NCBI RefSeq assembly: GCF_016807805.1
Contig: NZ_CP063362.1
Span: 5,994,501 to 6,058,500, forward strand
Source: Xanthobacter dioxanivorans
Lineage (GTDB): Bacteria > Pseudomonadota > Alphaproteobacteria > Rhizobiales > Xanthobacteraceae
Length of the DNA stretch: 64,000 nt
Direction: 5' to 3'
Part shown: positions 1 through 64,000 of the stretch, piece by piece
Layout: every line of letters starts with the position of its first letter
Position numbering within the stretch: position 1 is the stretch's first letter
Notes under the pieces: model-generated
Seen by the model: only the letters and a program-made list of their open reading frames with translations
What the model was told of the DNA's origin: nothing
Database searches by the model: none
Program-made: the position numbers and the translations under genes

Positions 1-740
1 GGCGAGGGCACGAGAGGAATTGCCGAGGCGCTCCACATTGAAGCCAGAGATTTGCTTCTTGAACCCACCGGGGCCGAGCAGCAGATTGGCTTTGGGGACG
101 CGGCAGTCCTCGAGATAGAGCTGACACCACTCCTCCCCGCTCATGAAGGGCGAGGGCTGGCCGATGGAGAAGCCCGGCATGCCGCGCTCCAGGAGAACCG
201 AGCCAATGCCCTTCACGCCGGGCCCGAAGCGCACATACACGAGGAACAGGTCGGCATCGGGGCTGTGAGTGGAGAACACCTTCGTGCCGTTGACGATATA
301 GCTGTCGCCATCCTCGCGCGCCGTGGTGCGCAACTCAGTCAGGGCGGAGCCGGCGTCTGGCTCCGTCATGCCGAGGCTGATGACCTTGCGCCCCTCCAAG
401 AGATCGGGCATGAAGCGGCGCTTCTGCTCAGCGCTGGCATATTCTGCGAAGGTGCGGATCGGGCCGAAATTTCCAGCCTGCACCACGTCGGCGCTGCGCG
501 GGCATACGGCTGCGATCTGCTCAATGGCGATGACCGCGTCCATGAGGGTACCCCCTGGCCGCCGTCCCCCTGCGGAATGGTGATACCGAGCAAGCCCAGT
601 CCAGCCAGTTCCCGAGCCACATCCAAGGGAAAGCGCGGGTCATGGGCACGCTTGAGAGCCCCCTCACGCAGGTTGTTTTCCGCGAACCGCCGCACAGAAT
701 CGGCAAACAACTGCTGCTCTTCGGTCATTGCGAATTTCAT
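1..740 (-). CDS. Acyl-CoA dehydrogenase, N-terminal part (window edge, one frameshift)
   Basis: FAD-dependent alpha,beta-dehydrogenation of an acyl-CoA, the first step of beta-oxidation. The protein starts MKFAMTEEQQLFADSVRRFA, a typical acyl-CoA dehydrogenase N-terminal helical domain. It continues, after a frame change, into GMTEPDAGSALTELRTTA, the family's middle-domain motif that lies against the flavin. The C-terminal domain with the catalytic base lies outside the window. The frame breaks at a C5 run (551-555; G on the coding strand); one extra base restores GDGGQGGTLMDAV. Nearby acyl-CoA synthetase, hydratase and thiolase genes fit a shared degradation pathway. Substrate chain type cannot be told. 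Confidence 0.85.
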
Positions 741-1231
741 CTAGGTGTATCCAATGTCTCAATCTGTCCAGGAACATTCCGCGGAGGGTTTGCCGCACCA
801 ACAACGCACGACGGATCGATCACGCAACATTCCCGTTGCCGCCAACGTTGCCGGGGGCGTTCCGGCGGGGATGCCGGGTCGCCAGCGCGGAATGGAGTCG
901 GTGCACTGATAAGCTTGGAACGGCGCGAAAGCACTCCACCGTTGCGGCTTAGCTCAATCCTCCCTGCGACCCGCTCCGGATCAGCGTGTTGCTGGGGCTC
1001 GCCGGGCTGCGTCACGGGGAAGGTTGCCCCGCAGTGAAAGGACTTAACACTTCAAAGATATCATAGAAGCATGACTTTTTATCATGTTTGCAGCAGAGCT
1101 TTCCAAATCGGTAGAGCTGCGGCTGAGGTCCATCACCGGAGGGCAATTGCGTCTATCGCCCGCTCAGGCAGGTCTCCGGGTTGAACAAAACTTTTCGCGA
1201 GTGCGCCGGCCAGCCCTCTTTGGAGCGGACA
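741..1231. other. Intergenic stretch, nothing recognised
   Basis: About 490 bases between two genes that both read leftward. Short open frames here look like chance frames in GC-rich DNA and no family motif is visible. The promoter of the acyl-CoA dehydrogenase gene should lie near 745-850, but I could not pick a convincing -35/-10 pair. Confidence 0.5.
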
Positions 1232-2125
1232 TCAGCGATCCTTGCCGGCCTCCTTGACCAGCCAGTTGCGGAAATTGCGCAGGCGACGGCGGTTGCCCAT
1301 GGCCTCCGGGATCACGAAATAATAGGCGAGGTCTCGCTTGACCGAGTGGGGATAGGGGCAAACAAGGCTGCGGTTGTCGAGTTCCGTCTTCAGCATGGTT
1401 GGCTGGCCCATGGCAATGCCGAGCCCGTCCACGGCCGCCTGATAGGTGAGCAGCGAACTCGGGAAGATCGTCGGCTGCTCCTCCTTCGGAATGACGAGGC
1501 CGAGGGAGGCGAACCAATGATCCCAGTCGCGGCGGCGATAATGGGAATGCAGGACCGGATACCGCAGGAGATCCAGCGGTCTCTCGATGGGCGGCCCGGT
1601 TTCCAGGAGCTTCGGGCTGCACACGGGCTCGAATGAATCTCCGAACAGGAGCGTTACTTGCGTACCTGGCCAGTCACCGTTGCCCAATTGGATGGCGGCA
1701 TCCACCCGGTGGCGGGTGAAGTCCACCGGAACCACGCTGGAATTGATTCGGATCTGCACCTCGGGATGGAGCGCCTGGAACTCTGGGAGGCGGCGCATCA
1801 GCCACTTGGCCATGAAGGTCTGGTAAACTTGGAGACGCAGCGGTTCGCGCTCGGAGGTTTGGGTGAGTCGGTCGGTGGCGTCCACGATGGCCTGGAAAGC
1901 AGGTCCCACCTCGGCCAGATACTGCACCCCGTCCGGAGTGAGCCTCAAACCCGGGCGCTCGCGCAAAAAAAGGCGCAACCCCAGAAAATGCTCCAAGACA
2001 GCAACCTGCCGGCTCACGGCGGATTGGCTGACGCTGAGTTCCTCTGCCGCCCGGGTGAAACTGCAATGCCGCGCCGCACACACAAATACATGCAGCGGAT
2101 TCAAGGGCGGTAAACGGGCGCTCAT
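1232..2125 (-). CDS. LysR-family transcriptional regulator (GcvA-like)
   Basis: A 297-residue DNA-binding regulator of usual LysR length. The N-terminal winged helix-turn-helix is clear (residues about 5-65: FVCAARHCSFTRAAEELSVS, then QSAVSRQVAVLE). A periplasmic-binding-protein-like effector domain follows (about 90-295), with SSLLTYQAAVDGLGIAMG typical of the GcvA/AmpR branch. It is divergent from the acyl-CoA synthetase operon that starts at 2355, the standard LysR arrangement, so it probably controls that operon in response to a pathway acid or CoA ester. The effector is unknown. The start at 2125 puts the HTH at the usual distance. Confidence 0.9.
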   Translation of the reverse strand: MSARLPPLNPLHVFVCAARHCSFTRAAEELSVSQSAVSRQVAVLEHFLGLRLFLRERPGLRLTPDGVQYLAEVGPAFQAIVDATDRLTQTSEREPLRLQVYQTFMAKWLMRRLPEFQALHPEVQIRINSSVVPVDFTRHRVDAAIQLGNGDWPGTQVTLLFGDSFEPVCSPKLLETGPPIERPLDLLRYPVLHSHYRRRDWDHWFASLGLVIPKEEQPTIFPSSLLTYQAAVDGLGIAMGQPTMLKTELDNRSLVCPYPHSVKRDLAYYFVIPEAMGNRRRLRNFRNWLVKEAGKDR

Positions 2126-2140
2126 GTAACTACATTACTA
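2124..2140. promoter_or_regulatory. Possible LysR operator in the divergent intergenic region
   Basis: A short inverted repeat, GTAA-CTACA-TTAC (2126-2138), lies just upstream of the lysR start in an otherwise GC-rich divergent region. It resembles the T-N11-A dyads that LysR proteins bind. The arms are only 4 bases, so this is weak. Confidence 0.25.
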
Positions 2141-2354
2141 AATCTCATGATGGGCCGACAAGTAGGAAGTTGCTCTCGCCCGGCAAGACCGAAAAAAGAC
2201 GGGAACACTCAAGCTGGCATCGGCATGCCCGTCACCTTCTGCGAACATGACGCCTTCGGCAGGGTCGCCAAGGCAGAAGAACCGGCGGCTTGGCCGCTTT
2301 CCATAAAACCCGGTCTCGGGCGCCCCCGCATCCGTCACCCAAGCAGTGTGTATC

Positions 2355-4472
2355 ATGATCTCCCTGCCCGCCATCTCCACTTCAGCGCCCCATTGGGCCC
2401 AGGCCCTTCTGCATCCGCGCTCCGTCGCCCTCGTCGGCATCTCGGACGATATGACGAAGACGGCGGCGCGCCCGCTCGCCTTTCTGCGCCGGGCGGGTTT
2501 CGCCGGCCGCATCTATCCGGTGAACCCCTCTCGCGCAACGGTGCAGGGCGAACCCGCCTTTCCCTCATTGTCGGCATTGCCGGAGGTGCCGGACCACGCC
2601 TTCATCCTCACCGGCACGCAGGCGGCCATAACCACCGTAGAGGAATGCGGGCGGCTCGGAATTCCGGTGGCGACGATCCTGGCCGGCGGTTTCTCGGAAG
2701 CGGGGCCGGAAGGCGCTGTCAACGAGATGTGGCTGAAGGAGGTGGCGCGGCGCCACGGCGTGCGGGTACTCGGCCCCTCCAGCATCGGCGTCGCCAACCT
2801 GAAGGAAAAGCTGATTCTCACCGCCAACGCTGCCTTCTCCGAACCCGACCTGCCCGTGGGCTCCGTCTTTGTCGGGTCACACTCCGGCAGCCTCATCGGC
2901 GCGCTCCTCTCGCGTGGCAAGGCACGCGGTGTTGGCTTCGCGGGATTGGTCTCGGTTGGGGCGGAAAGCGACCTCTCCATGGGCGAGATCTGCGCCGCGA
3001 CCCTCGATGATCCCGAGATTACCGGCTACCTGCTTTTCATCGAGACCATGCGCCATGCTGACACGTTGCAGGCCTTTGCTCTCCAGGCGGCGCAGCGGGG
3101 CAAGCCGGTCGCCGCGTACAAGCTAGGTCGTTCGCCAGAGGCGGCGGAACTTGCCGTGTCCCACACCGGCGCCCTCGCCGGTGCAGACGACATTGCCGAC
3201 ACCTTCCTGCGCGAATGCGGCATCGCCCGGGTCGAGTCCTTCGAGGGGCTCATCGACATCTTGCCCCTGCTCCAGCGATTACCGTCCAGCCCTCGCCACC
3301 GCGCGCCGACCGTCGGGGTGGTGACCACCACAGGCGGAGGCGCCGCCATGGTCGTGGACCAGCTTGCAATCCGTGGCGTGTCCGTGGTCGCACCTTCGGA
3401 CGCGACCCGGGAGCGGCTCGCTGCGGCGGGCGTGGATGGCGGGCACGGCCGCATCGTCGACTTGACTCTCGCGGGCACCCGTTACGACGTCATGAAAGCG
3501 ACCCTTGACGTGATGCTCAAGGCGCCGGAGTTCGACCTGGTGCTGGCGACGGTGGGCTCCTCCGCCCGCTTTCAGCCAGATCTGGCGGTCAAGCCACTGG
3601 TGGATACCGCTCGCACGCACGAACGCCCCTTCGCCGCCTTCGTCGTACCCGACGCGCCGAATGCCCTCCTGCACCTCGCCGCGGCCGGCATCCCGAATTT
3701 CCGGTCGCCGGAAACCTGCGGGGATGTCATCGCCGCCGCCTTCTCCCGCCGCCCTCCTCGGCCGGACCTGCCTTTGCTGGAGCCGTCTTACGCCACTTCT
3801 GGTCCCGCGCGCATGCTCGATGAGGCGGAGGCCTACGATCTCTTTCGTTCCGTCGGCATCACCCACGCGCCGGTCGCGCTCGTGGCACCGGGCACCGACA
3901 TTCCGGAGCTGCCCTTCCCCTATCCCGTCGTGGCGAAGGTGCTCGACGCCAACATTGCGCACAAGACAGACGTCGGCGGTGTCGTGCTCGGCATCCAGGA
4001 CCAGGCGGCCCTTGCCCGCGCCATCGAAGACATCCGCCGAACGGTGGAGGCACGCCGCCCCGACACGAGCGTTTCGCGCATCCTGGTGCAGCCCATGCAG
4101 CGAGGCCTAGGTGAGGCGTTGATCGGCCTGCGGCGGGACCCGCAGGTGGGGCCGATCGTGATTCTCGCAGCGGGCGGTGTCTTCACCGAACTCTACCACG
4201 ACCGCGCCCTCCGGCTCGCCCCGGTGGATCGTGACGGTGCTCGCGCCATGATCCAGGAGGTGCGGGCGATGAAGATCTTCGCGGGCTATCGAGGCAAGCC
4301 CAGGGGTGACCTGGACGCTCTGACGGACGCCATTGTCGCGGTCTCCCGCCTTGCCGCTCTGAGGGACCAAGTGGTACTGGACGCCGAGATCAACCCCGTC
4401 CTCATACTGCCTGAGGGCGAGGGCGTGGTCGCCGTGGACGCACTCGTGCGTGTCGCGGAGTACGCCCGATGA
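2355..4472 (+). CDS. Acyl-CoA synthetase, NDP-forming (acetate-CoA ligase family)
   Basis: Single-chain nucleotide-dependent acid:CoA ligase of about 705 residues, joining the two subunits of the ADP-forming acetyl-CoA synthetase family. Order seen: CoA-binding Rossmann domain (LHPRSVALVGISDD near the N-terminus), succinyl-CoA-ligase-like domains including SHTGALAGADDIAD, the likely phosphohistidine loop, then a C-terminal ATP-grasp domain (PVVAKVLDANIAHKTDVGGV, ILVQPM, GGVFTELYHDRALRLAP). I place the start at the ATG at 2355; an upstream start at 2346 adds three residues. The stop overlaps the next gene by four bases. It likely activates the carboxylic acid fed into the following beta-oxidation enzymes. 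Confidence 0.88.
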   Translation: MISLPAISTSAPHWAQALLHPRSVALVGISDDMTKTAARPLAFLRRAGFAGRIYPVNPSRATVQGEPAFPSLSALPEVPDHAFILTGTQAAITTVEECGRLGIPVATILAGGFSEAGPEGAVNEMWLKEVARRHGVRVLGPSSIGVANLKEKLILTANAAFSEPDLPVGSVFVGSHSGSLIGALLSRGKARGVGFAGLVSVGAESDLSMGEICAATLDDPEITGYLLFIETMRHADTLQAFALQAAQRGKPVAAYKLGRSPEAAELAVSHTGALAGADDIADTFLRECGIARVESFEGLIDILPLLQRLPSSPRHRAPTVGVVTTTGGGAAMVVDQLAIRGVSVVAPSDATRERLAAAGVDGGHGRIVDLTLAGTRYDVMKATLDVMLKAPEFDLVLATVGSSARFQPDLAVKPLVDTARTHERPFAAFVVPDAPNALLHLAAAGIPNFRSPETCGDVIAAAFSRRPPRPDLPLLEPSYATSGPARMLDEAEAYDLFRSVGITHAPVALVAPGTDIPELPFPYPVVAKVLDANIAHKTDVGGVVLGIQDQAALARAIEDIRRTVEARRPDTSVSRILVQPMQRGLGEALIGLRRDPQVGPIVILAAGGVFTELYHDRALRLAPVDRDGARAMIQEVRAMKIFAGYRGKPRGDLDALTDAIVAVSRLAALRDQVVLDAEINPVLILPEGEGVVAVDALVRVAEYAR

Positions 4473-6574
4473 CCTCTTCAGCGCCTGCCGCCGAGCCCCG
4501 CCCCGCGGTCCGCACCGAGCGGGAGGGGGCCGTCGCCGTCATTCTCATCGACAATCCACCGGTGAATGCCGGCTCCCTGGCGGTGCGTGAAGGGCTACTT
4601 GCAGCCTTGACCGCGGCAGCGTCTGACCCCTCGGTTGCGGCCGTTGTGATCATGGGTGACGGCCGCTCCTTCATTTCCGGCTCCGATCTAAAGGAGTTCG
4701 ACCTGCCACTGGCCGAGCCTCAGTTGCCGGCGGTAATCCGCGCCGTCGAGGACTGCCCGAAGACGGTGGTGGCAGCGTTGCACGGTGCAGCGCTAGGCGG
4801 TGGTTTCGAGCTAGCCCTCGGCTGCGACGCTCGCATCGCCACCACCGCCACGGTGGTGGCCCTGCCCGAGGCAACGCTGGGCATGATCCCCGGCGCTGGC
4901 GGCACCCAGCGCCTGCCCCGCATGGTCGGCACCACCCTCGCCATCGATCTCGTGTGCTCCGGCCGCCGCGTTGAAGCCGAAGAGGCTTTGCGCTACGGCA
5001 TGATCGATCAGGTGGCGAAGGGCAACCTGCGCGCGGCCGCCACGGCCCTTGCACTTACCCTCGCCGGTCGCAAGAGCCTGGTGATTGAGCGTGCCGTACC
5101 CGACGACGGCGCCGACGAGGAGGTGGCCGCCGCAGCGGCCCTTAAGGCCGGCCGCAACCGTCCCCACATTGCTGCTGCGATCCGGCACGTGCGCGCCGCC
5201 CGCAGCGTGCCAGCCGCACGGGCATTGGCCGACGAGCGGGCCGACTTTCAACGCTTGAGGGTTTCACCCGAGGCAAAGGCGATCCGCCACCTCTTCTTCG
5301 CAGAGCGCGAAGCCGCCCGCGGCGGTGGCCTCAACAAAGTGCCGCCGCGTCCCCTCGCCCGTTTCGGTGTGGTGGGCGCGGGCACCATGGGCGCGGGCAT
5401 CGCGCTGGCCGCCCTCCAGACGGATCTATCCGTGGTGCTGGTCGAGCGAGACCCGGCGGCGCTCCAACGGGGTCTTACCACCATCAAAGCCCAAATCGCC
5501 CGGCGGGTGGAAACCGGACGCCTAACCGAAGCGGATGTGAACGCTATGAGCGTCCGCCTGACGGCGGGCCTCGACCTCGGCGCCCTTGCAGACTGTGACC
5601 TCATCGCAGAGGCCGTGGTCGAAGACCTCGCCGTGAAGACAGCGGTGTTCCGCACCCTTGATGGCCTCGCCAGGCCCGGCGCGGTCTTGGCCTCCAACAC
5701 CTCCTATCTCAATCTGGACGCCATCGCCGCCGCGACGGGTCGGCCGCAGGACGTGATCGGCCTGCATTTCTTCAGCCCCGCCCATGTGATGCGTCTGCTG
5801 GAAGTAGTGCGCGGCAAGGACAGCGCCGAAGACGCCCTCGCCACGGGTCTTGCCCTGGCGAACCGGCTCGGCAAGCAACCGGTGGTGGCCGGCAATCGGT
5901 TCGGCTTCATCGGCAACCGCCTTTATGCCGCCTATCGTCTCCACTGCGAGTTCATGCTCGAGGAGGGGACCCTTCCGCAGGACGTGGACAAGGCCCTGGA
6001 AGCCTTCGGCTTCGCCATGGGGCCGTTCGCCGTGGCCGATCTCTCCGGCCTCGACATTGCCTGGCGCATGCGCCTACAGCAGGCCTCCACCCGCGACCCG
6101 GCCGCGCGTTACGTCACCATCCCCGACCGGCTGTGCGAAATGGGACGGCTCGGTCGCAAGACCGGAGCCGGCTATTATCGCTATAAGGATGGCCCCGCGC
6201 GCGGTGCGCCCGATCCGGAGGTGGAAGCCATCATTCTGGCCGCCTCGGCGGACGCTGGGCGCACGCGCCATTCCTTCACCGCCGAGGAAATCGTTCGCCG
6301 GGCGCTGCTCGCTCTGGCCAACGAGGCGGCCGTTGTCCTTGCCGATGGCGCCGCGATGAATGCAGACGACATCGACGTGGTTCTGGTGAACGGCTACGGC
6401 TTTCCGCGCTGGGCGGGTGGCCCGGTTCATTGGGCGCGGAACGAGGACCCCGGGCAGCTCATCAGCGACTGCGATTCGCTCGTGACCCTCGCCGGCCCCG
6501 GCACCCGTCGCGGGGACCTGTCCCTTCTCCTCAGGCCGCCCTCTGGCCGGGGGCACGTCCGGGCCAGAGGCTAG
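4469..6574 (+). CDS. Bifunctional enoyl-CoA hydratase / 3-hydroxyacyl-CoA dehydrogenase (FadJ/FadB-like)
   Basis: A 701-residue fused beta-oxidation enzyme. The N-terminal crotonase domain has the oxyanion-hole segments (FISGSDLKEF; GAALGGGFELALGCDA) and both catalytic glutamates (the E of GGGFE and of ALPEATLGMIPGAGG). Residues about 295-580 form the NAD-binding dehydrogenase (FGVVGAGTMGAGIALAA; GLHFFSPAHVM), followed by the C-terminal helical dehydrogenase domains. The ATG overlaps the stop of the synthetase gene (ATGA), so the two are co-translated. It hydrates the trans-2-enoyl-CoA and oxidises the 3-hydroxyacyl-CoA to a 3-ketoacyl-CoA. Length and domain order are normal. Confidence 0.92.
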   Translation: MTSSAPAAEPRPAVRTEREGAVAVILIDNPPVNAGSLAVREGLLAALTAAASDPSVAAVVIMGDGRSFISGSDLKEFDLPLAEPQLPAVIRAVEDCPKTVVAALHGAALGGGFELALGCDARIATTATVVALPEATLGMIPGAGGTQRLPRMVGTTLAIDLVCSGRRVEAEEALRYGMIDQVAKGNLRAAATALALTLAGRKSLVIERAVPDDGADEEVAAAAALKAGRNRPHIAAAIRHVRAARSVPAARALADERADFQRLRVSPEAKAIRHLFFAEREAARGGGLNKVPPRPLARFGVVGAGTMGAGIALAALQTDLSVVLVERDPAALQRGLTTIKAQIARRVETGRLTEADVNAMSVRLTAGLDLGALADCDLIAEAVVEDLAVKTAVFRTLDGLARPGAVLASNTSYLNLDAIAAATGRPQDVIGLHFFSPAHVMRLLEVVRGKDSAEDALATGLALANRLGKQPVVAGNRFGFIGNRLYAAYRLHCEFMLEEGTLPQDVDKALEAFGFAMGPFAVADLSGLDIAWRMRLQQASTRDPAARYVTIPDRLCEMGRLGRKTGAGYYRYKDGPARGAPDPEVEAIILAASADAGRTRHSFTAEEIVRRALLALANEAAVVLADGAAMNADDIDVVLVNGYGFPRWAGGPVHWARNEDPGQLISDCDSLVTLAGPGTRRGDLSLLLRPPSGRGHVRARG

Positions 6575-6664
6575 GGGGCCGCCATTCGAAGCGAGGCCCC
6601 GCCGCGCGGCTGCTGCAACGATATCTCAAGAAAAATCATATCTTCAGAGCGAGAGAAACGTCCC

Positions 6665-8398
6665 ATGATCAATAAACACGCCAACGACCGCGTTGACTGT
6701 GGCGACGACCATTGGTGCGATGTCCTGATTGTCGGTTCCGGTGCCGGCGGACTGGCCACAGCCATCACCGCACGGATGGCCGGCCTGGATGTCCTCGTGG
6801 TGGAGAAGGCGCCGGTCTTTGGCGGCACGACGGCCGTCTCGGGCGGCTATGTCTGGGTTCCGGGCAACTCATTGGCGGCGAAGGCGGGTGTTGAAGATGA
6901 TATCGACAATTGCCGTCGCTATCTGCAAGCCGAGCTGGGCAATGCCTATGATGAGGCGTTGATCGAGACATATCTCGCGCGCGGACCGGAGATGATCGAC
7001 TTCTTCATGAACGAGGTCGGCATCCCCTTTATCAGCACAAAAATGCCAGACTACCATTCGAATCAACCGGGTGCCTTGACATATGGGCGCTCGCTGCAAG
7101 TCGAGCCGGTCAATGCTCGGATCCTCGGTGCCGAGCTGCGGCGCCTGCGGCCACTGCCACGCGAGCTCTCCCTCTTCGGCATGGGTATCTCGTCAGGATC
7201 GGACCTGAGCCACTTCTACAAGGTTGGCCGATCGGTTCGCTCGACCATCCGGGTCGCAAGCCTGCTGCTCAAATACGGTTACGACACCGTTCGCTACGGC
7301 AGGGGGCAAACGCTCGTCAACGGCAATGCCCTGGTGGCCCGCCTTGCCAGCGCCCTGTTTCGCCTGCGCACGCCCCTGTGGACGTTCGCACCCGCCACCG
7401 AGCTCATTCTCGAAAACGGCCGGGTCACGGGGGCGATCGTCAATCGCAACGGACGCCTTGTCCGGGTCAGGACGCGGCGGGCCGTGGTGCTTTCCAGTGG
7501 CGGCTTCGCCCAGAATACGGAACGCCGGTCGAAGATCTATTCCCATCCTGCGCTGGAGGATGAGCACATCTCGCTGACCGCGCCCGGCAATGTGGGCGAC
7601 GGCGCGCGCATGGCGGAGTCGGCGGGGGGCTATGTCACATCGGACATTCCAAATGCCGGCGCTTGGATGCCGATTTCCCGCGTTCCCCACCCGGATGGGA
7701 CGGTCGGAGCTATCATCCACTCGGTCAATCAGGGCAAGCCCGGAGTAATCGCCGTGCTACGGAATGGACGCCGGTTTGCCGACGAGAGCATGTCTTACCA
7801 TGATCTGGTCGCGCACATGATTGCCTCTCCGGAGAGCGGCCGCCCCACCGGTGCCTTCCTGATCTGCGACCACAATGCCTTCTCGAAATATGGCCTCGGC
7901 TATGCGAAGCCCTTCCTGTCGACCAAAGCATTGATCGACGCCGGCTACCTCTACAAGGCGGAGTCGATTGCAGCGATCGCATCGCAGATCGGGGTTGATC
8001 CGGACGAACTCGGCAAAACGGTCGCAAACTACAACCAGAACGCCATGAGCGGGAAGGATCCGGAGTGCGGCAAAGGCACGACGACCTACGGATATTACCT
8101 CGGCGATGCGAGCAATCCCTACAATCCGAATGTGGCGCCCCTCACCAAAGCGCCTTTCTACGCGGTGTGGGTTTATGCTGGCGACATCGGAAACTTTGCC
8201 GGCCTGAAGGCCGATCAGTATTCACGTGTCCTGACGCCGGACGGCTGCGTGGTGTCCGGGCTCTATGCCGTCGGCAACGACAGGGCCAGCATCTTCTGCG
8301 GCCGCTACCCAGGCGGCGGAGCACTGATCGGACCAGCCATGACGTTTGGTTTTATCGCCGCGCGTCATATTGCCGACAATGCGCCTAACGCGCATTAA
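6665..8398 (+). CDS. FAD-dependent dehydrogenase, 3-ketosteroid-delta1-dehydrogenase / fumarate reductase family
   Basis: A 577-residue flavoprotein. N-terminal dinucleotide fold CDVLIVGSGAGGLATAITA with VVEKAPVFGGTTAVSGGYVW, an internal substrate-binding cap domain, and the C-terminal GGGALIGPAMTFGFIAARHI flavin loop. The GGTTAVSGG/W pattern is shared with 3-ketosteroid delta1-dehydrogenases and related 'FAD-binding protein' oxidoreductases rather than respiratory fumarate reductases. No signal peptide, so cytoplasmic. It lies between a FadJ-like gene and a thiolase, which suggests desaturation of a cyclic or branched ketone intermediate. I infer this from context; the actual substrate is not shown. 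Confidence 0.8.
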   Translation: MINKHANDRVDCGDDHWCDVLIVGSGAGGLATAITARMAGLDVLVVEKAPVFGGTTAVSGGYVWVPGNSLAAKAGVEDDIDNCRRYLQAELGNAYDEALIETYLARGPEMIDFFMNEVGIPFISTKMPDYHSNQPGALTYGRSLQVEPVNARILGAELRRLRPLPRELSLFGMGISSGSDLSHFYKVGRSVRSTIRVASLLLKYGYDTVRYGRGQTLVNGNALVARLASALFRLRTPLWTFAPATELILENGRVTGAIVNRNGRLVRVRTRRAVVLSSGGFAQNTERRSKIYSHPALEDEHISLTAPGNVGDGARMAESAGGYVTSDIPNAGAWMPISRVPHPDGTVGAIIHSVNQGKPGVIAVLRNGRRFADESMSYHDLVAHMIASPESGRPTGAFLICDHNAFSKYGLGYAKPFLSTKALIDAGYLYKAESIAAIASQIGVDPDELGKTVANYNQNAMSGKDPECGKGTTTYGYYLGDASNPYNPNVAPLTKAPFYAVWVYAGDIGNFAGLKADQYSRVLTPDGCVVSGLYAVGNDRASIFCGRYPGGGALIGPAMTFGFIAARHIADNAPNAH

Positions 8399-8679
8399 AC
8401 GCCCTCGACGTCTCACCGCCAACCGCCAACGCAAGGCTTAATCGGCTCATGGGGGATGATCCCGTCAGCTTTCAAAGCTGGCTCTCGAAGGCTTCCTATG
8501 GTCGCCGCCCTGAACGCCCTTCGGTCGGCTTTTGGGCGATGACCGCTACCGCGCGTCCCATCTGCTACGCCGCGGTGTGTTGCGTTGGGACAGGCGCTCG
8601 CCCAGACGGACGCCAGGGCGCCCGCACACTGATCTCGGCCTCCAGGTCGACAAGGAGGGGCCGCGCGCGGCCTGATGCC

Positions 8680-9885
<1,206 letters not shown>

Positions 9886-9912
9886 AGCAAGAAGAGATCC
9901 GGGGAGGAATTG

Positions 9913-10692
9913 ATGAACGCTCCACCAAGTCAGACCAAAGGCGACGACATTGTCGACGCCCGCGGCCTTACGAAGGAATTCAAGGGGTTTGCTGCGGTCA
10001 AGGACGTGGATCTGAGGATTCGCCGGCACACGATCCACGCCCTGATCGGGCCGAACGGTGCCGGCAAGACCACATGTTTCAACCTCATCACCAAGTTTCT
10101 GGAGCCCACACGCGGCTCGATCCACCTGAACGGGCACGACATCACCCGCACCAAGCCGGCCGACGTCGCCCGCCTCGGGATGGTGAGATCGTTCCAGATT
10201 TCGGCGACGTTCCCCCATCTCACGGTGCTTGAGAACGTGCGCATCGCCCTGCAGCGTCCGGTGGGCAATTCGTTCCATTTCTGGAGCGCGGAGACGTCGC
10301 TCGACGTCCTCAACGACCGCGCCATGCAATTGCTCGCCGACGTTGATCTCACATCCTACGCCCGGCATCTGGCGGTCGAGCTGCCCTACGGTCGCAAGCG
10401 CGCCCTGGAGATCGCCACCACCCTGGCGCTCGAGCCGGAGATGCTGCTGCTCGACGAGCCCACCTCCGGCATGGGCCGCGAGGACATCGCCCGCACCGCC
10501 GACCTGATCCGCCGGGTATCGGCCAATCGCACCATCCTGATGGTGGAGCACAACCTGTCCGTGGTGGCCGACCTCTCAGACACGATCACCGTGCTGGCGC
10601 GGGGCGAGATCCTCACCGAGGGGCCCTATTCGGACGTGTCGAAGAACCCGCAGGTGATCGAGGCCTATATGGGCACCGGTGGAGCACATTGA
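9913..10692 (+). CDS. livG: Branched-chain amino acid type ABC transporter ATP-binding protein (LivG)
   Basis: Cytoplasmic ATPase of a HAAT-family importer, about 259 residues. Walker A is GPNGAGKTT and Walker B LLLDEPTSGM; VEHNLSVVADLSD is the switch-histidine region. The signature loop (ELPYGRKRALEIATTL) is the LivG form. A strong ribosome-binding site (GGGGAGGA, 9901-9908) lies four bases before the ATG at 9913. It is first in livG-F-H-M. Liv-type importers near acyl-CoA genes often carry aromatic or organic acids, so the true cargo is open. Confidence 0.9.
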   Translation: MNAPPSQTKGDDIVDARGLTKEFKGFAAVKDVDLRIRRHTIHALIGPNGAGKTTCFNLITKFLEPTRGSIHLNGHDITRTKPADVARLGMVRSFQISATFPHLTVLENVRIALQRPVGNSFHFWSAETSLDVLNDRAMQLLADVDLTSYARHLAVELPYGRKRALEIATTLALEPEMLLLDEPTSGMGREDIARTADLIRRVSANRTILMVEHNLSVVADLSDTITVLARGEILTEGPYSDVSKNPQVIEAYMGTGGAH

Positions 10693-10693
10693 G

Positions 10694-11413
10694 ATGGCCG
10701 CATTGAACGGGACCGCGCCTCTTCTGTCGGTGAAGGACCTGCACGGCCACTATGGCGAAAGCCATGCGCTGCACGGCATGACCTTCGACGTCCATCCCGG
10801 CGAGGTGGTGACCTTGCTCGGCCGCAACGGCGCCGGCAAGACCACCACCATGCGCGCCATCATGGGCCTTTTGCGCAAGCGCGCCGGCTCGATCCGCTAC
10901 GAGGGGACCGAGACGGTCGGGCTCGCGCCCAACAAGATCGCCCGGCTCGGCATCGCCATCTGCCCCGAAGAGCGCGGCATCTTCGCCTCGCTCTCGGTGC
11001 GCGAGAACCTGCTGCTGCCGCCGGTGGTGCTGCCCGGCGGCCTCAGCGTGGACGAGGTGCACGAGCTGTTTCCACGGCTGGAGGAGCGGCGCAACAGCCA
11101 GGGCACCAAGCTGTCCGGCGGCGAGCAGCAGATGCTCGCTATCGCTCGCATCCTGCGCACTGGGGCGAAGCTCCTGTTGCTGGACGAGCCGTCTGAGGGC
11201 TTGGCCCCGGTGATCGTGCAGCACATCGGCCAGATCATCCGGAACCTCAAGAACAAGGGGTTCACGGTGCTGCTGGTGGAGCAGAACTTCCACTTCGCCT
11301 CCACCGTCGCCGACCGCCACTATGTGGTGGAGCACGGCCGGGTGGTGGACATGGTGGAGAACGACAAGATCGCTGAGAACGCCGCGCGTCTCGAAGCCTT
11401 CCTCGGCGTCTGA
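10694..11413 (+). CDS. livF: Branched-chain amino acid type ABC transporter ATP-binding protein (LivF)
   Basis: Second ATPase of the same importer, 239 residues, usual LivF size. Walker A GRNGAGKTT, signature LSGGEQQMLAIARIL, Walker B LLLLDEPSEGLAP, and the H-loop in LVEQNFHFA. The ATG at 10694 follows the livG stop with one base between, so translation is coupled. It pairs with LivG to drive the LivH/LivM channel. Confidence 0.92.
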   Translation: MAALNGTAPLLSVKDLHGHYGESHALHGMTFDVHPGEVVTLLGRNGAGKTTTMRAIMGLLRKRAGSIRYEGTETVGLAPNKIARLGIAICPEERGIFASLSVRENLLLPPVVLPGGLSVDEVHELFPRLEERRNSQGTKLSGGEQQMLAIARILRTGAKLLLLDEPSEGLAPVIVQHIGQIIRNLKNKGFTVLLVEQNFHFASTVADRHYVVEHGRVVDMVENDKIAENAARLEAFLGV

Positions 11414-11422
11414 GGGCAAGTC

Positions 11423-12303
11423 ATGATCGAACTTCTTGGAATACCTCCTCAGGCCCTGTTCGGGCAGCTGCTGCTCGGGCTCATCAACGGGTCCTTCTAC
11501 GCCATGCTGAGCCTTGGGCTGGCGGTGATCTTCGGCCTGCTCAACGTGATCAACTTCACCCACGGCGCGCAGTACATGATGGGCGCCTTCGGGGCCTGGA
11601 TGCTGCTCAACTACCTGGGCGTACCCTTCTGGGGGCGCTCGTCGTGGCGCCGGTGATGGTGGCGCTCATCGGCATGGTGATCGAGCGCACCTTGCTGCGC
11701 CGCCTCTACCATCTCGACCACCTCTACGGCATGCTGCTCACCTTCGGCCTCGCCCTCATCATCGAGGGCCTGTTCCGCCGGCAGTACGGCTCCTCCGGCC
11801 TGCCCTACAACAACCCCCTGCCGGGCGGCACCAACCTCGGCTTCATGTTCCTGCCCAACTACCGCGCCTTCGTGGTGGTGGCCTCCCTCGTGGTGTGCCT
11901 CGCCACCTGGTTCATCATCGAGCGCACCAAGCTCGGCTCGTACCTGCGCGCCGCCACCGAGCGGCCGGACCTGGTGCAGGCCTTCGGCATCGACGTGCCG
12001 CGCATGATCACCCTGACCTACGGCTTCGGCGTGGGCCTCGCGGCGCTCGCCGGCGTGCTCGCCGCCCCCGCCTATCAGGTGAGCCCCACCATGGGCTCCA
12101 ACCTCATCATCGTGGTGTTCGCCGTGGTGGTGATCGGCGGCATGGGCTCCATCCTGGGGGCCATCCTCACTGGCTTCGGCCTCGGGGTGACCGAGGGCCT
12201 GACCAAGGTGTTCTATCCCGAGGCCTCCTCCACCGTCATCTTCGTCATCATGGCGCTGGTGCTCATGGTGAAACCCGCCGGCCTGTTCGGCACGGCCAAG
12301 TGA
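11423..12303 (+). CDS. livH: Branched-chain amino acid type ABC permease LivH (one frameshift)
   Basis: Inner-membrane permease of about 293 residues once the frame is restored. The first part (LINGSFYAMLSLGLAVIFGLLNVINFTHG) is the classic LivH start. The second part, from AALIG-type helices through VVVIGGMGSILGAILTGFGLG, reads in another frame. The switch falls at a G5 run (11631-11635); one more G joins GVPFWGALVVAPVMVALIG smoothly. All family motifs are intact on both sides, so I think it is a sequencing deletion. It partners with LivM. Confidence 0.85.
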
Positions 12304-12313
12304 GGGCGCATCA

Positions 12314-13309
12314 ATGACAACGTCTTCCTCCACCACAGCGCCCGTCACCACCTCCGCGACCTCATCCAGGTTCCCGATGACACTGGTGCTCGGGCTTGTC
12401 GCTGTCGCGTTGCTCCTCGCCGCACCATTCGCGGTCTATCCCGTGTTCCTGATGAAGGTGATGTGCTTCGCGCTGTTCGCGTGCGCCTTCAACCTGATGC
12501 TGGGCTACACGGGGCTCTTGTCGTTCGGCCATGCGATGTTCTTCGGCGGTTCGGCGTACATCTCTGCCCACGCCATCAAGGTGCTGGGATTCACGCCGGA
12601 GTTGGGCATCCTCGCCGGCGTGCTGTTCTCGACCGTGCTGAGCTTCCTCGTCGGCCTGCTCGCCGTCCGTCGCCAAGGCATCTACTTCGCCATGGTGACG
12701 CTGGCGCTGGCGCAGATGTTCTTCTTCTTCTGCCTACAGGCCAAGTTCACCGGCGGCGAGGACGGCCTCCAGGCGGTGCCGCGCCGTGCGCTCCTCGGCT
12801 TCATCGACATCACCAAGGACAGCCATCTTTACTATTTGGTCCTGGCGATCTTCCTGTTCGGGTTCCTGGTGGTCTACCGCACCATCCACTCCCCGTTCGG
12901 GCAGGTCCTGAAGGCGATCCGCGAGAACGAGCCGCGGGCAATCTCGCTCGGCTACAGGGTGAACCAGTACAAGCTGCTCGCCTTCGTGCTGTCGGCCGCT
13001 CTGGCCGGACTTGCGGGATCGACCAAGGTGCTGGTGTTCCAACTGGCCTCGCTGACCGACGTGGCGTGGCAGATGTCGGGCGAGGTGATCCTGATGACGC
13101 TGGTGGGCGGCATGGGCACCATCCTCGGCCCGGTGGTGGGGGCGGCGGTCATCGTGACCATGCAGAACTACCTCGCAGGCCTCGGCGAGTGGGTGCTGGT
13201 GATCCAGGGCGTGATCTTCGTCGTCGCCGTCTCCCTGTTCCGCCGCGGCATCGCTGGCGAGATCGTCGCCATTGGAAGACTCTGGAAGGCCAAAAAAACA
13301 AACCAATGA
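12314..13309 (+). CDS. livM: Branched-chain amino acid type ABC permease LivM
   Basis: Second permease, 331 residues, with about nine hydrophobic segments. Family landmarks: LMLGYTGLLSFGHAMFFGGSAY in the first half and the EAA-like loop AIRENEPRAISLGYRVNQYK followed by GGMGTILGPVVGAA. It is the last gene of the operon; no periplasmic binding protein gene follows. A Liv-type binding protein occurs 17 kb away at 30703 and could serve this importer, but that is inference. Confidence 0.92.
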   Translation: MTTSSSTTAPVTTSATSSRFPMTLVLGLVAVALLLAAPFAVYPVFLMKVMCFALFACAFNLMLGYTGLLSFGHAMFFGGSAYISAHAIKVLGFTPELGILAGVLFSTVLSFLVGLLAVRRQGIYFAMVTLALAQMFFFFCLQAKFTGGEDGLQAVPRRALLGFIDITKDSHLYYLVLAIFLFGFLVVYRTIHSPFGQVLKAIRENEPRAISLGYRVNQYKLLAFVLSAALAGLAGSTKVLVFQLASLTDVAWQMSGEVILMTLVGGMGTILGPVVGAAVIVTMQNYLAGLGEWVLVIQGVIFVVAVSLFRRGIAGEIVAIGRLWKAKKTNQ

Positions 13310-13395
13310 AGCAATGCCGATCGCCTGGGCCAACCTTGTAAATACGCGATAGGCGGCGGGCGAATGATCCTGCCGACTATTGATGTTGATACGAG

Positions 13396-13417
13396 GCCGG
13401 AAACTCTAACTTCCGGC
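13396..13417. terminator. Candidate bidirectional stem-loop between convergent genes
   Basis: A 7-base perfect inverted repeat (GCCGGAA / TTCCGGC) with an 8-base loop lies between the end of livM and the oppositely read stress-protein gene. There is no clear U tract, so its role as a terminator rests mainly on position. Confidence 0.35.
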
Positions 13418-13476
13418 GGTCCAATGAATTGTCTCGCATCAGCCCCACTCACACCCTTGCCCGGATTTCCTGCTGC

Positions 13477-14315
13477 TCAATGGGAAATGAGCAAAGGGAT
13501 CGGCGACTGCGCCAGGAGCGAACGCGTTACGCCGCCGAGCACGATCTCCCGGACGCGGGCATGGCTGTAAGCGCCGAGCACGATCATGTCATGGGCATTG
13601 GACACAGCGTATTCCAGGATGACCTCCGGGATCGCTCGCCCATGTGACTGGACGGGATCGACGGTCAGGCGGACACCGTGGCGCAGCAGGAACATGGCCA
13701 CCTCCACCCCCGGCTCCTCTCCCGCGGGGATGGTCGCCTGCGGATCCACGATAAGCACCGTCACCGATGACGCGAGCGCCAGCAGAGGCAGGGAGTCGCC
13801 GATGGCCCGGCGCGATTCTCGGCTTGCATTCCAGCCGATAAGAATGCGCTGGGGCGGTTTCGTGTTGCGCCAGCTCTCCGGCACGAGCAGGAAGGGAACG
13901 CCCGTCGCAAGCTGCACGACATCGGCCGGCGGCCCCTCGTCGAGCCATGACTCCTTCGGAGGCGCAGCGACGACGAGATCGGCGTGCAGGGCGCCGATGC
14001 GGCGTTCGTCCTCTCCGTGAGGCGCGTGGACACGGAACTCGCAACGCACATCCCGCCGGGCGGCGTGCTTTTCGAAGACCTCCCGCGCGTTGCGGATCAT
14101 GTCGTCCCTGCGGGCTTGTTGATGGTGCAGAAGGTTAGCGATCGCCGCTTGCCCGCGGACATGGGAGGCAGCCAGCCCCCGCCGATGTCCGGGGGAAGCA
14201 GGAATATTCCGACGAGATGTGCGCCATGGCGCCGTGCGAGATTGGTGGCGTAGTCCATCCGCGTTTCGCGTGACGGATCATTGTCAAAGAGAACAGCGAT
14301 CGTCTTGATATCCAT
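13477..14315 (-). CDS. Universal stress protein, tandem UspA domains (one frameshift)
   Basis: Cytoplasmic UspA-family protein of about 279 residues. The N-terminus MDIKTIAVLFDNDPSRETRM starts the first domain. The C-terminal domain has RILIGWNASRESRRAIGDS and ends IVLGAYSHARVREIVLGGVT, close to the ATP-binding G-2X-G-9X-G(S/T) pattern of Usp proteins. The frame changes at a C5 run (14176-14180); adding one base reads PDIGGGLAASHVRGQAAIAN straight into the downstream frame. Convergent with the livM gene. Likely a stress-responsive nucleotide-binding protein; its own signal is unknown. Confidence 0.82.
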
Positions 14316-14359
14316 GGATCTTACCCTGTGAGGCCCATTCGTCGCATTCTGCACCTGCT

Positions 14360-15589
14360 CTACGACGCCGTGCGTCTTGGTCGCCCGGCCAACCAAAAAG
14401 CCGCTTGGGCGATGATGCCGGAGCCGGCAAGCACGAGAGCGGCGGCGAGCGCGGGGTCGGATCCGATGCCGGCCAAGGCCGTACACAGGGCGCCGACCGC
14501 CATCTGGATGGCGCCATAGAGGCCCGACGCGGAGCCGGCAACGCGGGGATTGACGCTGAGGGCCTCTGCCAGCGCGGCAGGGGCCGCGGTGCCCACGCCC
14601 ACGGAAAATATGAACACGGTGGCGATGGCCAGGGGCACGGTGAGCTGATCCGACAGCACGACGGCGAGCAGCACGAGCGCGGCTGCCACGCTGACCCCAT
14701 TGGCGCCCACCAGCAGGCGGCCGACGGAAACACGGGCGATGAGCCGGCTCGCGAATACGCTGCCCACCCACACGCCCAGAACCAGCAGGGCGATGTAGCC
14801 CCCGACGCGGGCCGTGGGCTGGTGCAGTTCGCCGACCAAGATGAAGGGGGCCGCCGCGACGAATCCATAGAGGGAGGTGGTGGCGCAGCCGCCGCCCACC
14901 GCATAGCCCCAGAAGGCCGGCGCCCGTAACAACTGGCCATAGCCCTCCATCAGCCCGCTGGCGGCGCCTTCGGTTGCCCGTCCGGTCTCTGGGAGAAGAC
15001 GCCAAGTGAGCAGGAGGTTGACCACGCCGAGCAGGGTCAGGGCGAGAAAGATGGAGCGCCATCCCGCCGCATCGGCGAGAAGGCCGCCCACCAGCGGCGC
15101 CGCGCCCGGACCGACGGTGATCATGAGATTCATCAAGGCGAGGCGCCGGGTGGTGTCCGCCGGCGCCGAGGTATCGCGCACGATGGCGCGCGCCAGCACG
15201 AGGCCGGCGCAGCCGCCCAGCGCCTGGAACAGCCGGGCGGCGATGAGGGCGTTGACGCTCGGCGCCAGCATCGCTGCGAGGCCGGCGACGGTGTAGAGGG
15301 AGAGCCCCGCCAGCAGGACGGGCCGGCGCCCGAACCGGTCGGCGAGAGGCCCGTAGACGAGCTGTCCGCCGGCGAGGCCGAGGATGTAGAGGCTGATGGT
15401 GAGTTGCATGGCCGCCATCCCGCCGCCGAGATCGGCCTGGGCGATAGGCAATGCCGGCACGAAGACATGCATGGCAAGGGTGCCGGAAAAGGCCAGGAGC
15501 GCCAGCAGCCAGAGCGGCGCCCTCCGGTGGGGCGGCTCACCCCCTTTCAGCTGTTCTGATGCCGGCGGAGCACTCAGTGGAGCATTCAT
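14360..15589 (-). CDS. MFS multidrug transporter, Bcr/CflA family
   Basis: Proton-driven drug exporter of about 409 residues with twelve hydrophobic segments. The MFS motif A loop PLADRFGRRPVLLAG lies after TM2, and the motif C region MITVGPGAAPLVGGLLADAAGWRSIF is characteristic of Bcr/CflA permeases. Start placed at 15589 (MNAPLSAPPASEQ), with a more upstream start possible. It lies 75 bases behind the HlyD-like gene and reads the same way, so it likely belongs to the MarR-controlled efflux operon. Confidence 0.88.
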   Translation of the reverse strand: MNAPLSAPPASEQLKGGEPPHRRAPLWLLALLAFSGTLAMHVFVPALPIAQADLGGGMAAMQLTISLYILGLAGGQLVYGPLADRFGRRPVLLAGLSLYTVAGLAAMLAPSVNALIAARLFQALGGCAGLVLARAIVRDTSAPADTTRRLALMNLMITVGPGAAPLVGGLLADAAGWRSIFLALTLLGVVNLLLTWRLLPETGRATEGAASGLMEGYGQLLRAPAFWGYAVGGGCATTSLYGFVAAAPFILVGELHQPTARVGGYIALLVLGVWVGSVFASRLIARVSVGRLLVGANGVSVAAALVLLAVVLSDQLTVPLAIATVFIFSVGVGTAAPAALAEALSVNPRVAGSASGLYGAIQMAVGALCTALAGIGSDPALAAALVLAGSGIIAQAAFWLAGRPRRTAS

Positions 15590-15664
15590 TGCATTTCGTC
15601 CTGGCGTCACGGCAGAGCGCGGAGCGGCCCCCAAGACGGTCCGTCCGCGGGCGGCGCAGCGCTC

Positions 15665-16618
15665 TCATTGAGCCGGTCGCGCGGCGCGCACGGATTGGGC
15701 GTCCGACGGCTCCGCGTGCGCGGTCTTTTTGGTTGCGGCTGCCATGCCCGGCTCGATCTCCACGGTGGCGGTGAGGCCGGCCACGAGGCGGATGCCGGGC
15801 GGGACCTCCTCCAGGGCGATGCGCACCGGCACCCGCTGGGCAAGGCGCACCCAATTGAAGGTGGGATTGATGTTGGCGAGAAGGCCGGAACCGGCCGTGC
15901 GCTCGCGGTCCTCGATGGCCGCCGCGACGCTCTGCACCCGACCGCGCAGCAGGGTCGGCTCGCCCATCAGGCGGATCGTGACGGGATCGCCCACATGGAT
16001 GCGCGGAAGCTTGGTCTCCTCGAAATAGCCCTCGACCCGAAGCGAATCCGTATCCACCAGGGCCACCACCGCCTTGCCGGTGGAGACGTAGTCGCCCCGC
16101 CGCAGCTCCAGATTGGTGACGATGCCGTTGGCTGGCGCCTTGATCTCCGAGCGCTCGAGGTTGAGCCGGGCGAGGGCGCGCTCGCTCACCGCCTGCTGGT
16201 AGGCCGCGTCGGCCTGGGCGAGGGCGGTCTGGGCCTGCTCGGTGTTCTGCGGCGAGACCACCTGCCGCTCGCGCAACTGCGTGTAGCGTGCGAGGTCGCG
16301 CTTGGCCTGCTCCAGCGTCGCGGCGCGGCCCTCCACCGCAGCCTCCGCCTGCTTCAGGGCGATGGCGAAGCGCTCGCGGTCCACCCGGAACAGGGCGTCG
16401 CCCTTCTTCACCGCGGCATTGTCGCGGACCAGCACCTCGCTCACGAGACCGGAGACGTCGGGAGCGATGCCGACCACATCGGCGCGCACGCGGGCGTCCC
16501 GCGTCCAGGGGGCGTTCATGTAGGTGTCCCAGAGCGCGCGGCCCACGAGAACGGCTCCCGCGACCACAATGAGGGTGACGCATATGCGGACCCACTTCGC
16601 GACATCGATCTTCATCAT
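15665..16618 (-). CDS. HlyD/EmrA-family periplasmic adaptor (AaeA-like)
   Basis: Membrane-fusion protein of about 317 residues. A single N-terminal membrane anchor (WVRICVTLIVVAGAVLVG) is followed by the NAPWTRDARVRADVVGIAPD biotinyl-lipoyl half-motif, a coiled-coil hairpin (about residues 80-150) and the second half-motif RSEIKAPANGIVTNLELRRG. This layout matches AaeA/EmrA adaptors that join an inner-membrane pump to an outer-membrane channel. Its ATG at 16618 overlaps the DUF1656 stop. With the DUF1656 and FUSC genes it forms an AaeXAB-like aromatic acid efflux set. Confidence 0.9.
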   Translation of the reverse strand: MMKIDVAKWVRICVTLIVVAGAVLVGRALWDTYMNAPWTRDARVRADVVGIAPDVSGLVSEVLVRDNAAVKKGDALFRVDRERFAIALKQAEAAVEGRAATLEQAKRDLARYTQLRERQVVSPQNTEQAQTALAQADAAYQQAVSERALARLNLERSEIKAPANGIVTNLELRRGDYVSTGKAVVALVDTDSLRVEGYFEETKLPRIHVGDPVTIRLMGEPTLLRGRVQSVAAAIEDRERTAGSGLLANINPTFNWVRLAQRVPVRIALEEVPPGIRLVAGLTATVEIEPGMAAATKKTAHAEPSDAQSVRAARPAQ

Positions 16619-16845
16619 GCGATCCGTTGGAGAAGGACATATCCCGCGCCGGTCACGAGCACGAACAGGGCGAGGTCGAACAGCGCCCGGTGCCAGATGA
16701 GGCGGCCAAGCCCCACCTGGCTGACGATGCGGGAAAGGAGCCGCGTAACCGCCATGGCAGCGAGCGCGAGGAGGAGAAAGGTCGGCACGTAGACGCCGAA
16801 GATGTCGAGTTCCGCGGGCAATTGGGGTCTCCTCGCGTGTCTCAC
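16615..16845 (-). CDS. DUF1656 family small membrane protein (AaeX-like)
   Basis: About 76 residues with two hydrophobic helices and the family core LPAELDIFGVYVPTFLLLAL. DUF1656 proteins are nearly always found between a FUSC permease and an HlyD adaptor, as here; their role is unproven. The first codon is GTG at 16845, overlapping the FUSC stop; a later start close to the LPAELDI core is equally possible. Confidence 0.85.
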   Translation of the reverse strand: MRHARRPQLPAELDIFGVYVPTFLLLALAAMAVTRLLSRIVSQVGLGRLIWHRALFDLALFVLVTGAGYVLLQRIA

Positions 16846-18905
16846 TCGGCCGCGAGCAAAGACGGGGCGACGGCGCCCCGTGCCGGCGGCAGGAGGGGCG
16901 CCGTCGCCCCGGGGAACAGAGCCTGCCTGAGGCCGACCAGCGCCTGCAGGGCATTGTCCGCCGCTTGCCCGGCGCGCTGGGCAAGCACGGCACGGATCGC
17001 CTCGTCCACATGGGTCAGAAGGCCGGCGGGCGGCAGCAGCACCGCGCCGGCCTTCTGCTGCGTTCGGAAATGCCCGGCCACTCCGGCGAGGACGGCATTG
17101 ATGGTGTCCTTCGCGGCACCAGGCAGCGCGCGGCGATCGCGCTGGAGGTCGAGGACATTGTAGCCGATGCGCAAGTCTCTGAGCCCGTCCGTGGCGAGGC
17201 CGTCGTCGATGGCACCCGAGGCGAGGCGGGGAACGAGCAGACCGAGGCGGTCGAGGGTGCGGCTCACCAGCACGCGGTGGTCCTGCAGGCGGGTGCCGGC
17301 GGCGCAGGCGGCAAGGTCCGCCCAGCCGGAGCGCACGAGGCGGCGGGCGGTGATCTCGGCACCGAAGGGTTTGGTCGCCAACGCCCAGATCCAGGCGAAC
17401 AGGAAGCCGCCGGTCACCGCCAGGCTTTCATTCACATAAACGGTGAAATCCGCATTGTAGTGGCTCTGGACCGAGAGGGAGCCCGAACCCGTTGCGGCGA
17501 GCAAAAGTGTCACGATACCGAGTTCCGGGCGGGGAATGAGCGCCCCAACCAGCAGGAACGGCGGCGCGAGCACCAGCACGAGCATCGCGAAATCGTGGAC
17601 CCGGGGCACCACCGTGAACAGAAGGATCCCGGCGATCAGCTGGGCCGCGGTGCCCCAGACCACCATCATCCAGAGGAACGGGGCTGGCCGGTCCTGGGCG
17701 CCGAAGAAGCAGCAGGCGACCGCCGCCATGGCCACGAAATTGGCGCCGCCGGGCCATCCGCTCGCGATCCAGATCAGGCTCGCCGTCAGGGTCGCGAGCC
17801 CGGCGAAAGCGGTGGAGAACAGCAGCAGGCCCTGATCGTGATGGCGTGCGGTGCCGAGGATGGGCCGGTGATGCAGCGCCGGCGCCCAGTGTCCCGCAGC
17901 AGGGTCTCCAACCACCTGCCGGCGCAACGCGAGGCAGTCCTGCCAGAGATCGACAAGCTCTTTGAGCCGGGCGCAGAGGTTCGCGTGAAGGAGACTGGGC
18001 CAGTCACTGCGGGTGCCGGGATTCGGAGTCAGCTCAGCGATCCGTGCGCGCAACCGCTCCGGCGTGTCGGGAGCGCCCCCGATCCAGTCCGCGATTTCGC
18101 GGGCGAGGGCGACAAGATCGTCCCGCGCGCTGCCCATCGCTTCCTCGCGGGTGATTGCGCGCATCCGGTCGTTGAGGGAGGACAGTACCGGCAGGAGCAG
18201 CAGCAGGCGACCGCGGAGCTCTCCGGCTTCGCGGGCGAAGGCGCGCGCCTCGGGATCGTGTGCCAGTTGCAGGATGAGCGCGTCGAGCGCCGCGACGTCT
18301 GCGGCGAGCTTCTGTCGGACCAGGGGCACGGCCTCATCCGTCACCTCGCCACGCAGCACCTCGCCGGCCCAGGCGCCGGCATCGCGCAGCCAGCCGCCGA
18401 CGCGCGCGGCGAAGGCCGGCCCGACGCTCACCGGGAAGACGAGCGCGCCCACGAGGCTCGCGCACAGGATTCCGAGGATGATCTCTTCGCTGCGAGCGAG
18501 AGCCACGTCAAAGATGGTCTCCGGCGCGGTGACCGTCGGCAAAGCGATGATGGGCAGAGTGTAGGCCGCCAGCATGAACACATAGCTGCGGGGCGTGCGA
18601 TCGAGTAGGGCGAGGTAGAGCAGCCCCCCGACCCAGGCGGCGACGGCGAGGCTCAGAAGCTCGGGGGCGCTCACGAACGCCGGCACGAGCACCACCGCGC
18701 CGGTGGCGCCGATGAGGGTACCGAACATGCGATAGAGCGCCTTGGAGGTCGTGGCGCCGGTGAGCGGGTGGGACACCACATAGACTGTGGTCATGGCCCA
18801 ATAGGGGCGCGGCAGGTCCATGGCCAGGGCCACGTAGAGCGCCAGCATGGCGGCGGTGAAGGCCTTGGTGGAGAACAGCCAGTCGCGAGCAGAGGGAAGC
18901 TTCAA
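16842..18905 (-). CDS. FUSC family inner-membrane permease (AaeB-like)
   Basis: 687-residue permease. Two blocks of membrane helices (residues about 15-165 and 370-500) are separated by a large soluble region, the FUSC/AaeB plan. Early motif LPRPYWAMTTVYVVSHPLTG with GTLIGATGAVVLVP is typical. Start is TTG at 18905, overlapping the MarR gene stop. AaeB exports p-hydroxybenzoate in E. coli; here an aromatic acid made or met by the catabolic region is a reasonable but unproved cargo. Confidence 0.9.
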   Translation of the reverse strand: MKLPSARDWLFSTKAFTAAMLALYVALAMDLPRPYWAMTTVYVVSHPLTGATTSKALYRMFGTLIGATGAVVLVPAFVSAPELLSLAVAAWVGGLLYLALLDRTPRSYVFMLAAYTLPIIALPTVTAPETIFDVALARSEEIILGILCASLVGALVFPVSVGPAFAARVGGWLRDAGAWAGEVLRGEVTDEAVPLVRQKLAADVAALDALILQLAHDPEARAFAREAGELRGRLLLLLPVLSSLNDRMRAITREEAMGSARDDLVALAREIADWIGGAPDTPERLRARIAELTPNPGTRSDWPSLLHANLCARLKELVDLWQDCLALRRQVVGDPAAGHWAPALHHRPILGTARHHDQGLLLFSTAFAGLATLTASLIWIASGWPGGANFVAMAAVACCFFGAQDRPAPFLWMMVVWGTAAQLIAGILLFTVVPRVHDFAMLVLVLAPPFLLVGALIPRPELGIVTLLLAATGSGSLSVQSHYNADFTVYVNESLAVTGGFLFAWIWALATKPFGAEITARRLVRSGWADLAACAAGTRLQDHRVLVSRTLDRLGLLVPRLASGAIDDGLATDGLRDLRIGYNVLDLQRDRRALPGAAKDTINAVLAGVAGHFRTQQKAGAVLLPPAGLLTHVDEAIRAVLAQRAGQAADNALQALVGLRQALFPGATAPLLPPARGAVAPSLLAAE

Positions 18906-19375
18906 GAGTCCGCCTCCAGGAGACTGGGGTTCTGCTGGAGCCGGGTATGGGCGTGCTCAAGGGCCTCAAGCACCCGGAGGGTCGCCTCGACATCCGCTTC
19001 GCTGATCTCTGCGAAGATGCGGGACCGCAGCCTGGCGATGGCGCCCTCGATGCGCTCCGCGAGCTGCTCGCCCTCCGCAGTAAGCCACAGGGTCTTGGCG
19101 CGACGGTCCTCCGGATCGTCCCGGCGCACCACCAGACCGGCTTCACAGAGCTGGTCGAGCAAGCGGACGAGGGACGTGCCTTCGATGCCCACGTGTGCCG
19201 CAAGGGTCACCTGACGCACGCCGCCGCCGAGGCGCCTCAGCCACACCAGGGGCGAGGCGCAGGCCTCCGAAATGTCATCGGCCGCGAGCGCGGCTGCCGT
19301 CAGCCGCCGCCATTGCCGGCCCGCCTGCAACAGGCCGGAGGTGAGCCGCCGACGGCTTGCTTGTTGGTTGTTCAT
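18902..19375 (-). CDS. MarR-family transcriptional regulator
   Basis: 157-residue winged-helix regulator. The recognition region VTLAAHVGIEGTSLVRLLDQ and wing LVVRRDDPEDRRAKTLWLTA are standard MarR motifs. It is the first gene of the FUSC-DUF1656-HlyD-MFS operon and overlaps the FUSC start, so it most likely represses its own operon and is released by an aromatic ligand. ATG at 19375 chosen over a GTG six bases upstream. Confidence 0.92.
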   Translation of the reverse strand: MNNQQASRRRLTSGLLQAGRQWRRLTAAALAADDISEACASPLVWLRRLGGGVRQVTLAAHVGIEGTSLVRLLDQLCEAGLVVRRDDPEDRRAKTLWLTAEGEQLAERIEGAIARLRSRIFAEISEADVEATLRVLEALEHAHTRLQQNPSLLEADS

Positions 19376-19389
19376 GAGCACATAATGTG

Positions 19390-19406
19390 TCAGAAATTAA
19401 TTCTGA
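19390..19406. promoter_or_regulatory. Candidate MarR operator
   Basis: AT-rich inverted repeat TCAGAA-ATTAA-TTCTGA, perfect 6-base arms, 15 bases upstream of the marR start. Size and position match MarR operators that overlap the promoter of their own operon. Confidence 0.5.
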
Positions 19407-19581
19407 TGCAATCAATTCGGGTCGTGAGCGGGGCGGCGACCGGATCAAGCTGAGGGCAGCTCGATCGCAAGAGCCTGCGCAAAGCGACCGTCCATGCGGA
19501 CCGCACGGACCTCTCACATGCGGCCGGTGAATGGGCCGCCTCGGTCCGGGAATGGGAAAGCGTGCGATATGGGGAGCAAGC

Positions 19582-20589
19582 ATGACCACCGGCCTGCATG
19601 AAGCCGTCGCAAATGATCTGAGCGAGGTTGCACCCGGCCTTCTGCGCGTGCGTGTGCCGCTGCCCTTTCCGCCGAGCGAGGTCAACGCCTGGCTGCTCTC
19701 GGGGCCGGACGGATGGACCCTGATCGATTCCGGCATTGACGACGCCCCGACGCGGGCGCTTTTCGCGCGGGTGCTGGCTGATCCGCTGCTCGGCGGACGG
19801 CCCGTGGCGCGGCTCCTCGGGACCCATTTCCATCCGGACCATGTGGGGCTGGTGGGTTGGCTCCATGCCCGCACTGGCGCCGACATCCACATGAGCCGCC
19901 TGGAGTGGATGCAGGCGCGCCTGCTCCTCAACGAGGATCCCGTGGAGGTGATTCCTCAGCTCGTGGCCCACAACCGGCTGTGCGGCGCGCCCCAGCCGTT
20001 CCTGGACCTGGTGGAACGCCGGGGCATGCTTTATCCCAAATGGGTCGGGCCGCTTCCCCGGCGCTATATGCGAGTGAAGGAAGGGGACGAACTGACGCTC
20101 GGCGGCAGCGCGTGGCGGGTGATGATCGGCGAAGGCCACGCGCCGGAGATGATCTGCCTCTATTGCGCGGAGAGAGACCTGCTGATCGCGGCGGACCAGA
20201 TTCTCGCACGAATCTCGCCGCACATTGGGACGCACCCTTCGGACCCATGCGCCGATCCGCTCGGCGCGTTCCTGGAATCGCTCCTTCAGTTCGAGGCGCT
20301 GCCCGAAGGCACTCTGGTCCTGCCTTCCCACGGCGACCCGTTCCACGGCCTCCATGGGCGGATCGCCGCGCTCAAGGCGCATCACGACGAGCGGCTGGAA
20401 CGGCTCATGGACTTTTGCATCGAGCCGCGCACGGTGATGGAGACGCTGGAGGTCCTGTTCCGGCCTCTGCCGCTCGATCAGACCGGTTTCGGGCTCAGCG
20501 AGGCTCTGGCGCACTTGCGTCATCTGACCGTCCGCGGGGAACTGGCGCGCGGGATGGACGGGCAAAGGTGGGTGTTTGCCCGGCGTTAG
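19582..20589 (+). CDS. Metallo-beta-lactamase-fold hydrolase
   Basis: 335-residue enzyme with the metal motif THFHPDHVG (His82, His84, Asp86, His87), a second histidine in IGEGHAPEMICLY, the metal-bridging aspartate in ERDLLIAADQIL, and LPSHGDPFHGL. This is the MBL-fold hydrolase branch that includes thioesterases and glyoxalase II-like enzymes; a C-terminal helical region (DUF-like winged domain) follows. The ATG at 19582 has GGGGAGC eight bases before it. Divergent from marR. Substrate unknown. Confidence 0.85.
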   Translation: MTTGLHEAVANDLSEVAPGLLRVRVPLPFPPSEVNAWLLSGPDGWTLIDSGIDDAPTRALFARVLADPLLGGRPVARLLGTHFHPDHVGLVGWLHARTGADIHMSRLEWMQARLLLNEDPVEVIPQLVAHNRLCGAPQPFLDLVERRGMLYPKWVGPLPRRYMRVKEGDELTLGGSAWRVMIGEGHAPEMICLYCAERDLLIAADQILARISPHIGTHPSDPCADPLGAFLESLLQFEALPEGTLVLPSHGDPFHGLHGRIAALKAHHDERLERLMDFCIEPRTVMETLEVLFRPLPLDQTGFGLSEALAHLRHLTVRGELARGMDGQRWVFARR

Positions 20590-20637
20590 GACGCTTCGGA
20601 GCAGACAGATGCGGTTTGCACGGCAAGCGGCGACAGC

Positions 20638-21693
20638 TCATGAGGGTTGCATCTTGGCATCCGAGAAGAGCGACCAGGCGGCAACGAACAGGGCGACGAT
20701 CAGCGGGCCAAGGACAAATCCATTCATGCCGATCAGCGAGAGGCCGCCCACCGTGGAAATGAGCACGGCGTAGTCCGGCAGCATGGTGCCCTTCCCCACC
20801 AAAGCTGGCCGCAGGAAGTTGTCCACCGTGCTGATCACCAGCGTGCCGATCGCGAGCAGGATGGCGCCCTTCAGATAGGCGCCGGTCAGCAGCAGATAGG
20901 CGGCCGCCGGCACCCAGACCAGTCCGGAGCCCACAGCGGGCAGAAGTGACAGGACGGCCATCAGGACGCCCCACAAGAGCGCGGGCTGTATACCCAGCAT
21001 CCAGAAAGTCACTCCGCCGGTGGCGCCCTGGATTGCGGCGATGGTGACATTGCCCTTGACCGTGGCCTTCACCACAGAGGTGAACTTCTCGAGCAGCTGG
21101 TCGGTTTCACGCTCGCCGAGAGGGCTGGCTTTGCGGAGACTGGCAGCAAGGACCACGCCGTCGCGGAACAGGAAGAACAGCAGGTACAGCATCACCCCAA
21201 GGCTGATGACGAACTGAGCCGTGTTCTGCCCGATGATGATCGCCCTGTTGGCGACGGTCTGGCTGAATTCAAGCAGGAACGACGTCAGCCGGGTCTGGAG
21301 CTGAGCCATGTCGCCGAGATCGAGCGCGGCAAGGGCCTCCCGGACGAAGGACGGCAGCACCCCCTGGAGTTGCGCGAGCATTGTACCCGGATCGAATTCG
21401 CGCGTGCCGATGCGGGTGTAGAGGCCGGCGGCTTCGTTGGCGAGGGCGGCGAGGATCAGCGTGCCTGGAATGACGACGACGCAGATGCAGGCCAGGACAC
21501 TGAAGGTAGCCGCGAGGTTGCGCCGGCCACCGAGCCACCTCTCAAGCCAGCGTTGGAGCGGATCGAACAGGATCGCCAGGATGACTGCCCACAAGATCGC
21601 GCCGTAATAAGGCCATAGCAGCCAGAGGAACGCCACCGTCACGAGCACGAGGGTGGCGAGAAAGGCGAACTCCTGGATCTTCGTCCGCGGCAT
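20638..21693 (-). CDS. AI-2E family transporter (PerM-like membrane protein)
   Basis: About 351 residues with seven or eight hydrophobic segments and the family features LWAVILAILFDPLQRWLERW near the N-terminus and SLIGMNGFVLGPLIVALFVA at the C-terminus. The family includes permeases named after TqsA, but most members have unknown cargo. Start placed at MPRTKIQEFAF (21693); a longer frame upstream lacks conservation. Confidence 0.87.
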   Translation of the reverse strand: MPRTKIQEFAFLATLVLVTVAFLWLLWPYYGAILWAVILAILFDPLQRWLERWLGGRRNLAATFSVLACICVVVIPGTLILAALANEAAGLYTRIGTREFDPGTMLAQLQGVLPSFVREALAALDLGDMAQLQTRLTSFLLEFSQTVANRAIIIGQNTAQFVISLGVMLYLLFFLFRDGVVLAASLRKASPLGERETDQLLEKFTSVVKATVKGNVTIAAIQGATGGVTFWMLGIQPALLWGVLMAVLSLLPAVGSGLVWVPAAAYLLLTGAYLKGAILLAIGTLVISTVDNFLRPALVGKGTMLPDYAVLISTVGGLSLIGMNGFVLGPLIVALFVAAWSLFSDAKMQPS

Positions 21694-22614
21694 GGGCGGA
21701 CTTGCCTCCGTGATTGCAGGTCCCCTATCTCGCCTATTCCGGCCCGGCATGTCCAAGCAATCTGGGCATGGCCCCGCCTCCGGCCGGTCGGATTCGTGTC
21801 GCGCATTCACCGCAAGAAGCCCCAGGGCAAGCCGATGACCGAGCGCACGCGCAGGCCAACGCTCAGAAATCGAAAGTCCGCTCCCAGGTCGAGCACGTCG
21901 TGTGCATCAGAAGGGGCTGATGGGGCTCGTCGTGCGAACCATCGGCCTCGCCAGAGCCAGAGTGAAGATCGGGCTCGCCAACATTGCATAAAAGATTTGC
22001 GCCCGCTGGTCTGGCTGCACGGCAAAATCGCCTCGCCACAGCCGAACGCGGGCGGCCACGGCCGTTGCCGACCACCGAACCGCATCAAGTCGCCCAGCGC
22101 AACCGCGCCGAAACCCCTCATCCACCTTCGATCCCTTCAAATTGTGTTTCGGCATCTCCCACGACGACACCGGCCTCAAATCGCCATAGCACCGCGACGA
22201 CCTCTACCGTCGTGCTCGTCGGACCGCGGTTTCCTCCCCTGGAGGCTTTCCGACGACGGCCCGCGTGCCTGCGCCCACTGTCGTGATCGGGCCGGCGTCC
22301 GAAACCCTTCAAAACACGCGAACAAAGCGCCGTCTCCAAAAAACAAAAGTCAGAACAAAGACGAAAACTCACTGATCCGCTGGTCAGTTCAGGAAATCCA
22401 GCGCGTTACCATCGGACTTGATCAAAGCTGAATCAAGCCTTCGCACATTTTCATATGGTCGTAAACGCAAAACTACCTGAATATATTCTTCGGCTGAGCA
22501 TTGATGGATTCTGTGTCCACAACCAGGACTGCGGATTCAATGACATTGAATGGCATGAGCCTTTCGAGGCCGCTTCGGGTGACCAAAAAAAACGGGAAGC
22601 GGCGGTTTGACTCA
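21694..22614. other. Long non-coding or degenerate stretch
   Basis: About 920 bases with no gene I can support. Open frames are short, low in hydrophobic periodicity and without motifs. Base composition falls towards the right (22.3-22.6 kb), as at the borders of inserted DNA. It may hold worn remains of older genes. Confidence 0.5.
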
Positions 22615-22685
22615 CAGATTCAGCCTTCGAGGGATTTGTCACGCGGAGATTCACCCGATTGTCCTGGCACACCGCAGCCGGCCAG

Positions 22686-22714
22686 TTGACATATTGCCCA
22701 CCGATTGCTTTAAT
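22686..22714 (+). promoter_or_regulatory. Strong sigma-70-like promoter ahead of the oxygenase unit
   Basis: TTGACA (22686-22691), 17 bases, TTTAAT (22709-22714): six of six and five of six matches to the E. coli housekeeping consensus. It directly abuts the palindrome at 22716. Confidence 0.55.
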
Positions 22715-22715
22715 A

Positions 22716-22735
22716 ATACGAAATTAATTTCGTAT
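22716..22735. promoter_or_regulatory. Perfect 20-base palindrome, candidate IclR-family operator
   Basis: ATACGAAATTAATTTCGTAT is its own reverse complement. The core GAAATTAATTTC resembles the E. coli IclR site TGGAAATNATTTCCA. It lies immediately after the -10 hexamer, a repressing position. The second block copy ahead of iclR has a degenerate counterpart (about 24955-24975). Confidence 0.55.
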
Positions 22736-22746
22736 ATATGAAATAA

Positions 22747-23043
22747 ATGAGCGCTATCCGATCCGCATCCAAGGTGCCCGAGGAATACTACAAGGAGGTC
22801 CAGACAATTCCGGGCGACCCGGCTTTCGCGTCCAAGGTGGAGTCCACCCTGACCTTCCCAGTGGCGGCACGCGGCAGGCCGCGAAAGAGCCCCGTGCCCG
22901 ACGTGACCTCACTCTCGGCGGAGAAGACGCTGGCGAGCGCTCCCTGGTGCTCGCTGAGCTGGAGGCTAGTGGTCCGACCCAAACAGATGGTTCCCATCTG
23001 TTTGGACAAGTGGGCCCACCAGCTAAGGAGACGAAACAATTAG
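22747..23043 (+). pseudogene. Short chimeric open frame starting with iclR codons
   Basis: A 98-codon frame. The first eight codons (MSAIRSAS) copy the start of the IclR gene at 24989; the rest has no recognisable domain and no helix-turn-helix. I regard it as a by-product of the duplication rather than a functional gene, but its promoter is good, so it may be translated as a leader peptide. Confidence 0.35.
22970..23005. promoter_or_regulatory. FadR-like site and long hairpin upstream of the oxygenase gene
   Basis: TGGTCCGACCC (22970-22980) matches the core of GntR/FadR operators (TGGTCNGACCA). It runs into a perfect inverted repeat with 12-base arms, CCAAACAGATGG / CCATCTGTTTGG, around a 3-base loop (22979-23005). 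It could be an operator dyad or an RNA hairpin in the leader. There is no U tract after it. Confidence 0.4.
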
Positions 23044-23059
23044 CTAGGGAGACGAAACA
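23021..23059 (+). repeat. Tandem duplicated ribosome-binding region
   Basis: AGCTAAGGAGACGAAACA (23021-23038) and AGCTAGGGAGACGAAACA (23042-23059) are direct repeats with one mismatch and a period of 21. Both carry a Shine-Dalgarno element; only the second leads into an ATG (23059). Confidence 0.75.
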
Positions 23060-24150
23060 TGCCGACATCAGCGAGTGAGAAAACCGACAGCAAAGTGACA
23101 GCCTCGGCAGGCGTTCGGGCGTCGATTGCGGACTGCAAGGATCTGCCGGTGCTCGACTTAGGCCCCTATCTGGCGGATGCGCCTGGCGCGCTCGAGCAAC
23201 TGGCCTCGGATGTGAAGTTTATCCAGGAAAACCTAGGCTTCTTTGCGATCGTCAACCACGGCATCCCGCAGTCCCTGATCGATGAAGCGTTCCGCCAGAC
23301 CGAGAAGCTGTTCGAAATTCCGATGGAGGAAAAGCTCAAGCACCGGGTCGGTTTCCACCACCAGGGCTATCTCCCGCCCAAGTCCTCAATCCTGAAATCG
23401 TGCGCGATCATGGAGAAGATCGCGGTCAATACCAAGAAGGACACCAATGCCGCTTGGGTGTTCATGCGCAACCGCAACGCCGACGACCCGAAAGTGTTGG
23501 CCAATGTGCGACACCGTGGGCTGAACCAGTGGCCCGACAGCCTGCCCGAATTCAAGAAGGCGTTGGACGCGTACGTGACCGCAATGGAGCAGCTCGCCCT
23601 CAAGCTGCTGCCTATCTATGCGCGTGCGTTGGGTCTTCCCGCCGACTACTTCGAGAGCATGTTCAAGACGCCGGAGTACTACCTGCGCTGCGCCTACTAT
23701 CACCCCGAAGAGGGGATGGAAGAAGGCCAGTACGCGCTCGCGCCGCACTCTGACGGCAGCTTCCTGACGCTGCTGCCGATGACGCCGGTGCCAGGGCTGG
23801 AGGTCATGACACCCTCGAAGGAGTGGCTCAAGGTCAGCTACGTCAAGGGCGCATTGATCGTGAACACCGGGCAGGTTCTCAACCGCCTGTCAAACGACCG
23901 CTTCATTGCCACGCCACACCGTGTCGTCAACCCACCGATGAAGCGCTACGGGGTGGTCTTCTTCTTCTACCCGGACGACGACGCCAACGTAGGCCCGATC
24001 CCGTCGTGCATCGGCCCGGGCGAAAAGGCGAAGTACGACTCGCGCTCCTTCTACGACTTCTTCGTGCCCTACCTGGACGACCTTTACCACTACAACGACC
24101 CCAACTTCATGAAGGACGTTGAGCCTGAAGGCGTGACCTCGAAGGCTTGA
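23059..24150 (+). CDS. 2-oxoglutarate/Fe(II)-dependent oxygenase (isopenicillin N synthase-like family)
   Basis: 363 residues. N-terminal DIOX_N region (LPVLDLGPYLAD; NLGFFAIVNHGIP) and C-terminal jelly-roll with the iron triad His230-x-Asp232 (LAPHSDGSFLTLL) and His287 (ATPHRVVNPP). The 2-oxoglutarate arginine is Arg296, but the usual RxS motif reads R-Y-G, so the serine partner is lost. Soluble, no signal peptide. Such enzymes hydroxylate, desaturate or cleave ethers. It stands alone with its own promoter, a duplicate of the iclR control region, suggesting joint control with the mutase operon. Start fixed by GGGAG eight bases upstream. Confidence 0.88.
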   Translation: MPTSASEKTDSKVTASAGVRASIADCKDLPVLDLGPYLADAPGALEQLASDVKFIQENLGFFAIVNHGIPQSLIDEAFRQTEKLFEIPMEEKLKHRVGFHHQGYLPPKSSILKSCAIMEKIAVNTKKDTNAAWVFMRNRNADDPKVLANVRHRGLNQWPDSLPEFKKALDAYVTAMEQLALKLLPIYARALGLPADYFESMFKTPEYYLRCAYYHPEEGMEEGQYALAPHSDGSFLTLLPMTPVPGLEVMTPSKEWLKVSYVKGALIVNTGQVLNRLSNDRFIATPHRVVNPPMKRYGVVFFFYPDDDANVGPIPSCIGPGEKAKYDSRSFYDFFVPYLDDLYHYNDPNFMKDVEPEGVTSKA

Positions 24151-24166
24151 GGTCGTCATCGGCGAA

Positions 24167-24210
24167 GGCATATCGTCCGTGCGGACCACACCCGCAGCGG
24201 ACGATATGCC
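24167..24210 (+). terminator. Strong stem-loop after the oxygenase gene
   Basis: Perfect 13-base arms GGCATATCGTCCG / CGGACGATATGCC enclose a further TGCGG / CCGCA pairing, 16 bases after the stop codon. There is no following U run, so this may act as an mRNA-protecting 3' end rather than a classical intrinsic terminator. Confidence 0.5.
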
Positions 24211-24237
24211 ATGGCTCCAACTGGAGGGAGAGCTGGC

Positions 24238-24853
24238 CTCGCGATCTCCTTCTGGCAGCCCATGCCGTCGATGGTGACGATCGCCCCGTTTAGCGTCAGC
24301 AGGTTCAAGAGCTCAGGGATGGCGGTGATCTCGTTGGACTTCTCCGCCACCTTGGCCTGGTCCAGCACCAGCAGCTGCCGGCTCGACCACGCCGAGATCA
24401 TGTGGATCGGCGCCTTGCCCCCGCCTTCCTGATAGGCGCGCCGCAGCGTCTTGCCATCGACAGCGACGATATCGGGGCCGAACTTGGTGAGGGAGCCGAC
24501 CCACGCGATGAAGCAGCTCTGGAACTGCTCGGCATCGAGAGCCGCGAACAGGTCGCCCAGCTGGTCGTGCGACGGCGTGCCATTCGCGAATGGCCGGAAG
24601 CGGCGCAGAGGCTCCAGCTTCTTCTAGCCGAACTCGGCGATCTCCACCCAGCTCTCGGCGGCGGCGAGGACGGCGACCAAGCACAGGAGCAACACCTCGT
24701 CGAGCCGATACCACACCTTGCCGACCTGGCGCGGATCTTCCAGGGGCTCGAAATACTCCAGCCACCCAACCACTTGGTCAAATGCACGCTCGGCTTGCGT
24801 CTCGGCCTGCCCCTTCGTTCTTGTCCTCCGCGAGTCAAGAGGACACAGGACAT
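24238..24853 (-). pseudogene. ISAs1-family transposase remnant
   Basis: Leftward frame with the ISAs1 features in order: DPRQVGKVWYRLDEVLLLCL, then NGTPSHDQLGDLFAALDAE, IVAVDGKTLRRA, ISAWSSRQLLVLDQ and AKVAEKSNEITAIPELLNLL / TIDGMGCQKEIA. An in-frame TAG (24624-24626) interrupts it and the C-terminal third is missing after 24238. It separates the oxygenase gene from iclR and abuts the second control block, so its arrival may be linked to the duplication. Confidence 0.8.
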
Positions 24854-24856
24854 CGA

Positions 24857-25012
24857 CAGATTCAGCCTTCGCGGGAATTGTCACGCGGAGATTCACCCAA
24901 TTGCCCTGGCGCACCGCCGCCGGCCAGTTGACAATATCGTCTAATTCCATTTCAATATCGCAAATTAAATTTTGGATATATGAAATAAATGAGCGCTGTC
25001 CGATCCGCCTCC
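24857..25012 (+). repeat. Duplicated promoter/operator block, copy 2 (iclR promoter)
   Basis: Second copy of the block at 22615-22770, about 80 percent alike by eye. It holds TTGACA (24928-24933) with TTCAAT 17 bases later, and an imperfect AT-rich dyad between 24949 and 24986 whose outer arms are ATTTCA and TGAAAT. It ends in the start of the functional iclR gene. Confidence 0.85.
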
Positions 25013-25729
25013 CGGGCCCTTCAGATTTTCGAGGCGTTTGGCGCCGAGGGGCGCCCGCTCCTGCTGACGGAGATCGCGCCGTCCATCGATGTCCCGTTGT
25101 CGAGCTGCTACGGGTTGGTCCAGACCCTGCTGGAGCGGGGCTATCTTTATGCGGTGAGCCGGCGGCGCGGGTTTTATCCCACCCGCAAGCTTCATACGCT
25201 CTCCACCGCCATCGTGGCGAAGGACCCCTACCTCCAGCGCCTCCTGCCCCATCTCGAGCGGCTGCGCGATGCGGTGAGCGAGACGGTGATCGTGGGCACC
25301 CGCCAGAACGACCAGGTGCTCTATCTGGAAGTGCTCGAAGGGCCGCAAACCATCCGCTATTCGGCGAGCCCTGGCGACTTCAAGCCGTTGCATTCGAGTT
25401 CCATCGGCAAGGCCTTATTGTCCCTCGCTCCGGACGACGGCGTGGACACCCTCGCGGCCAAGGCACTCCTCCCGGCGATCACGCCGAACACCATCACGGA
25501 CCGGGACCGGCTGAAGGCGGATCTCAAGGCGGGCCGGGCGCGGGGCTACTTCATGACCCGCGGGGAGAACATGGTGGATGTGACCGCGCTCGCCGCGCCC
25601 ATGGAGCTGGAGGGGATGACTGTTGGCGTTGCCATCGCCGGTCCCAGCTACCGGATGGAACAATCCATGGAGACCTTGGCCGACCGCCTGCTCGATACGG
25701 TCGGAACCATCAAGGCGGTCGCATCATGA
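24989..25729 (+). CDS. IclR-family transcriptional regulator
   Basis: 246 residues. N-terminal winged HTH (ALQIFEAFGAEGRPLLLTEI, then SSCYGLVQTLLERGYL) and C-terminal effector domain with LHSSSIGKALLS and the RGYFMTRGENMVDVTALAAP motif typical of IclR family members. First gene of the mutase operon; its stop overlaps the crotonase ATG. IclR proteins usually sense a pathway acid and repress their own operon. Because the oxygenase has the same control block, both units are probably its targets (inference). Confidence 0.92.
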   Translation: MSAVRSASRALQIFEAFGAEGRPLLLTEIAPSIDVPLSSCYGLVQTLLERGYLYAVSRRRGFYPTRKLHTLSTAIVAKDPYLQRLLPHLERLRDAVSETVIVGTRQNDQVLYLEVLEGPQTIRYSASPGDFKPLHSSSIGKALLSLAPDDGVDTLAAKALLPAITPNTITDRDRLKADLKAGRARGYFMTRGENMVDVTALAAPMELEGMTVGVAIAGPSYRMEQSMETLADRLLDTVGTIKAVAS

Positions 25730-26505
25730 ACGCGCAGACGCACCAATTACGGGTGGCGGTGACCGGCGCCCGTCTCGACGTGGTCATCGACCGGCCCCAG
25801 GCGCGCAACGCCCTGAGCCTGGAGACCCTGCACGAGCTGGAGATGGTTTTCACCCGCTTCGCCGAGGTGCCGGATCTCAGCGTCGCCGTCCTCACCGGCG
25901 CGGGCGAGCGGGCCTTCGCCGCCGGGGGCGACCTGAAGGAGCTGAACGACCATCGCTCGGAGGCGCAGGCCGGAGCCCTGTTCGATGCGGGCCGCGCGGC
26001 CCTCGATGCGGTGCGGCGCTTCCCCCTGCCCGTGGTGGCGGCGCTCAATGGCGTTGCCCTGGGCGGGGGCGCGGAGCTGGCCATGGCGTGCGATTTCCGC
26101 CTCGCCGCAGGCCATGCCGCCATCGGCTTCGTGCAGGCGCAACTCGCCATCACCACAGGGTTCGGCGGCGTCGCCGATCTTCAGGCCGCCATTGGTCCGC
26201 GCAAGGCCATGGGCATGATGCTGTCCGCCCGCGTCTTCAAGGCGCCGGAGGCCGAGGCGCAGGGCCTGTTCGATGCCGTGGCGGGGGAGAACGAGCCCCT
26301 GGAGGTCCTCGTCTCTCGCTTCCTCACGCCGATCCTGGAGCGTCCGCCGGCGCTGGCGCGCGACATCAAGGCCGTGGCGCGTGCCGCCATGGACCCGGCG
26401 CGCTGCGCCGCCGTGGGCGAGGAGGAACGGGCGCGCTTCATCCGCGCCTGGACGAGCGAGGAACACTGGGCCGCCGCCGACCGCTTGCTGGCCCGCAGGA
26501 GCTGA
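25726..26505 (+). CDS. Crotonase-fold enoyl-CoA hydratase/isomerase family protein
   Basis: 259 residues. Oxyanion-hole segments FAAGGDLKEL and NGVALGGGAELAMACD are present. The first catalytic glutamate is kept (Glu117, GGGAE), but the second position, normally PE in FGQPE, reads A-Q (Gln139 in FVQAQLAITTGFGG). Classical hydratases need both, so this member may be a decarboxylase, hydrolase or isomerase. Its place beside a B12 mutase, a CoA-transferase and MeaB mirrors the E. coli scpA-argK-scpB-scpC set, where the crotonase is methylmalonyl-CoA decarboxylase. Translation is coupled to iclR by ATGA. Confidence 0.88.
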   Translation: MNAQTHQLRVAVTGARLDVVIDRPQARNALSLETLHELEMVFTRFAEVPDLSVAVLTGAGERAFAAGGDLKELNDHRSEAQAGALFDAGRAALDAVRRFPLPVVAALNGVALGGGAELAMACDFRLAAGHAAIGFVQAQLAITTGFGGVADLQAAIGPRKAMGMMLSARVFKAPEAEAQGLFDAVAGENEPLEVLVSRFLTPILERPPALARDIKAVARAAMDPARCAAVGEEERARFIRAWTSEEHWAAADRLLARRS

Positions 26506-26513
26506 GAGAAGCC

Positions 26514-28142
26514 ATGACCGCCCTCAAGCAGAAGCAGGATCTCGACGCCGAGGCGCCGCGCGGCATCTCGCCGGTGACCCCGTCGGGCGTCGAAGCGCCC
26601 CGCGTCGTCACCGCGGACATGGTGCCCCACGGCGCCCCGGAGCTGCCGGGGGACTATCCCTTCACCCGCGGCATCTTTCCCGACGGCTTCCGCGGTCGCG
26701 CCTGGACCATGCGGCAATATTCCGGCTTCGGCACCGCCGAGGAATCCAACGCGCGGTACCAGTTCCTGCTGCGCGAGGGGCAGACGGGCCTGTCCGTTGC
26801 CCTCGACCTGCCCACCCAGTGCGGCTACGACCCCAGCGATCCCATGGCGCGCTCGGAGATCGGCAAGGTGGGCGTCTCCCTGTCGAACCTCTCCGAGATG
26901 GAGATCCTGTTCGACGGCATCGACCTTGCGAAGATCTCCACCTCCTTCACCATCAACGGCACGGCGGCGCTCATCTACGCCATGTATGTGGCCTGCGCTG
27001 AGCGGCGCGGCATAGATCCGGCGCTGCTCACGGGCACCATCCAGAACGACATCCTGAAGGAATATGTGGCGCGGGGCACCTGGATCTTCCCGGTGCGGCC
27101 CTCCATGCGGCTCACCGCGGATTCCATCCTCTACGCCAACAGGACGACGCCGCGCTTCAACCCCATCTCCATCGCCGGCGCCCACATGCGCGATGCCGGC
27201 TGCAACGCGGTGGAGGAGATGGCCTACACACTGGCCAACGGCCTCGCCTATGTGGACGAGCTGCTGCGGCGCGGCGGCAATGCGGAGAAGTTCGCCAAGC
27301 GCCTCTCCTTCTTCTTCTACGTGCACATGGACCTGTTCGAGGAGGTGGCGAAGTTCCGCGCCGGCCGGCGCATCTGGGCGGAGATCATGAAGACGCGTTA
27401 CGGCGTCACCGATCCGAAGGCACAGATGTTCCGCTTCGGCGTGGTGTGCGGCGGCTCCTCACTGGTGGCGCCGCAGCCGCAGAACAACATCGTGCGGGTC
27501 GCCATCGAGACGGTGGCGGCCGTGCTCTCCGGTGCCCAGTCCATCTTCACCTGCGCCTATGACGAGGCGTTCCAGATCCCCACCGAGACCTCCGCCGAGA
27601 TCGCCCTGCGCACCCAGCAGATCGTGGCGCTGGAAAGCGGCGTGGCGCGCAGCGTCGATGCCCTGGGCGGCTCCCACTACGTGGAGTGGCTCACCGACGA
27701 GATGGAGAAGCGCATCCGCGAGCGCATGGACGAGGTGGAAGCCTATGGCGGCGCGGTCAAGGCCATCGAGGACGGATGGCTGCAGATGCGCGTCGCCCAG
27801 CGCGCCCACGAGCGCAAGCGGCAGATCGATTCCGGCGCCTTCCCGGTGGTGGGGCTCAACGTCTTCCGCAAGGAGGACGAGGACCGCGGCGCCGTGGAGG
27901 TGTTCCGCATCGACCCCAAGGCGAGCCGCCGCGTGGTGGAGAAGTACGAGGCGGTGATGGACCGGCGCGACAATGCCGCCGTCTCCCGCGCCCTCGACCG
28001 GCTCGGCGCCGCGGCCGCCGACGACGGTGAGAACATCATGCCGTACCTCGTCGAATGCTGCCACGCCTACGCCACCGTCGGTGAGATGGTGGCGCGGCTC
28101 AAGGCCTGCTGGGGCGAGTTCCAGGAGCCCATCCGGCTATGA
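26514..28142 (+). CDS. B12-dependent acyl-CoA mutase, large (substrate-binding) subunit
   Basis: 542 residues, the TIM-barrel half of a split methylmalonyl-CoA-mutase-family enzyme. YPFTRGIFPDGFRGRAWTMR and GTIQNDILKEYVARGTWIFP are unmistakable. Compared with methylmalonyl-CoA mutase (P. shermanii numbering from memory) it keeps Tyr89 (Tyr69 here), Arg207 (Arg187), Gln197 (Gln177) and His244 (His224), but Tyr243 is Ala223. The normally conserved (T/A)HSQTSG reads FGVVCGG (308-314) and QSLHTN reads QSIFTC (342-347). It lacks the Ile/Asp pair of 2-hydroxyisobutyryl-CoA mutase. It should migrate a group on a short acyl-CoA by an adenosyl radical; the substrate is unknown. ATG at 26514 lies 8 bases after the crotonase stop and overlaps the small subunit. 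Confidence 0.92.
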   Translation: MTALKQKQDLDAEAPRGISPVTPSGVEAPRVVTADMVPHGAPELPGDYPFTRGIFPDGFRGRAWTMRQYSGFGTAEESNARYQFLLREGQTGLSVALDLPTQCGYDPSDPMARSEIGKVGVSLSNLSEMEILFDGIDLAKISTSFTINGTAALIYAMYVACAERRGIDPALLTGTIQNDILKEYVARGTWIFPVRPSMRLTADSILYANRTTPRFNPISIAGAHMRDAGCNAVEEMAYTLANGLAYVDELLRRGGNAEKFAKRLSFFFYVHMDLFEEVAKFRAGRRIWAEIMKTRYGVTDPKAQMFRFGVVCGGSSLVAPQPQNNIVRVAIETVAAVLSGAQSIFTCAYDEAFQIPTETSAEIALRTQQIVALESGVARSVDALGGSHYVEWLTDEMEKRIRERMDEVEAYGGAVKAIEDGWLQMRVAQRAHERKRQIDSGAFPVVGLNVFRKEDEDRGAVEVFRIDPKASRRVVEKYEAVMDRRDNAAVSRALDRLGAAAADDGENIMPYLVECCHAYATVGEMVARLKACWGEFQEPIRL

Positions 28143-28581
28143 GCGACATCCTCGAAACCCCCGCTGCTTCCACCGCTCTGCTCAAGGGCAAACGCATCCT
28201 GGTGGCCAAGCCCGGCCTCGACGGCCACGACGTGGGCGCCAAGGTGATCGCCCTGGCGCTGCGCGATGCGGGCGCGGAGGTGATCTATACGGGCCTGCGC
28301 AAGAGCCCCGGCTTCATCGCCCGCGTGGCGGTGGACGAGGACGTGGACGCGGTGGGCCTGTCCATTCTCTCCGGCAGCCACAAGGAATTGGTGGCCGAGT
28401 CCATCGCTGCGCTGGCGCAGGAGGGGGCCTCGGCCATTCCCGTCTTCGTGGGGGCACCATTCCCGCGGAGGATGTGCCGGCTTTGCTCGAGCTCGGCGTC
28501 AAGGCGGTCTTCACCGCCGACATGAAGCTCGACGACGTGGTCGCCGAGGTAGCCGCGGGCCTTCAGGAAAATCCGGCATGA
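28139..28581 (+). CDS. B12-dependent acyl-CoA mutase, small (cobalamin-binding) subunit (one frameshift)
   Basis: About 147 residues when read through. The base-off/His-on motif DxHxxG is present (LDGHDVGAKVIALALRDAG), followed by the SxL loop (VGLSILSGSHKELV) and, in the next frame, GGTIPAEDVPALLELGVKAV. The frame breaks at a G5 run (28450-28454); a sixth G gives VFVGGTIPAED, the expected GG loop. It completes the mutase with the large subunit upstream. Stop TGA overlaps the ATG of the CoA-transferase gene. Confidence 0.88.
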
Positions 28582-29704
28582 GCGGGCCCCTCACCGGAAT
28601 CCGCATCATCGAGGTCGGGCACATGCTCATGGGCCCGTACAGCACCATGCTGCTGGCGGATCTGGGGGCAGACGTCATCAAGGTGGAGCCGCCCGAGGGT
28701 GATATCGGCCGGCGCATCAGCCCCCACACCATCGGCGGCCATAACGCCTATTTCGCCAGCCTCAACCGCAACAAGAAGAGCATCGTGCTCGACCTCGCCA
28801 GCGGCGAGGGGCAGCGCAAGCTGGGCGACCTGGTGGCCGGCTCCCATGCGCTGCTCACCAACCTGCGGCCCTCCGCCATCCGCAAGCTGGGGCTCACCTA
28901 CACGCACCTGAAGCGCTGGAACCCGCGGATCGTCTGCGTCGCTCTCACCGGCTACGGCCTCGACAGCCCCTATGCGGAGCGGCCCGCCTACGACTACGTC
29001 ATCCAGGCGCTCACCGGCATCATGGCGCTGACCGGCGAGCCCGACGGCCCGCCGGTGAAGACCGGCTATTCGGCCGTGGACAATTCCGCCGGCATCATGG
29101 GGGCGCTGGGGCTCGTGGCGAAGCTGCTCGAAGGCAAGGGCGGGCAGGTGGACATCGCCATGTACGACGTCATGCTCTCCCAGCTCAACTACATCGCCGG
29201 CGCCTGGCTCAATGCCCGCGAGCCGGCGCGGCGCATGGATCGATCCGCCCACCCCTACATCGTCCCCGCGCAGATCTTCCCCACCCGCGACGGCTGGATC
29301 GCGCTCTTCATCACCCATGACGACTTCTGGCGCCGGTTCGCCCAGGAGCTGGGGCAGGGGCACTGGCTGACCGATCCGCGCTTCTCCACCATGGATGCAC
29401 GCCGAGCCAACCGCGACCTGGTGCTGGCGAGATCGAGGCAGCGCTGAAGGGCGAGGGGACGGACGACCTGGTGCGGCGCCTGTCGGCGCTGGGCGTGGTG
29501 GCGGCCGGCGTCGAGACCCTGGAGCAGGCGCTCGCCAGCGCGCATACCGCCGCGCGGAACATGGTCGCCCACGTGGATTGCGGCGGTGCCACCATCCGCA
29601 TGGTGGGCAATCCCATCAAGGTGATGGGGGCCAAGGAGCATTTCGCGCCGCCGCCCCTGCTGGGCGAGCATGACGACCTCGCCGATGGAGGGCACGCGGC
29701 ATGA
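28578..29704 (+). CDS. Class III CoA-transferase, CaiB/BaiF family (one frameshift)
   Basis: About 375 residues once joined. N-terminus GIRIIEVGHMLMGPYSTMLLADLGADVIKVEPPEG is the family signature, and the catalytic aspartate lies in RPAYDYVIQALTG. The reading frame ends early at about 29428-29431; one added base gives LVLAEIEAALKGEG and continues to the stop at 29704. Moves CoA from a donor acyl-CoA to a free acid, so it may charge the mutase substrate. The same job is done by ScpC in the E. coli Sbm cluster, but with an unrelated fold. Overlaps meaB by four bases. Confidence 0.87.
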
Positions 29705-30600
29705 ACGTGGCCCCGCGCACCCCGATGCTGGATCGGCGCGCGCTGGGCCGGGCGCTGTCGCGCGCCGCCGATGCCGCGGTGGCGGACATCCTCAAGGCAT
29801 CCCGTGGCGAAGGCGGGCACCTGGCCCGCCGCATCGGCGTGACCGGCCCGCCGGGTGCCGGCAAGAGCACGCTCATTGCCGCACTGGCCCGCCATCGCCT
29901 GGCCCGCGCCGGCCGGGTCGCCATCGTCGCCATCGATCCCACCAGCCCCAAGACCGGCGGCTCCATCCTGGGCGACCGCATCCGCATGGATGCCCTGGTG
30001 GACGATCCGCGCGTCTTCATCCGCTCCATCGCCAGCCGCAGCGCCACCGATGGCCTGGCCGACAACCTGCCCGAGATCCTCGCCGTGTTCGATGATTTCG
30101 GCTTCGACGAGATCATCCTGGAGACCGTGGGCGTCGGCCAGTCGGAGTTCGCCGTGCGCGAGCTGGTGGAGGTGGAGCTTCTCGTGCTCTCCCCCGGCGC
30201 CGGCGACCAGATCCAGGCCATGAAAGCCGGCATCCTGGAGACCGCCGACATCTATGTGATCAACAAGGCCGACCAGCCCGACGCCGCCAAGGTGGAGGCG
30301 GAGCTGAAGGCGACGCTCGCCCTGACCTCCCCTGGCGATCCGCCGGCGGTGCTGCGCGTGCGCGCCGATGCGGGGGAAAATATCGCCGCCCTCGACGACG
30401 CCATCGAGGCCGCCGCGGCACGCCAGGCCGCGGACGGTGACGGCGCGCGGCGCCGGCGGGCGCGCCAGAGGATCAAGGGCCTCGTCTGGCGCCAGCTCAC
30501 GCGGATCCTCGCGGATCTGCCGCAGGAGGCGTTCGAGGAGCCGCTTCCCGACCTTTACGCCACGGTCCTGTCCGGCCTCGCCGAAGAAGGGGCCGCCTGA
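29701..30600 (+). CDS. meaB: MeaB/ArgK-family G-protein chaperone of the B12 mutase
   Basis: 299-residue GTPase that loads and protects the adenosylcobalamin mutase. Walker A GPPGAGKST, the MeaB-specific IDPTSPKTGGSILGDRIRM, switch region ETVGVGQSE and the guanine motif NKAD are all in place. It shares the operon with both mutase subunits, which supports a true B12-dependent radical enzyme rather than a relic. Normal length and no lesions. Confidence 0.95.
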   Translation: MNVAPRTPMLDRRALGRALSRAADAAVADILKASRGEGGHLARRIGVTGPPGAGKSTLIAALARHRLARAGRVAIVAIDPTSPKTGGSILGDRIRMDALVDDPRVFIRSIASRSATDGLADNLPEILAVFDDFGFDEIILETVGVGQSEFAVRELVEVELLVLSPGAGDQIQAMKAGILETADIYVINKADQPDAAKVEAELKATLALTSPGDPPAVLRVRADAGENIAALDDAIEAAAARQAADGDGARRRRARQRIKGLVWRQLTRILADLPQEAFEEPLPDLYATVLSGLAEEGAA

Positions 30601-30702
30601 AGTCGAACCATCGCGCCAAACGCCGGAAAACAGGCGCGCAATTAGACTGCTGCCGAGCGGCACCGCAGGTCAATAAGACGTCCTCTAATAGGGGGAGGAA
30701 TT

Positions 30703-31932
30703 ATGAAGATGAAGCGCATGGTCATGGCGCTCGCTCTGCTCGCGAGCGCGGGAATTGGTCCGGCTGCGGCCGGAAATGGGGCGGTCAAGATCGGGGTCCT
30801 GTCCGATATGGCCGGGATCTACTCCGACATATCCGGCGCGGGCGCGCTCATCGCCGCCCAGCTCGCGGTGGAGGATTTCGGCGGCAAGGCGCTCGGCAAG
30901 CCCATCGAGCTCGTCTCCGCCGATCACCAGACCAAGCCCGACGTGGGCCTCGCCATCGCGCGCCGGTGGATCGACAGCGAGGGCGTGGACGCCATCGTCG
31001 ATGTCCCGGTCTCTTCCATCGGCCTGGCCATCCAGGCGCTCACGCTGGAGAAGGACAGGATATTCCTGAACTCCTCCGGCGCCGCCTCCGACTTCACCGG
31101 CAAGGCGTGCTCGCCGCTGGCGTCCCAATGGCCGCACGACACCTATATCATGGGGACGAGCGTCGGCCGCGCCGTGGTCCAGTCGGGCGGCAAGAGATGG
31201 TTCTTCCTGACGGCGGACTACGTATTCGGCCACAATTTGGAGCGCGACACCATGGCGGCCGTCAAGAAGGCGGGCGGAACCGTGCTCGGCTCCGCGCGCC
31301 ATCCACTCAACACGCAGGACTTCTCCTCGTTCCTGCTGCAGGCCCAGTCATCCAAGGCCGATGTCATCGGGCTCGCCAATGCGGCCGGGGACACCACCCA
31401 GGCGATCAAGCAGGCGAGCGAGTTCGGCCTGAGCGCCGGCGGCACCCGGCTCGCGGCCACCCTGCTCTTCATCACCGACGTCCATGCCATGGGGCTGAAG
31501 ATTGCGCAGGGCACGGTCCTGACCGAGCCGTTCTACTGGGATCTCGACGACAGCAGCCGCGCTTGGTCCAAGCGCTTCATGGCGAGGATCGGAGGCAAGG
31601 CGCCCGGAACGCTGCAGGCCTCGGTGTACAGCTCCGTCCTGCATTATCTCAAGGCCGTAGAGAAGGTCGGATCCACCGACGCAAGGAAGGTCTCCGAGGC
31701 CATGAAGGAGATGCGGATCAGCGACGCCCTCATCAAGGACGGCTACATCCGGGCGGATGGACGGGTGATGCGGGACTATTACCTGTTCCAGATCAAGGCG
31801 CCGGAAGAATCAAAGTACCCATGGGACTATTATAAGCTCATCTTAAGGATACCGCCGGAGGAGGTCACCCGTCCCCTGTCCGAAGGTGGCTGCCCGCTCG
31901 TCACGGAGGCAAAGGCCAGCCCGGCCAGATGA
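30703..31932 (+). CDS. Liv-type (HAAT) ABC transporter substrate-binding protein
   Basis: 409 residues. Signal peptide MKMKRMVMALALLASAGIGP with likely cleavage after AAAG, then the periplasmic binding-protein type 1 fold (KIGVLSDMAGIYSDISGAG; DADHQTKPDVG-like loop; YVFGHNLERD). It is placed 102 bases after meaB with a strong GGGGGAGGA ribosome-binding site. No permease or ATPase adjoins it. The LivGFHM system at 9.9-13.3 kb lacks a binding protein, so the two may belong together. This subfamily often binds aromatic or hydroxy acids. Confidence 0.88.
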   Translation: MKMKRMVMALALLASAGIGPAAAGNGAVKIGVLSDMAGIYSDISGAGALIAAQLAVEDFGGKALGKPIELVSADHQTKPDVGLAIARRWIDSEGVDAIVDVPVSSIGLAIQALTLEKDRIFLNSSGAASDFTGKACSPLASQWPHDTYIMGTSVGRAVVQSGGKRWFFLTADYVFGHNLERDTMAAVKKAGGTVLGSARHPLNTQDFSSFLLQAQSSKADVIGLANAAGDTTQAIKQASEFGLSAGGTRLAATLLFITDVHAMGLKIAQGTVLTEPFYWDLDDSSRAWSKRFMARIGGKAPGTLQASVYSSVLHYLKAVEKVGSTDARKVSEAMKEMRISDALIKDGYIRADGRVMRDYYLFQIKAPEESKYPWDYYKLILRIPPEEVTRPLSEGGCPLVTEAKASPAR

Positions 31933-31983
31933 CAGGTGGACGAGCGGGAGAGCGGAAGGATGGCTGGCCTCAGCCGTCCCGCC

Positions 31984-32194
31984 GCCGGGCCCGTCCACGA
32001 CACAGGCGGGGACCAGCCCCGCCGCATAGGAGAGGCGAGGATGAACGCACACCAGCACTTTATCGGCGCCGCCTGGATGGGCGCGCCGCCGGACCCGTCC
32101 ACGACACAGGCAGGGACCAGCCCCGCCGCATGGGAGAGGCGAGGATGAACGCGCACCAGCACTTTATCGGTGGCGCCTGGATGGGCGCGCCGGC
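31984..32194 (+). repeat. Tandem direct repeat, two copies, period 104 bases
   Basis: Copy 1 (about 31984-32090) and copy 2 (about 32088-32194) differ at only a few positions. Each carries CGTCCACGACACAGGC, a GAGAGGCGAGG ribosome-binding site, an ATG and the codons for MNAHQHFIG-AWMGAP of the aldehyde dehydrogenase. Copy 2 leads into the full gene; copy 1 (ATG at 32041) runs out of frame and stops at about 32148. Confidence 0.9.
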
Positions 32195-33577
32195 GACGCT
32201 TCCGGTGATCAACCCTTCCGACGGGCGCGTGATCGGGGAGATTGCCCGCGGCGGCAGCGCCGAGATCGGGCAGGCCGTCTGCGCCGCCGAAGCCGCCATG
32301 GCGGGCGAATGGGGTGCCCTGGAGGCGGCCGCGCGCGGCCGCCTCCTCAGCCGGCTCGCCAACCTCATCGGCCGCGACGCGGAGCGGCTCGCCCGAATGG
32401 AAAGCGAGGACGTCGGCAAGCCCTTGTCGCTCGCCCGCAACGACGTGAAGGTCTGCGCCCGCTATTTCGAATATTATGGCGGCGCCGCCGACAAGGTCCA
32501 CGGCGACACGATTCCCTTCTTCAACGGCTATACGGTCGCCACCGTCTACGAGCCGCACGGCGTCGTCGGCATCATCACGCCGTGGAACTATCCCCTGCAG
32601 ATGAACGGCCGCGCGGTCGCCCCGGCGCTCGCCATGGGCAATGCGGTGGTTCTCAAGCCGGCCGAGGACACCTCGCTCACCGCCCTCGCCCTCGCGGAGC
32701 TGGCCGCCGAGGCGGGCTTCCCCAAGGGCGCCCTCAACGTGGTGACGGGGCTCGGCGAGGAGGCCGGCGCAGCGCTCGCCGCCCATCCGGGCATCCACCA
32801 TATCAGCTTCACCGGCTCGCGCGAGGTGGGCATTCTCATCCAGGCCGCTGCGGCGAAGAACGTCATTCCGGTGACCCTGGAGCTGGGCGGAAAATCACCG
32901 CAGGTCGTGTTCGCCGACGCTGACTGCGCCGAGGCGGCAAACGTCATCACACGCGCCATCACCCAGAATGCCGGCCAGACCTGCTCCGCCGGCTCGCGCG
33001 TCGTCATTGAGGATACGGTCTACGACCGCTTCACCGCCGAGCTTACCGAGCGTTTCCGCGCGCTCAGGGTCGGTACCGGAGACCAGGACCTCGACCTCGG
33101 GCCGCTCGTCAACCCGCAGCAGCATGCGCGGGTCGCGTCCTATCTCGATCTCGCCCGCCGGGACGGCCTGCGCATCCTCGCCGAAGGCAGTTTCGCCTCC
33201 AACCTGCCGCCGGACGGCTTCTATGTGAAGCCGACCCTTATCGGCGACGTGCCGCCGGACCACCGGCTCGCGCAGGAGGAAATCTTCGGGCCGGTTCTCG
33301 TCGCCATCCGTGCGAAGGACGAGGCGGACGCCATGCGCATCGCCAACAGCACCGAGTTCGGGCTCGTTGCCGGCGTCTGGACCGCCGATATCGGCCGCGC
33401 CATGCGTCTCGCCCACAAGCTGCGCGTGGGACAGGTCTACATCAACAATTTTGGCGCGGGGGCGGTGTCGAGCTCCCCTTCGGCGGAGTGAAGGGATCCG
33501 GACACGGTCGCGAGAAAGGGATGGAGGCGCTCCGCGGCTTCGGCTCTCTCAAGACCATCGCCATCAAACATGGCTGA
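32145..33577 (+). CDS. NAD(P)-dependent aldehyde dehydrogenase (one frameshift)
   Basis: About 478 residues. Motifs in order: GIITPWNYPLQMNGRAVAPA, FTGSREVG, the general-base glutamate in LELGGKSPQ, the nucleophile in NAGQTCSAGSR, and EEIFGPVL. The frame breaks at a G5 run (33458-33462); a sixth G gives NNFGAGGGVELPFGGVKGSG and the normal C-terminus ending at 33577. The start is the ATG at 32145, in the second unit of a tandem repeat. It oxidises an aldehyde to the acid that could enter the CoA-transferase/mutase route. Confidence 0.9.
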
Positions 33578-33608
33578 ACGCTACATCCAAGGGAATGAGG
33601 AGGACGAC

Positions 33609-34355
33609 ATGCGTCTGAAGGGCAAAGCCGCACTTGTGACCGGCGCGGCGCAGGGGTTTGGCTTCGGCATCGCCGAGACTTTTGCCCGCGAAGGGGCACT
33701 GGTTGCGCTCCTCGACATCCATCCCGACAAGGTGCGGGAGGCTGCAGCGGCGATCGGCGGGAGCGCATTCGCCGTGACGGCGGACGTGAGGAAGGCCGAG
33801 AGCGTGGACGAGGCGGTCAAGGAAGTCCTCGAGCGCGCAGGACAGCTTCATATCGTCGTCAACAATGCCGGCGTCACCCACCGCAACCAATCCCTGCTGG
33901 ACGTATCGGAAGAAGAGTTCGACCGCGTGTTCGCGGTCAATGTGAAGTCGATCTTCCAGATGGCGAAGGCGGTCGTGCCCCACTTCCGGGCCCATGGCGG
34001 GGGCGTCTTCCTCAACATCACCTCGACGGGCGCCGTGCGGCCGCGGCCGGGGCTCACCTGGTACAACGGCTCCAAGGGCGCGGCAGAGGTGATCTCCAAA
34101 TCCATGGCGGTGGAGCTCGCGCCCGACCGCATCCGCGTGAACGCGCTCGCGCCGGTGGCGGGCGATACGCCGCTGCTCACCACTTTCATGGGCGAGGACA
34201 CTCCTGAGCGCCGTCGCGCTTTCACGTCCGTCATCCCCTGGGGCCGGTTCTCGACCCCGCAGGACATCGCCAACGCCGCCCTTTTCCTATGTTCGGACGA
34301 GGCCGATATGGTGACGGGTGCCGTGCTCACGGTGGATGGCGGACGTTGTGTCTAG
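33609..34355 (+). CDS. Short-chain dehydrogenase/reductase (SDR)
   Basis: 248 residues, classical SDR. Cofactor motif TGAAQGFGFGIA (11-22), NNAG (85-88), catalytic Ser139, Tyr152 and Lys156 (YNGSK), and Asn111. An acidic residue after the second strand (LLDIHPD) suggests NAD(H). The ATG at 33609 is preferred because GAGGAGG lies five bases before it and the conserved fold begins at once; an upstream ATG at 33570 lies inside the aldehyde dehydrogenase end. Likely oxidises the alcohol ahead of the aldehyde dehydrogenase. Confidence 0.9.
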   Translation: MRLKGKAALVTGAAQGFGFGIAETFAREGALVALLDIHPDKVREAAAAIGGSAFAVTADVRKAESVDEAVKEVLERAGQLHIVVNNAGVTHRNQSLLDVSEEEFDRVFAVNVKSIFQMAKAVVPHFRAHGGGVFLNITSTGAVRPRPGLTWYNGSKGAAEVISKSMAVELAPDRIRVNALAPVAGDTPLLTTFMGEDTPERRRAFTSVIPWGRFSTPQDIANAALFLCSDEADMVTGAVLTVDGGRCV

Positions 34356-34580
34356 AGCGGCGCCCGCACAAGCTGATCGCGCCGCAGGAGGATGCCGCAA
34401 AACTGATCGGCGGCCCAAAGTTCAAGTCGAGGACTTCGCTATGTGATCATGGGGAGCGCAAAGACATCCGCGACGCGGTTCGCGCTATGCGCGGACTTTC
34501 CCGACGGGGATCACGCTCCAAGGAAGGCAATCAGACGCAATGCTGGAAAAAAGCCGGCGTCTGCAAGGAGGGAGGATGTC

Positions 34581-35597
34581 ATGTCCAAGACGTTGCTCAG
34601 GGGCACTCTTGCCGCAGTCCTGCTCGCGGGCCTTCCGCTCGCCGCGCCACTCGCGGCGAAGGCCGAGCCCATTACCCTCAAGCTCGCCCACCAATGGCCG
34701 CAGGACGAGAAGGACTATGTGGTGGCGGCCGCCGTCAAGTTCGCCAGCGAGGTGGAGAAGCGCACCAACGGTGAGATCAAGATCACCTTCTATCCCGCCC
34801 AGTCCTTGGCCAAGGCCTCCAACACCCATGTCGCCCTGAAGACCGGAACCGTGGACCTCGCCGTCTATCCCTACATCTATGCAGCCGGCGCCATCCCCGA
34901 GATGAACCTCATCCTGATGCCCGGCATCTGGAAGACCCATGACGACGTCTTCGCCTTCCGCAAGTCGGACGCGTGGAAGAAGATTGAGGCCAAGGCCGAG
35001 GCCTACGGCTTCAAGACCCTCTCCTGGATCCAGATCTCCGGCGGCGTCGCCTCCTCGGGCGCGCCCGTTCATGGGCCGGACGACGTGAAGGGCAAGAAGG
35101 TGAGGGCCGCCGGCAAGTATATGGAGGCGGCGCTGCATGATGCGGGGGCGACCCCGGTGTCCATGCCCTCGTCCGACAACTACAACGCCATGCAGCTCGG
35201 CCTCTTGGACGCCATGTGGACCTCCTCCTCCTCGTTCGGCGCCTTCCGCCTCTATGAGGTCTCCAAGGCCTACACCTCGCCGGAGGAATATTCGGTCTAC
35301 TTCACCATCGAGCCCATCGCCATCAGCATGAAGACGTGGGAGAAGCTGACGCCCGCGCAGCAGAAGATCCTCATGGAGGTGGGCGCCAGCCTCGAGCCCG
35401 GCAGCCTCGCCGGCGCCAAGGAGGAGGACGCGCGGATCGCGAAGGAGTTCGCCGATCACGGCGTGAAGGTCACCAAGATGTCCCTCAAGGAGTGGGACAG
35501 CTGGCAGCCCTTCTTCAAGCGCAGCCACGAGAAGTTCAAGGCGGACTTCCCGCAGGCGGCGCCCATCCTGGACATGATGCTCGCCGGCAAGTCGTGA
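34581..35597 (+). CDS. dctP: TRAP transporter solute-binding protein (DctP)
   Basis: 338 residues with a clear Sec signal (LLRGTLAAVLLAGLPLAAPL, cleavage near AKA-E). Mature protein starts ITLKLAHQWPQDEKDYVVAA, and FYPAQSLAKASNTHVALKTG plus VRAAGKYMEAALHDAGA fit the DctP family, whose members bind organic acids by a conserved arginine. The arginine expected near KKVRAAG is present. Ribosome-binding site GGAGGGAGG precedes ATG 34581. First gene of dctPQM; probably brings the pathway acid into the cell with sodium. Confidence 0.92.
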   Translation: MSKTLLRGTLAAVLLAGLPLAAPLAAKAEPITLKLAHQWPQDEKDYVVAAAVKFASEVEKRTNGEIKITFYPAQSLAKASNTHVALKTGTVDLAVYPYIYAAGAIPEMNLILMPGIWKTHDDVFAFRKSDAWKKIEAKAEAYGFKTLSWIQISGGVASSGAPVHGPDDVKGKKVRAAGKYMEAALHDAGATPVSMPSSDNYNAMQLGLLDAMWTSSSSFGAFRLYEVSKAYTSPEEYSVYFTIEPIAISMKTWEKLTPAQQKILMEVGASLEPGSLAGAKEEDARIAKEFADHGVKVTKMSLKEWDSWQPFFKRSHEKFKADFPQAAPILDMMLAGKS

Positions 35598-35608
35598 GCC
35601 GTGAAGCC

Positions 35609-36175
35609 ATGAGCCAGGACACCGGCCGGCCGGCCAATCCACAAGGGGAGGGGGCGTCGACGGCGCCCCCTTTTATCGAGCGCCTCGCGGGGTTGGTCGT
35701 CGCGAGCGCGGGCCTCGCGGCCGGCGTCATCGCCGCGTCGGTGTGCTACGAGGTCTTCATGCGCTCGGTTCTCGGCTATTCCGTGATCTGGGTGGAAGAG
35801 GTCTCGGCCTATCTCATCGGCTACATCGTCTTCGTGGGCATGGGCGCCGCGCTTTACCAGGGCGCCCATGTGGAGGTCGATTTTCTCCTGGTGAGCCTGA
35901 AGGGGCGGGCGGCCAGCCGGTTGCGCTTATTCTGCGATCTTGCGGTGCTACTGCTGGCCGGCGTGCTGGTGGCCTTGAGCTGGGGCTATTGGCACGATGC
36001 CTTCACCAGCGGCGAACGTTCCGTGAGCATGCTCTCCGTCCCGCTCTGGATTCCCTACCTCACCTTCCTTGCCGGCAGCGTTCTCCTGTTCGCCTTCCAG
36101 GCGGCGAGGCTGCTCGGACGGCTCTGCTCCATGCGCCCGCGCGCGCAGGCGGCCCATCGCGAGGTGCCATCGTGA
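35609..36175 (+). CDS. dctQ: TRAP transporter small permease (DctQ)
   Basis: 188 residues with four membrane helices, the DctQ pattern: VCYEVFMRSVLGYSVIWVEE, then YLIGYIVFVGMGAALYQGAHVEVD. Gene lies 11 bases after dctP. A GTG 15 bases upstream is a possible alternative start. It holds the binding protein and large permease together. Confidence 0.9.
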   Translation: MSQDTGRPANPQGEGASTAPPFIERLAGLVVASAGLAAGVIAASVCYEVFMRSVLGYSVIWVEEVSAYLIGYIVFVGMGAALYQGAHVEVDFLLVSLKGRAASRLRLFCDLAVLLLAGVLVALSWGYWHDAFTSGERSVSMLSVPLWIPYLTFLAGSVLLFAFQAARLLGRLCSMRPRAQAAHREVPS

Positions 36176-37460
36176 CAGCGACCGCGGTCTTCATGTTCGG
36201 CGGCCTCATGGGCCTCATGCTGGTGGGCGTGCCGGTGGCCTTCGCGCTGTTCGCCATCGCCATCTCCACGCTGCTCATGGCGGGGGCGGGGATTGGTCGG
36301 CGCTGGGCCTGGTGCCCAGCACCATCTGGGATTCGGTCACCAACTTCACGCTCACGGCGGTGCCGCTCTACATTCTCATGGGTGCCATCATCGCCGCCTC
36401 CGGCATGGGCGCGCGGCTCTATTCGGCCATCGCCACCCTGTCTGCGGGGCTGCCCGGAAGCCTTGCGGTGGCCACCACCATCGCCTGCGCGGTGATGGCC
36501 GCCATCTCCGGCTCCAGCGTGGCCACGGCCGCCGCCATCGGTCGCTTCTCTGTCAGCGAGATGCGGCGCTTCGGCTATCGCGAATCCGATGCCTGCGGGG
36601 CGGTCGCCGCGGGGGGAACGCTCGGCATCCTCATTCCGCCGTCCATCCCCATGGTCGTCTACGGCGTCATTGCGGAGGAATCCGTCGGCAAGCTGTTCAT
36701 GGCGGGCATCCTGCCGGGCCTGCTGCTGGCGCTGCTGTTCGGCGCCTACCAGATGTGGCTGGCCCGCGCGCGGGTCTCCGCCTTGGCCCAGAGCGCGCAC
36801 ATGGGGCCGATCAGCCTTTCGGACCGGGCGCGGGCCCTGGTGGAGATCCTGCCGGTGGCGGCGCTCATCGCCATCATCCTGGGCTCCATCTATACGGGCA
36901 TAGCCACGCCCACGGAGACGGCGGCCATCGGCGTCGCCGTCAGCCTGCTCCTGGCCTTCGGGCTCTATCGCGAGCTGGATTGGCGCAAGTGCCGTCTGAT
37001 CCTCATGGAGACGGGCCGCGGCAGCATCATGGTGCTGGCCATCATCGCGGGCGCCATGCTGTTCGGCTATGCCCTCACCACCACCGATGTGGCGCCCACG
37101 CTCTCGCGGGCGGTGGCCGGCGCGAACCTGCCGCCGTGGCTGGTCTTCATCGCCATCAATCTGCTGCTGCTCTTCCTGGGCTGCTTCCTGGAGACCTTGT
37201 CCATCATCGTCATCACCACGCCCATCATCATCCCCATCATCGAGACATTCGGGTGGGACAAGGTGTGGTTCGGCGTGATCTTGATGATCAACATGGAGAT
37301 GGCGCTCATCACGCCGCCCGTGGGGCTCAATCTGTTCGTGGTGAAGGGCGTGGTTCCTGAGGTTTCTCTCGGCCGGATCATTTCAGGCACCCTCCCCTAC
37401 GTTTTGATCATGGCCTTGGCACTGGCCCTCGTTGCGGTCCTGCCGCAACTTTTGATCTGA
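36172..37460 (+). CDS. dctM: TRAP transporter large permease (DctM) (one frameshift)
   Basis: About 430 residues with many helices; GTG start at 36172 overlaps the dctQ stop (GTGA). N-terminus MFGGLMGLMLVGVPVAFALF; later GTLGILIPPSIPMVVYGVIA and NLLLLFLGCFLETLSIIVIT are DctM landmarks. The frame changes at 36288-36291 (G4); one added G reads GAGDWSALGLVPSTIWDSV and restores the protein. Sodium-coupled import channel of the TRAP system. Confidence 0.88.
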
Positions 37461-37466
37461 TCCCAA

Positions 37467-37772
37467 AAACAGCTTCGAACGCCTTTGCCTGACGGCCGGG
37501 CAGGCCACTCTCACCGGTATGATGGAAGAGGATGCGGCTCGGCTCTGCGGCCCTCGCCATGGTCGCGGTGGCGATCGGGAGGCTCATCGTTGGGGCAGAG
37601 CCAAGGGAAAGATCGTCTTTCACGGCGGCAAGGCCGAAGTCGAGCGCCCTCCCGTTCGTGCCCGTGACGGCGGTGAGATGCCCCTGCCGAGTTGGACGCC
37701 GGCGCTCGACGAGGATCTTCTCGGCCAATGGGCGCTCAATCTGATGCTGATGAACGTGTCGACCCGCCTGAT
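37467..37772 (+). pseudogene. IS256-family transposase fragment (copy A)
   Basis: About 100 codons closely matching the transposase at 55941-56810: FERLCLTAGQATLTGMMEED, GRAKGKIVFHGGKAEVERPP and LLGQWALNLMLMNVSTR. Both ends are missing, including all DDE residues. It marks the junction between the TRAP operon and the copper island. Confidence 0.85.
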
Positions 37773-37885
37773 CGGGGTTCAGCGGGAACCAATGCGCCCG
37801 CGACCTCGTCGGCGCGCACATTGATCCTGCTCAAAGCGGTCCTTTCATGCGCACCTATGATGAGGCATAGTTCGCCGGTGAGGCG

Positions 37886-38281
37886 ATGAGGCATATGATC
37901 AGGCTCAGGTCCGCAGCGGGGTGGATGAAAGTGCTACCAGCGATCTTGGTGGCGCTGGCCATGCTGTTCGGGCCCATCGCCAGCGCCTATTCCGCGCCGT
38001 GCCACGACGACGAGGATCCGGCATACAGCGTTATGGTGGATCATCCGCACCAGATCGCTTCGCCCGATCCCGCGGATCATCATTCGGACGAGCCGACCCA
38101 ACCCGCTGACCACGGAAAGTGCTGCAGCGTCTCCTGCAGTGTCTATGTGCCCGTGGCCGACGGCGCGGACCTGCACGTTCTGGATCTGACCTTTGTGCGA
38201 GAGCCCTTTGATCTCGCCAACCAGGCCGCAGACGGCCTGGCGGTTTTGCCCGGCCTCGATCCCCCGCGTTTCCAGAGCTGA
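37886..38281 (+). CDS. Small secreted His/Cys-rich protein, possible metal binder
   Basis: 131 codons. Signal-type segment WMKVLPAILVALAMLFGPIA, cleavage near AYSA, then a mature part rich in His, Asp and Cys (APCHDDED; DHPHQIASPDPADHHSD; HGKCCSVSCS). I do not assign a family; it recalls CopL/DUF2946-like proteins of copper loci. Start could be 37886, 37895 or 37925. Its place ahead of copper genes and its residues suggest periplasmic metal binding. Confidence 0.6.
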   Translation: MRHMIRLRSAAGWMKVLPAILVALAMLFGPIASAYSAPCHDDEDPAYSVMVDHPHQIASPDPADHHSDEPTQPADHGKCCSVSCSVYVPVADGADLHVLDLTFVREPFDLANQAADGLAVLPGLDPPRFQS

Positions 38282-38418
38282 TAGCGGTCTCAACGCATTT
38301 CAGGCGTGAGGCGGACGCGCGAAGCGGCACCCCTTGAGGGGGCCGGTGCGTCGACGCGCCGGAAGATGCCCCGACATCAGCGTCGGCCTTGTGTCGATGG
38401 GGAAACGAGGACCTTTCC

Positions 38419-40317
38419 ATGTATGGTCGCGACACGCTTGCCGAGCCTATGGCCGGCACGGCTGCGCTCGGGCAATCCGGACCGACGGGCACCGGAGCCT
38501 CGCAGCAAACCCGCAATGCCCAAGCGGGCGCCTTCTCCAGCGACCCAGGAACTTTCGCTCGCGATGCCCTGTCCTATGGCAGGGACGCGGCCGAGCGTTG
38601 GATCCAGTTCTGGGACACGCTTCGCCAAAGGGCCGACAACATGCTGGCGCACGAGCGCGCCGGAAAGCCGCCGCTGCTCGACTTCGACTATGAAGTCCTG
38701 CTCGATGCCCGCCGGTTTGAGCGTCCGGCAAATTATGCGCTCCTGCGCGTGACCCGCGTCGGAGATCAATGCCTGGACGATTGCCTGGACGCTGCCAAGC
38801 CGCCGGTGGTGATCCTCGATCCGCGGGCCGGTCACGGACCGGGGATCGGCGGCTTCAGGCAGGACTCCGAGGTCGGCCTCGCCCTGCATCAGGGGCATCC
38901 CGTCTATTTCGTCACCTTCTATCCCGAGCCTGCCGCAGGGCAGACGCTCGCCGACGTGCTTCACGTGCTGCGGCGGTTCGTCGAGGAGGTGTCACGCCGC
39001 CATTCCGGCGCCGCGCCCGTGCTCTACGGGAATTGCCAGGCCGGCTGGGCGGTGACGCTGCTCGCCGCGGACTGCGCGGGGCTGACGGGTCCCGTCGTTC
39101 TCAACGGGACCCCTTTGTCCTACTGGGCCGGCGAGAGCGGCATCAACCCGATGCGCATCGCGGCGGGCTTCGAGGGCGGCGCGTGGCTGACGCACTTCCT
39201 CGCCGACCTCGGGGACGGCCGCTTCGACGGCGCCTTCCTGGTGCAGAACTTCGAGGGGCTGAAGCCCGAGGCGGTGTGGGAGAAGTACGCGAACCTCTAT
39301 GCCCACATGGACACGGAGAGGGAGCGGTTCCTCGCCTTCGAGCGCTGGTGGGGCGGCTACTACTTCCTGAGCCGCGAGGAGATCCTCGCCATCGTCGAGA
39401 ACCTCTTCGTCGGCAACCGGCTTGAGGAGGGGCGCCTGCGCATCTGCGCGGGGTGCCACGCGGACCTCAGGCGCATCCGCAACCCGCTCGTGATCTTCGC
39501 CTCCTATGGCGACGACATCACCCCGCCCCATCAAGCGCTTGGCTGGATACCGGTCGTGTACCGGGACACCGACGACCTGAAGGCGGCGGGCCAGCGCATC
39601 GTCTATCTCGTCAACCGCCATGTCGGGCATCTCGGCATCTTCGTTTCCGCCAAGGTCGCGCGGCTCGAGCACCGGGCGATCCTGCAGAGCCTGCTGCGGA
39701 TCGAGGCCCTTCCGCCCGGCCTCTACGAGATGAAGATCAACAATCCCTCGGGCGATCCCGATTGCCGCGACGGTGGCTACGCCGTCCACTTCGAGGCGCG
39801 TGAGGTCTGCGACATCCGCTTCCCCCGGCAGGACGATGCCTTCGAGCGCGTGCGCGACCTCTCCGAGCGCAACGAAGCCTTCTACAGCACTTTCGTTAGC
39901 CCCTGGGTGCAGACACTGACGACGCCATGGTCTGCGGCGCTGCTGGAGACGCTGCATCCCATGCGCACGAGCCGGCACCTCCTGTCGGAAGGCTTCCTGC
40001 CCTGGATGCACGGTGTCCGCTGGCTTGCGACGCAACTCGCTGCGGACCGGCATCCGGCCGCACCGGACAATCCCTTCAAGGAGCAGGAGGAACACATCTT
40101 CTCCCGTGTCACCGAGGCGATCGCACAGGGACGGCGCCTGCGGGACGCGGTGTGGGAGCGCGCCTTCGACGAGCTCTACAGCGGCGCGGGCAGTACCCGC
40201 CCGGTCGATATGGAACCACAGGACAGGGGCGAGGACACAAGGCCGCAAGACACACGGAGCGGTTTGGATTTCCAGGCGGCGGGCATCAGCCGCGCCGCAG
40301 CAACAAGAGGGAACTGA
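38419..40317 (+). CDS. DUF3141 alpha/beta-hydrolase-like protein (PhaC-related)
   Basis: About 632 residues. Core fold like class I/III PHA synthases: PVVILDPRAGHGPGIGGFRQ, the cysteine-type nucleophile elbow GNCQAGW, and IFASYGDDITPPHQALGW plus NRHVGHLGIF, which would give the acid and histidine. The N-terminal part (FARDALSYGRDAAERWIQFW) resembles the PHA synthase leader. Substrate unknown for the family. Stop lies two bases before the Spy-like gene, tying it to the metal island. ACGAGGA precedes ATG 38419. Confidence 0.82.
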   Translation: MYGRDTLAEPMAGTAALGQSGPTGTGASQQTRNAQAGAFSSDPGTFARDALSYGRDAAERWIQFWDTLRQRADNMLAHERAGKPPLLDFDYEVLLDARRFERPANYALLRVTRVGDQCLDDCLDAAKPPVVILDPRAGHGPGIGGFRQDSEVGLALHQGHPVYFVTFYPEPAAGQTLADVLHVLRRFVEEVSRRHSGAAPVLYGNCQAGWAVTLLAADCAGLTGPVVLNGTPLSYWAGESGINPMRIAAGFEGGAWLTHFLADLGDGRFDGAFLVQNFEGLKPEAVWEKYANLYAHMDTERERFLAFERWWGGYYFLSREEILAIVENLFVGNRLEEGRLRICAGCHADLRRIRNPLVIFASYGDDITPPHQALGWIPVVYRDTDDLKAAGQRIVYLVNRHVGHLGIFVSAKVARLEHRAILQSLLRIEALPPGLYEMKINNPSGDPDCRDGGYAVHFEAREVCDIRFPRQDDAFERVRDLSERNEAFYSTFVSPWVQTLTTPWSAALLETLHPMRTSRHLLSEGFLPWMHGVRWLATQLAADRHPAAPDNPFKEQEEHIFSRVTEAIAQGRRLRDAVWERAFDELYSGAGSTRPVDMEPQDRGEDTRPQDTRSGLDFQAAGISRAAATRGN

Positions 40318-40319
40318 CC

Positions 40320-40952
40320 ATGACGACGTTTCATAATCTGATGCTCGCCAGCGCGCTGCTGCTTGCTACGCCGGGCTTCGCCGAGGATGCGCACCATCCG
40401 CCGGAGGCCCAGCCTGCTGCGCCCCAACCCACGGCGCCCTTGGCGGTCACGCCCACGCCGCAGCCGCCTCAAGCCGCCCCGGCCCCCGGTGGTCCTCAAG
40501 GCATGATGGGGATGATGGGTCAGGGCGGCATGGGCATGATGGGAGGCGGAAACACAGGGGCCGGCATGGGAATGATGGGCGGAGCCGCCGCCGGCGCCAT
40601 GGGGATGGGCCAGATGATGGATCCCGGCCGGATCACAGGGCGCATCGCCTTCCTGAAGGCCGAACTGAAGATCACCGACGCCCAGCAGCCCCTGTGGAGT
40701 GCGTTCACGGAGGCGCTCAAGGCCAACCGCGCCATGATGGGCGACATGCAGGAGATGATGATGGCCGCGCAGGGCGGCGGCGCCCCGACCGTGCTGCAGC
40801 GGATCGACGGTCACGAGCGCATGCTTGTCGCCCGTCTCGAAGCGGTACGGCGCCTCAAGGCCGTGCTCGGGCCGCTCTACGCGTCGTTCGACGAGGCACA
40901 GAAGCGCACGGCGGACCAGCTCATGATGCCGGGCGGAATGGGGCCCATGTGA
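40320..40952 (+). CDS. Met-rich periplasmic Spy/CpxP-like protein (LTXXQ-type)
   Basis: 210 residues. Signal peptide MTTFHNLMLASALLLATPGF-A. A Pro-rich linker leads to a run of MMGMMGQGGMGMMGGG repeats (about 60-95), then a helical domain (GRITGRIAFLKAELKITDAQ; AVLGPLYASFDEAQ) typical of Spy-like chaperones. Methionine-rich segments bind Cu(I), which fits the CopA-type ATPase downstream. Starts two bases after DUF3141. Confidence 0.85.
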   Translation: MTTFHNLMLASALLLATPGFAEDAHHPPEAQPAAPQPTAPLAVTPTPQPPQAAPAPGGPQGMMGMMGQGGMGMMGGGNTGAGMGMMGGAAAGAMGMGQMMDPGRITGRIAFLKAELKITDAQQPLWSAFTEALKANRAMMGDMQEMMMAAQGGGAPTVLQRIDGHERMLVARLEAVRRLKAVLGPLYASFDEAQKRTADQLMMPGGMGPM

Positions 40953-41052
40953 GCGTCGTGACCATGTGAGCGTCGAGTCCAGGTGAGGATCGAGCCCTTG
41001 GGCGGATCGGCATGAACGCGGCCGGTCCGCCTCGAGCAGGCGGGAGGATCAT

Positions 41053-41346
41053 ATGTCTTTGCATGACGACACCAGCCATATGCCGCGACTCGGCAACGAC
41101 AACGGCGCACATCCCCCTCACCGGGGGTTCTGGCGCTCGCCCGGTGGCATCGTTGCCATCGGCTTTCTTCTCGCGGCGGGCTTCCTGTTGCTCTCGGAGC
41201 ATCGTGCCCATGCGCTGGGATACCTGCCCTTCCTCCTGCTGCTCGCCTGCCCGCTGATGCACATGTTCATGCATCACGGCCATGGCCACCATGCGGGACA
41301 CTCACGGAGCAGGCCGGGGCCGGGGCCCGAAGGGGATGTCCGATGA
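41053..41346 (+). CDS. DUF2933 small membrane protein
   Basis: 97 residues: a helical pair (GGIVAIGFLLAAGFLLLSEH; HALGYLPFLLLLACPLMHMF) followed by a His-rich tail (MHHGHGHHAGHS). DUF2933 proteins are usual neighbours of copper/silver resistance genes. CGGGAGG precedes the ATG. Stop overlaps the next ATG. Confidence 0.85.
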   Translation: MSLHDDTSHMPRLGNDNGAHPPHRGFWRSPGGIVAIGFLLAAGFLLLSEHRAHALGYLPFLLLLACPLMHMFMHHGHGHHAGHSRSRPGPGPEGDVR

Positions 41347-42009
41347 CCGAAACGCCGGCCTACGGCCTTTGGGGCCTCGTCATCCTCAACTCGGTGGTCT
41401 TCATCCTGTTCGCCGCGAGCTTCACCCGGCTCAGGACGCCGCGGGACTGGCGCACCCTCGGGGCGTTCTCAGCCTTCGTCGTCGCCCTGTTCACCGAGAT
41501 GTATGGGTTTCCGCTAACCATCTACCTCCTGTCGGGATGGCTCGGCCGGCAGTTCCCCGGCGTCGATTTCTGGTCCCACGACGCCGGCCATCTGCTCGAG
41601 ACCCTGTTCGGATGGCGCGTGAATCCCCATTTCGGGCCGTTCCACATCCTCAGCACCATTCTGATCTTCGGCGGCTTCTGGCTGCTCGCGGTGAGCTGGA
41701 ACGTGCTTTATGCGGCCCAGCGCGATCATCGCCTTGCGACCGAAGGCCCGTACGCCCGCCTCCGGCATCCCCAGTACGCCGCCTTCGTCGTCATCATGTT
41801 CGGCTTCCTGCTGCAGTGGCCGACGCTGGTCACGCTCGCCATCTTCCCGATCCTGGTCTGGGTCTATGTCCGGCTGGCGCGGCAGGAAGAAGCGGCTGCC
41901 CGCGCCGAGTTCGGGCCCCTGTGGGACGACTACGCCCGTCGCGTTCCCGCCTTTCTCCCTCATATCGCAATTTCATCCCCATACGTCCCTTCCTCCGGAG
42001 ACGGTCCTC

Positions 42010-42017
<8 letters not shown>
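41343..42017 (+). CDS. Isoprenylcysteine carboxyl methyltransferase-like (ICMT/PEMT) membrane protein
   Basis: 224 residues, five or six helices. The SAM-binding C-terminal motif is [20 protein letters not shown] with [20 protein letters not shown]. Such enzymes are common between DUF2933 and CopA genes in copper islands, but their methyl acceptor is unknown. Overlaps both neighbours by 4-8 bases, so it is translated as part of the operon. Confidence 0.85.
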
Positions 42018-44391
<2,374 letters not shown>

Positions 44392-44432
44392 CGCGTCCTT
44401 GCAGAGACGGATCCGGCTCCAGGGAGGGAACC

Positions 44433-44552
44433 ATGATGAATTTCGACGGAATGACGGGTTCCGGCATGTGGGGGATGTGGCTGTTCGGCCTCCTGATCCT
44501 GGTCCTGGTCGTCCTCGGGATCGCAGCGCTCCTCAAGTATCTCGGTCGATGA
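44433..44552 (+). CDS. Tiny membrane protein, 39 residues
   Basis: Reads MMNFDGMTGSGMWGMWLFGL and continues through one hydrophobic helix to LKYLGR. AGGGAGGG lies seven bases before the ATG. Met-rich start plus one helix resembles small proteins next to copper ATPases. No known function. Confidence 0.6.
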   Translation: MMNFDGMTGSGMWGMWLFGLLILVLVVLGIAALLKYLGR

Positions 44553-44570
44553 GAGTGTGTCCCGAGCACG

Positions 44571-44610
44571 GAAGGGGTGGGCAGGGCAGGCCAAGCCTGC
44601 CCACCCCTTC
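44571..44610. terminator. Bidirectional stem-loop between the copper operon and the MFS gene
   Basis: Perfect 15-base arms GAAGGGGTGGGCAGG / CCTGCCCACCCCTTC around a 10-base loop, between two convergent genes. A very stable GC-rich hairpin ending in TTCTGT; likely stops transcription from both sides. Confidence 0.75.
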
Positions 44611-44660
44611 TGTCGGACAGGACCAGCACGCCTCCGGCGACGATGGTCGGCGGGACCGCC

Positions 44661-45887
44661 TCAGGACTTCCGGCTGAGATCGAAGGTGATCACGAGCGCG
44701 GATGCGAGGAGGGCGAAGACGGCGCCGGCGATGAACGTCGCCCGGGCGCCGCTGATGTCCCACAGCAGCCCGGCGGCAAGGCTCGCCGCGAGCGTCGCGA
44801 GGCCGGTGGCGAGATTGAACAGGCCGAAGGCCGAGCCGCGCAGCGCCGCCGGGGCGTTCTGGGCCACGAGCTTGGCGAGGAGGCCTTGGGTGAGCGCCAT
44901 GTGCGCGCCCCACAGGCCGATGCCGAGGAACGCCCCCCAGAGGCCCGGCACGAAGGCGAGGGTGAGATCGGCCGCCGCCAGCACGGCGAGGCCGCTGAGC
45001 AAAAGCCGCTCCGGCGGCGCCTGATCCGACCAGGCGCCGGCGGGATAGGCGCCGAGGGAATAGACGACATTCATCGCGACGAGCACGAACGGAGCGAGCG
45101 CCAGCGGCAGTCCCTCGTCGTGGGCCTTCAGGACGAGGAAGGCCTCGCTGAAGCGCGCGAGCGTGAAGACGACACCGATGGCCACGACGACAAGGAAGGG
45201 ACGTTCGAGGCGCCTGAGATCCGCGATCCGCACCGGTGGAGGCCGGCCTGTTCCAACCGTGCCCACGGACCTGTCCTCGACACCGAGGACGACGCAGAGC
45301 ACGGCAAGAGCGCCGGGAATGAGGGCGACCCAGAAGACGGCCCGCATGTCGTCGGCGAACAGCGCCATCAGCGCGACGGCGAGCAGCGGTCCGACGAAGG
45401 CGCCCACCGTGTCGAGGGCCTGGCGCAAGCCATAGGCACGTCCGCGGATCCCGGGCGGGGTGACGTCGGCCACAAGCGCATCGCGGGGCGCGCCCCGGAT
45501 GCCCTTGCCGACACGGTCGGCGAAGCGCGCGGCGAACACCATCGCCGGCGCGCCGGCCAGGGCAAAGAACGGCTTGGATGCGGCGCCGAGCCCGTAACCC
45601 AGCAGGATCAGCGGCTTGCGCCGACCGAAGCGGTCCGACAAATAGCCCGAGAAGACCTTCGCGATCTGCGCCGTGGATTCCCCGACGCCCTCGATCAGGC
45701 CCACCATGGCGACGCTCGCACCGAGCGTGCCGGTCAGGAAGAGCGGCAGCAGCGCGTGGATCATCTCGGATGAGATGTCCATGAACATGCTGACGAAGCC
45801 GAGGGCCCAGACGGTCCTCGGGATGGCGGGACGCGGACCTGCAGCCTTCAGGCGGCTTTCCGGCTGAGCCCCGTCCGCGTCCTGCAT
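44661..45887 (-). CDS. MFS transporter
   Basis: About 408 residues with twelve helices. Motif A YLSDRFGRRKPLILLGYGLG and the segment DRVGKGIRGAPRDALVADVT are typical of the MFS group sometimes found with metal or arsenic genes. Start placed at MQDADGAQPES (45887). Convergent with the copper operon and just upstream of a broken NicO exporter. Substrate unknown. Confidence 0.87.
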   Translation of the reverse strand: MQDADGAQPESRLKAAGPRPAIPRTVWALGFVSMFMDISSEMIHALLPLFLTGTLGASVAMVGLIEGVGESTAQIAKVFSGYLSDRFGRRKPLILLGYGLGAASKPFFALAGAPAMVFAARFADRVGKGIRGAPRDALVADVTPPGIRGRAYGLRQALDTVGAFVGPLLAVALMALFADDMRAVFWVALIPGALAVLCVVLGVEDRSVGTVGTGRPPPVRIADLRRLERPFLVVVAIGVVFTLARFSEAFLVLKAHDEGLPLALAPFVLVAMNVVYSLGAYPAGAWSDQAPPERLLLSGLAVLAAADLTLAFVPGLWGAFLGIGLWGAHMALTQGLLAKLVAQNAPAALRGSAFGLFNLATGLATLAASLAAGLLWDISGARATFIAGAVFALLASALVITFDLSRKS

Positions 45888-45951
45888 CACGCCACCCTCA
45901 CCACCGCCTTCATTCCCGCGAGCGCGACGGCTGCTCCGCGGACAAGCCCTT

Positions 45952-46415
45952 TTATCCCAGCCGGCGTGCTTCGCCATACGAAGTTGGCGCAGGCATAGGG
46001 CGCACGCCGAGCGACCGCGCTTCGATGCTGAAGCACAGGACCAGCACGAAGCCGAGGCTGAAGGCCTTCAGCTGCATGCAGATCAGCAGCACGGTGATTG
46101 CCGCCGGGCACGGGATCAGCCCACCCGTCAGTCCGAAGATAATGATCTGCCAAGTCGTCACCGAGCGGCCGCCAAAGCGATTGCGGATATCGGCGGCGTG
46201 GGCGCGTGCGTGGGCGTCGTCCTCGTCGCCGAGATTTATGTGGGCGTGGTCATTCTCGTCGAACACCAGGGCATGGGCCTCCTCCTCGCCGTCGGTGAGG
46301 CCCAGGCGCAGCTCCGCTGAAAAGGCATGGGGCTCGGGAATGTCGTGCGCGCTCTCGATGAACTCGCCCCGGTTCACGAACGGGAAGACCTGACGGCCGC
46401 CGCCGTGCCTCAGGG
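45952..46415 (-). pseudogene. NicO/RcnA-type nickel-cobalt exporter fragment
   Basis: Contains HDIPEPHAFSAELRLGLTDG, a His/Asp-rich loop, and VTTWQIIIFGLTGGLIPCPA followed by AITVLLICMQLKAFSLGFVL, all from the second half of NicO exporters. The N-terminal helices are missing (replaced by transposase sequence at 46.4 kb) and the end is scrambled after VLCFSIEA; part of the tail (LARRAPYACANF) continues in another frame. Not functional. Confidence 0.8.
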
Positions 46416-46477
46416 TTTCGAGAAAGACGCGCTCGGTGGGGCTGGAGATGGGCGAGGACGCCCGCATCGGGACGGCG

Positions 46478-46877
46478 CCCATGGAGGCGGGCTACTGGTC
46501 GGAGGACAACGCGGCGCTGGAGACGGCGGACTGCGAGTACCTGATCGCCACCACCAAGGACTGGAAGCAGCGCAAGGCGATGCGCGCCGCGCCGCCGCCC
46601 CGGGGCCGGATGCCCGGAAACCTGAGCACCCGCGAGCGGATGGACCGCAAACTGCTGACCAAGCGTGGCAGGGCCCTGTACCGGCTGCGCGGGCAGACCG
46701 TGGAGCCGGTATTCGGCCAGATGAAGGGAGACCCAGGGCGCGGACGGCTTCGTGATGCGGGGCGAAGAGGAGGCCCGGGGCGAATGGAGCCTCCACTGCG
46801 CCGTGCACAACCTCAGGAAACTGCACTCGGAGTCCGTCCGCCGGGGCAGGAAGAGCGGGAAATGGCTGCTCAACTGA
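46478..46877 (+). pseudogene. IS1182-type transposase, C-terminal fragment
   Basis: EAGYWSEDNAALETADCEYL, the PRGRMPGNLSTRERMDRKLL core, TKRGRALYRLRGQTVEPVFG and, after a frame change near 46735, HCAVHNLRKLHSES match the DDE domain end of IS1182-group transposases. The N-terminal part is absent here; a matching N-terminal fragment lies at 50304. Confidence 0.8.
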
Positions 46878-47071
46878 GCCCGGGGGCCGGAAAGGACGGG
46901 CGGGAACCGCCCCCACCGTTAGCAGGTCGCTTCAAACCGAAGCCTGAGGCCATTCGGCAACAGGCTCTCCGGACGACGGAATAGCCCGGTGCAGGGCGTG
47001 CGATCAGGACCATGCTGGTTAGCCGGCCTGCCTTCCGAATGCTCCCCGATTGTTTGTCCATGCCTGTGCGC

Positions 47072-47545
47072 TCAGTTCGGAATCGGGCGGGCGCGGCGGA
47101 AGCGCATGAACAAGCTCGGCGTTTCGGAACCAAAAGCCATCACGTCGTAGGTCTCGGGTTCCATCCCGGCAACGTCCATGCCGGGCGATCCCACTGGCAT
47201 GCCGGCAACGGCGATGCCGCGTGCGGACGGACGCGCAGCCAGGAGCCGGATCAAAGCCGTGGCTGGAACGTGGCCTTCGAGAAGGAAGTTTTCGACCTCG
47301 GCCGTGTGGCAGGACCAAAGCGCCGAGGGAATTCCAAAGCGAACTTTGATTGCGTTCATCCTTGGCTCCTCGACTATCTTCGTGGAAAAGCCGGCCTTCG
47401 CAATGTGGTCGGCCCAGGCCCCGCAACAGGCGCAGGACGGATCCTTGTAGACCGTGACCAAAGGTTGGCCGGCGGCGCTGGCGGTCGTCGGTGTAAGCAG
47501 CGTCGCGCCTGCGAGCAGGAGCATGCGTCTGCGGTCCATGTTCAT
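47072..47545 (-). CDS. DUF411 family secreted metal-binding protein
   Basis: 157 residues. Twin N-terminal positive residues and a signal segment (MNMDRRRMLLLAGATLLTPT). Core YKDPSCACCGAWADHI, SCHTAEVENFLLEGHVPA and GIAVAGMPVGSPGMD define DUF411, seen in copper-resistance loci. The Cys-x-Cys-Cys site likely binds copper. Start chosen at MNMDRRR (47545). Confidence 0.9.
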   Translation of the reverse strand: MNMDRRRMLLLAGATLLTPTTASAAGQPLVTVYKDPSCACCGAWADHIAKAGFSTKIVEEPRMNAIKVRFGIPSALWSCHTAEVENFLLEGHVPATALIRLLAARPSARGIAVAGMPVGSPGMDVAGMEPETYDVMAFGSETPSLFMRFRRARPIPN

Positions 47546-47560
47546 CGGGTTGATCCTCCA

Positions 47561-47848
47561 GTGGACGGCGAGAGCTGCGGCGCCGAAGCCCAGCGCAAGT
47601 CCTGGGAGCGCGCGCTGAACGGTCTGAAGGCGCAGGCTGAAGCCGCCGTCGAGAAGGCGAGCATCGAATTCGATGCCGCCATGACACGACTCAGCGAAGG
47701 AGCAGAGAAGGCCAAGGTGAAGCTCGGCCAGGCACCGAGCGCGGGCGAAGAGACCTGGCAGGCGATCAAGGCTGGCATCGCCGAGACGAAGGCGGTTCAC
47801 GAAAAGACTGTCAAAAAGATCACCGAAGCACTGGCGAAGCTGTTCTGA
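47561..47848 (+). CDS. Short coiled-coil protein or truncated gene
   Basis: 95 codons from a GTG at 47561: highly helical, Ala/Glu/Lys-rich (ALNGLKAQAEAAVEKASIEF; GIAETKAVHEKTVKKITEAL). No domain recognised. It resembles the next gene in composition. No good start or signal peptide, so it may be the tail of a lost gene. Confidence 0.45.
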   Translation: MDGESCGAEAQRKSWERALNGLKAQAEAAVEKASIEFDAAMTRLSEGAEKAKVKLGQAPSAGEETWQAIKAGIAETKAVHEKTVKKITEALAKLF

Positions 47849-47927
47849 TCCGCGCGCCCGGCGGCGCGCGGCTTTCGGCGCCCCGTTCCATTTGACGCAA
47901 ACGTCGACAATATCAGGGAGAAATACG

Positions 47928-48728
47928 ATGCCCTTTCGCGCCTGGAAGATGGGTGCCGCGCTGTTCGGCTGGATCGCGATCCTGTCGGCGGCCACCGCCC
48001 ACGCAGAAGACCTCGCGACCACCCCTGCTCCGGCGGCCGAGCCAGCACAGGGCGCGGCTCCTGAGGTGAAACCGGCACCCGCTCCGGCGGCCGCCCCCTC
48101 CTCCACGACTGTGCCGGCCGATCCGTCCCTGACCCGACAGGCCATCGCCTGGTCGCAGGAGCGGCTTGCCGAACTGGATGCCAGCGTCTTGGTCGTGGAA
48201 GAAAATGCGGCCGAGCTCAAGGGCGCCCTGAAGGCGAAGGCGGATGCGGCCGTCAAACAGCTGCAGGAGACGCGCAACGCCTATCGGGCCAAGGCCGAGG
48301 CAATGCTCGACAACAGCCGCACGTGGACGGCGGCACAGATCACCGACGCCCGCAAGTCCCTGGACGACACCTGGAAGACCTTCCAGAAGGAGGTCGATAC
48401 CTATCTGGATGAGGTCCACGCCGATTTCGACACGCGCAAGGCGGTGCTTCTCGCTCAGGTCGAAGGCCGCCAGAAGGCATTGGAAAGCACCATCGCACAA
48501 CTCAAGGCCGATGCCGCCAAGCTCGCCCAGGACCAGCGCGCGGCCGTCGACCAGCAGATCGCGGCACTGGAGAAGAAGGTCGAGGAGCTCAAGACGCGGG
48601 CGGCCAGCCTGAAGAAGGCCGGCGCGAGTTCCTGGGACAAGGCGAAGCAGGCCTACGAGGATGTGCGCACGCGTGTCGTAGAGACCTATCAATCCATCCG
48701 CGATTCCCTTTCCGACGCCATGAAGTGA
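47928..48728 (+). CDS. Secreted coiled-coil protein of unknown function
   Basis: 266 residues. Signal peptide (GAALFGWIAILSAATAHA-E), Pro/Ala-rich linker (about 30-65), then about 190 residues of continuous helix with heptad-like Ala/Leu/Lys spacing (VLLAQVEGRQKALESTIAQL; QIAALEKKVEELKTRAASLK). AGGGAGA before ATG 47928. Apolipoprotein-like helical repeats in the periplasm; no family assigned. It follows DUF411 and may belong to the metal island. Confidence 0.7.
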   Translation: MPFRAWKMGAALFGWIAILSAATAHAEDLATTPAPAAEPAQGAAPEVKPAPAPAAAPSSTTVPADPSLTRQAIAWSQERLAELDASVLVVEENAAELKGALKAKADAAVKQLQETRNAYRAKAEAMLDNSRTWTAAQITDARKSLDDTWKTFQKEVDTYLDEVHADFDTRKAVLLAQVEGRQKALESTIAQLKADAAKLAQDQRAAVDQQIAALEKKVEELKTRAASLKKAGASSWDKAKQAYEDVRTRVVETYQSIRDSLSDAMK

Positions 48729-48895
48729 GCGCTGAATAGATGCATGCCTCCTCGCGCCGGCCCATGATCGGCGCGAGGAGCTTCGCATATGTCAGCATCG
48801 TGCCGAGCAGCGTGATGTTGACGGCCGATGAGCCTATGCCCTGGAGCGCCCGGAGCGGGGCACCTTTGCTGAAAGCCTCTTGGGCTCCGACTCCG

Positions 48896-49021
48896 GCGCT
48901 GACCAAGGCGATCCGCAACATCACGGATCGTCTTGCCAAGCCCCTTCACGCCAGTGTCCGCAAAACGTTGCGACAGGCGTGGGAACTGAATGACGCCGAC
49001 AAGGCCGAACGGCTGATCCAA
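48896..49021 (+). pseudogene. IS256-family transposase fragment (copy B)
   Basis: About 40 codons, LTKAIRNITDRLAKPLHASV then RKTLRQAWELNDADKAERLI, from the region between the second Asp and the final Glu of IS256 transposases. It has an internal deletion relative to the copy at 55.9-56.8 kb. Confidence 0.7.
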
Positions 49022-49080
49022 AGCCGCCGAGGTCGTCATCGGCACGATCGAGGCGGTGTCTCTCAATCGGCGGTTGTTCG

Positions 49081-49638
49081 TCACGCTTCCGAAAATAGTC
49101 CCCGTAGCGTCTCGGTCGGCATCAGCATGGTCCGTTCGCCGAGCGGGGAGAGAATAAATCCGTGCCGCCGGTAAAAGCTCACGGCCGCATCGTCGATCGC
49201 GTGAGCTACGACAGCTCGAACGCCGGCGATCTCGGTCGCGGCCAGGCAGCGCCGTAGTGCATCTGCGAGCAGGTCGGTGCCAAGCCCCATTCCCTGGTAT
49301 GCTTGATCGACTGCCAGACGACCGATCAGCAGCAAGGGAATTTGCTCCGGCATACCCCGGCGCAGCTTGGCACTCGGCAGGGCGATCCGCTCTTCCATGG
49401 CAGTTGAGATGGCACAATAGCCGGCGACGCGCTTTGGGGTGTCCCTGTCGCAAACGACATAGGTCCGCGCCGACATCCCTTCGCTGGCAAGGGCTCGATC
49501 CCGCAGCCAGTCATCGAGAGACGGATGCCTGCCGTTTCGGAACGCCCCGACATCGTGATCACCGGTCAGCCGTTCTGGAGGACGAACGCGTAGTCCTTGG
49601 GGCCGCTGTTGGCTTCCCTCTCCCTTGCCGGCAGGCAT
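49081..49638 (-). CDS. GNAT-family toxin of a DUF1778-GNAT toxin-antitoxin pair
   Basis: 185 residues. Acetyl-CoA binding region LLLIGRLAVDQAYQGMGLGT with the Q/RxxGxG/A motif, and SFYRRHGFILSP. TacT-type toxins acetylate aminoacyl-tRNA and stop translation. ATG at 49638 overlaps the antitoxin stop. The size is about 15-20 residues longer than usual at the N-terminus. Confidence 0.88.
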   Translation of the reverse strand: MPAGKGEGSQQRPQGLRVRPPERLTGDHDVGAFRNGRHPSLDDWLRDRALASEGMSARTYVVCDRDTPKRVAGYCAISTAMEERIALPSAKLRRGMPEQIPLLLIGRLAVDQAYQGMGLGTDLLADALRRCLAATEIAGVRAVVAHAIDDAAVSFYRRHGFILSPLGERTMLMPTETLRGLFSEA

Positions 49639-49949
49639 CAACGCTCCCAGACGGGCTTGCGCTTCAACCGCGTACGAAGTTCCTCGGCCGGCTTGGCCGG
49701 AGCATCGAGCAGCGCGAGGAAGGCCACATGCGCCGCATCATCAAGAAAGAAGCTGCGCTGGTCGAGAATGGCTTCCTCCGCTTCCCGACGGGCGCTGTCC
49801 AGCATGAATTCCGACAGCTTCTGTCCGCGCAAGCTCGCGGCCCGACTTAGGATCGCCTTCGTCCCCGCCGAGGCGCGGATCTGGATGAGATCATCTTTCC
49901 GAGCAGCATCACGTTTGCGGCCACTCTCCGAGCGGGCTGATTGCACCAT
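49638..49949 (-). CDS. DUF1778 antitoxin (TacA-like)
   Basis: 103 residues, ribbon-helix-helix N-terminus (DDLIQIRASAGTKAILSRAA) and a C-terminal toxin-wrapping tail (QRSFFLDDAAHVAFLALLDA). Binds DNA and neutralises the GNAT toxin encoded downstream. The region before it has CATTACAATGTCAATACATT (49991-50010), resembling the dyad ahead of the second such pair at 51.9 kb. Confidence 0.88.
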   Translation of the reverse strand: MVQSARSESGRKRDAARKDDLIQIRASAGTKAILSRAASLRGQKLSEFMLDSARREAEEAILDQRSFFLDDAAHVAFLALLDAPAKPAEELRTRLKRKPVWER

Positions 49950-50097
49950 CGGAACGCTCCTATTTCAGGAGCCGGACATTGAAGATTTGCCATTACAATG
50001 TCAATACATTTCGTCCCAATCCAAATTCTACAGCCTGATACGGGGAGCGAGGAGACTTTCCCCTCGCTCCCCCAGGGCAATCGCCTTCCGCCCGCCT

Positions 50098-50205
50098 GCC
50101 GCTGCGGTGCCGCTCAGGCGCGACATCCCGCGCTTCCCGTTCGTGCCGGACGACGCGGCGCGGCTCAGGGAAGACTGCTACGAGGCCTACAATATCCAGG
50201 CTTAG
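50098..50205 (+). pseudogene. Internal fragment of glutamine-dependent NAD synthetase
   Basis: About 35 codons reading RRDIPRFPFVPDDAARLRED then CYEAYNIQ, the linker between the nitrilase and synthetase domains of long NadE proteins. It ends in a stop next to IS-like DNA. Both flanks are missing. A relic carried into the mosaic. Confidence 0.6.
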
Positions 50206-50303
50206 AGAGGCTGTTGCAGAATCGCCACCTCGACCGACGCTCTCCGCTTGCGCCAATGACGGCGTGCTGATTCCCTTGGAACAGGCAACGTGAGGGGGAA
50301 GAG

Positions 50304-50558
50304 ATGGCGAATTTCTACCGCGAGCCGGGTCGCAGGCCGCGGTTTCTTCTGCCGGTGGACATGGCGGACTGGCTACCGGACACGGACCTTGTCCATCTTC
50401 TCCTTGATGCCGTCGGCCTGATGGATCTGTCAACATTCGAGGCGCACTACCGCAAGCGCGGTTCCGGGGCGCCGCCGTTCGCGCCGAGGATGATGGTCGG
50501 CCTCCTTCTCTATGCCTACGCGAACGGGCAGCGCTCGAGCCGTAAGATGAGCCAATGA
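50304..50558 (+). pseudogene. IS1182-type transposase, N-terminal fragment
   Basis: 84 codons of the DUF772 domain: FLLPVDMADWLPDTDLVHLL, HYRKRGSGAPPFAPRMMVGL and LLYAYANGQRSSRKMSQ. The reading stops where the family continues. With the C-terminal fragment at 46478 it may be the split remains of one element. Confidence 0.8.
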
Positions 50559-50714
50559 CCTCATAGCTGCTCAAAAACGAAAACGGACAGAACATATTAA
50601 GAACATCATTTCCGTTGGCCCGAGAATTCCCGAACCCGCCCCCAGGATCGTGTCCCATCCCGTGGTGTAGCTTCGGCGGCGTGATCACCGCGCTCTCCGG
50701 CGAGGCCGGATCGG

Positions 50715-51104
50715 TCAGGCGGCCAGGATGGGCAGGCTGACGAGGGGATCATCGCCCAAGGCCGAGACGCTTTCCAGGGTCATGTAGCGGCAGCGCTGGA
50801 CGGCCCATTCATCGTTCTGTGCGAGCAGGATGAACATGGCGGCGACATCCTCCTGGTCGCGGCTGATGCGGTTCAGCGCCTCCGACAGCACCCTGTCGAA
50901 ACGCCCGGCCTGCGCGTCGGCCAGAAGCTTCTGGATGCCGGCACGGACCAAAGAGGCTCCGGAAATGGCCCGGTCGGAATAGCTGTCCACCACGGTCCAG
51001 CCTTCGCGCGTCGCACGCTCCCGGCACTGGCGCAACTGGTCTTCGATGGAAGCATCGCGCTGGTTGTCGGAGGAATAACGGGCGTAGAGCACAACGCGGG
51101 GCAT
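50715..51104 (-). pseudogene. Serine recombinase, N-terminal catalytic fragment
   Basis: 129 codons. Resolvase start VVLYARYSSDNQRDASIEDQ with the nucleophilic serine, YSDRAISGASLVRAGIQKLL and EALNRISRDQEDVAAMF. The rest of the catalytic domain and the large C-terminal part are missing. A C-terminal half of a similar recombinase lies at 56.9-58.2 kb. Confidence 0.82.
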
Positions 51105-51121
51105 GGCGGTGTCCTTCTTGT

Positions 51122-51616
51122 TTAAAGGTTCCTCAAATCCTTGATGAGCGCGAACAGATGCAGCGGATCGGTGGGAGATGGCTGGAAGTCAAACCGCTCA
51201 TAAAGCGAACGCGCCGCGTCGTTCTTGGCGTGAACCACGAGCGCGCGAACACCGGCAATGTCGGCCACTTGCAGCGTGCGCAGGACGGCGTCACGCAACA
51301 GCCCAGCGCCGATCCCCTTGCTGTGCCACTTCGTGCCTACTCCAAGCCGGGCCAGCAACATGACCGGCACAGGATGCCGGGCCAGCCCCTTGGTCAGCCG
51401 CTCGGGCGCTCCCTCGTAGCGAACCTCACCGACAACGAGCGTGTAAAAACCCACGATAGCGTCGTCGCCCGCGATGCCGACATAGGTCTGCGACGCATTC
51501 GCCATCTGGTTCGGAAGGGCGAAGCGGATCAGAAAACGATTGAGTGCGTCTTCGCCGCAATCGAATGCCTCGACGGCATGGCGGCGATGCAACTTCTCGA
51601 TCCCAAAGCCCGTCAC
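51122..51616 (-). CDS. GNAT-family toxin of a second DUF1778-GNAT pair
   Basis: 164 residues, with LARLGVGTKWHSKGIGAGLL (acetyl-CoA pyrophosphate loop) and SLYERFDFQPSPTDPLHLF, close to TacT/AtaT-type toxins. Its GTG start at 51616 overlaps the antitoxin stop (GTGA). Similar in plan to the pair at 49.1-49.9 kb but clearly diverged. Confidence 0.9.
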   Translation of the reverse strand: MTGFGIEKLHRRHAVEAFDCGEDALNRFLIRFALPNQMANASQTYVGIAGDDAIVGFYTLVVGEVRYEGAPERLTKGLARHPVPVMLLARLGVGTKWHSKGIGAGLLRDAVLRTLQVADIAGVRALVVHAKNDAARSLYERFDFQPSPTDPLHLFALIKDLRNL

Positions 51617-51902
51617 GCGCGCTTATCGTCCGAAAAGACGCTCGGCTCGTTCAGCAGCTTGCGCAGACGCGGCAGATCACGCGGCGGGGCGTCCAGGGCG
51701 GTGATGAAGGCTTTCCACTTCTCCGGGGAAGCTGGAAAACGCGACGGTCGGCAAGAGCTTCCTCAGCCCGGCCGAGCGCGCTTTCAAGCACGAACTCGCT
51801 CAGCGAGCGACGTTGCGCTTGCGCGGCGGCCGTCAGGGTATGCTTGGCCTCCGCCGTCAGGCGGAGATCGAGCTTTTCGGTGCGGGTGATGCGTGGGGCC
51901 AC
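51613..51902 (-). CDS. DUF1778 antitoxin of the second pair (one frameshift)
   Basis: About 97 residues. N-terminal RHH (RTEKLDLRLTAEAKHTLTAA) and, after a frame change, the expected tail KWKAFITALDAPPRDLPRLR. The break is in a G4 run on the plus strand (51725-51728); one extra base gives VFQLPPEKWKAF. GTG start at 51902 is supported by AGGAGAG seven bases upstream. If the frameshift were real the toxin would lack its antitoxin, which argues for a sequencing error. Confidence 0.8.
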
Positions 51903-51927
51903 GATGCTCTCTCCTGAACACATCCTG

Positions 51928-51959
51928 CCAAAATGCCTGACATTGTCAAGACATTTTGG
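51928..51959. promoter_or_regulatory. Operator-like nested palindrome ahead of the second DUF1778-GNAT pair
   Basis: Outer arms CCAAAATG / CATTTTGG and an inner dyad TGACA-T-TGTCA lie 26 bases upstream of the antitoxin start, the normal place for autoregulation by the RHH antitoxin. Confidence 0.6.
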
Positions 51960-51967
51960 GCGCCGCA

Positions 51968-53310
51968 TCATGTGTCCCCACCGTCCTGCTCGTCGCCGGA
52001 TTTCGGCGCGTTGTCATTGGCGGCTTTGGTGGTGCGCGCGGCAAAATCCTCGCGCGCCATGCGGCGGCCGATGATGCGGGCAAGCTGAAGGACGACCTCG
52101 AGGTCCTGCTTGCGGCCGGCGAGCAGGGATTCCAGCTGCGGGTCGCGCTCGAGACTTTTCGCCATGTCTCCCATCATGGATCGGGTGGCCTTGTAGCCGG
52201 ACATGTCGCCTGCCGCGTATTGGCGCTGGCTGGTCTGGTCGAGCTTGCGCCAGCGCTGCACGAAGCGGTCGGCGCGGCGGGCCGGATCGGTGCGGATTTG
52301 GGTCTCCAGCTGAAGCGCGCAGATGGCGCGGTTGACCTTGCCCGTGCCGGCCTCGCGGGCAAGGTCGGGGTCTTTCGCATAGGCCGCCTCGGCATCCTCC
52401 CAGCCATGGGGCCGCACATCATCGAAGGCTTTGCGGGCCTCGGTCAGTTCCTTCCACTGCCCGGGGCTTGCCGTGCGGCCGGCATCCTCGGCGCTGAAGA
52501 TGGTATCGACGGCGCGGGCATGACGCTTGAGCGCTTCGGTGCGGGCGCGGCGTAGCCCCGCCTCCGGGTCGTCGGCAATCTCCCGGTCTGGCGCTGCCGC
52601 GTCCCGCCGTGCCTGCACACCCGCGTTCTCCCTTTCCGGCCGGGCCGCATCCTTTTCCCTTTCCGGCTGCTCCCTGGCGTCGGTGCCAAGCGCTCCCTTC
52701 GCGGGCAGGCGCAGGCCGTCGAACATGCCGCGCACCTTTTCGGGAACCTGCCTGACGATCTCGACAACCCGTTCCATCCGCGCGCGGAAGGTGATGCCGC
52801 GCCGTTCGGCGTAGTCGCGGGCCGGTTCGTAGTCGCTCGCCATGTCCTTGGCCCGGTCGCGCGACAAGACGTTGATGAGCTTGTCCGGACCGGCAAAATC
52901 GTCGCGGCCATAATGCAGGTCCACGCCGTCGCGATGCCGCGACAGGGCGACATAGCTGGCGTGGGCGTCCAGCCCCGGCGTCGCCAGAACATGGGTGCGG
53001 TCCACGGTCATGCCCTGCGCCTTGTGGATGGTCGCCGCATAGCCGTGGTCGATCCGGTCGTAATCCTTCAGGTCGAACGAGACGCCGCGCCCATCGTCGG
53101 TGCGCACCGACATCGACCGTCCGCTGACCTGGTCGATGGTGCCGAGCGTGCCGTTCTTCACGCCAAGGCCGCGCTCGTTCTGCAGGAACATGATCCGGTC
53201 GCCGGCGGCGAAGTCTCTTTGCCCCCGCTCGACGGTGACGCGCACGTCATCACCCAGATCGCCGGCGGCCCGCATCCGCTCCCGTGCATTGCGTTCGTGA
53301 CCGCCCATTG
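51968..53310 (-). pseudogene. traA: Conjugative relaxase TraA (Ti-type), C-terminal part
   Basis: About 440 codons. RecD-like helicase end motif DHGYAATIHKAQGMTVDRTH with ASYVALSRHRDGVDLHYG, then the long charged C-terminal region of TraA. The N-terminal MobA relaxase and Walker A parts are missing; sequence homology stops near 53300, exactly where the recombinase trio begins. So a conjugative element has been disrupted here. Confidence 0.85.
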
Positions 53311-54016
53311 TCCCCGCTTGAGTCGAGGAGCGGCGAAACTGACAGTGACGGCGCTTCGATCCTTCTTGGGCTTTCTGCATCTCGAAGGCGTCATCGCGGA
53401 GTCCCTGTCCTCGGCCGTGCCGTCGGTTGCGGGGCGGCGATTGGTCGGGCTGCCCAAGGGATTGGCTCCCGACCAAATCCAATGTCTTCTGGCGTCATGC
53501 GACAGCCATACGCGCCGTGGCTGTCGGGATGTCGCCATATTGACGATGTTGGTCCGCCTGGGCATGCGCGCCGGCGAAGTGGCGAAGCTTCAGTTGGATG
53601 ACATCGATTGGCGAGCCGGCGAGATTGTCGTGCGCGGCAAGGGGAATTCCATCGAGCGGCTCCCGTTGCCTCCCGACGTCGGCGAAGCGGTGGCGGAATA
53701 TCTGCAAAGCGCCCGACCTCCCAGCGCCCAGGGTCGAACGGTTTTTGTCAGGATCAAAGCGCCTCATCGACATCTCACCTCATGTGGCGTGAGCAATGTC
53801 GTCGCCGATGCCGGCCAAAAGGCGGGACTCGGGCGTATCCACGCACATAGGCTCAGACACACGACCGCCATGCAGATGTTGCGCGCGGGAGCGTCCTTGC
53901 CGGAAGTGGGCCAACTCCTGCGCCACCGCAGCGCGCTGACAACGGCGATTTATGCCAAGATCGACCGCGAAACCCTGCGGATGATCGCTCGCGCCTGGCC
54001 GGGAGACGCCGCATGA
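53294..54016 (+). pseudogene. Tyrosine recombinase 1 of the trio, N-terminally truncated
   Basis: About 240 codons remain, from FVTAHCPRLSRGAAKLTVTA onward. Catalytic residues are present: Arg in RLGMRAGEVAKL, Lys in VVRGKGNSIE, HAHRLRHTTAMQM, the late His in LRHRSALTTA and the Tyr in IYAKID. About 150 N-terminal residues are gone, so DNA-arm binding is probably lost. Stop overlaps the next ATG. Confidence 0.82.
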
Positions 54017-54942
54017 GCGCTCTCCGTCAGGCGCTCGCCGACTATTTGTCCGTGCGGCGCATCCTCGGTTACAGGCTGGTCCGGGCCGAAAAGCTTCTCG
54101 CTCAGTTCCTCACCTTCGTCGAAGAACGCGGAGAAGAGCATCTGACCATTGAGGCGGCTATCGCCTGGGCGACGGCGCCGGCCAATGCCGATCCGAGTTG
54201 GCAATCCAGGCGGCTTTCGGACGTGCGTCGGTTCGCCATGCATCTGCGCGGGATCGATTCCGCCACCGAGACGCCTCCAGCAAATATCCTGCCCGGCGGA
54301 CGATCTCACCGGGCGACGCCATACCTCTACTCGGCGAAAGAAATCTCGACGCTGATGGCGACGACCACGATATTGCGCGGCTCGCATCGGCAAGCGACCT
54401 ATCGGACATTGATCGGCTTGCTGGCCAGCACCGGCATGCGGATCGGGGAGGCGATCAGCCTGGATCAGCAAGACTTCGATCCTATCGACGGTCTGCTCAC
54501 CATCCGCCACGGAAAGTTCGGCAAATCCCGCGAACTGCCCTTGCATCCAAGCGTGGTCGCCGCGCTCGGCGCTCACTTGAATCGAGCCGATAGGCCGCGC
54601 AATGCGGCGAGAGCGCCAGCCATATTCCTTTCACCGCGGGGCACAAGGCTGCTGTACGTGAACGTGCAGAAAACCTTTCAACAGCTCGTGCGTCGCGTCG
54701 GCATCATCCCGCGCTCGGCAAAATGCCGACCGCGGCTGCATGATCTTCGGCACGGCTTCGCGGTCAACACCATTCTCGACGCCTATCGTGATGGCAATGA
54801 TCCTGGCGCCAGGTTGGCGATCCTGTCGACCTATCTCGGCCACATCAATCCGGCTCACACATATTGGTATTTGTCGGCCTCCCCCGAGTTGCTGAAGCTC
54901 GCAGGCGACCGGTTGGAACGCCGCCTCGGAGGTGAGGCATGA
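54013..54942 (+). CDS. Tyrosine recombinase 2 of the trio
   Basis: 309 residues, complete. SAM-like N-terminal domain, then TGMRIGEAISLDQQDF (Arg), KFGKSRELPLH (Lys), RPRLHDLRHGFAVNT (H-x-x-R), YLGHINPAHTYWYL (His and Tyr). Overlaps both partners by four bases, so the three proteins are made together and probably act as a complex. Confidence 0.9.
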   Translation: MSALRQALADYLSVRRILGYRLVRAEKLLAQFLTFVEERGEEHLTIEAAIAWATAPANADPSWQSRRLSDVRRFAMHLRGIDSATETPPANILPGGRSHRATPYLYSAKEISTLMATTTILRGSHRQATYRTLIGLLASTGMRIGEAISLDQQDFDPIDGLLTIRHGKFGKSRELPLHPSVVAALGAHLNRADRPRNAARAPAIFLSPRGTRLLYVNVQKTFQQLVRRVGIIPRSAKCRPRLHDLRHGFAVNTILDAYRDGNDPGARLAILSTYLGHINPAHTYWYLSASPELLKLAGDRLERRLGGEA

Positions 54943-55928
54943 CTGCGCTGGCCATCACCTTGCAAGCGTTCTTCACGGACCGCCTGGTTCGTCAGCGTCA
55001 GGTCAGCCCGAATACGCTCGCAGCCTATCGAGACACGTTGAGATTGTTGCTGGTCTTTGCCGCCGACAAGAAGGGCAAGGAACCATTCAGGCTGGAAATC
55101 GATGACCTCGACGCTCCGCTGATCGGCGCTTTCCTCGATGATCTCCAGGAACGGCGCAAGAATGGCGCCCGAACCCGCAACGCCCGGCTTGCCGCCATCC
55201 GTTCGCTGTTTCGATACGCCGCCCTTCGCCATCCAGATCGTTCCGCTCTCATCGAACGCGTTCTCGCCATTCCACCCAAGCGCTTTGACCGAAGGCTCGT
55301 GACCTTTCTGACCGAACCGGAAATCGCCGCATTGCTTGCCGCTCCCGACACGACGACCTGGACCGGCAGGCGCGACCACGCGCTCTTCAGCCTCGCCGCG
55401 CAGACCGGATTGCGAGCTTCGGAACTGATCGGCCTCCATTGCGCCGACGCCCATCTTGGCGCCGGCGCGCATGTCAGTTGCCGCGGAAAGGGCCGAAAGG
55501 AGCGGATCACGCCGCTCACATCGGGGGTGGTCGTCACCTTGCGCGGCTGGCTCACCGAGCGCGCCGGGCAACCTGAGGCGCCTCTCTTTGTGACGTGCTC
55601 CGGCAAGGCGCTCAGCCGCGATGCGCTGGAACACAGGCTCGCCAAATACATGCAAATCGCCAGCAAAGCCTGTCCGACGCTGACGCAGAAGTCGGTCACC
55701 ATGCACGTTTTGCGGCATTCCGCAGCGATGCGATTGCTGCAAGCCGGGGTCGACACTTCGGTGATCGCTCTCTGGCTCGGACATGAGAGCGTGGAGACCA
55801 CCCAAATATATTTGCACGCGGACCTGACGATCAAAGAGCGCGCGCTGGCCCGGACGACGCCGGCCGATACCAAGCCCGGGCGTTTCCACCCGACCGACAA
55901 GCTGCTCGCGTTCCTGGAGGCGCTCTGA
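54939..55928 (+). CDS. Tyrosine recombinase 3 of the trio
   Basis: 329 residues, XerC/D-like. SPNTLAAYRDTLRLLLVFA (N-terminal domain), TGLRASELIGLHCAD (Arg), CRGKGRKERITPL (Lys), TMHVLRHSAAMRLLQAG (H-x-x-R), LGHESVETTQIYLH (His, Tyr). Complete. Its stop is directly followed by the terminal repeats of the element. Confidence 0.92.
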   Translation: MTALAITLQAFFTDRLVRQRQVSPNTLAAYRDTLRLLLVFAADKKGKEPFRLEIDDLDAPLIGAFLDDLQERRKNGARTRNARLAAIRSLFRYAALRHPDRSALIERVLAIPPKRFDRRLVTFLTEPEIAALLAAPDTTTWTGRRDHALFSLAAQTGLRASELIGLHCADAHLGAGAHVSCRGKGRKERITPLTSGVVVTLRGWLTERAGQPEAPLFVTCSGKALSRDALEHRLAKYMQIASKACPTLTQKSVTMHVLRHSAAMRLLQAGVDTSVIALWLGHESVETTQIYLHADLTIKERALARTTPADTKPGRFHPTDKLLAFLEAL

Positions 55929-55940
55929 TTATGCCGCGTC

Positions 55941-56810
55941 CTACGCAGCGATCGCCGCCGTCCAAGCCGGTTCCACGCCGGAGGTCGGCATAATCCGGAC
56001 ATCGGCATAATGGACCTGACAGCGCTGGATCGGCGCACTTCGCCCGAAGCTGTTGCGGATCGCCTTCGCCAGGGCACGCGAGCCGTCGATGATGAACAGG
56101 CGACAGACGGCGGGATCGAGGCCGCGGCCGACCATGTTGTCGAGCAGGGCCTGGCAGACGGCAGCATTCTCGCTCGCCCCTTCCATCACCCCGAGCGGGT
56201 GCTTGTCGCCCTTGCCGTCGACGCCAACCGCCGCCAGCAGGATCAGGTCCTGATCGATGTGAATGCCGTCGATCTGGATGACCAGCAGATCCAGCGCGGA
56301 GAGGTCGGCGGCCATCCACGCCTTCATCTTCTCGGCCGACAGCGCCACGAAGCGACGCGACACCGCCGATCTGGTCACGCCGGCTCCCCGCTCGACGGGG
56401 ATGTCGCCGCCGGGCAGGCGGACGGCGCGGCCGAACTTGCGGGTCGACACGTTCATCAGCATCAGATTGAGCGCCCATTGGCCGAGCAGGTCCTCGTCGA
56501 CCGCCGCCGCCCAGCTCGGCAGCGCCATCTCGCCGCCGTCACGGGCGCGGACGCGAGGGCGCTCGACTTCGACCTTGCCGCCGTGAAAGCCGATCTTTCC
56601 CTTGGCTCTGCCCCAGCGATGTGCCTCCCGATCACCACCGCGGCCATGGCGAGGGCCGCAGAGCCGAGCCGCATCCTCTTCCATCATGCCGGCGAGAGTG
56701 GCCAGCCCGGCCGTCAGGCACAGGCGTTCGAAGCTGGCGCGGACTTCGTCCACAGCGTCCTCGACAAGCGCAGACGGCGTCACCGCTGCCGATGTGGTAG
56801 GCTTCTTCAT
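55941..56810 (-). pseudogene. IS256-family transposase, 3' part replaced by the RIT element (copy C)
   Basis: First 270 residues are well kept: GMMEEDAARLCGPRHGRGGD, GQWALNLMLMNVSTRKFGRA, first Asp in LLVIQIDGIHIDQDLIL and second Asp in CRLFIIDGSRALAKAIRNSF. After RCQVH the frame runs into RIT end sequence (56011) and stops. The part with the final Glu is missing. Its left IS end near 56810-56905 cuts into the serine recombinase. Confidence 0.87.
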
Positions 56811-56910
56811 GGCGTTGCTTTCCTTCGAGGATTCGACACCCCGAGCCTAACGGCTCAAGGTGAGCAACGCCGCCCGCCCTTTTTAAACATCGACCGGGAC
56901 ATTCCCCCCA

Positions 56911-58160
56911 TGGAAGCGTGGGACGTCTTCATCAAAGAGCACCATCAGGGCTATATCGGCTGGACGGAGTATGAGCAGAACCAGGCGGTGCTGGCTGGCA
57001 ACGCCTATGGCCGCGCCAGCGCCGAGGCCAAGTCCGGCCGCGGCGGCCAGGCGCTTTTGTCGGGTCTCATCTGCTGCGGCCGCTGCGGCCGCCGCCTCAA
57101 GACTGCCTATGTCAGCGGCGGCGGCCGTCCCCGCGCCAGCACGGCGCGTCCAGTCTACAGATGCGACCTGCCGAACCTACAGGCTGGACATCGCCGCTGC
57201 TTCAGTCTGGGCGGGCGGCGCATCGATGATATTGTCGCAACACAGATGCTGCAGGCGGTGCAGCCGACGGCGATCGAGGCCGCAAGGGAGGCCGGGCGCA
57301 TGCTGAAGGACCGCAATCAGGAGAAGCAGCGCATCGCCGAACTCGAACTGCAACAGGCTCGGTATGACGCGTCATTGGCCGAGCGGCGTTACGCTGCCTG
57401 CGATCCCGATAACCGGCTGATCGCCGCCCAGTTGGAACGAGCCTGGGAGAACGCCTTGCAGCGCGTTCATGACTGCCAGCGGCGCATCGACGAACTGCGC
57501 AACGCCGCCTCCGAGGAGCAGCATCCTGATTTCGTCGGTCTCGCCGAGGATCTCTCCCTTGCCTGGAAAGCCCCATTGACCACCATGCGGACCAGGCAAC
57601 GCCTGGTCCGCACCCTGATCGACGAGATCATCGCCGACGTCGATCAGACGACCAACGAAGTCGTGCTCGTCATTCACTGGAAGGGCGGCCAGCATTCCGA
57701 GATCCGCTTCCGCAAGCCGGTCACCGGCGAGCACGGCTGCAAGACATCCGGGCAGGCCCTGCAGGTCATCGCGAGCATGGCCGCCAAATGGTCGGACCAA
57801 GACATCGCCGCCTCGCTCAACCGCATGAAGCTGCCGACCGGACAAGGCAAGACCTGGACCGCCCACCGAGTCTCTTCCATTCGCCGCGTCAACGGTATCC
57901 GTGCCTATCGTTCCGCCGATAAAGACGGTCAATGGCTCACTATGCAGGAAGCAGCCGCAAACCTCGGCGTCACCCATCACCGGATCCGCAAGCTCGCCCA
58001 GAGTGGGATCATCAAGACCGAGCAGGTCATGCCCGGCGCCCCGCATCAGATCCGCGCCACCGACCTTCAGGATCCTGCGATCATCGATGCCATCAAGCGC
58101 GGGACGCCCCCGCGTCAGGCCGTATCCGAAACACAGGTCTCAATGTTTCCAGACACTTGA
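56911..58160 (+). pseudogene. Large serine recombinase, C-terminal part
   Basis: About 415 codons. HHQGYIGWTEYEQNQAVLAG from the recombinase domain, the zinc ribbon CCGRCGRRLKTAY with YRCDLPNLQAGHRRCF, then a coiled coil and a C-terminal helix-turn-helix (WLTMQEAAANLGVTHHRIRK). The catalytic domain is missing, cut off by the IS256-type element. It may continue the N-terminal fragment at 50.7-51.1 kb, which now reads the other way. Confidence 0.83.
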
Positions 58161-58186
58161 AAAGGGGGAGCATAATGACTCCATCA

Positions 58187-58577
58187 TTGCGGCGGGCCGC
58201 AAGCCCCGCTCGGAGCCGTTGTTGGTGGGCTCGATCTCACGGTTTTCCAGGAACACCCAGAGATGCTGGCGGAAGCGCAGGATCGCCTTGCGGAGCTTCT
58301 TGCCTTCGCACGCGGGCTCCTTCGCGAGGAGCCGGTCGAGCCGCTTCTCGAGCTTGCGCGTGTGGCCTGCCAGGGTGGTGTCGGCGAGGCCGTCTTGTCG
58401 TCGTCCGATCCCGCAGGCATCCTCGAAGAGCTTTCTGAGCCCCGGGGCGAACACGAAGTCTCCCGCGTCGATCGCATACTGAGCGTCGCGGATCAGGTGA
58501 GCGAGGCAGACCTGCTGGCCCTTCTTCGCCCAGCCCATCTGGGAGGCGAGCCGGTCGGAGTGTCGCTGCCGGCTCAA
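58187..58577 (-). pseudogene. IS66-family transposase, C-terminal fragment
   Basis: CLAHLIRDAQYAIDAGDFVF, then RFRQHLWVFLENREIEPTNN followed by GSERGLRPA are the DDE_Tnp_IS66 end motifs, including the final catalytic Glu region. The N-terminal zinc finger and helical parts are gone. Confidence 0.8.
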
Positions 58578-58705
58578 TTCTCCCCATAAGTGCCGTTTGA
58601 ATCTTCCCCAGTTTGAGGCGTTGCGCCGGTCTTCCGGGTCGCGCCCCGGAAGACCGGCGGCGCGTTGTCATCGATCATTCTCCCGATGGGCGGGAGGAGG
58701 CTTCG

Positions 58706-58885
58706 GTGATCAAACTCGGGGAGTTGATGATGATCCTGGATTTGCACCGGCAAGGCCTGTCGGTGTCGGCAATCGCTCGTCAGACCGGTATCGATCGCAA
58801 GACCGTCCGGAAGTACATTGAGCGCGGCATGGAGGCGCCGGCCTATGGGCCTCTCCGACCGCGCCAGACTGTGATCGAAGCATTC
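58706..58885 (+). pseudogene. istA: IS21-family transposase (IstA), N-terminal fragment
   Basis: GTG start after GGAGGAGG. Reads IKLGELMMILDLHRQGLSVS and AIARQTGIDRKTVRKYIERG, the helix-turn-helix of IstA. Homology ends near 58885 and the DDE domain is missing. Confidence 0.8.
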
Positions 58886-59101
58886 TCATGTCCCGCGTGT
58901 CCCGCAGAATGCCTCAACGGCATCATCGACCGGAAACCACAGGCGCCGCCGGCATCCGGCGGCTGAAATCCTAGAGCGCTTCATGTTTTGATTGAAGCGT
59001 ATCCGGCATTTTTGAGATAGTTGGCGCACTCGGTTGGGTCGATGGCCTGGACGAGTTCGCTGACATGGCGCCAAGTGTCTTCGATGGTTCGCTTCTGGGC
59101 C

Positions 59102-59150
59102 CTGCTGCAGCCGGCGAAGGAACGTTCGCGTGGTCACCAGCACGATGTGG
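59102..59150 (-). repeat. Duplicate of the tail of the gene at 60342-61182
   Basis: Encodes HIVLVTTRTFLRRLQQG, nearly the same as HIVLVTARTFLRRLQQG at 60366-60413. Only about 50 bases are shared. A short partial copy, now between IS21 and VapC-like sequences. Confidence 0.65.
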
Positions 59151-59174
59151 ATGTCGCCGGAATTGTGCGTCGCC

Positions 59175-59606
59175 TCAAGCGTCAATCCACTCCGGCGGAT
59201 CCTTGAACGGATTCAGAAGATGCACGCCGCGGCCCCCGAAATCCTTCACATTGCGCGTGACGAGCACAAGGCCGTGAACACGAGCAGTCGCAGCCAGCGC
59301 GAGATCCCACCGATCCTTGTTTTTCTCACCTAGCAGACGTGTCCATTCCGCGACGACCGGAGCGTCGATCGGCAGGATGCGATCGGTGAACCATTTCTCG
59401 AGAGCGTCGATCCCTGCGAGCAGCCGGGCGGCGCGATCTGGATCACGGCGTTTGAGTGCCTCAGCGCCCCGCCGCTTCTCGAACAGCGTTGCCGCGCTGA
59501 GGCGCAAGCTCGTATCATCGACCGTCGCCGACCAGCGTCGGACATTCTTGTCGCCGTGAGATCCGAACTCGCGTAGCACGTTTTCATCGAGCAGATAAAG
59601 CGTCAC
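59175..59606 (-). CDS. PIN-domain toxin (VapC family)
   Basis: 143 residues. PIN acidic residues in YLLDENVLRE and in DRWDLALAATARVHGLVLVT followed by RNVKDFGG. Likely an RNase acting on tRNA or rRNA. GTG start overlaps the stop of the DUF433 antitoxin gene (GTGA), confirming the pair. Confidence 0.88.
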   Translation of the reverse strand: MTLYLLDENVLREFGSHGDKNVRRWSATVDDTSLRLSAATLFEKRRGAEALKRRDPDRAARLLAGIDALEKWFTDRILPIDAPVVAEWTRLLGEKNKDRWDLALAATARVHGLVLVTRNVKDFGGRGVHLLNPFKDPPEWIDA

Positions 59607-60241
59607 GGCACCGTCCTGGGCGACACCAGGTGAGCCTCATCGCCCTCGTCGAAAGCGCCAAGATCGGCGAGATCCGCCAAGGTCCGCTTCAGGCTGTGTG
59701 AAGCATAGGGGCGGCCACGCTTCGGATAGGCCTTGGCATAGTCGACGGCCGCCTCCACCTGGTCCCGGTTGAGCGACGGGAAATCCGCAAGAATTTCACC
59801 CACGGTCTGCTCGCGCGCCAAGGCCGCAACGAGATGAACCGGGATGTCGGTGCCGCGGATCAGGGGATCCGAGACCGCATCGCTTTGCCCGATCCAGTCC
59901 CGAAGACGCCGCAGACGGGTCAGCCGTCCCTCCAGATCGCTGTCGATCCGCGCCAGGTCGATTTCGATCTGTCCAAGCCGCAAGATGTGAGTTTCGGACG
60001 ATAGCTTGCGCAGGGCTTCGTAGAGGCGGCGCCGACCTGCCGGTGTCAGATCCTTGTCGAGCTCATCCGCCAGCCGCAGGTATCGCAGCTCAGAAGGACC
60101 GAGCAGCCGCTGTACCGATTTGCCGACACGCCTCTGCTTCGCCCGGATCACACCACTGTCGACCGCCTTGTTGAGCGTCGACGGCGAGCGGCCCAGGACG
60201 TAGCCCGCTTCGCTGAGCGTCAATGTCTGCGCCGACGCCAT
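59603..60241 (-). CDS. DUF433-containing antitoxin (VapB45-like)
   Basis: 212 residues. N-terminal MerR-like HTH (LTLSEAGYVLGRSPSTLNKA) and C-terminal DUF433 domain (DPLIRGTDIPVHLVAALARE; EILADFPSLNRDQVEAAVDY). The layout resembles M. tuberculosis VapB45, which pairs with a PIN toxin. Longer than most antitoxins, as expected for this type. Confidence 0.85.
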   Translation of the reverse strand: MASAQTLTLSEAGYVLGRSPSTLNKAVDSGVIRAKQRRVGKSVQRLLGPSELRYLRLADELDKDLTPAGRRRLYEALRKLSSETHILRLGQIEIDLARIDSDLEGRLTRLRRLRDWIGQSDAVSDPLIRGTDIPVHLVAALAREQTVGEILADFPSLNRDQVEAAVDYAKAYPKRGRPYASHSLKRTLADLADLGAFDEGDEAHLVSPRTVP

Positions 60242-60260
60242 GTGAACCTCCGATCTAATC

Positions 60261-60278
60261 CATCCTAATATAGGGATG
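60261..60278. promoter_or_regulatory. Inverted repeat ahead of the DUF433-PIN pair
   Basis: CATCC-TAATATAG-GGATG, 20 bases upstream of the antitoxin start, AT-rich centre suited to a -10 element. Candidate self-control site. Confidence 0.45.
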
Positions 60279-60341
60279 TATTATTCTGAGGCAAGCTATA
60301 CGCAGCCGGGGGCGATCCCCCTGCCCCCTCGCCGCCGACCA

Positions 60342-61182
60342 TCACCCCGTGGAGGCCAGGCGCCCTTGCTGCAGGCGTCGAAGGAAGGTCCGCGCGGTCA
60401 CCAGCACGATGTGCAGGCGGAATGTGCAATGGTCCTCGTCGGACAGGCCGGGGTGGGAACCGTCGGTATGGAGCATCTTGAACAGACCTTCGACGTAATT
60501 CTTGCCGTCTGCGGTCCATTCCTTGCGATCGACCGCCAGGAACCCGATGGGATCGGCGAGCATCTGCCGTTGGTTCACGTCCCCCAGTCTCTGTCCGGCA
60601 TTTTCCGGATCGATGTGGCGGGCAATATCGTTGAACAGCCCCTCGAGGGACGTCCGCAGCTGCGCGTTAGCCGCTTCCCAATCTCCTCGGGTATGGGCCT
60701 CAATCGCCACGTCGAGATGCCTAAGCGGCACAGTGAAGCCGAAGTGCTTCAGCAATCCACGCACCTCGTCGTCCGCCGCGGGCAGATCGACCTCCTCCGG
60801 CAAGGCGGCTCGCAGCCGAGGCGGTTCCTTCCACCCACCCCAGACCACGACATAGCCATCGCGCGCCAGCCCGCGCAGCAAATCCCTCTGACGGACGCTC
60901 GCCGAGGACTCCTCGGCCAAGTTCACGGCCTCACGCACAAAGGCTTCGGCGAGCGAGAGCGTGCCATCGAGCGTCTCCACCGGCACAGTGGCTCGGTCAA
61001 GGATGGTCCGACCAAGCCGATCGCACTTCTTGCCGATCCCGACCGTGTCCTCGGCGGGGATGTCCGCCTCGAGCCCCAGACGAAGCACCATCTGGTTGAG
61101 CTGCGCGTGCGTCCGGATGGGTCTCGGCCAGGAACTCATTGGCCGCGACGATCGTCGGCCGGGTGAACGGCTGGGTTCTCAT
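60342..61182 (-). CDS. Uncharacterised protein with HEPN/Abi-like C-terminus (probable frameshift near start)
   Basis: 265-280 residues, family not recognised with certainty. The C-terminal half (EAANAQLRTSLEGLFNDIAR; LFKMLHTDGSHPGLSDEDHC) resembles abortive-infection C-terminal/HEPN-type helical domains. The N-terminus is probably MRTQPFTRPTIVAANEFLAE from 61182; a frame change at a GGG (61119-61121) then gives TIRTHAQLNQMVLRLGLE. As given, an internal start at 61139 yields 265 residues. The location among toxin-antitoxin genes hints at a defence role, which is inference. Confidence 0.55.
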
Positions 61183-61397
61183 GACGCCCTCACTCCCCCT
61201 CGTCGTCCTCGGACGCGAGATCATCGTCCGTATCATCCGCCCCCCGCTTTGCTTGACGGGTAATCGGCCGGCGCGTGGTGGATGGCACCGATGGAGCTGT
61301 CGGGAAACGTCGCGGCATAAAATCGCGCCGCCCCCTCCGCGTCCTGGTCTAACCAGAGGCCGATGGTGTTTGGTAAGCGCCACGGGCTGTCTTCCGG

Positions 61398-62105
61398 TCA
61401 CGCCTCGCTCGGGTCCGCTGGATGATCGGCGAGGTCAAACGTGGCGTCATCCGCCTCGGCTTCGACCGCAAGCCCGAAGGACAGAAGATCTCCCGCCAGC
61501 ATCCGCTCCTTGCTCAGCAACCCGGCGTCCTCCAAGGCCTCCATGTCCGGCAAGTCACGCAGGGTGTCGAAGCCGAAATAGCTCAAAAAGCCCTTGGTGG
61601 TCACGTAGGTGTAGGGTGCGCCGGGCACCGGGCTGCGAGGGCCCGTGGCGATGAAGTCCAGGCCGCGGAGATGGCCGATGGTGTCACGGGAAATCTCCTT
61701 GCCGAAGAATTTCCCCAGTTCCCCCCGCGTGATCGGCTGGAAGTAGGCGATGGCCATCAGCACCAGGCTCTCGGCCTTGGACAGCGGCTTGGGATCGGTG
61801 GTCCCGAGGCCGGTTGCCACCCGAATCGCCTCTGCGAAGCTCTTTTTGGTGCGGTGCTGCCAGCCGCCGGCGACCGCCACCAGCTCGTAGGGCCGGCCGC
61901 GCAATTCGGCGCGGATGTCGTCGATCAAAAGATCGAGGCTGCAGTCGCGGCCGACCACGCGGGCGAGCACCTCGCGCAGCACCGGCTCAGGGGAGGCGAA
62001 GATCACCGCCTCGACGCGGCCCATCCATTCGCGCCAGCGCAGCTCCGACGGCAGGTGCGCCAGCTCGGTGTCGAAGGGTTCCGGAGTGCGCGGGCGGCGA
62101 GCCAT
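61398..62105 (-). CDS. scpB: ScpB-like winged-helix protein (SMC-Scp complex subunit)
   Basis: 235 residues. ScpB signature LRWREWMGRVEAVIFASPEP, tandem winged helices (ESLVLMAIAYFQPITRGELG; ISRDTIGHLRGLDFIATGPR) and TYVTTKGFLSYFGFDTLRDL. In chromosomes ScpB acts with ScpA and SMC; neither is here. The gene starts one base after the DUF1403 stop, an arrangement I know from alphaproteobacterial plasmids. It may serve plasmid segregation. Confidence 0.87.
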   Translation of the reverse strand: MARRPRTPEPFDTELAHLPSELRWREWMGRVEAVIFASPEPVLREVLARVVGRDCSLDLLIDDIRAELRGRPYELVAVAGGWQHRTKKSFAEAIRVATGLGTTDPKPLSKAESLVLMAIAYFQPITRGELGKFFGKEISRDTIGHLRGLDFIATGPRSPVPGAPYTYVTTKGFLSYFGFDTLRDLPDMEALEDAGLLSKERMLAGDLLSFGLAVEAEADDATFDLADHPADPSEA

Positions 62106-62106
62106 G

Positions 62107-63060
62107 TCAGAGACCAAACAGCTTGAAGCTGGATCGGCCGGACAGCTCGCGCACCGCCCCCAGCGCGACAAGGCGCTCGAACAGGCGCCGGGCGGCCCAG
62201 CGCGACAGCGCGTCGGTGTGCAAAGTACCGGGCACGACGTCGTCGTCCAGCAGTCGCCGGACGGCGTCGCCAGCGCCCTTGGCGCGCAGCTTCGGCACCA
62301 CCGCCTCCAGGCGGGCCGCACGCGGTGCGATCTCGGCGGCCAGCCGGCAGGCGCGAGCGGCGCCGTGCGCGACGGCGACACAGACGGCGGCGTCGAGACC
62401 GTCTCCTTCCGGAGAAAAGCTCCCTCCCCTGCCCGCCCGGCGCAGCCCACCGGCTGCGGCTGCGGCCATCAATAGCGGCACCGGCAGCGGCCAGCGCAGC
62501 CGCAGCGCCAAGACCTGGTCGGCCAGCCACCAACCGAGCAGCCGGGCGCCGGGCTGCGCGGTGTCGACGGCGCGGACGAGCGCCGCAGCCGCCAGCGGCG
62601 CCGGCCGGCCGGTCGCCAGATGGTGGTTGATCTCTTCCGGAAGCGCGGCCAACCCCTCGCTCCAGCCGACGCCCAGCAGCGCGCACACCGACTGGAGCGC
62701 CGCGATGTCCACGCCCGGGGAGCGCTCGGCGAGCCGCCGCCAGCCGGCAAAAAGGCGCCCGGCCGGCCCCGGATCGTGGCCCGGCTGGCGCAGCACCCAG
62801 GCGTCGCGGAGCGCGCGCTCGTCCTCGGCCCGACCGGAGTGGCGCGCGGCCGCGGCGGCGCACGCGAGCGCCAGCCGGGCCCGCCACGCCCCGGCCCAAG
62901 GCGGCGTCGTGCGCACCAGATTATCCAATGAATTCAACGCCGAACCGGCGAGGAACGCGGCTTCGGCCGGGTCTGTCACCGGGCTGAGCGGCACCGCCCA
63001 GCCGGGCACGAGCGGCACGGTCGACGACGCTGCAGAGGTGGGAATCGGCTCGAGTTCCAT
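62107..63060 (-). CDS. DUF1403 family protein
   Basis: 317 residues, Ala/Leu/Arg-rich helical protein. Landmarks FLAGSALNSLDNLVRTTPPW, AGAWRARLALACAAAAARHS and ARRLFERLVALGAVRELSGR, the last like a winged-helix end. No function is known. It is coupled to scpB. Confidence 0.85.
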   Translation of the reverse strand: MELEPIPTSAASSTVPLVPGWAVPLSPVTDPAEAAFLAGSALNSLDNLVRTTPPWAGAWRARLALACAAAAARHSGRAEDERALRDAWVLRQPGHDPGPAGRLFAGWRRLAERSPGVDIAALQSVCALLGVGWSEGLAALPEEINHHLATGRPAPLAAAALVRAVDTAQPGARLLGWWLADQVLALRLRWPLPVPLLMAAAAAGGLRRAGRGGSFSPEGDGLDAAVCVAVAHGAARACRLAAEIAPRAARLEAVVPKLRAKGAGDAVRRLLDDDVVPGTLHTDALSRWAARRLFERLVALGAVRELSGRSSFKLFGL

Positions 63061-63140
63061 AGAGGCAGCCTAACCGCGCCGTGCGGTTTTAGCTACCGAT
63101 ATCCACCCGTACCGCACGCCCTGTCGGAAATCAAAAACGA

Positions 63141-63161
63141 CCGATAATCTTGCATTATCGG
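63141..63161. promoter_or_regulatory. Perfect 8-base inverted repeat between DUF1403 and vapB
   Basis: CCGATAAT-CTTGC-ATTATCGG in the divergent region, 69 bases before vapB and 81 before DUF1403. Likely an operator for one or both. TTGACA follows at 63167. Confidence 0.55.
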
Positions 63162-63229
63162 ACATATTGACAGAGGGCGCCAAACAGGGTAGAAATGGCC
63201 TGAAAGGTAGAATATTCGGAACCCTTCCC

Positions 63230-63487
63230 ATGTCCTTGAACATCAAAAATCCGGCGACCGTCGCCCTTGCCGACGAGCTCGCCCGCCGCCAGGGCGTCAC
63301 CAAGACTGCCGCCATTCACCAGGCCCTGAGCGAACGCCTGCACCGCATGGGCTATGGAGATACCGCTCAAGCACGTCTTCTCGGCGAGCTGCGTGCAATC
63401 CGCGAGCGGGTGGCGCGGTTACCTGAGCTCGACACCAGGAGTGACGAGGAGATCGTTGGCTTCGACGAGCACGGAATCCCAAACTGA
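63230..63487 (+). CDS. vapB: VapB antitoxin (Rv0623-like)
   Basis: 85 residues. N-terminal MSLNIKNPATVALADELARR plus QGVTKTAAIHQALSERLHRM is the Rv0623-family DNA-binding start. ATG at 63230 chosen because the conserved start is there. Stop TGA shares its last base with the toxin ATG. Confidence 0.9.
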   Translation: MSLNIKNPATVALADELARRQGVTKTAAIHQALSERLHRMGYGDTAQARLLGELRAIRERVARLPELDTRSDEEIVGFDEHGIPN

Positions 63488-63870
63488 TGGTGATCGATAC
63501 CTCTGCCATCGTTGCGATCCTGCGCAATGAGCCTGAAGCCGATGCGCTCGAGCGATCGATCGTCGGCGCCCCTGTTCGCCTCGTCCCCGCTACATGCGTG
63601 TTTGAGGCCCGAATGGTCCTGGTCAGCCGGCGCGGCGAGCACGCGCTCGCTGAGATCGACCTGTGGCTCACCAAAATTGGGGCCGACATCATTCCGGTCG
63701 ACGCGGAGCTGGCGGACCTGGCAACGCAGGCCTGGCTTGCTTATGGTAAGGGGCGCCACCCGGCCGCACTGAATTTCGCCGATTGCTTTTCCTATGCCCT
63801 GTCGAAGCGCTCCAACGAGCGCCTACTCTTTATCGGCAACGATTTTTCCAAAACCGATATCCTTGCCTAA
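63487..63870 (+). CDS. vapC: VapC toxin, PIN-domain ribonuclease
   Basis: 127 residues. PIN motifs MVIDTSAIVAILRNEPEADA, the central acidic AELADLATQAWLAYGKGRHP, and LNFADCFSYALSKRSNERLL followed by FIGNDFSKTDI. Complete. Translated with vapB by one-base overlap. Confidence 0.93.
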   Translation: MVIDTSAIVAILRNEPEADALERSIVGAPVRLVPATCVFEARMVLVSRRGEHALAEIDLWLTKIGADIIPVDAELADLATQAWLAYGKGRHPAALNFADCFSYALSKRSNERLLFIGNDFSKTDILA

Positions 63871-64000
63871 CCATCCCACCTCACGCGCCTCCAAGGTCCC
63901 TGAAAGCGCCCCTTTTCCGCACAGAAGGCCGTAGGCGGCCGTTTTGACGTTAGATGACCCCTTGGTCCATCTGAAACCCGCCGGCCGCCTTCACGGTCCT

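Follow-up and report, generated by a model that had tools for sequence, protein, structure and literature searches.

Described relatives of the locus

The Sbm operon of Escherichia coli (scpA, argK, scpB and scpC) is annotated as encoding a mutase, a mutase-interacting GTPase, a methylmalonyl-CoA decarboxylase and a CoA-transferase. B12 acyl-CoA mutases carry out carbon-skeleton shifts that are hard for chemistry, and few substrate classes are known for them. ECM acts on a larger diacid. HCM (structure 4r3u, Methylibium L121 and Xaut_5021 of Py2) is split into two subunits and has a MeaB-type gene in its operon. ActD and MatB of the actinonin and matlystatin pathways are likewise split and are proposed 2-pentylsuccinyl-CoA mutases interconverting alkylmalonyl- and alkylsuccinyl-CoA (PMC5719088).

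Here we analysed a stretch of 64,000 nucleotides from the soil-type bacterium Xanthobacter dioxanivorans (the window) that carries an operon for a split mutase of this superfamily. The operon consists of six plus-strand genes at 24989–30600:

24989–25729, + strand: IclR-family regulator at the head of the operon (Pfam HTH_IclR, IclR_C)
25726–26505, + strand: crotonase-fold enzyme, proposed substituted-malonyl-CoA decarboxylase (ECH_1)
26514–28142, + strand: B12 acyl-CoA mutase large subunit, 542 aa (PF01642)
28139–28581, + strand: B12-binding small subunit, broken frame with open part 28139–28525 (B12-binding domain; PGLDGHDVG motif)
28578–29704, + strand: class III CoA-transferase, broken frame with open part 28578–29447 (PF02515, profile positions 1–280 of 366)
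29701–30600, + strand: MeaB-type GTPase chaperone (PF03308, 239.9 bits, cut-off 23.1; TIGR00750, 234.4 bits, slightly below the cut-off of 240.75)

The gene roles match the annotation of the E. coli operon. ScpA, however, is a single polypeptide that clusters with MCM, whereas the window mutase is split and lies in a clade of its own. The scpC product is annotated as a propionyl-CoA:succinate CoA transferase, which we take to belong to a different CoA-transferase class from the class III enzyme found here. The window also has IclR and TRAP genes, which are absent from the 10 kb shown around the Sbm genes. ActD and MatB resemble the window mutase by description rather than by sequence, in being split and in the reaction proposed for them; they differ in being biosynthetic, in coming from actinomycetes and in being accompanied by a carboxylase/reductase (PMC5719088).

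An earlier note on this DNA had described the same six genes in the same order, and had compared their roles to those of Sbm with a different transferase; both descriptions were confirmed. Its statement that the genes overlap by four bases or nearly so applies to iclR/crotonase and to the mutase large/small subunit genes, which overlap by four bases, and to the 8-base gap between the crotonase and large-subunit genes. At the small subunit/CoA-transferase and CoA-transferase/meaB junctions, the four-base overlaps appear only when each gene is read in the frame of its stop.

Conservation of the operon

At least one core neighbour adjoined the large-subunit gene in all 22 distinct relatives, which belong to the alpha-, beta- and gammaproteobacteria. 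Chance is therefore ruled out, by a wide margin, as the source of the arrangement. An IclR gene adjoined the operon in 16 of the 22. No CoA-transferase gene was found in five of them, one of which encodes an acyl-CoA ligase and a P450 close by, and the contig of a sixth ends too early. Inverted repeats, each different, were present upstream of iclR in L006, L015 and L018, but no such operator candidate was seen in the window stretch, L011, L014 or L118. The window contained no RNA family at the gathering threshold and no tRNA. We did not find the operon described in the open-access literature searched, including passages of PMC5719088, PMC10481361 and PMC2847961; the gene set is conserved yet apparently unstudied.

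The mutase large subunit forms a separate clade

The large subunit matched PF01642 with 629.3 bits (cut-off 22.1) over profile positions 2–512 of 512, which places it in the superfamily. Against the NCBIfam MCM equivalog it reached 538.8 bits, below the cut-off of 876, and against the IcmF equivalog 271.6 bits (cut-off 1500). The host genome has four other PF01642 matches. One of them, L001, exceeds the MCM cut-off with 1271 bits, so the window mutase is not needed as an MCM.

Trees were built with MCM, HCM, ECM-type and PCM-like rows and no characterised ICM row. The large subunit and its relatives (22 rows) formed a separate clade with support of 100/100, as did MCM (nine rows, 100/100), and the large subunit fell outside the HCM, ECM-type (six rows) and PCM-like clades as well. 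This outcome agrees with the earlier note, which had proposed such a phylogeny and had called the enzyme a split mutase of unknown substrate. The MCM label of L001 is confirmed by NCBIfam, and the HCM rows are anchored by Methylibium L121, which aligns with 4r3u over its full length (1263.5 bits). ECM or PCM models were absent among the NCBIfam matches; the ECM-type rows are putative ECM, and we take the second mutase of the Py2 plasmid to be PCM. The latter and the large subunit fall in separate clades (100/100). HCM 4r3u is the best solved-structure match of the large subunit, but HCM is only about 47% identical and has an annotated acyl-CoA ligase where the window has a CoA-transferase.

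The carboxylate clamp is kept and the pocket is altered

Using MCM numbering, we found Tyr89, Gln197, Arg207, His244 and Glu370 in all 23 clade rows. Tyr89 and Arg207 (Y69 and R187 in the window) presumably form the carboxylate clamp of MCM. Retention of this pair points to a mutase substrate with a second carboxylate. By contrast, six positions that are constant in all nine MCM rows were changed in every clade row: Tyr243 to Ala, His328 to Gly, Gln330 to Val, Thr331 to Cys, His364 to Phe, and Asn366 to Cys (20 rows) or Ala (three rows). The corresponding window residues are A223, G309, V311, C312, F345 and C347. Among the best 120 of 7998 scored protein matches, the Arg and the Ala were kept in 120 and the Tyr in 118.

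The HCM rows have Ile/Gln at positions 89/207, and the PCM-like rows have Leu/Val at the first and Asn/Leu at the second, so that the clamp is absent from both; Phe/Gln is presumably the ICM signature. With the Tyr/Arg pair, the separation from the HCM and PCM-like clades and the low IcmF score, we reject membership in HCM, ICM or PCM. The analogy drawn in the earlier note with enzymes of isobutyryl-, 2-hydroxyisobutyryl- and pivalyl-CoA is thus not supported, given the clamp. The ECM-type rows are closer in this respect: all six keep the clamp and are changed at His328, Thr331, His364 and Asn366. This likeness is partial, as they retain Tyr243 and Gln330; they are also single chains (frames of 657 and 710 aa), 37–39% identical, and in a separate clade.

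Because residues kept in nearly all other rows examined are lost, the active site appears to be enlarged. Some of the changed positions presumably contact the adenosyl group in MCM, and their loss could change function unpredictably. The mutase probably acts on branched diacids and not on the monoacids of its best-known relatives. An intact clamp combined with an opened pocket in a conserved clade yields a specific prediction, namely substituted diacids.

Crotonase and CoA-transferase

The crotonase keeps the first catalytic Glu, whereas the second hydratase Glu is replaced by Gln. This position is Gln in 19 of the 20 relatives with a crotonase, His in one and Glu in none. The active-site Tyr of ScpB/YgfG (in VPY) is Thr in the window enzyme. 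Structure prediction gave a confident crotonase-fold model, and the 50 rows shown by a fold search with it were all of crotonase fold and did not single out a decarboxylase of the ScpB kind.

The open part of the CoA-transferase scored 305.6 bits against PF02515, above the cut-off, and is thus a class III member. The PAYDY motif, with its presumably catalytic Asp in YD, was kept in all 16 loci that have the gene. Among NCBIfam models, the open part scored best with those for succinate-glutarate, oxalate and mesaconate CoA-transferases, without reaching the cut-off of any.

Flanking genes

The operon is flanked by the following features:

23059–24150, + strand: 2OG-Fe(II) oxygenase of isopenicillin-N-synthase type, putative feeder (Pfam DIOX_N, 2OG-FeII_Oxy)
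24313–24950, − strand: degraded transposase remnant between oxygenase and operon (DDE_Tnp_1_assoc match in 24624–24950; no family match in two further frames of the region)
30703–31932, + strand: periplasmic binding protein (PBP) of LIV type, putative feeder module (Peripla_BP_6)
31929–33491, + strand: aldehyde dehydrogenase (ALDH), putative feeder module (Aldedh)
33570–34355, + strand: SDR dehydrogenase, putative feeder module (adh_short_C2)
34443–35597, + strand: TRAP solute-binding protein DctP (PF03480; best solved relative 4mco, E 8e-58)
35336–36175, + strand: TRAP small permease DctQ, true start probably later (PF04290)
36069–37460, + strand: TRAP large permease DctM (PF06808)

Oxygenase, PBP, ALDH and SDR genes also lie beside the operon in Diaphorobacter, with identities to the window proteins of 77%, 44%, 54% and 55%, respectively. 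The earlier note's link between the operon and the oxygenase, ALDH and SDR genes is borne out by this second cluster, and the four genes are perhaps a feeder module. The full degradation route that it proposed goes beyond this link: in a congener the TRAP genes come immediately after meaB, and the PBP, ALDH and SDR genes are absent there. Diaphorobacter was the only one of the 22 relatives with this oxygenase beside the operon, several of the contigs being short. A search of three forward frames upstream of the Sulfitobacter operon for a hidden oxygenase gene gave a single open stretch, about 107 aa long. Oxygenase matches numbered nine among 398 genomes of the phylum at 1e-45 (host 100%, the others 31–41% identity), none among 293 genomes of the order of G439, and one genome in 399 from the family of G141. 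No specific solved relative of the oxygenase was found. The window PBP is 53.5% identical to a PBP near HCM on the Py2 plasmid (L125).

In six of the 22 relatives a DctP gene adjoins the operon, and operon-adjacent transporters vary between genomes (TRAP, TAXI-TRAP, TTT and LIV-ABC). The window DctP is closest to 4mco/4mev, and its model is weak (mean pLDDT 58.7). We set aside reading the substrate from DctP and the presumed 4mco ligand, malonate, since the model is weak.

Proposed pathway and alternatives

Our preferred explanation, to which we give somewhat better than even chances, is an Sbm-like pathway, encoded by the operon, that starts from a substituted dicarboxylic acid of the C4 type. 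The TRAP system would import the diacid, and the class III CoA-transferase would make a substituted succinyl-CoA from it. This would be rearranged by the AdoCbl mutase, composed of large and small subunits and loaded by MeaB, to a substituted malonyl-CoA, from which the crotonase would release CO2 and an acyl-CoA. IclR may sense the acid or a pathway intermediate. In loci that have them, the oxygenase, SDR and ALDH may create the second carboxylate by oxidising a methyl or hydroxymethyl group on a precursor. The clamp, its presence in the ECM-type rows, the lost crotonase Glu, the diacid models that best match the CoA-transferase and DctP beside the operon in six relatives argue for this pathway. 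It is weakened by the varying transporters, the five relatives in which no CoA-transferase was found, a crotonase that lacks the ScpB Tyr and whose fold comparison singles out no decarboxylase, the partial likeness to ECM-type rows, and the presumed nature of the MCM roles and ECM label. Tentatively, and with less confidence, we suggest that the clade may be a new subfamily, wide-ranging but rare in proteobacteria, of aerobes that handles bulky substituted succinyl/malonyl-CoAs in an enlarged site, maybe with altered AdoCbl radical handling, as the core of a portable branched-dicarboxylate pathway. If true, the known routes for branched acids would be extended.

Three other substrates were weighed. 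In one scheme, which we consider unlikely, the 2OG oxygenase, SDR and ALDH would convert a gem-dimethyl acid such as pivalate to a 2,2-disubstituted malonate, and the CoA-transferase and mutase would turn this into a substituted succinyl-CoA, opposite in direction to the Sbm-like route. The clamp with room opened at Tyr243 and the module in both the window and Diaphorobacter would fit such a quaternary acid, as would PCM-like mutase genes, which adjoin the operon in L012 (by tree) and Diaphorobacter (by motif, in a cut copy) and also occur elsewhere in the host genome; the putative host ECM gene could serve the onward use of methylsuccinyl-CoA. But it leaves a decarboxylase-like crotonase superfluous, and neither the rarity of the adjacent oxygenase nor the gene order of the congener favours it. 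The same PCM-like neighbours, the split subunits, the match to 4r3u and the Py2-like PBP could also be taken, as in the earlier note, to indicate a branched or tertiary-carbon monocarboxylic acyl-CoA, as in ICM, HCM and PCM. The Tyr/Arg pair, the separate clade and the class III CoA-transferase in place of a ligase make this distinctly improbable. An ordinary second MCM, or an Sbm isozyme with succinyl-CoA itself as substrate, would share the clamp and the gene roles, yet the six changed positions, the place outside the MCM clade and a score below the equivalog cut-off that L001 passes led us to reject it as very improbable.

Two genes of the operon have broken frames in this assembly

As assembled, the reading frame of the small subunit is lost after about residue 110, and that of the CoA-transferase after about residue 283. 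Both breaks had been overlooked by the earlier note. Counted between a motif common to all and the stop, the window small subunit has 105 residues versus 120–128 in all 21 relatives examined, and the CoA-transferase has 154 versus 236–250 in all 16 of these relatives in which the gene was found. Each break corresponds to a one-base length difference from the operon of the congener, which is 88% identical. Another host region compared with its Py2-like counterpart had odd-length differences on both sides, and so discriminates little for or against assembly error.

The pathway would be functional in this strain only if both breaks are assembly errors. If both are real, the operon would be a decaying relic with the pathway switched off, which is compatible with the other explanations; we regard this as possible but lean against it. 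Two separate breaks in adjacent genes and the transposase remnant just upstream are what a relic might show. On the other hand, the other four genes of the operon have kept open frames, the large subunit shares 97% identity with the closest relative, and one-base length differences are a common assembly error. The best listed relatives of the CoA-transferase are about 375 aa long, and in a search for an intact copy from the same strain the best full-length match was 96% identical to the window protein.

Gene layout and broken frames

In the 6.65-Mb host genome, the window (G000:C1:5994501-6058500) carries the following genes around the mutase:

23059-24150, plus strand: 2OG-Fe(II) oxygenase, upstream of the operon
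24313-24950, minus strand: degraded transposase, separating the oxygenase from the operon
24989-30600, plus strand: the operon, with iclR, a crotonase-fold gene, B12 mutase large subunit, B12-binding small subunit, class III CoA-transferase and meaB
downstream of the operon up to 37460, plus strand: LIV-type binding protein, aldehyde dehydrogenase (ALDH), SDR and TRAP DctPQM

A separate group at 2346-8398 and 12314-13309 comprises an acyl-CoA ligase-like ATP-grasp protein, an enoyl-CoA hydratase/3-hydroxyacyl-CoA dehydrogenase fusion, an FAD enzyme and a LIV-type permease.

The mutase large subunit has 542 aa. The operon genes listed in the earlier note are all present, but it overlooked that the small-subunit and CoA-transferase frames are broken. 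These align with their relatives up to about residues 110 and 283, respectively. Counted from a motif common to all copies up to the stop codon, the window small subunit is 105 residues long versus 120-128 in all 21 relatives examined, and the CoA-transferase is 154 versus 236-250 in each of the 16 of these 21 where that gene was detected. Since both frames run full length in relatives, intact copies exist. Compared with the operon of a congener (DNA identity 88%), the sequence differs by one base in length at each break, which may reflect either misassembly or a genuine mutation.

Conservation and distribution

The operon is real and conserved, is built around a separate mutase clade, and is apparently uncharacterised. 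Before counting, we removed L002 and L086 (the window itself), L087 and L124 of G006 (same contig as the congener locus L006), L088, L089, L130 and L132 (within L122, L123, L133 and L135) and L131 and L134 (contig size and matches equal to those of L018). This left 22 relatives with a large-subunit identity of at least 67.5%, spanning alpha-, beta- and gammaproteobacteria, some of them plasmid-borne; the closest named locus is from Xanthobacter autotrophicus (97%). The large subunit is adjoined by the small subunit in 21 of the 22 (L019 ends there) and by the crotonase in 20. Also beside it are the CoA-transferase in 16, MeaB in 17 (leaving out the L012 copy beside its PCM-like genes) and, in 16, an IclR gene, which is divergent in three of them. 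Fifteen contig sizes were common to the large-subunit and CoA-transferase match lists, which covered contigs of at least 10 kb; this fits linkage of the two genes. A different arrangement was seen in L133 (G344), with an acyl-CoA ligase, a P450 and a thiolase-like gene nearby and without the CoA-transferase.

The clade is rare: counting the host, it occurs in 4 of 61 near relatives and in 4 of 398 genomes sampled from the phylum. Of 101 loci found, 80 were listed, and in these the large-subunit identity drops from 69% directly to 51%; since the protein matches cover the top 120 out of 7998, none of them below 71% identity, intermediates may exist.

Mutase phylogeny

A tree of 70 rows resolved the clade (22 rows), MCM (9), ECM-type (6), HCM (5) and PCM-like (4) mutases, each with a branch support of 100/100. 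The window mutase thus lies outside the MCM, HCM, ECM-type and PCM-like references and clusters tightly with none of them, in agreement with the earlier note; the reference tree is without a characterised ICM. The MCM label is anchored by L001, which scored above the NCBIfam cut-off, and by E. coli ScpA, and the HCM label by L121, an end-to-end match to the HCM structure 4r3u (1263.5 bits); the ECM-type and PCM-like labels are our presumption. The closest neighbours of the clade, L048 (an Aminicenantes MAG) and L090 (a genome of the host's order), are long-branched and joined at 97/86, a junction at which the tree program flags long branches. The nearest-neighbour mutases of L048 and L128 are changed at 328-366 and retain Tyr243; hydantoinase genes and class III CoA-transferases lie near both.

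Active site and partner enzymes

Positions follow MCM numbering, taken from an alignment to 1req by adding one to the chain index. The 23 clade rows all retain Tyr89, Gln197, Arg207, His244 and Glu370 and carry Ala for Tyr243, Gly for His328, Val for Gln330, Cys for Thr331 and Phe for His364; Asn366 is replaced by Cys in 20 and by Ala in 3. All nine MCM rows retain these eleven residues. Among the best 120 of 7998 protein matches, Arg207 and Ala at 243 were present in 120 and Tyr89 in 118. In MCM, Tyr89 and Arg207 presumably grip the substrate carboxylate, and we take Gln330, Asn366 and Glu370 to adjoin the adenosyl group. The Tyr89/Arg207 pair is replaced in HCM (Ile and Gln; 4 rows) and in PCM-like mutases (Leu or Val at position 89, Asn or Leu at position 207; 4 rows). 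The six ECM-type rows share the pair with the clade but, unlike it, retain Tyr243 and Gln330; their other residues are Gly328, Val331, Gln364 and Pro366.

On the simplest interpretation of these residues, the substrate would be a diacid acyl-CoA, with more surrounding room than for succinyl-CoA. The earlier note rightly names no single substrate, but the class suggested by its analogy with isobutyryl-, 2-hydroxyisobutyryl- or pivalyl-CoA mutases is probably wrong given the retained pair.

The roles encoded by the E. coli Sbm stretch equal those of the operon, whereas the proteins differ. The first catalytic Glu of the crotonase is retained in the window and in 20 of 20 relatives; the second hydratase Glu is Gln in the window and 19 relatives and His in one. 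E. coli ScpB likewise has no Glu at the second position. The crotonase structure model was confident (mean pLDDT 89.5), and a fold search with it did not tell decarboxylase and hydratase apart. For the open part of the CoA-transferase, the best models (succinate-glutarate, oxalate and mesaconate) each scored far under the cut-off.

The flanking oxygenase module

On a Diaphorobacter HDW4B plasmid, the operon is followed by the periplasmic binding protein (PBP), oxygenase, ALDH and SDR genes, with 44, 77, 54 and 55% identity to those of the window. In the congener, dctP immediately follows meaB, without PBP, ALDH or SDR. A Hydrogenophaga oxygenase is 93% identical to that of the window, which makes horizontal acquisition of the latter likely. 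Among 398 genomes of the phylum, an oxygenase above 41% identity was found in the host only; a close one occurred in 1 of 399 genomes of a family presumed to be Burkholderiaceae, where its position coincides with that of the copy on the Diaphorobacter plasmid. Two contig sizes (25529 and 13589) were common to oxygenase and mutase or CoA-transferase matches, and jittered sizes gave as many coincidences in 38 of 5000 trials; this is suggestive of oxygenase-operon linkage.

The third motif of the oxygenase family, whose usual form we take to be RxS, was RYA or RYG in 115 of the 120 matches listed (P0121-P0240) and RYS in two, and three did not fit the pattern. The LIV-type binding protein (30703-31932) is 53.5% identical to its counterpart close to the L125 HCM operon, a protein that sits at the position of Xaut_5024 of strain Py2.

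Proposed pathway

The analysis shows the gene set with its conservation, the separate clade and the active-site pattern. From there we infer a route in which the TRAP system would take up a diacid, prepared by the oxygenase module in strains that carry it, and the CoA-transferase would move CoA onto it. The mutase would then convert a substituted succinyl-CoA into the correspondingly rearranged, substituted malonyl-CoA, and loss of CO2 from this would give an acyl-CoA; IclR would control the operon. The main alternative has the mutase working in the reverse direction, starting from a quaternary malonyl-CoA. It is kept alive because PCM-like genes adjoin the operon in L012 and in Diaphorobacter, the latter assigned by the motif of a cut copy.

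The L012 genes (L012:2965-6106) are two tandem PCM-like large subunits and a MeaB-type gene, directly adjoining the clade operon. The host itself has a further split, PCM-like mutase set (L127, G000:C1:6142319-6143782), with 92% DNA identity over 9 kb to L126 of genome G012.
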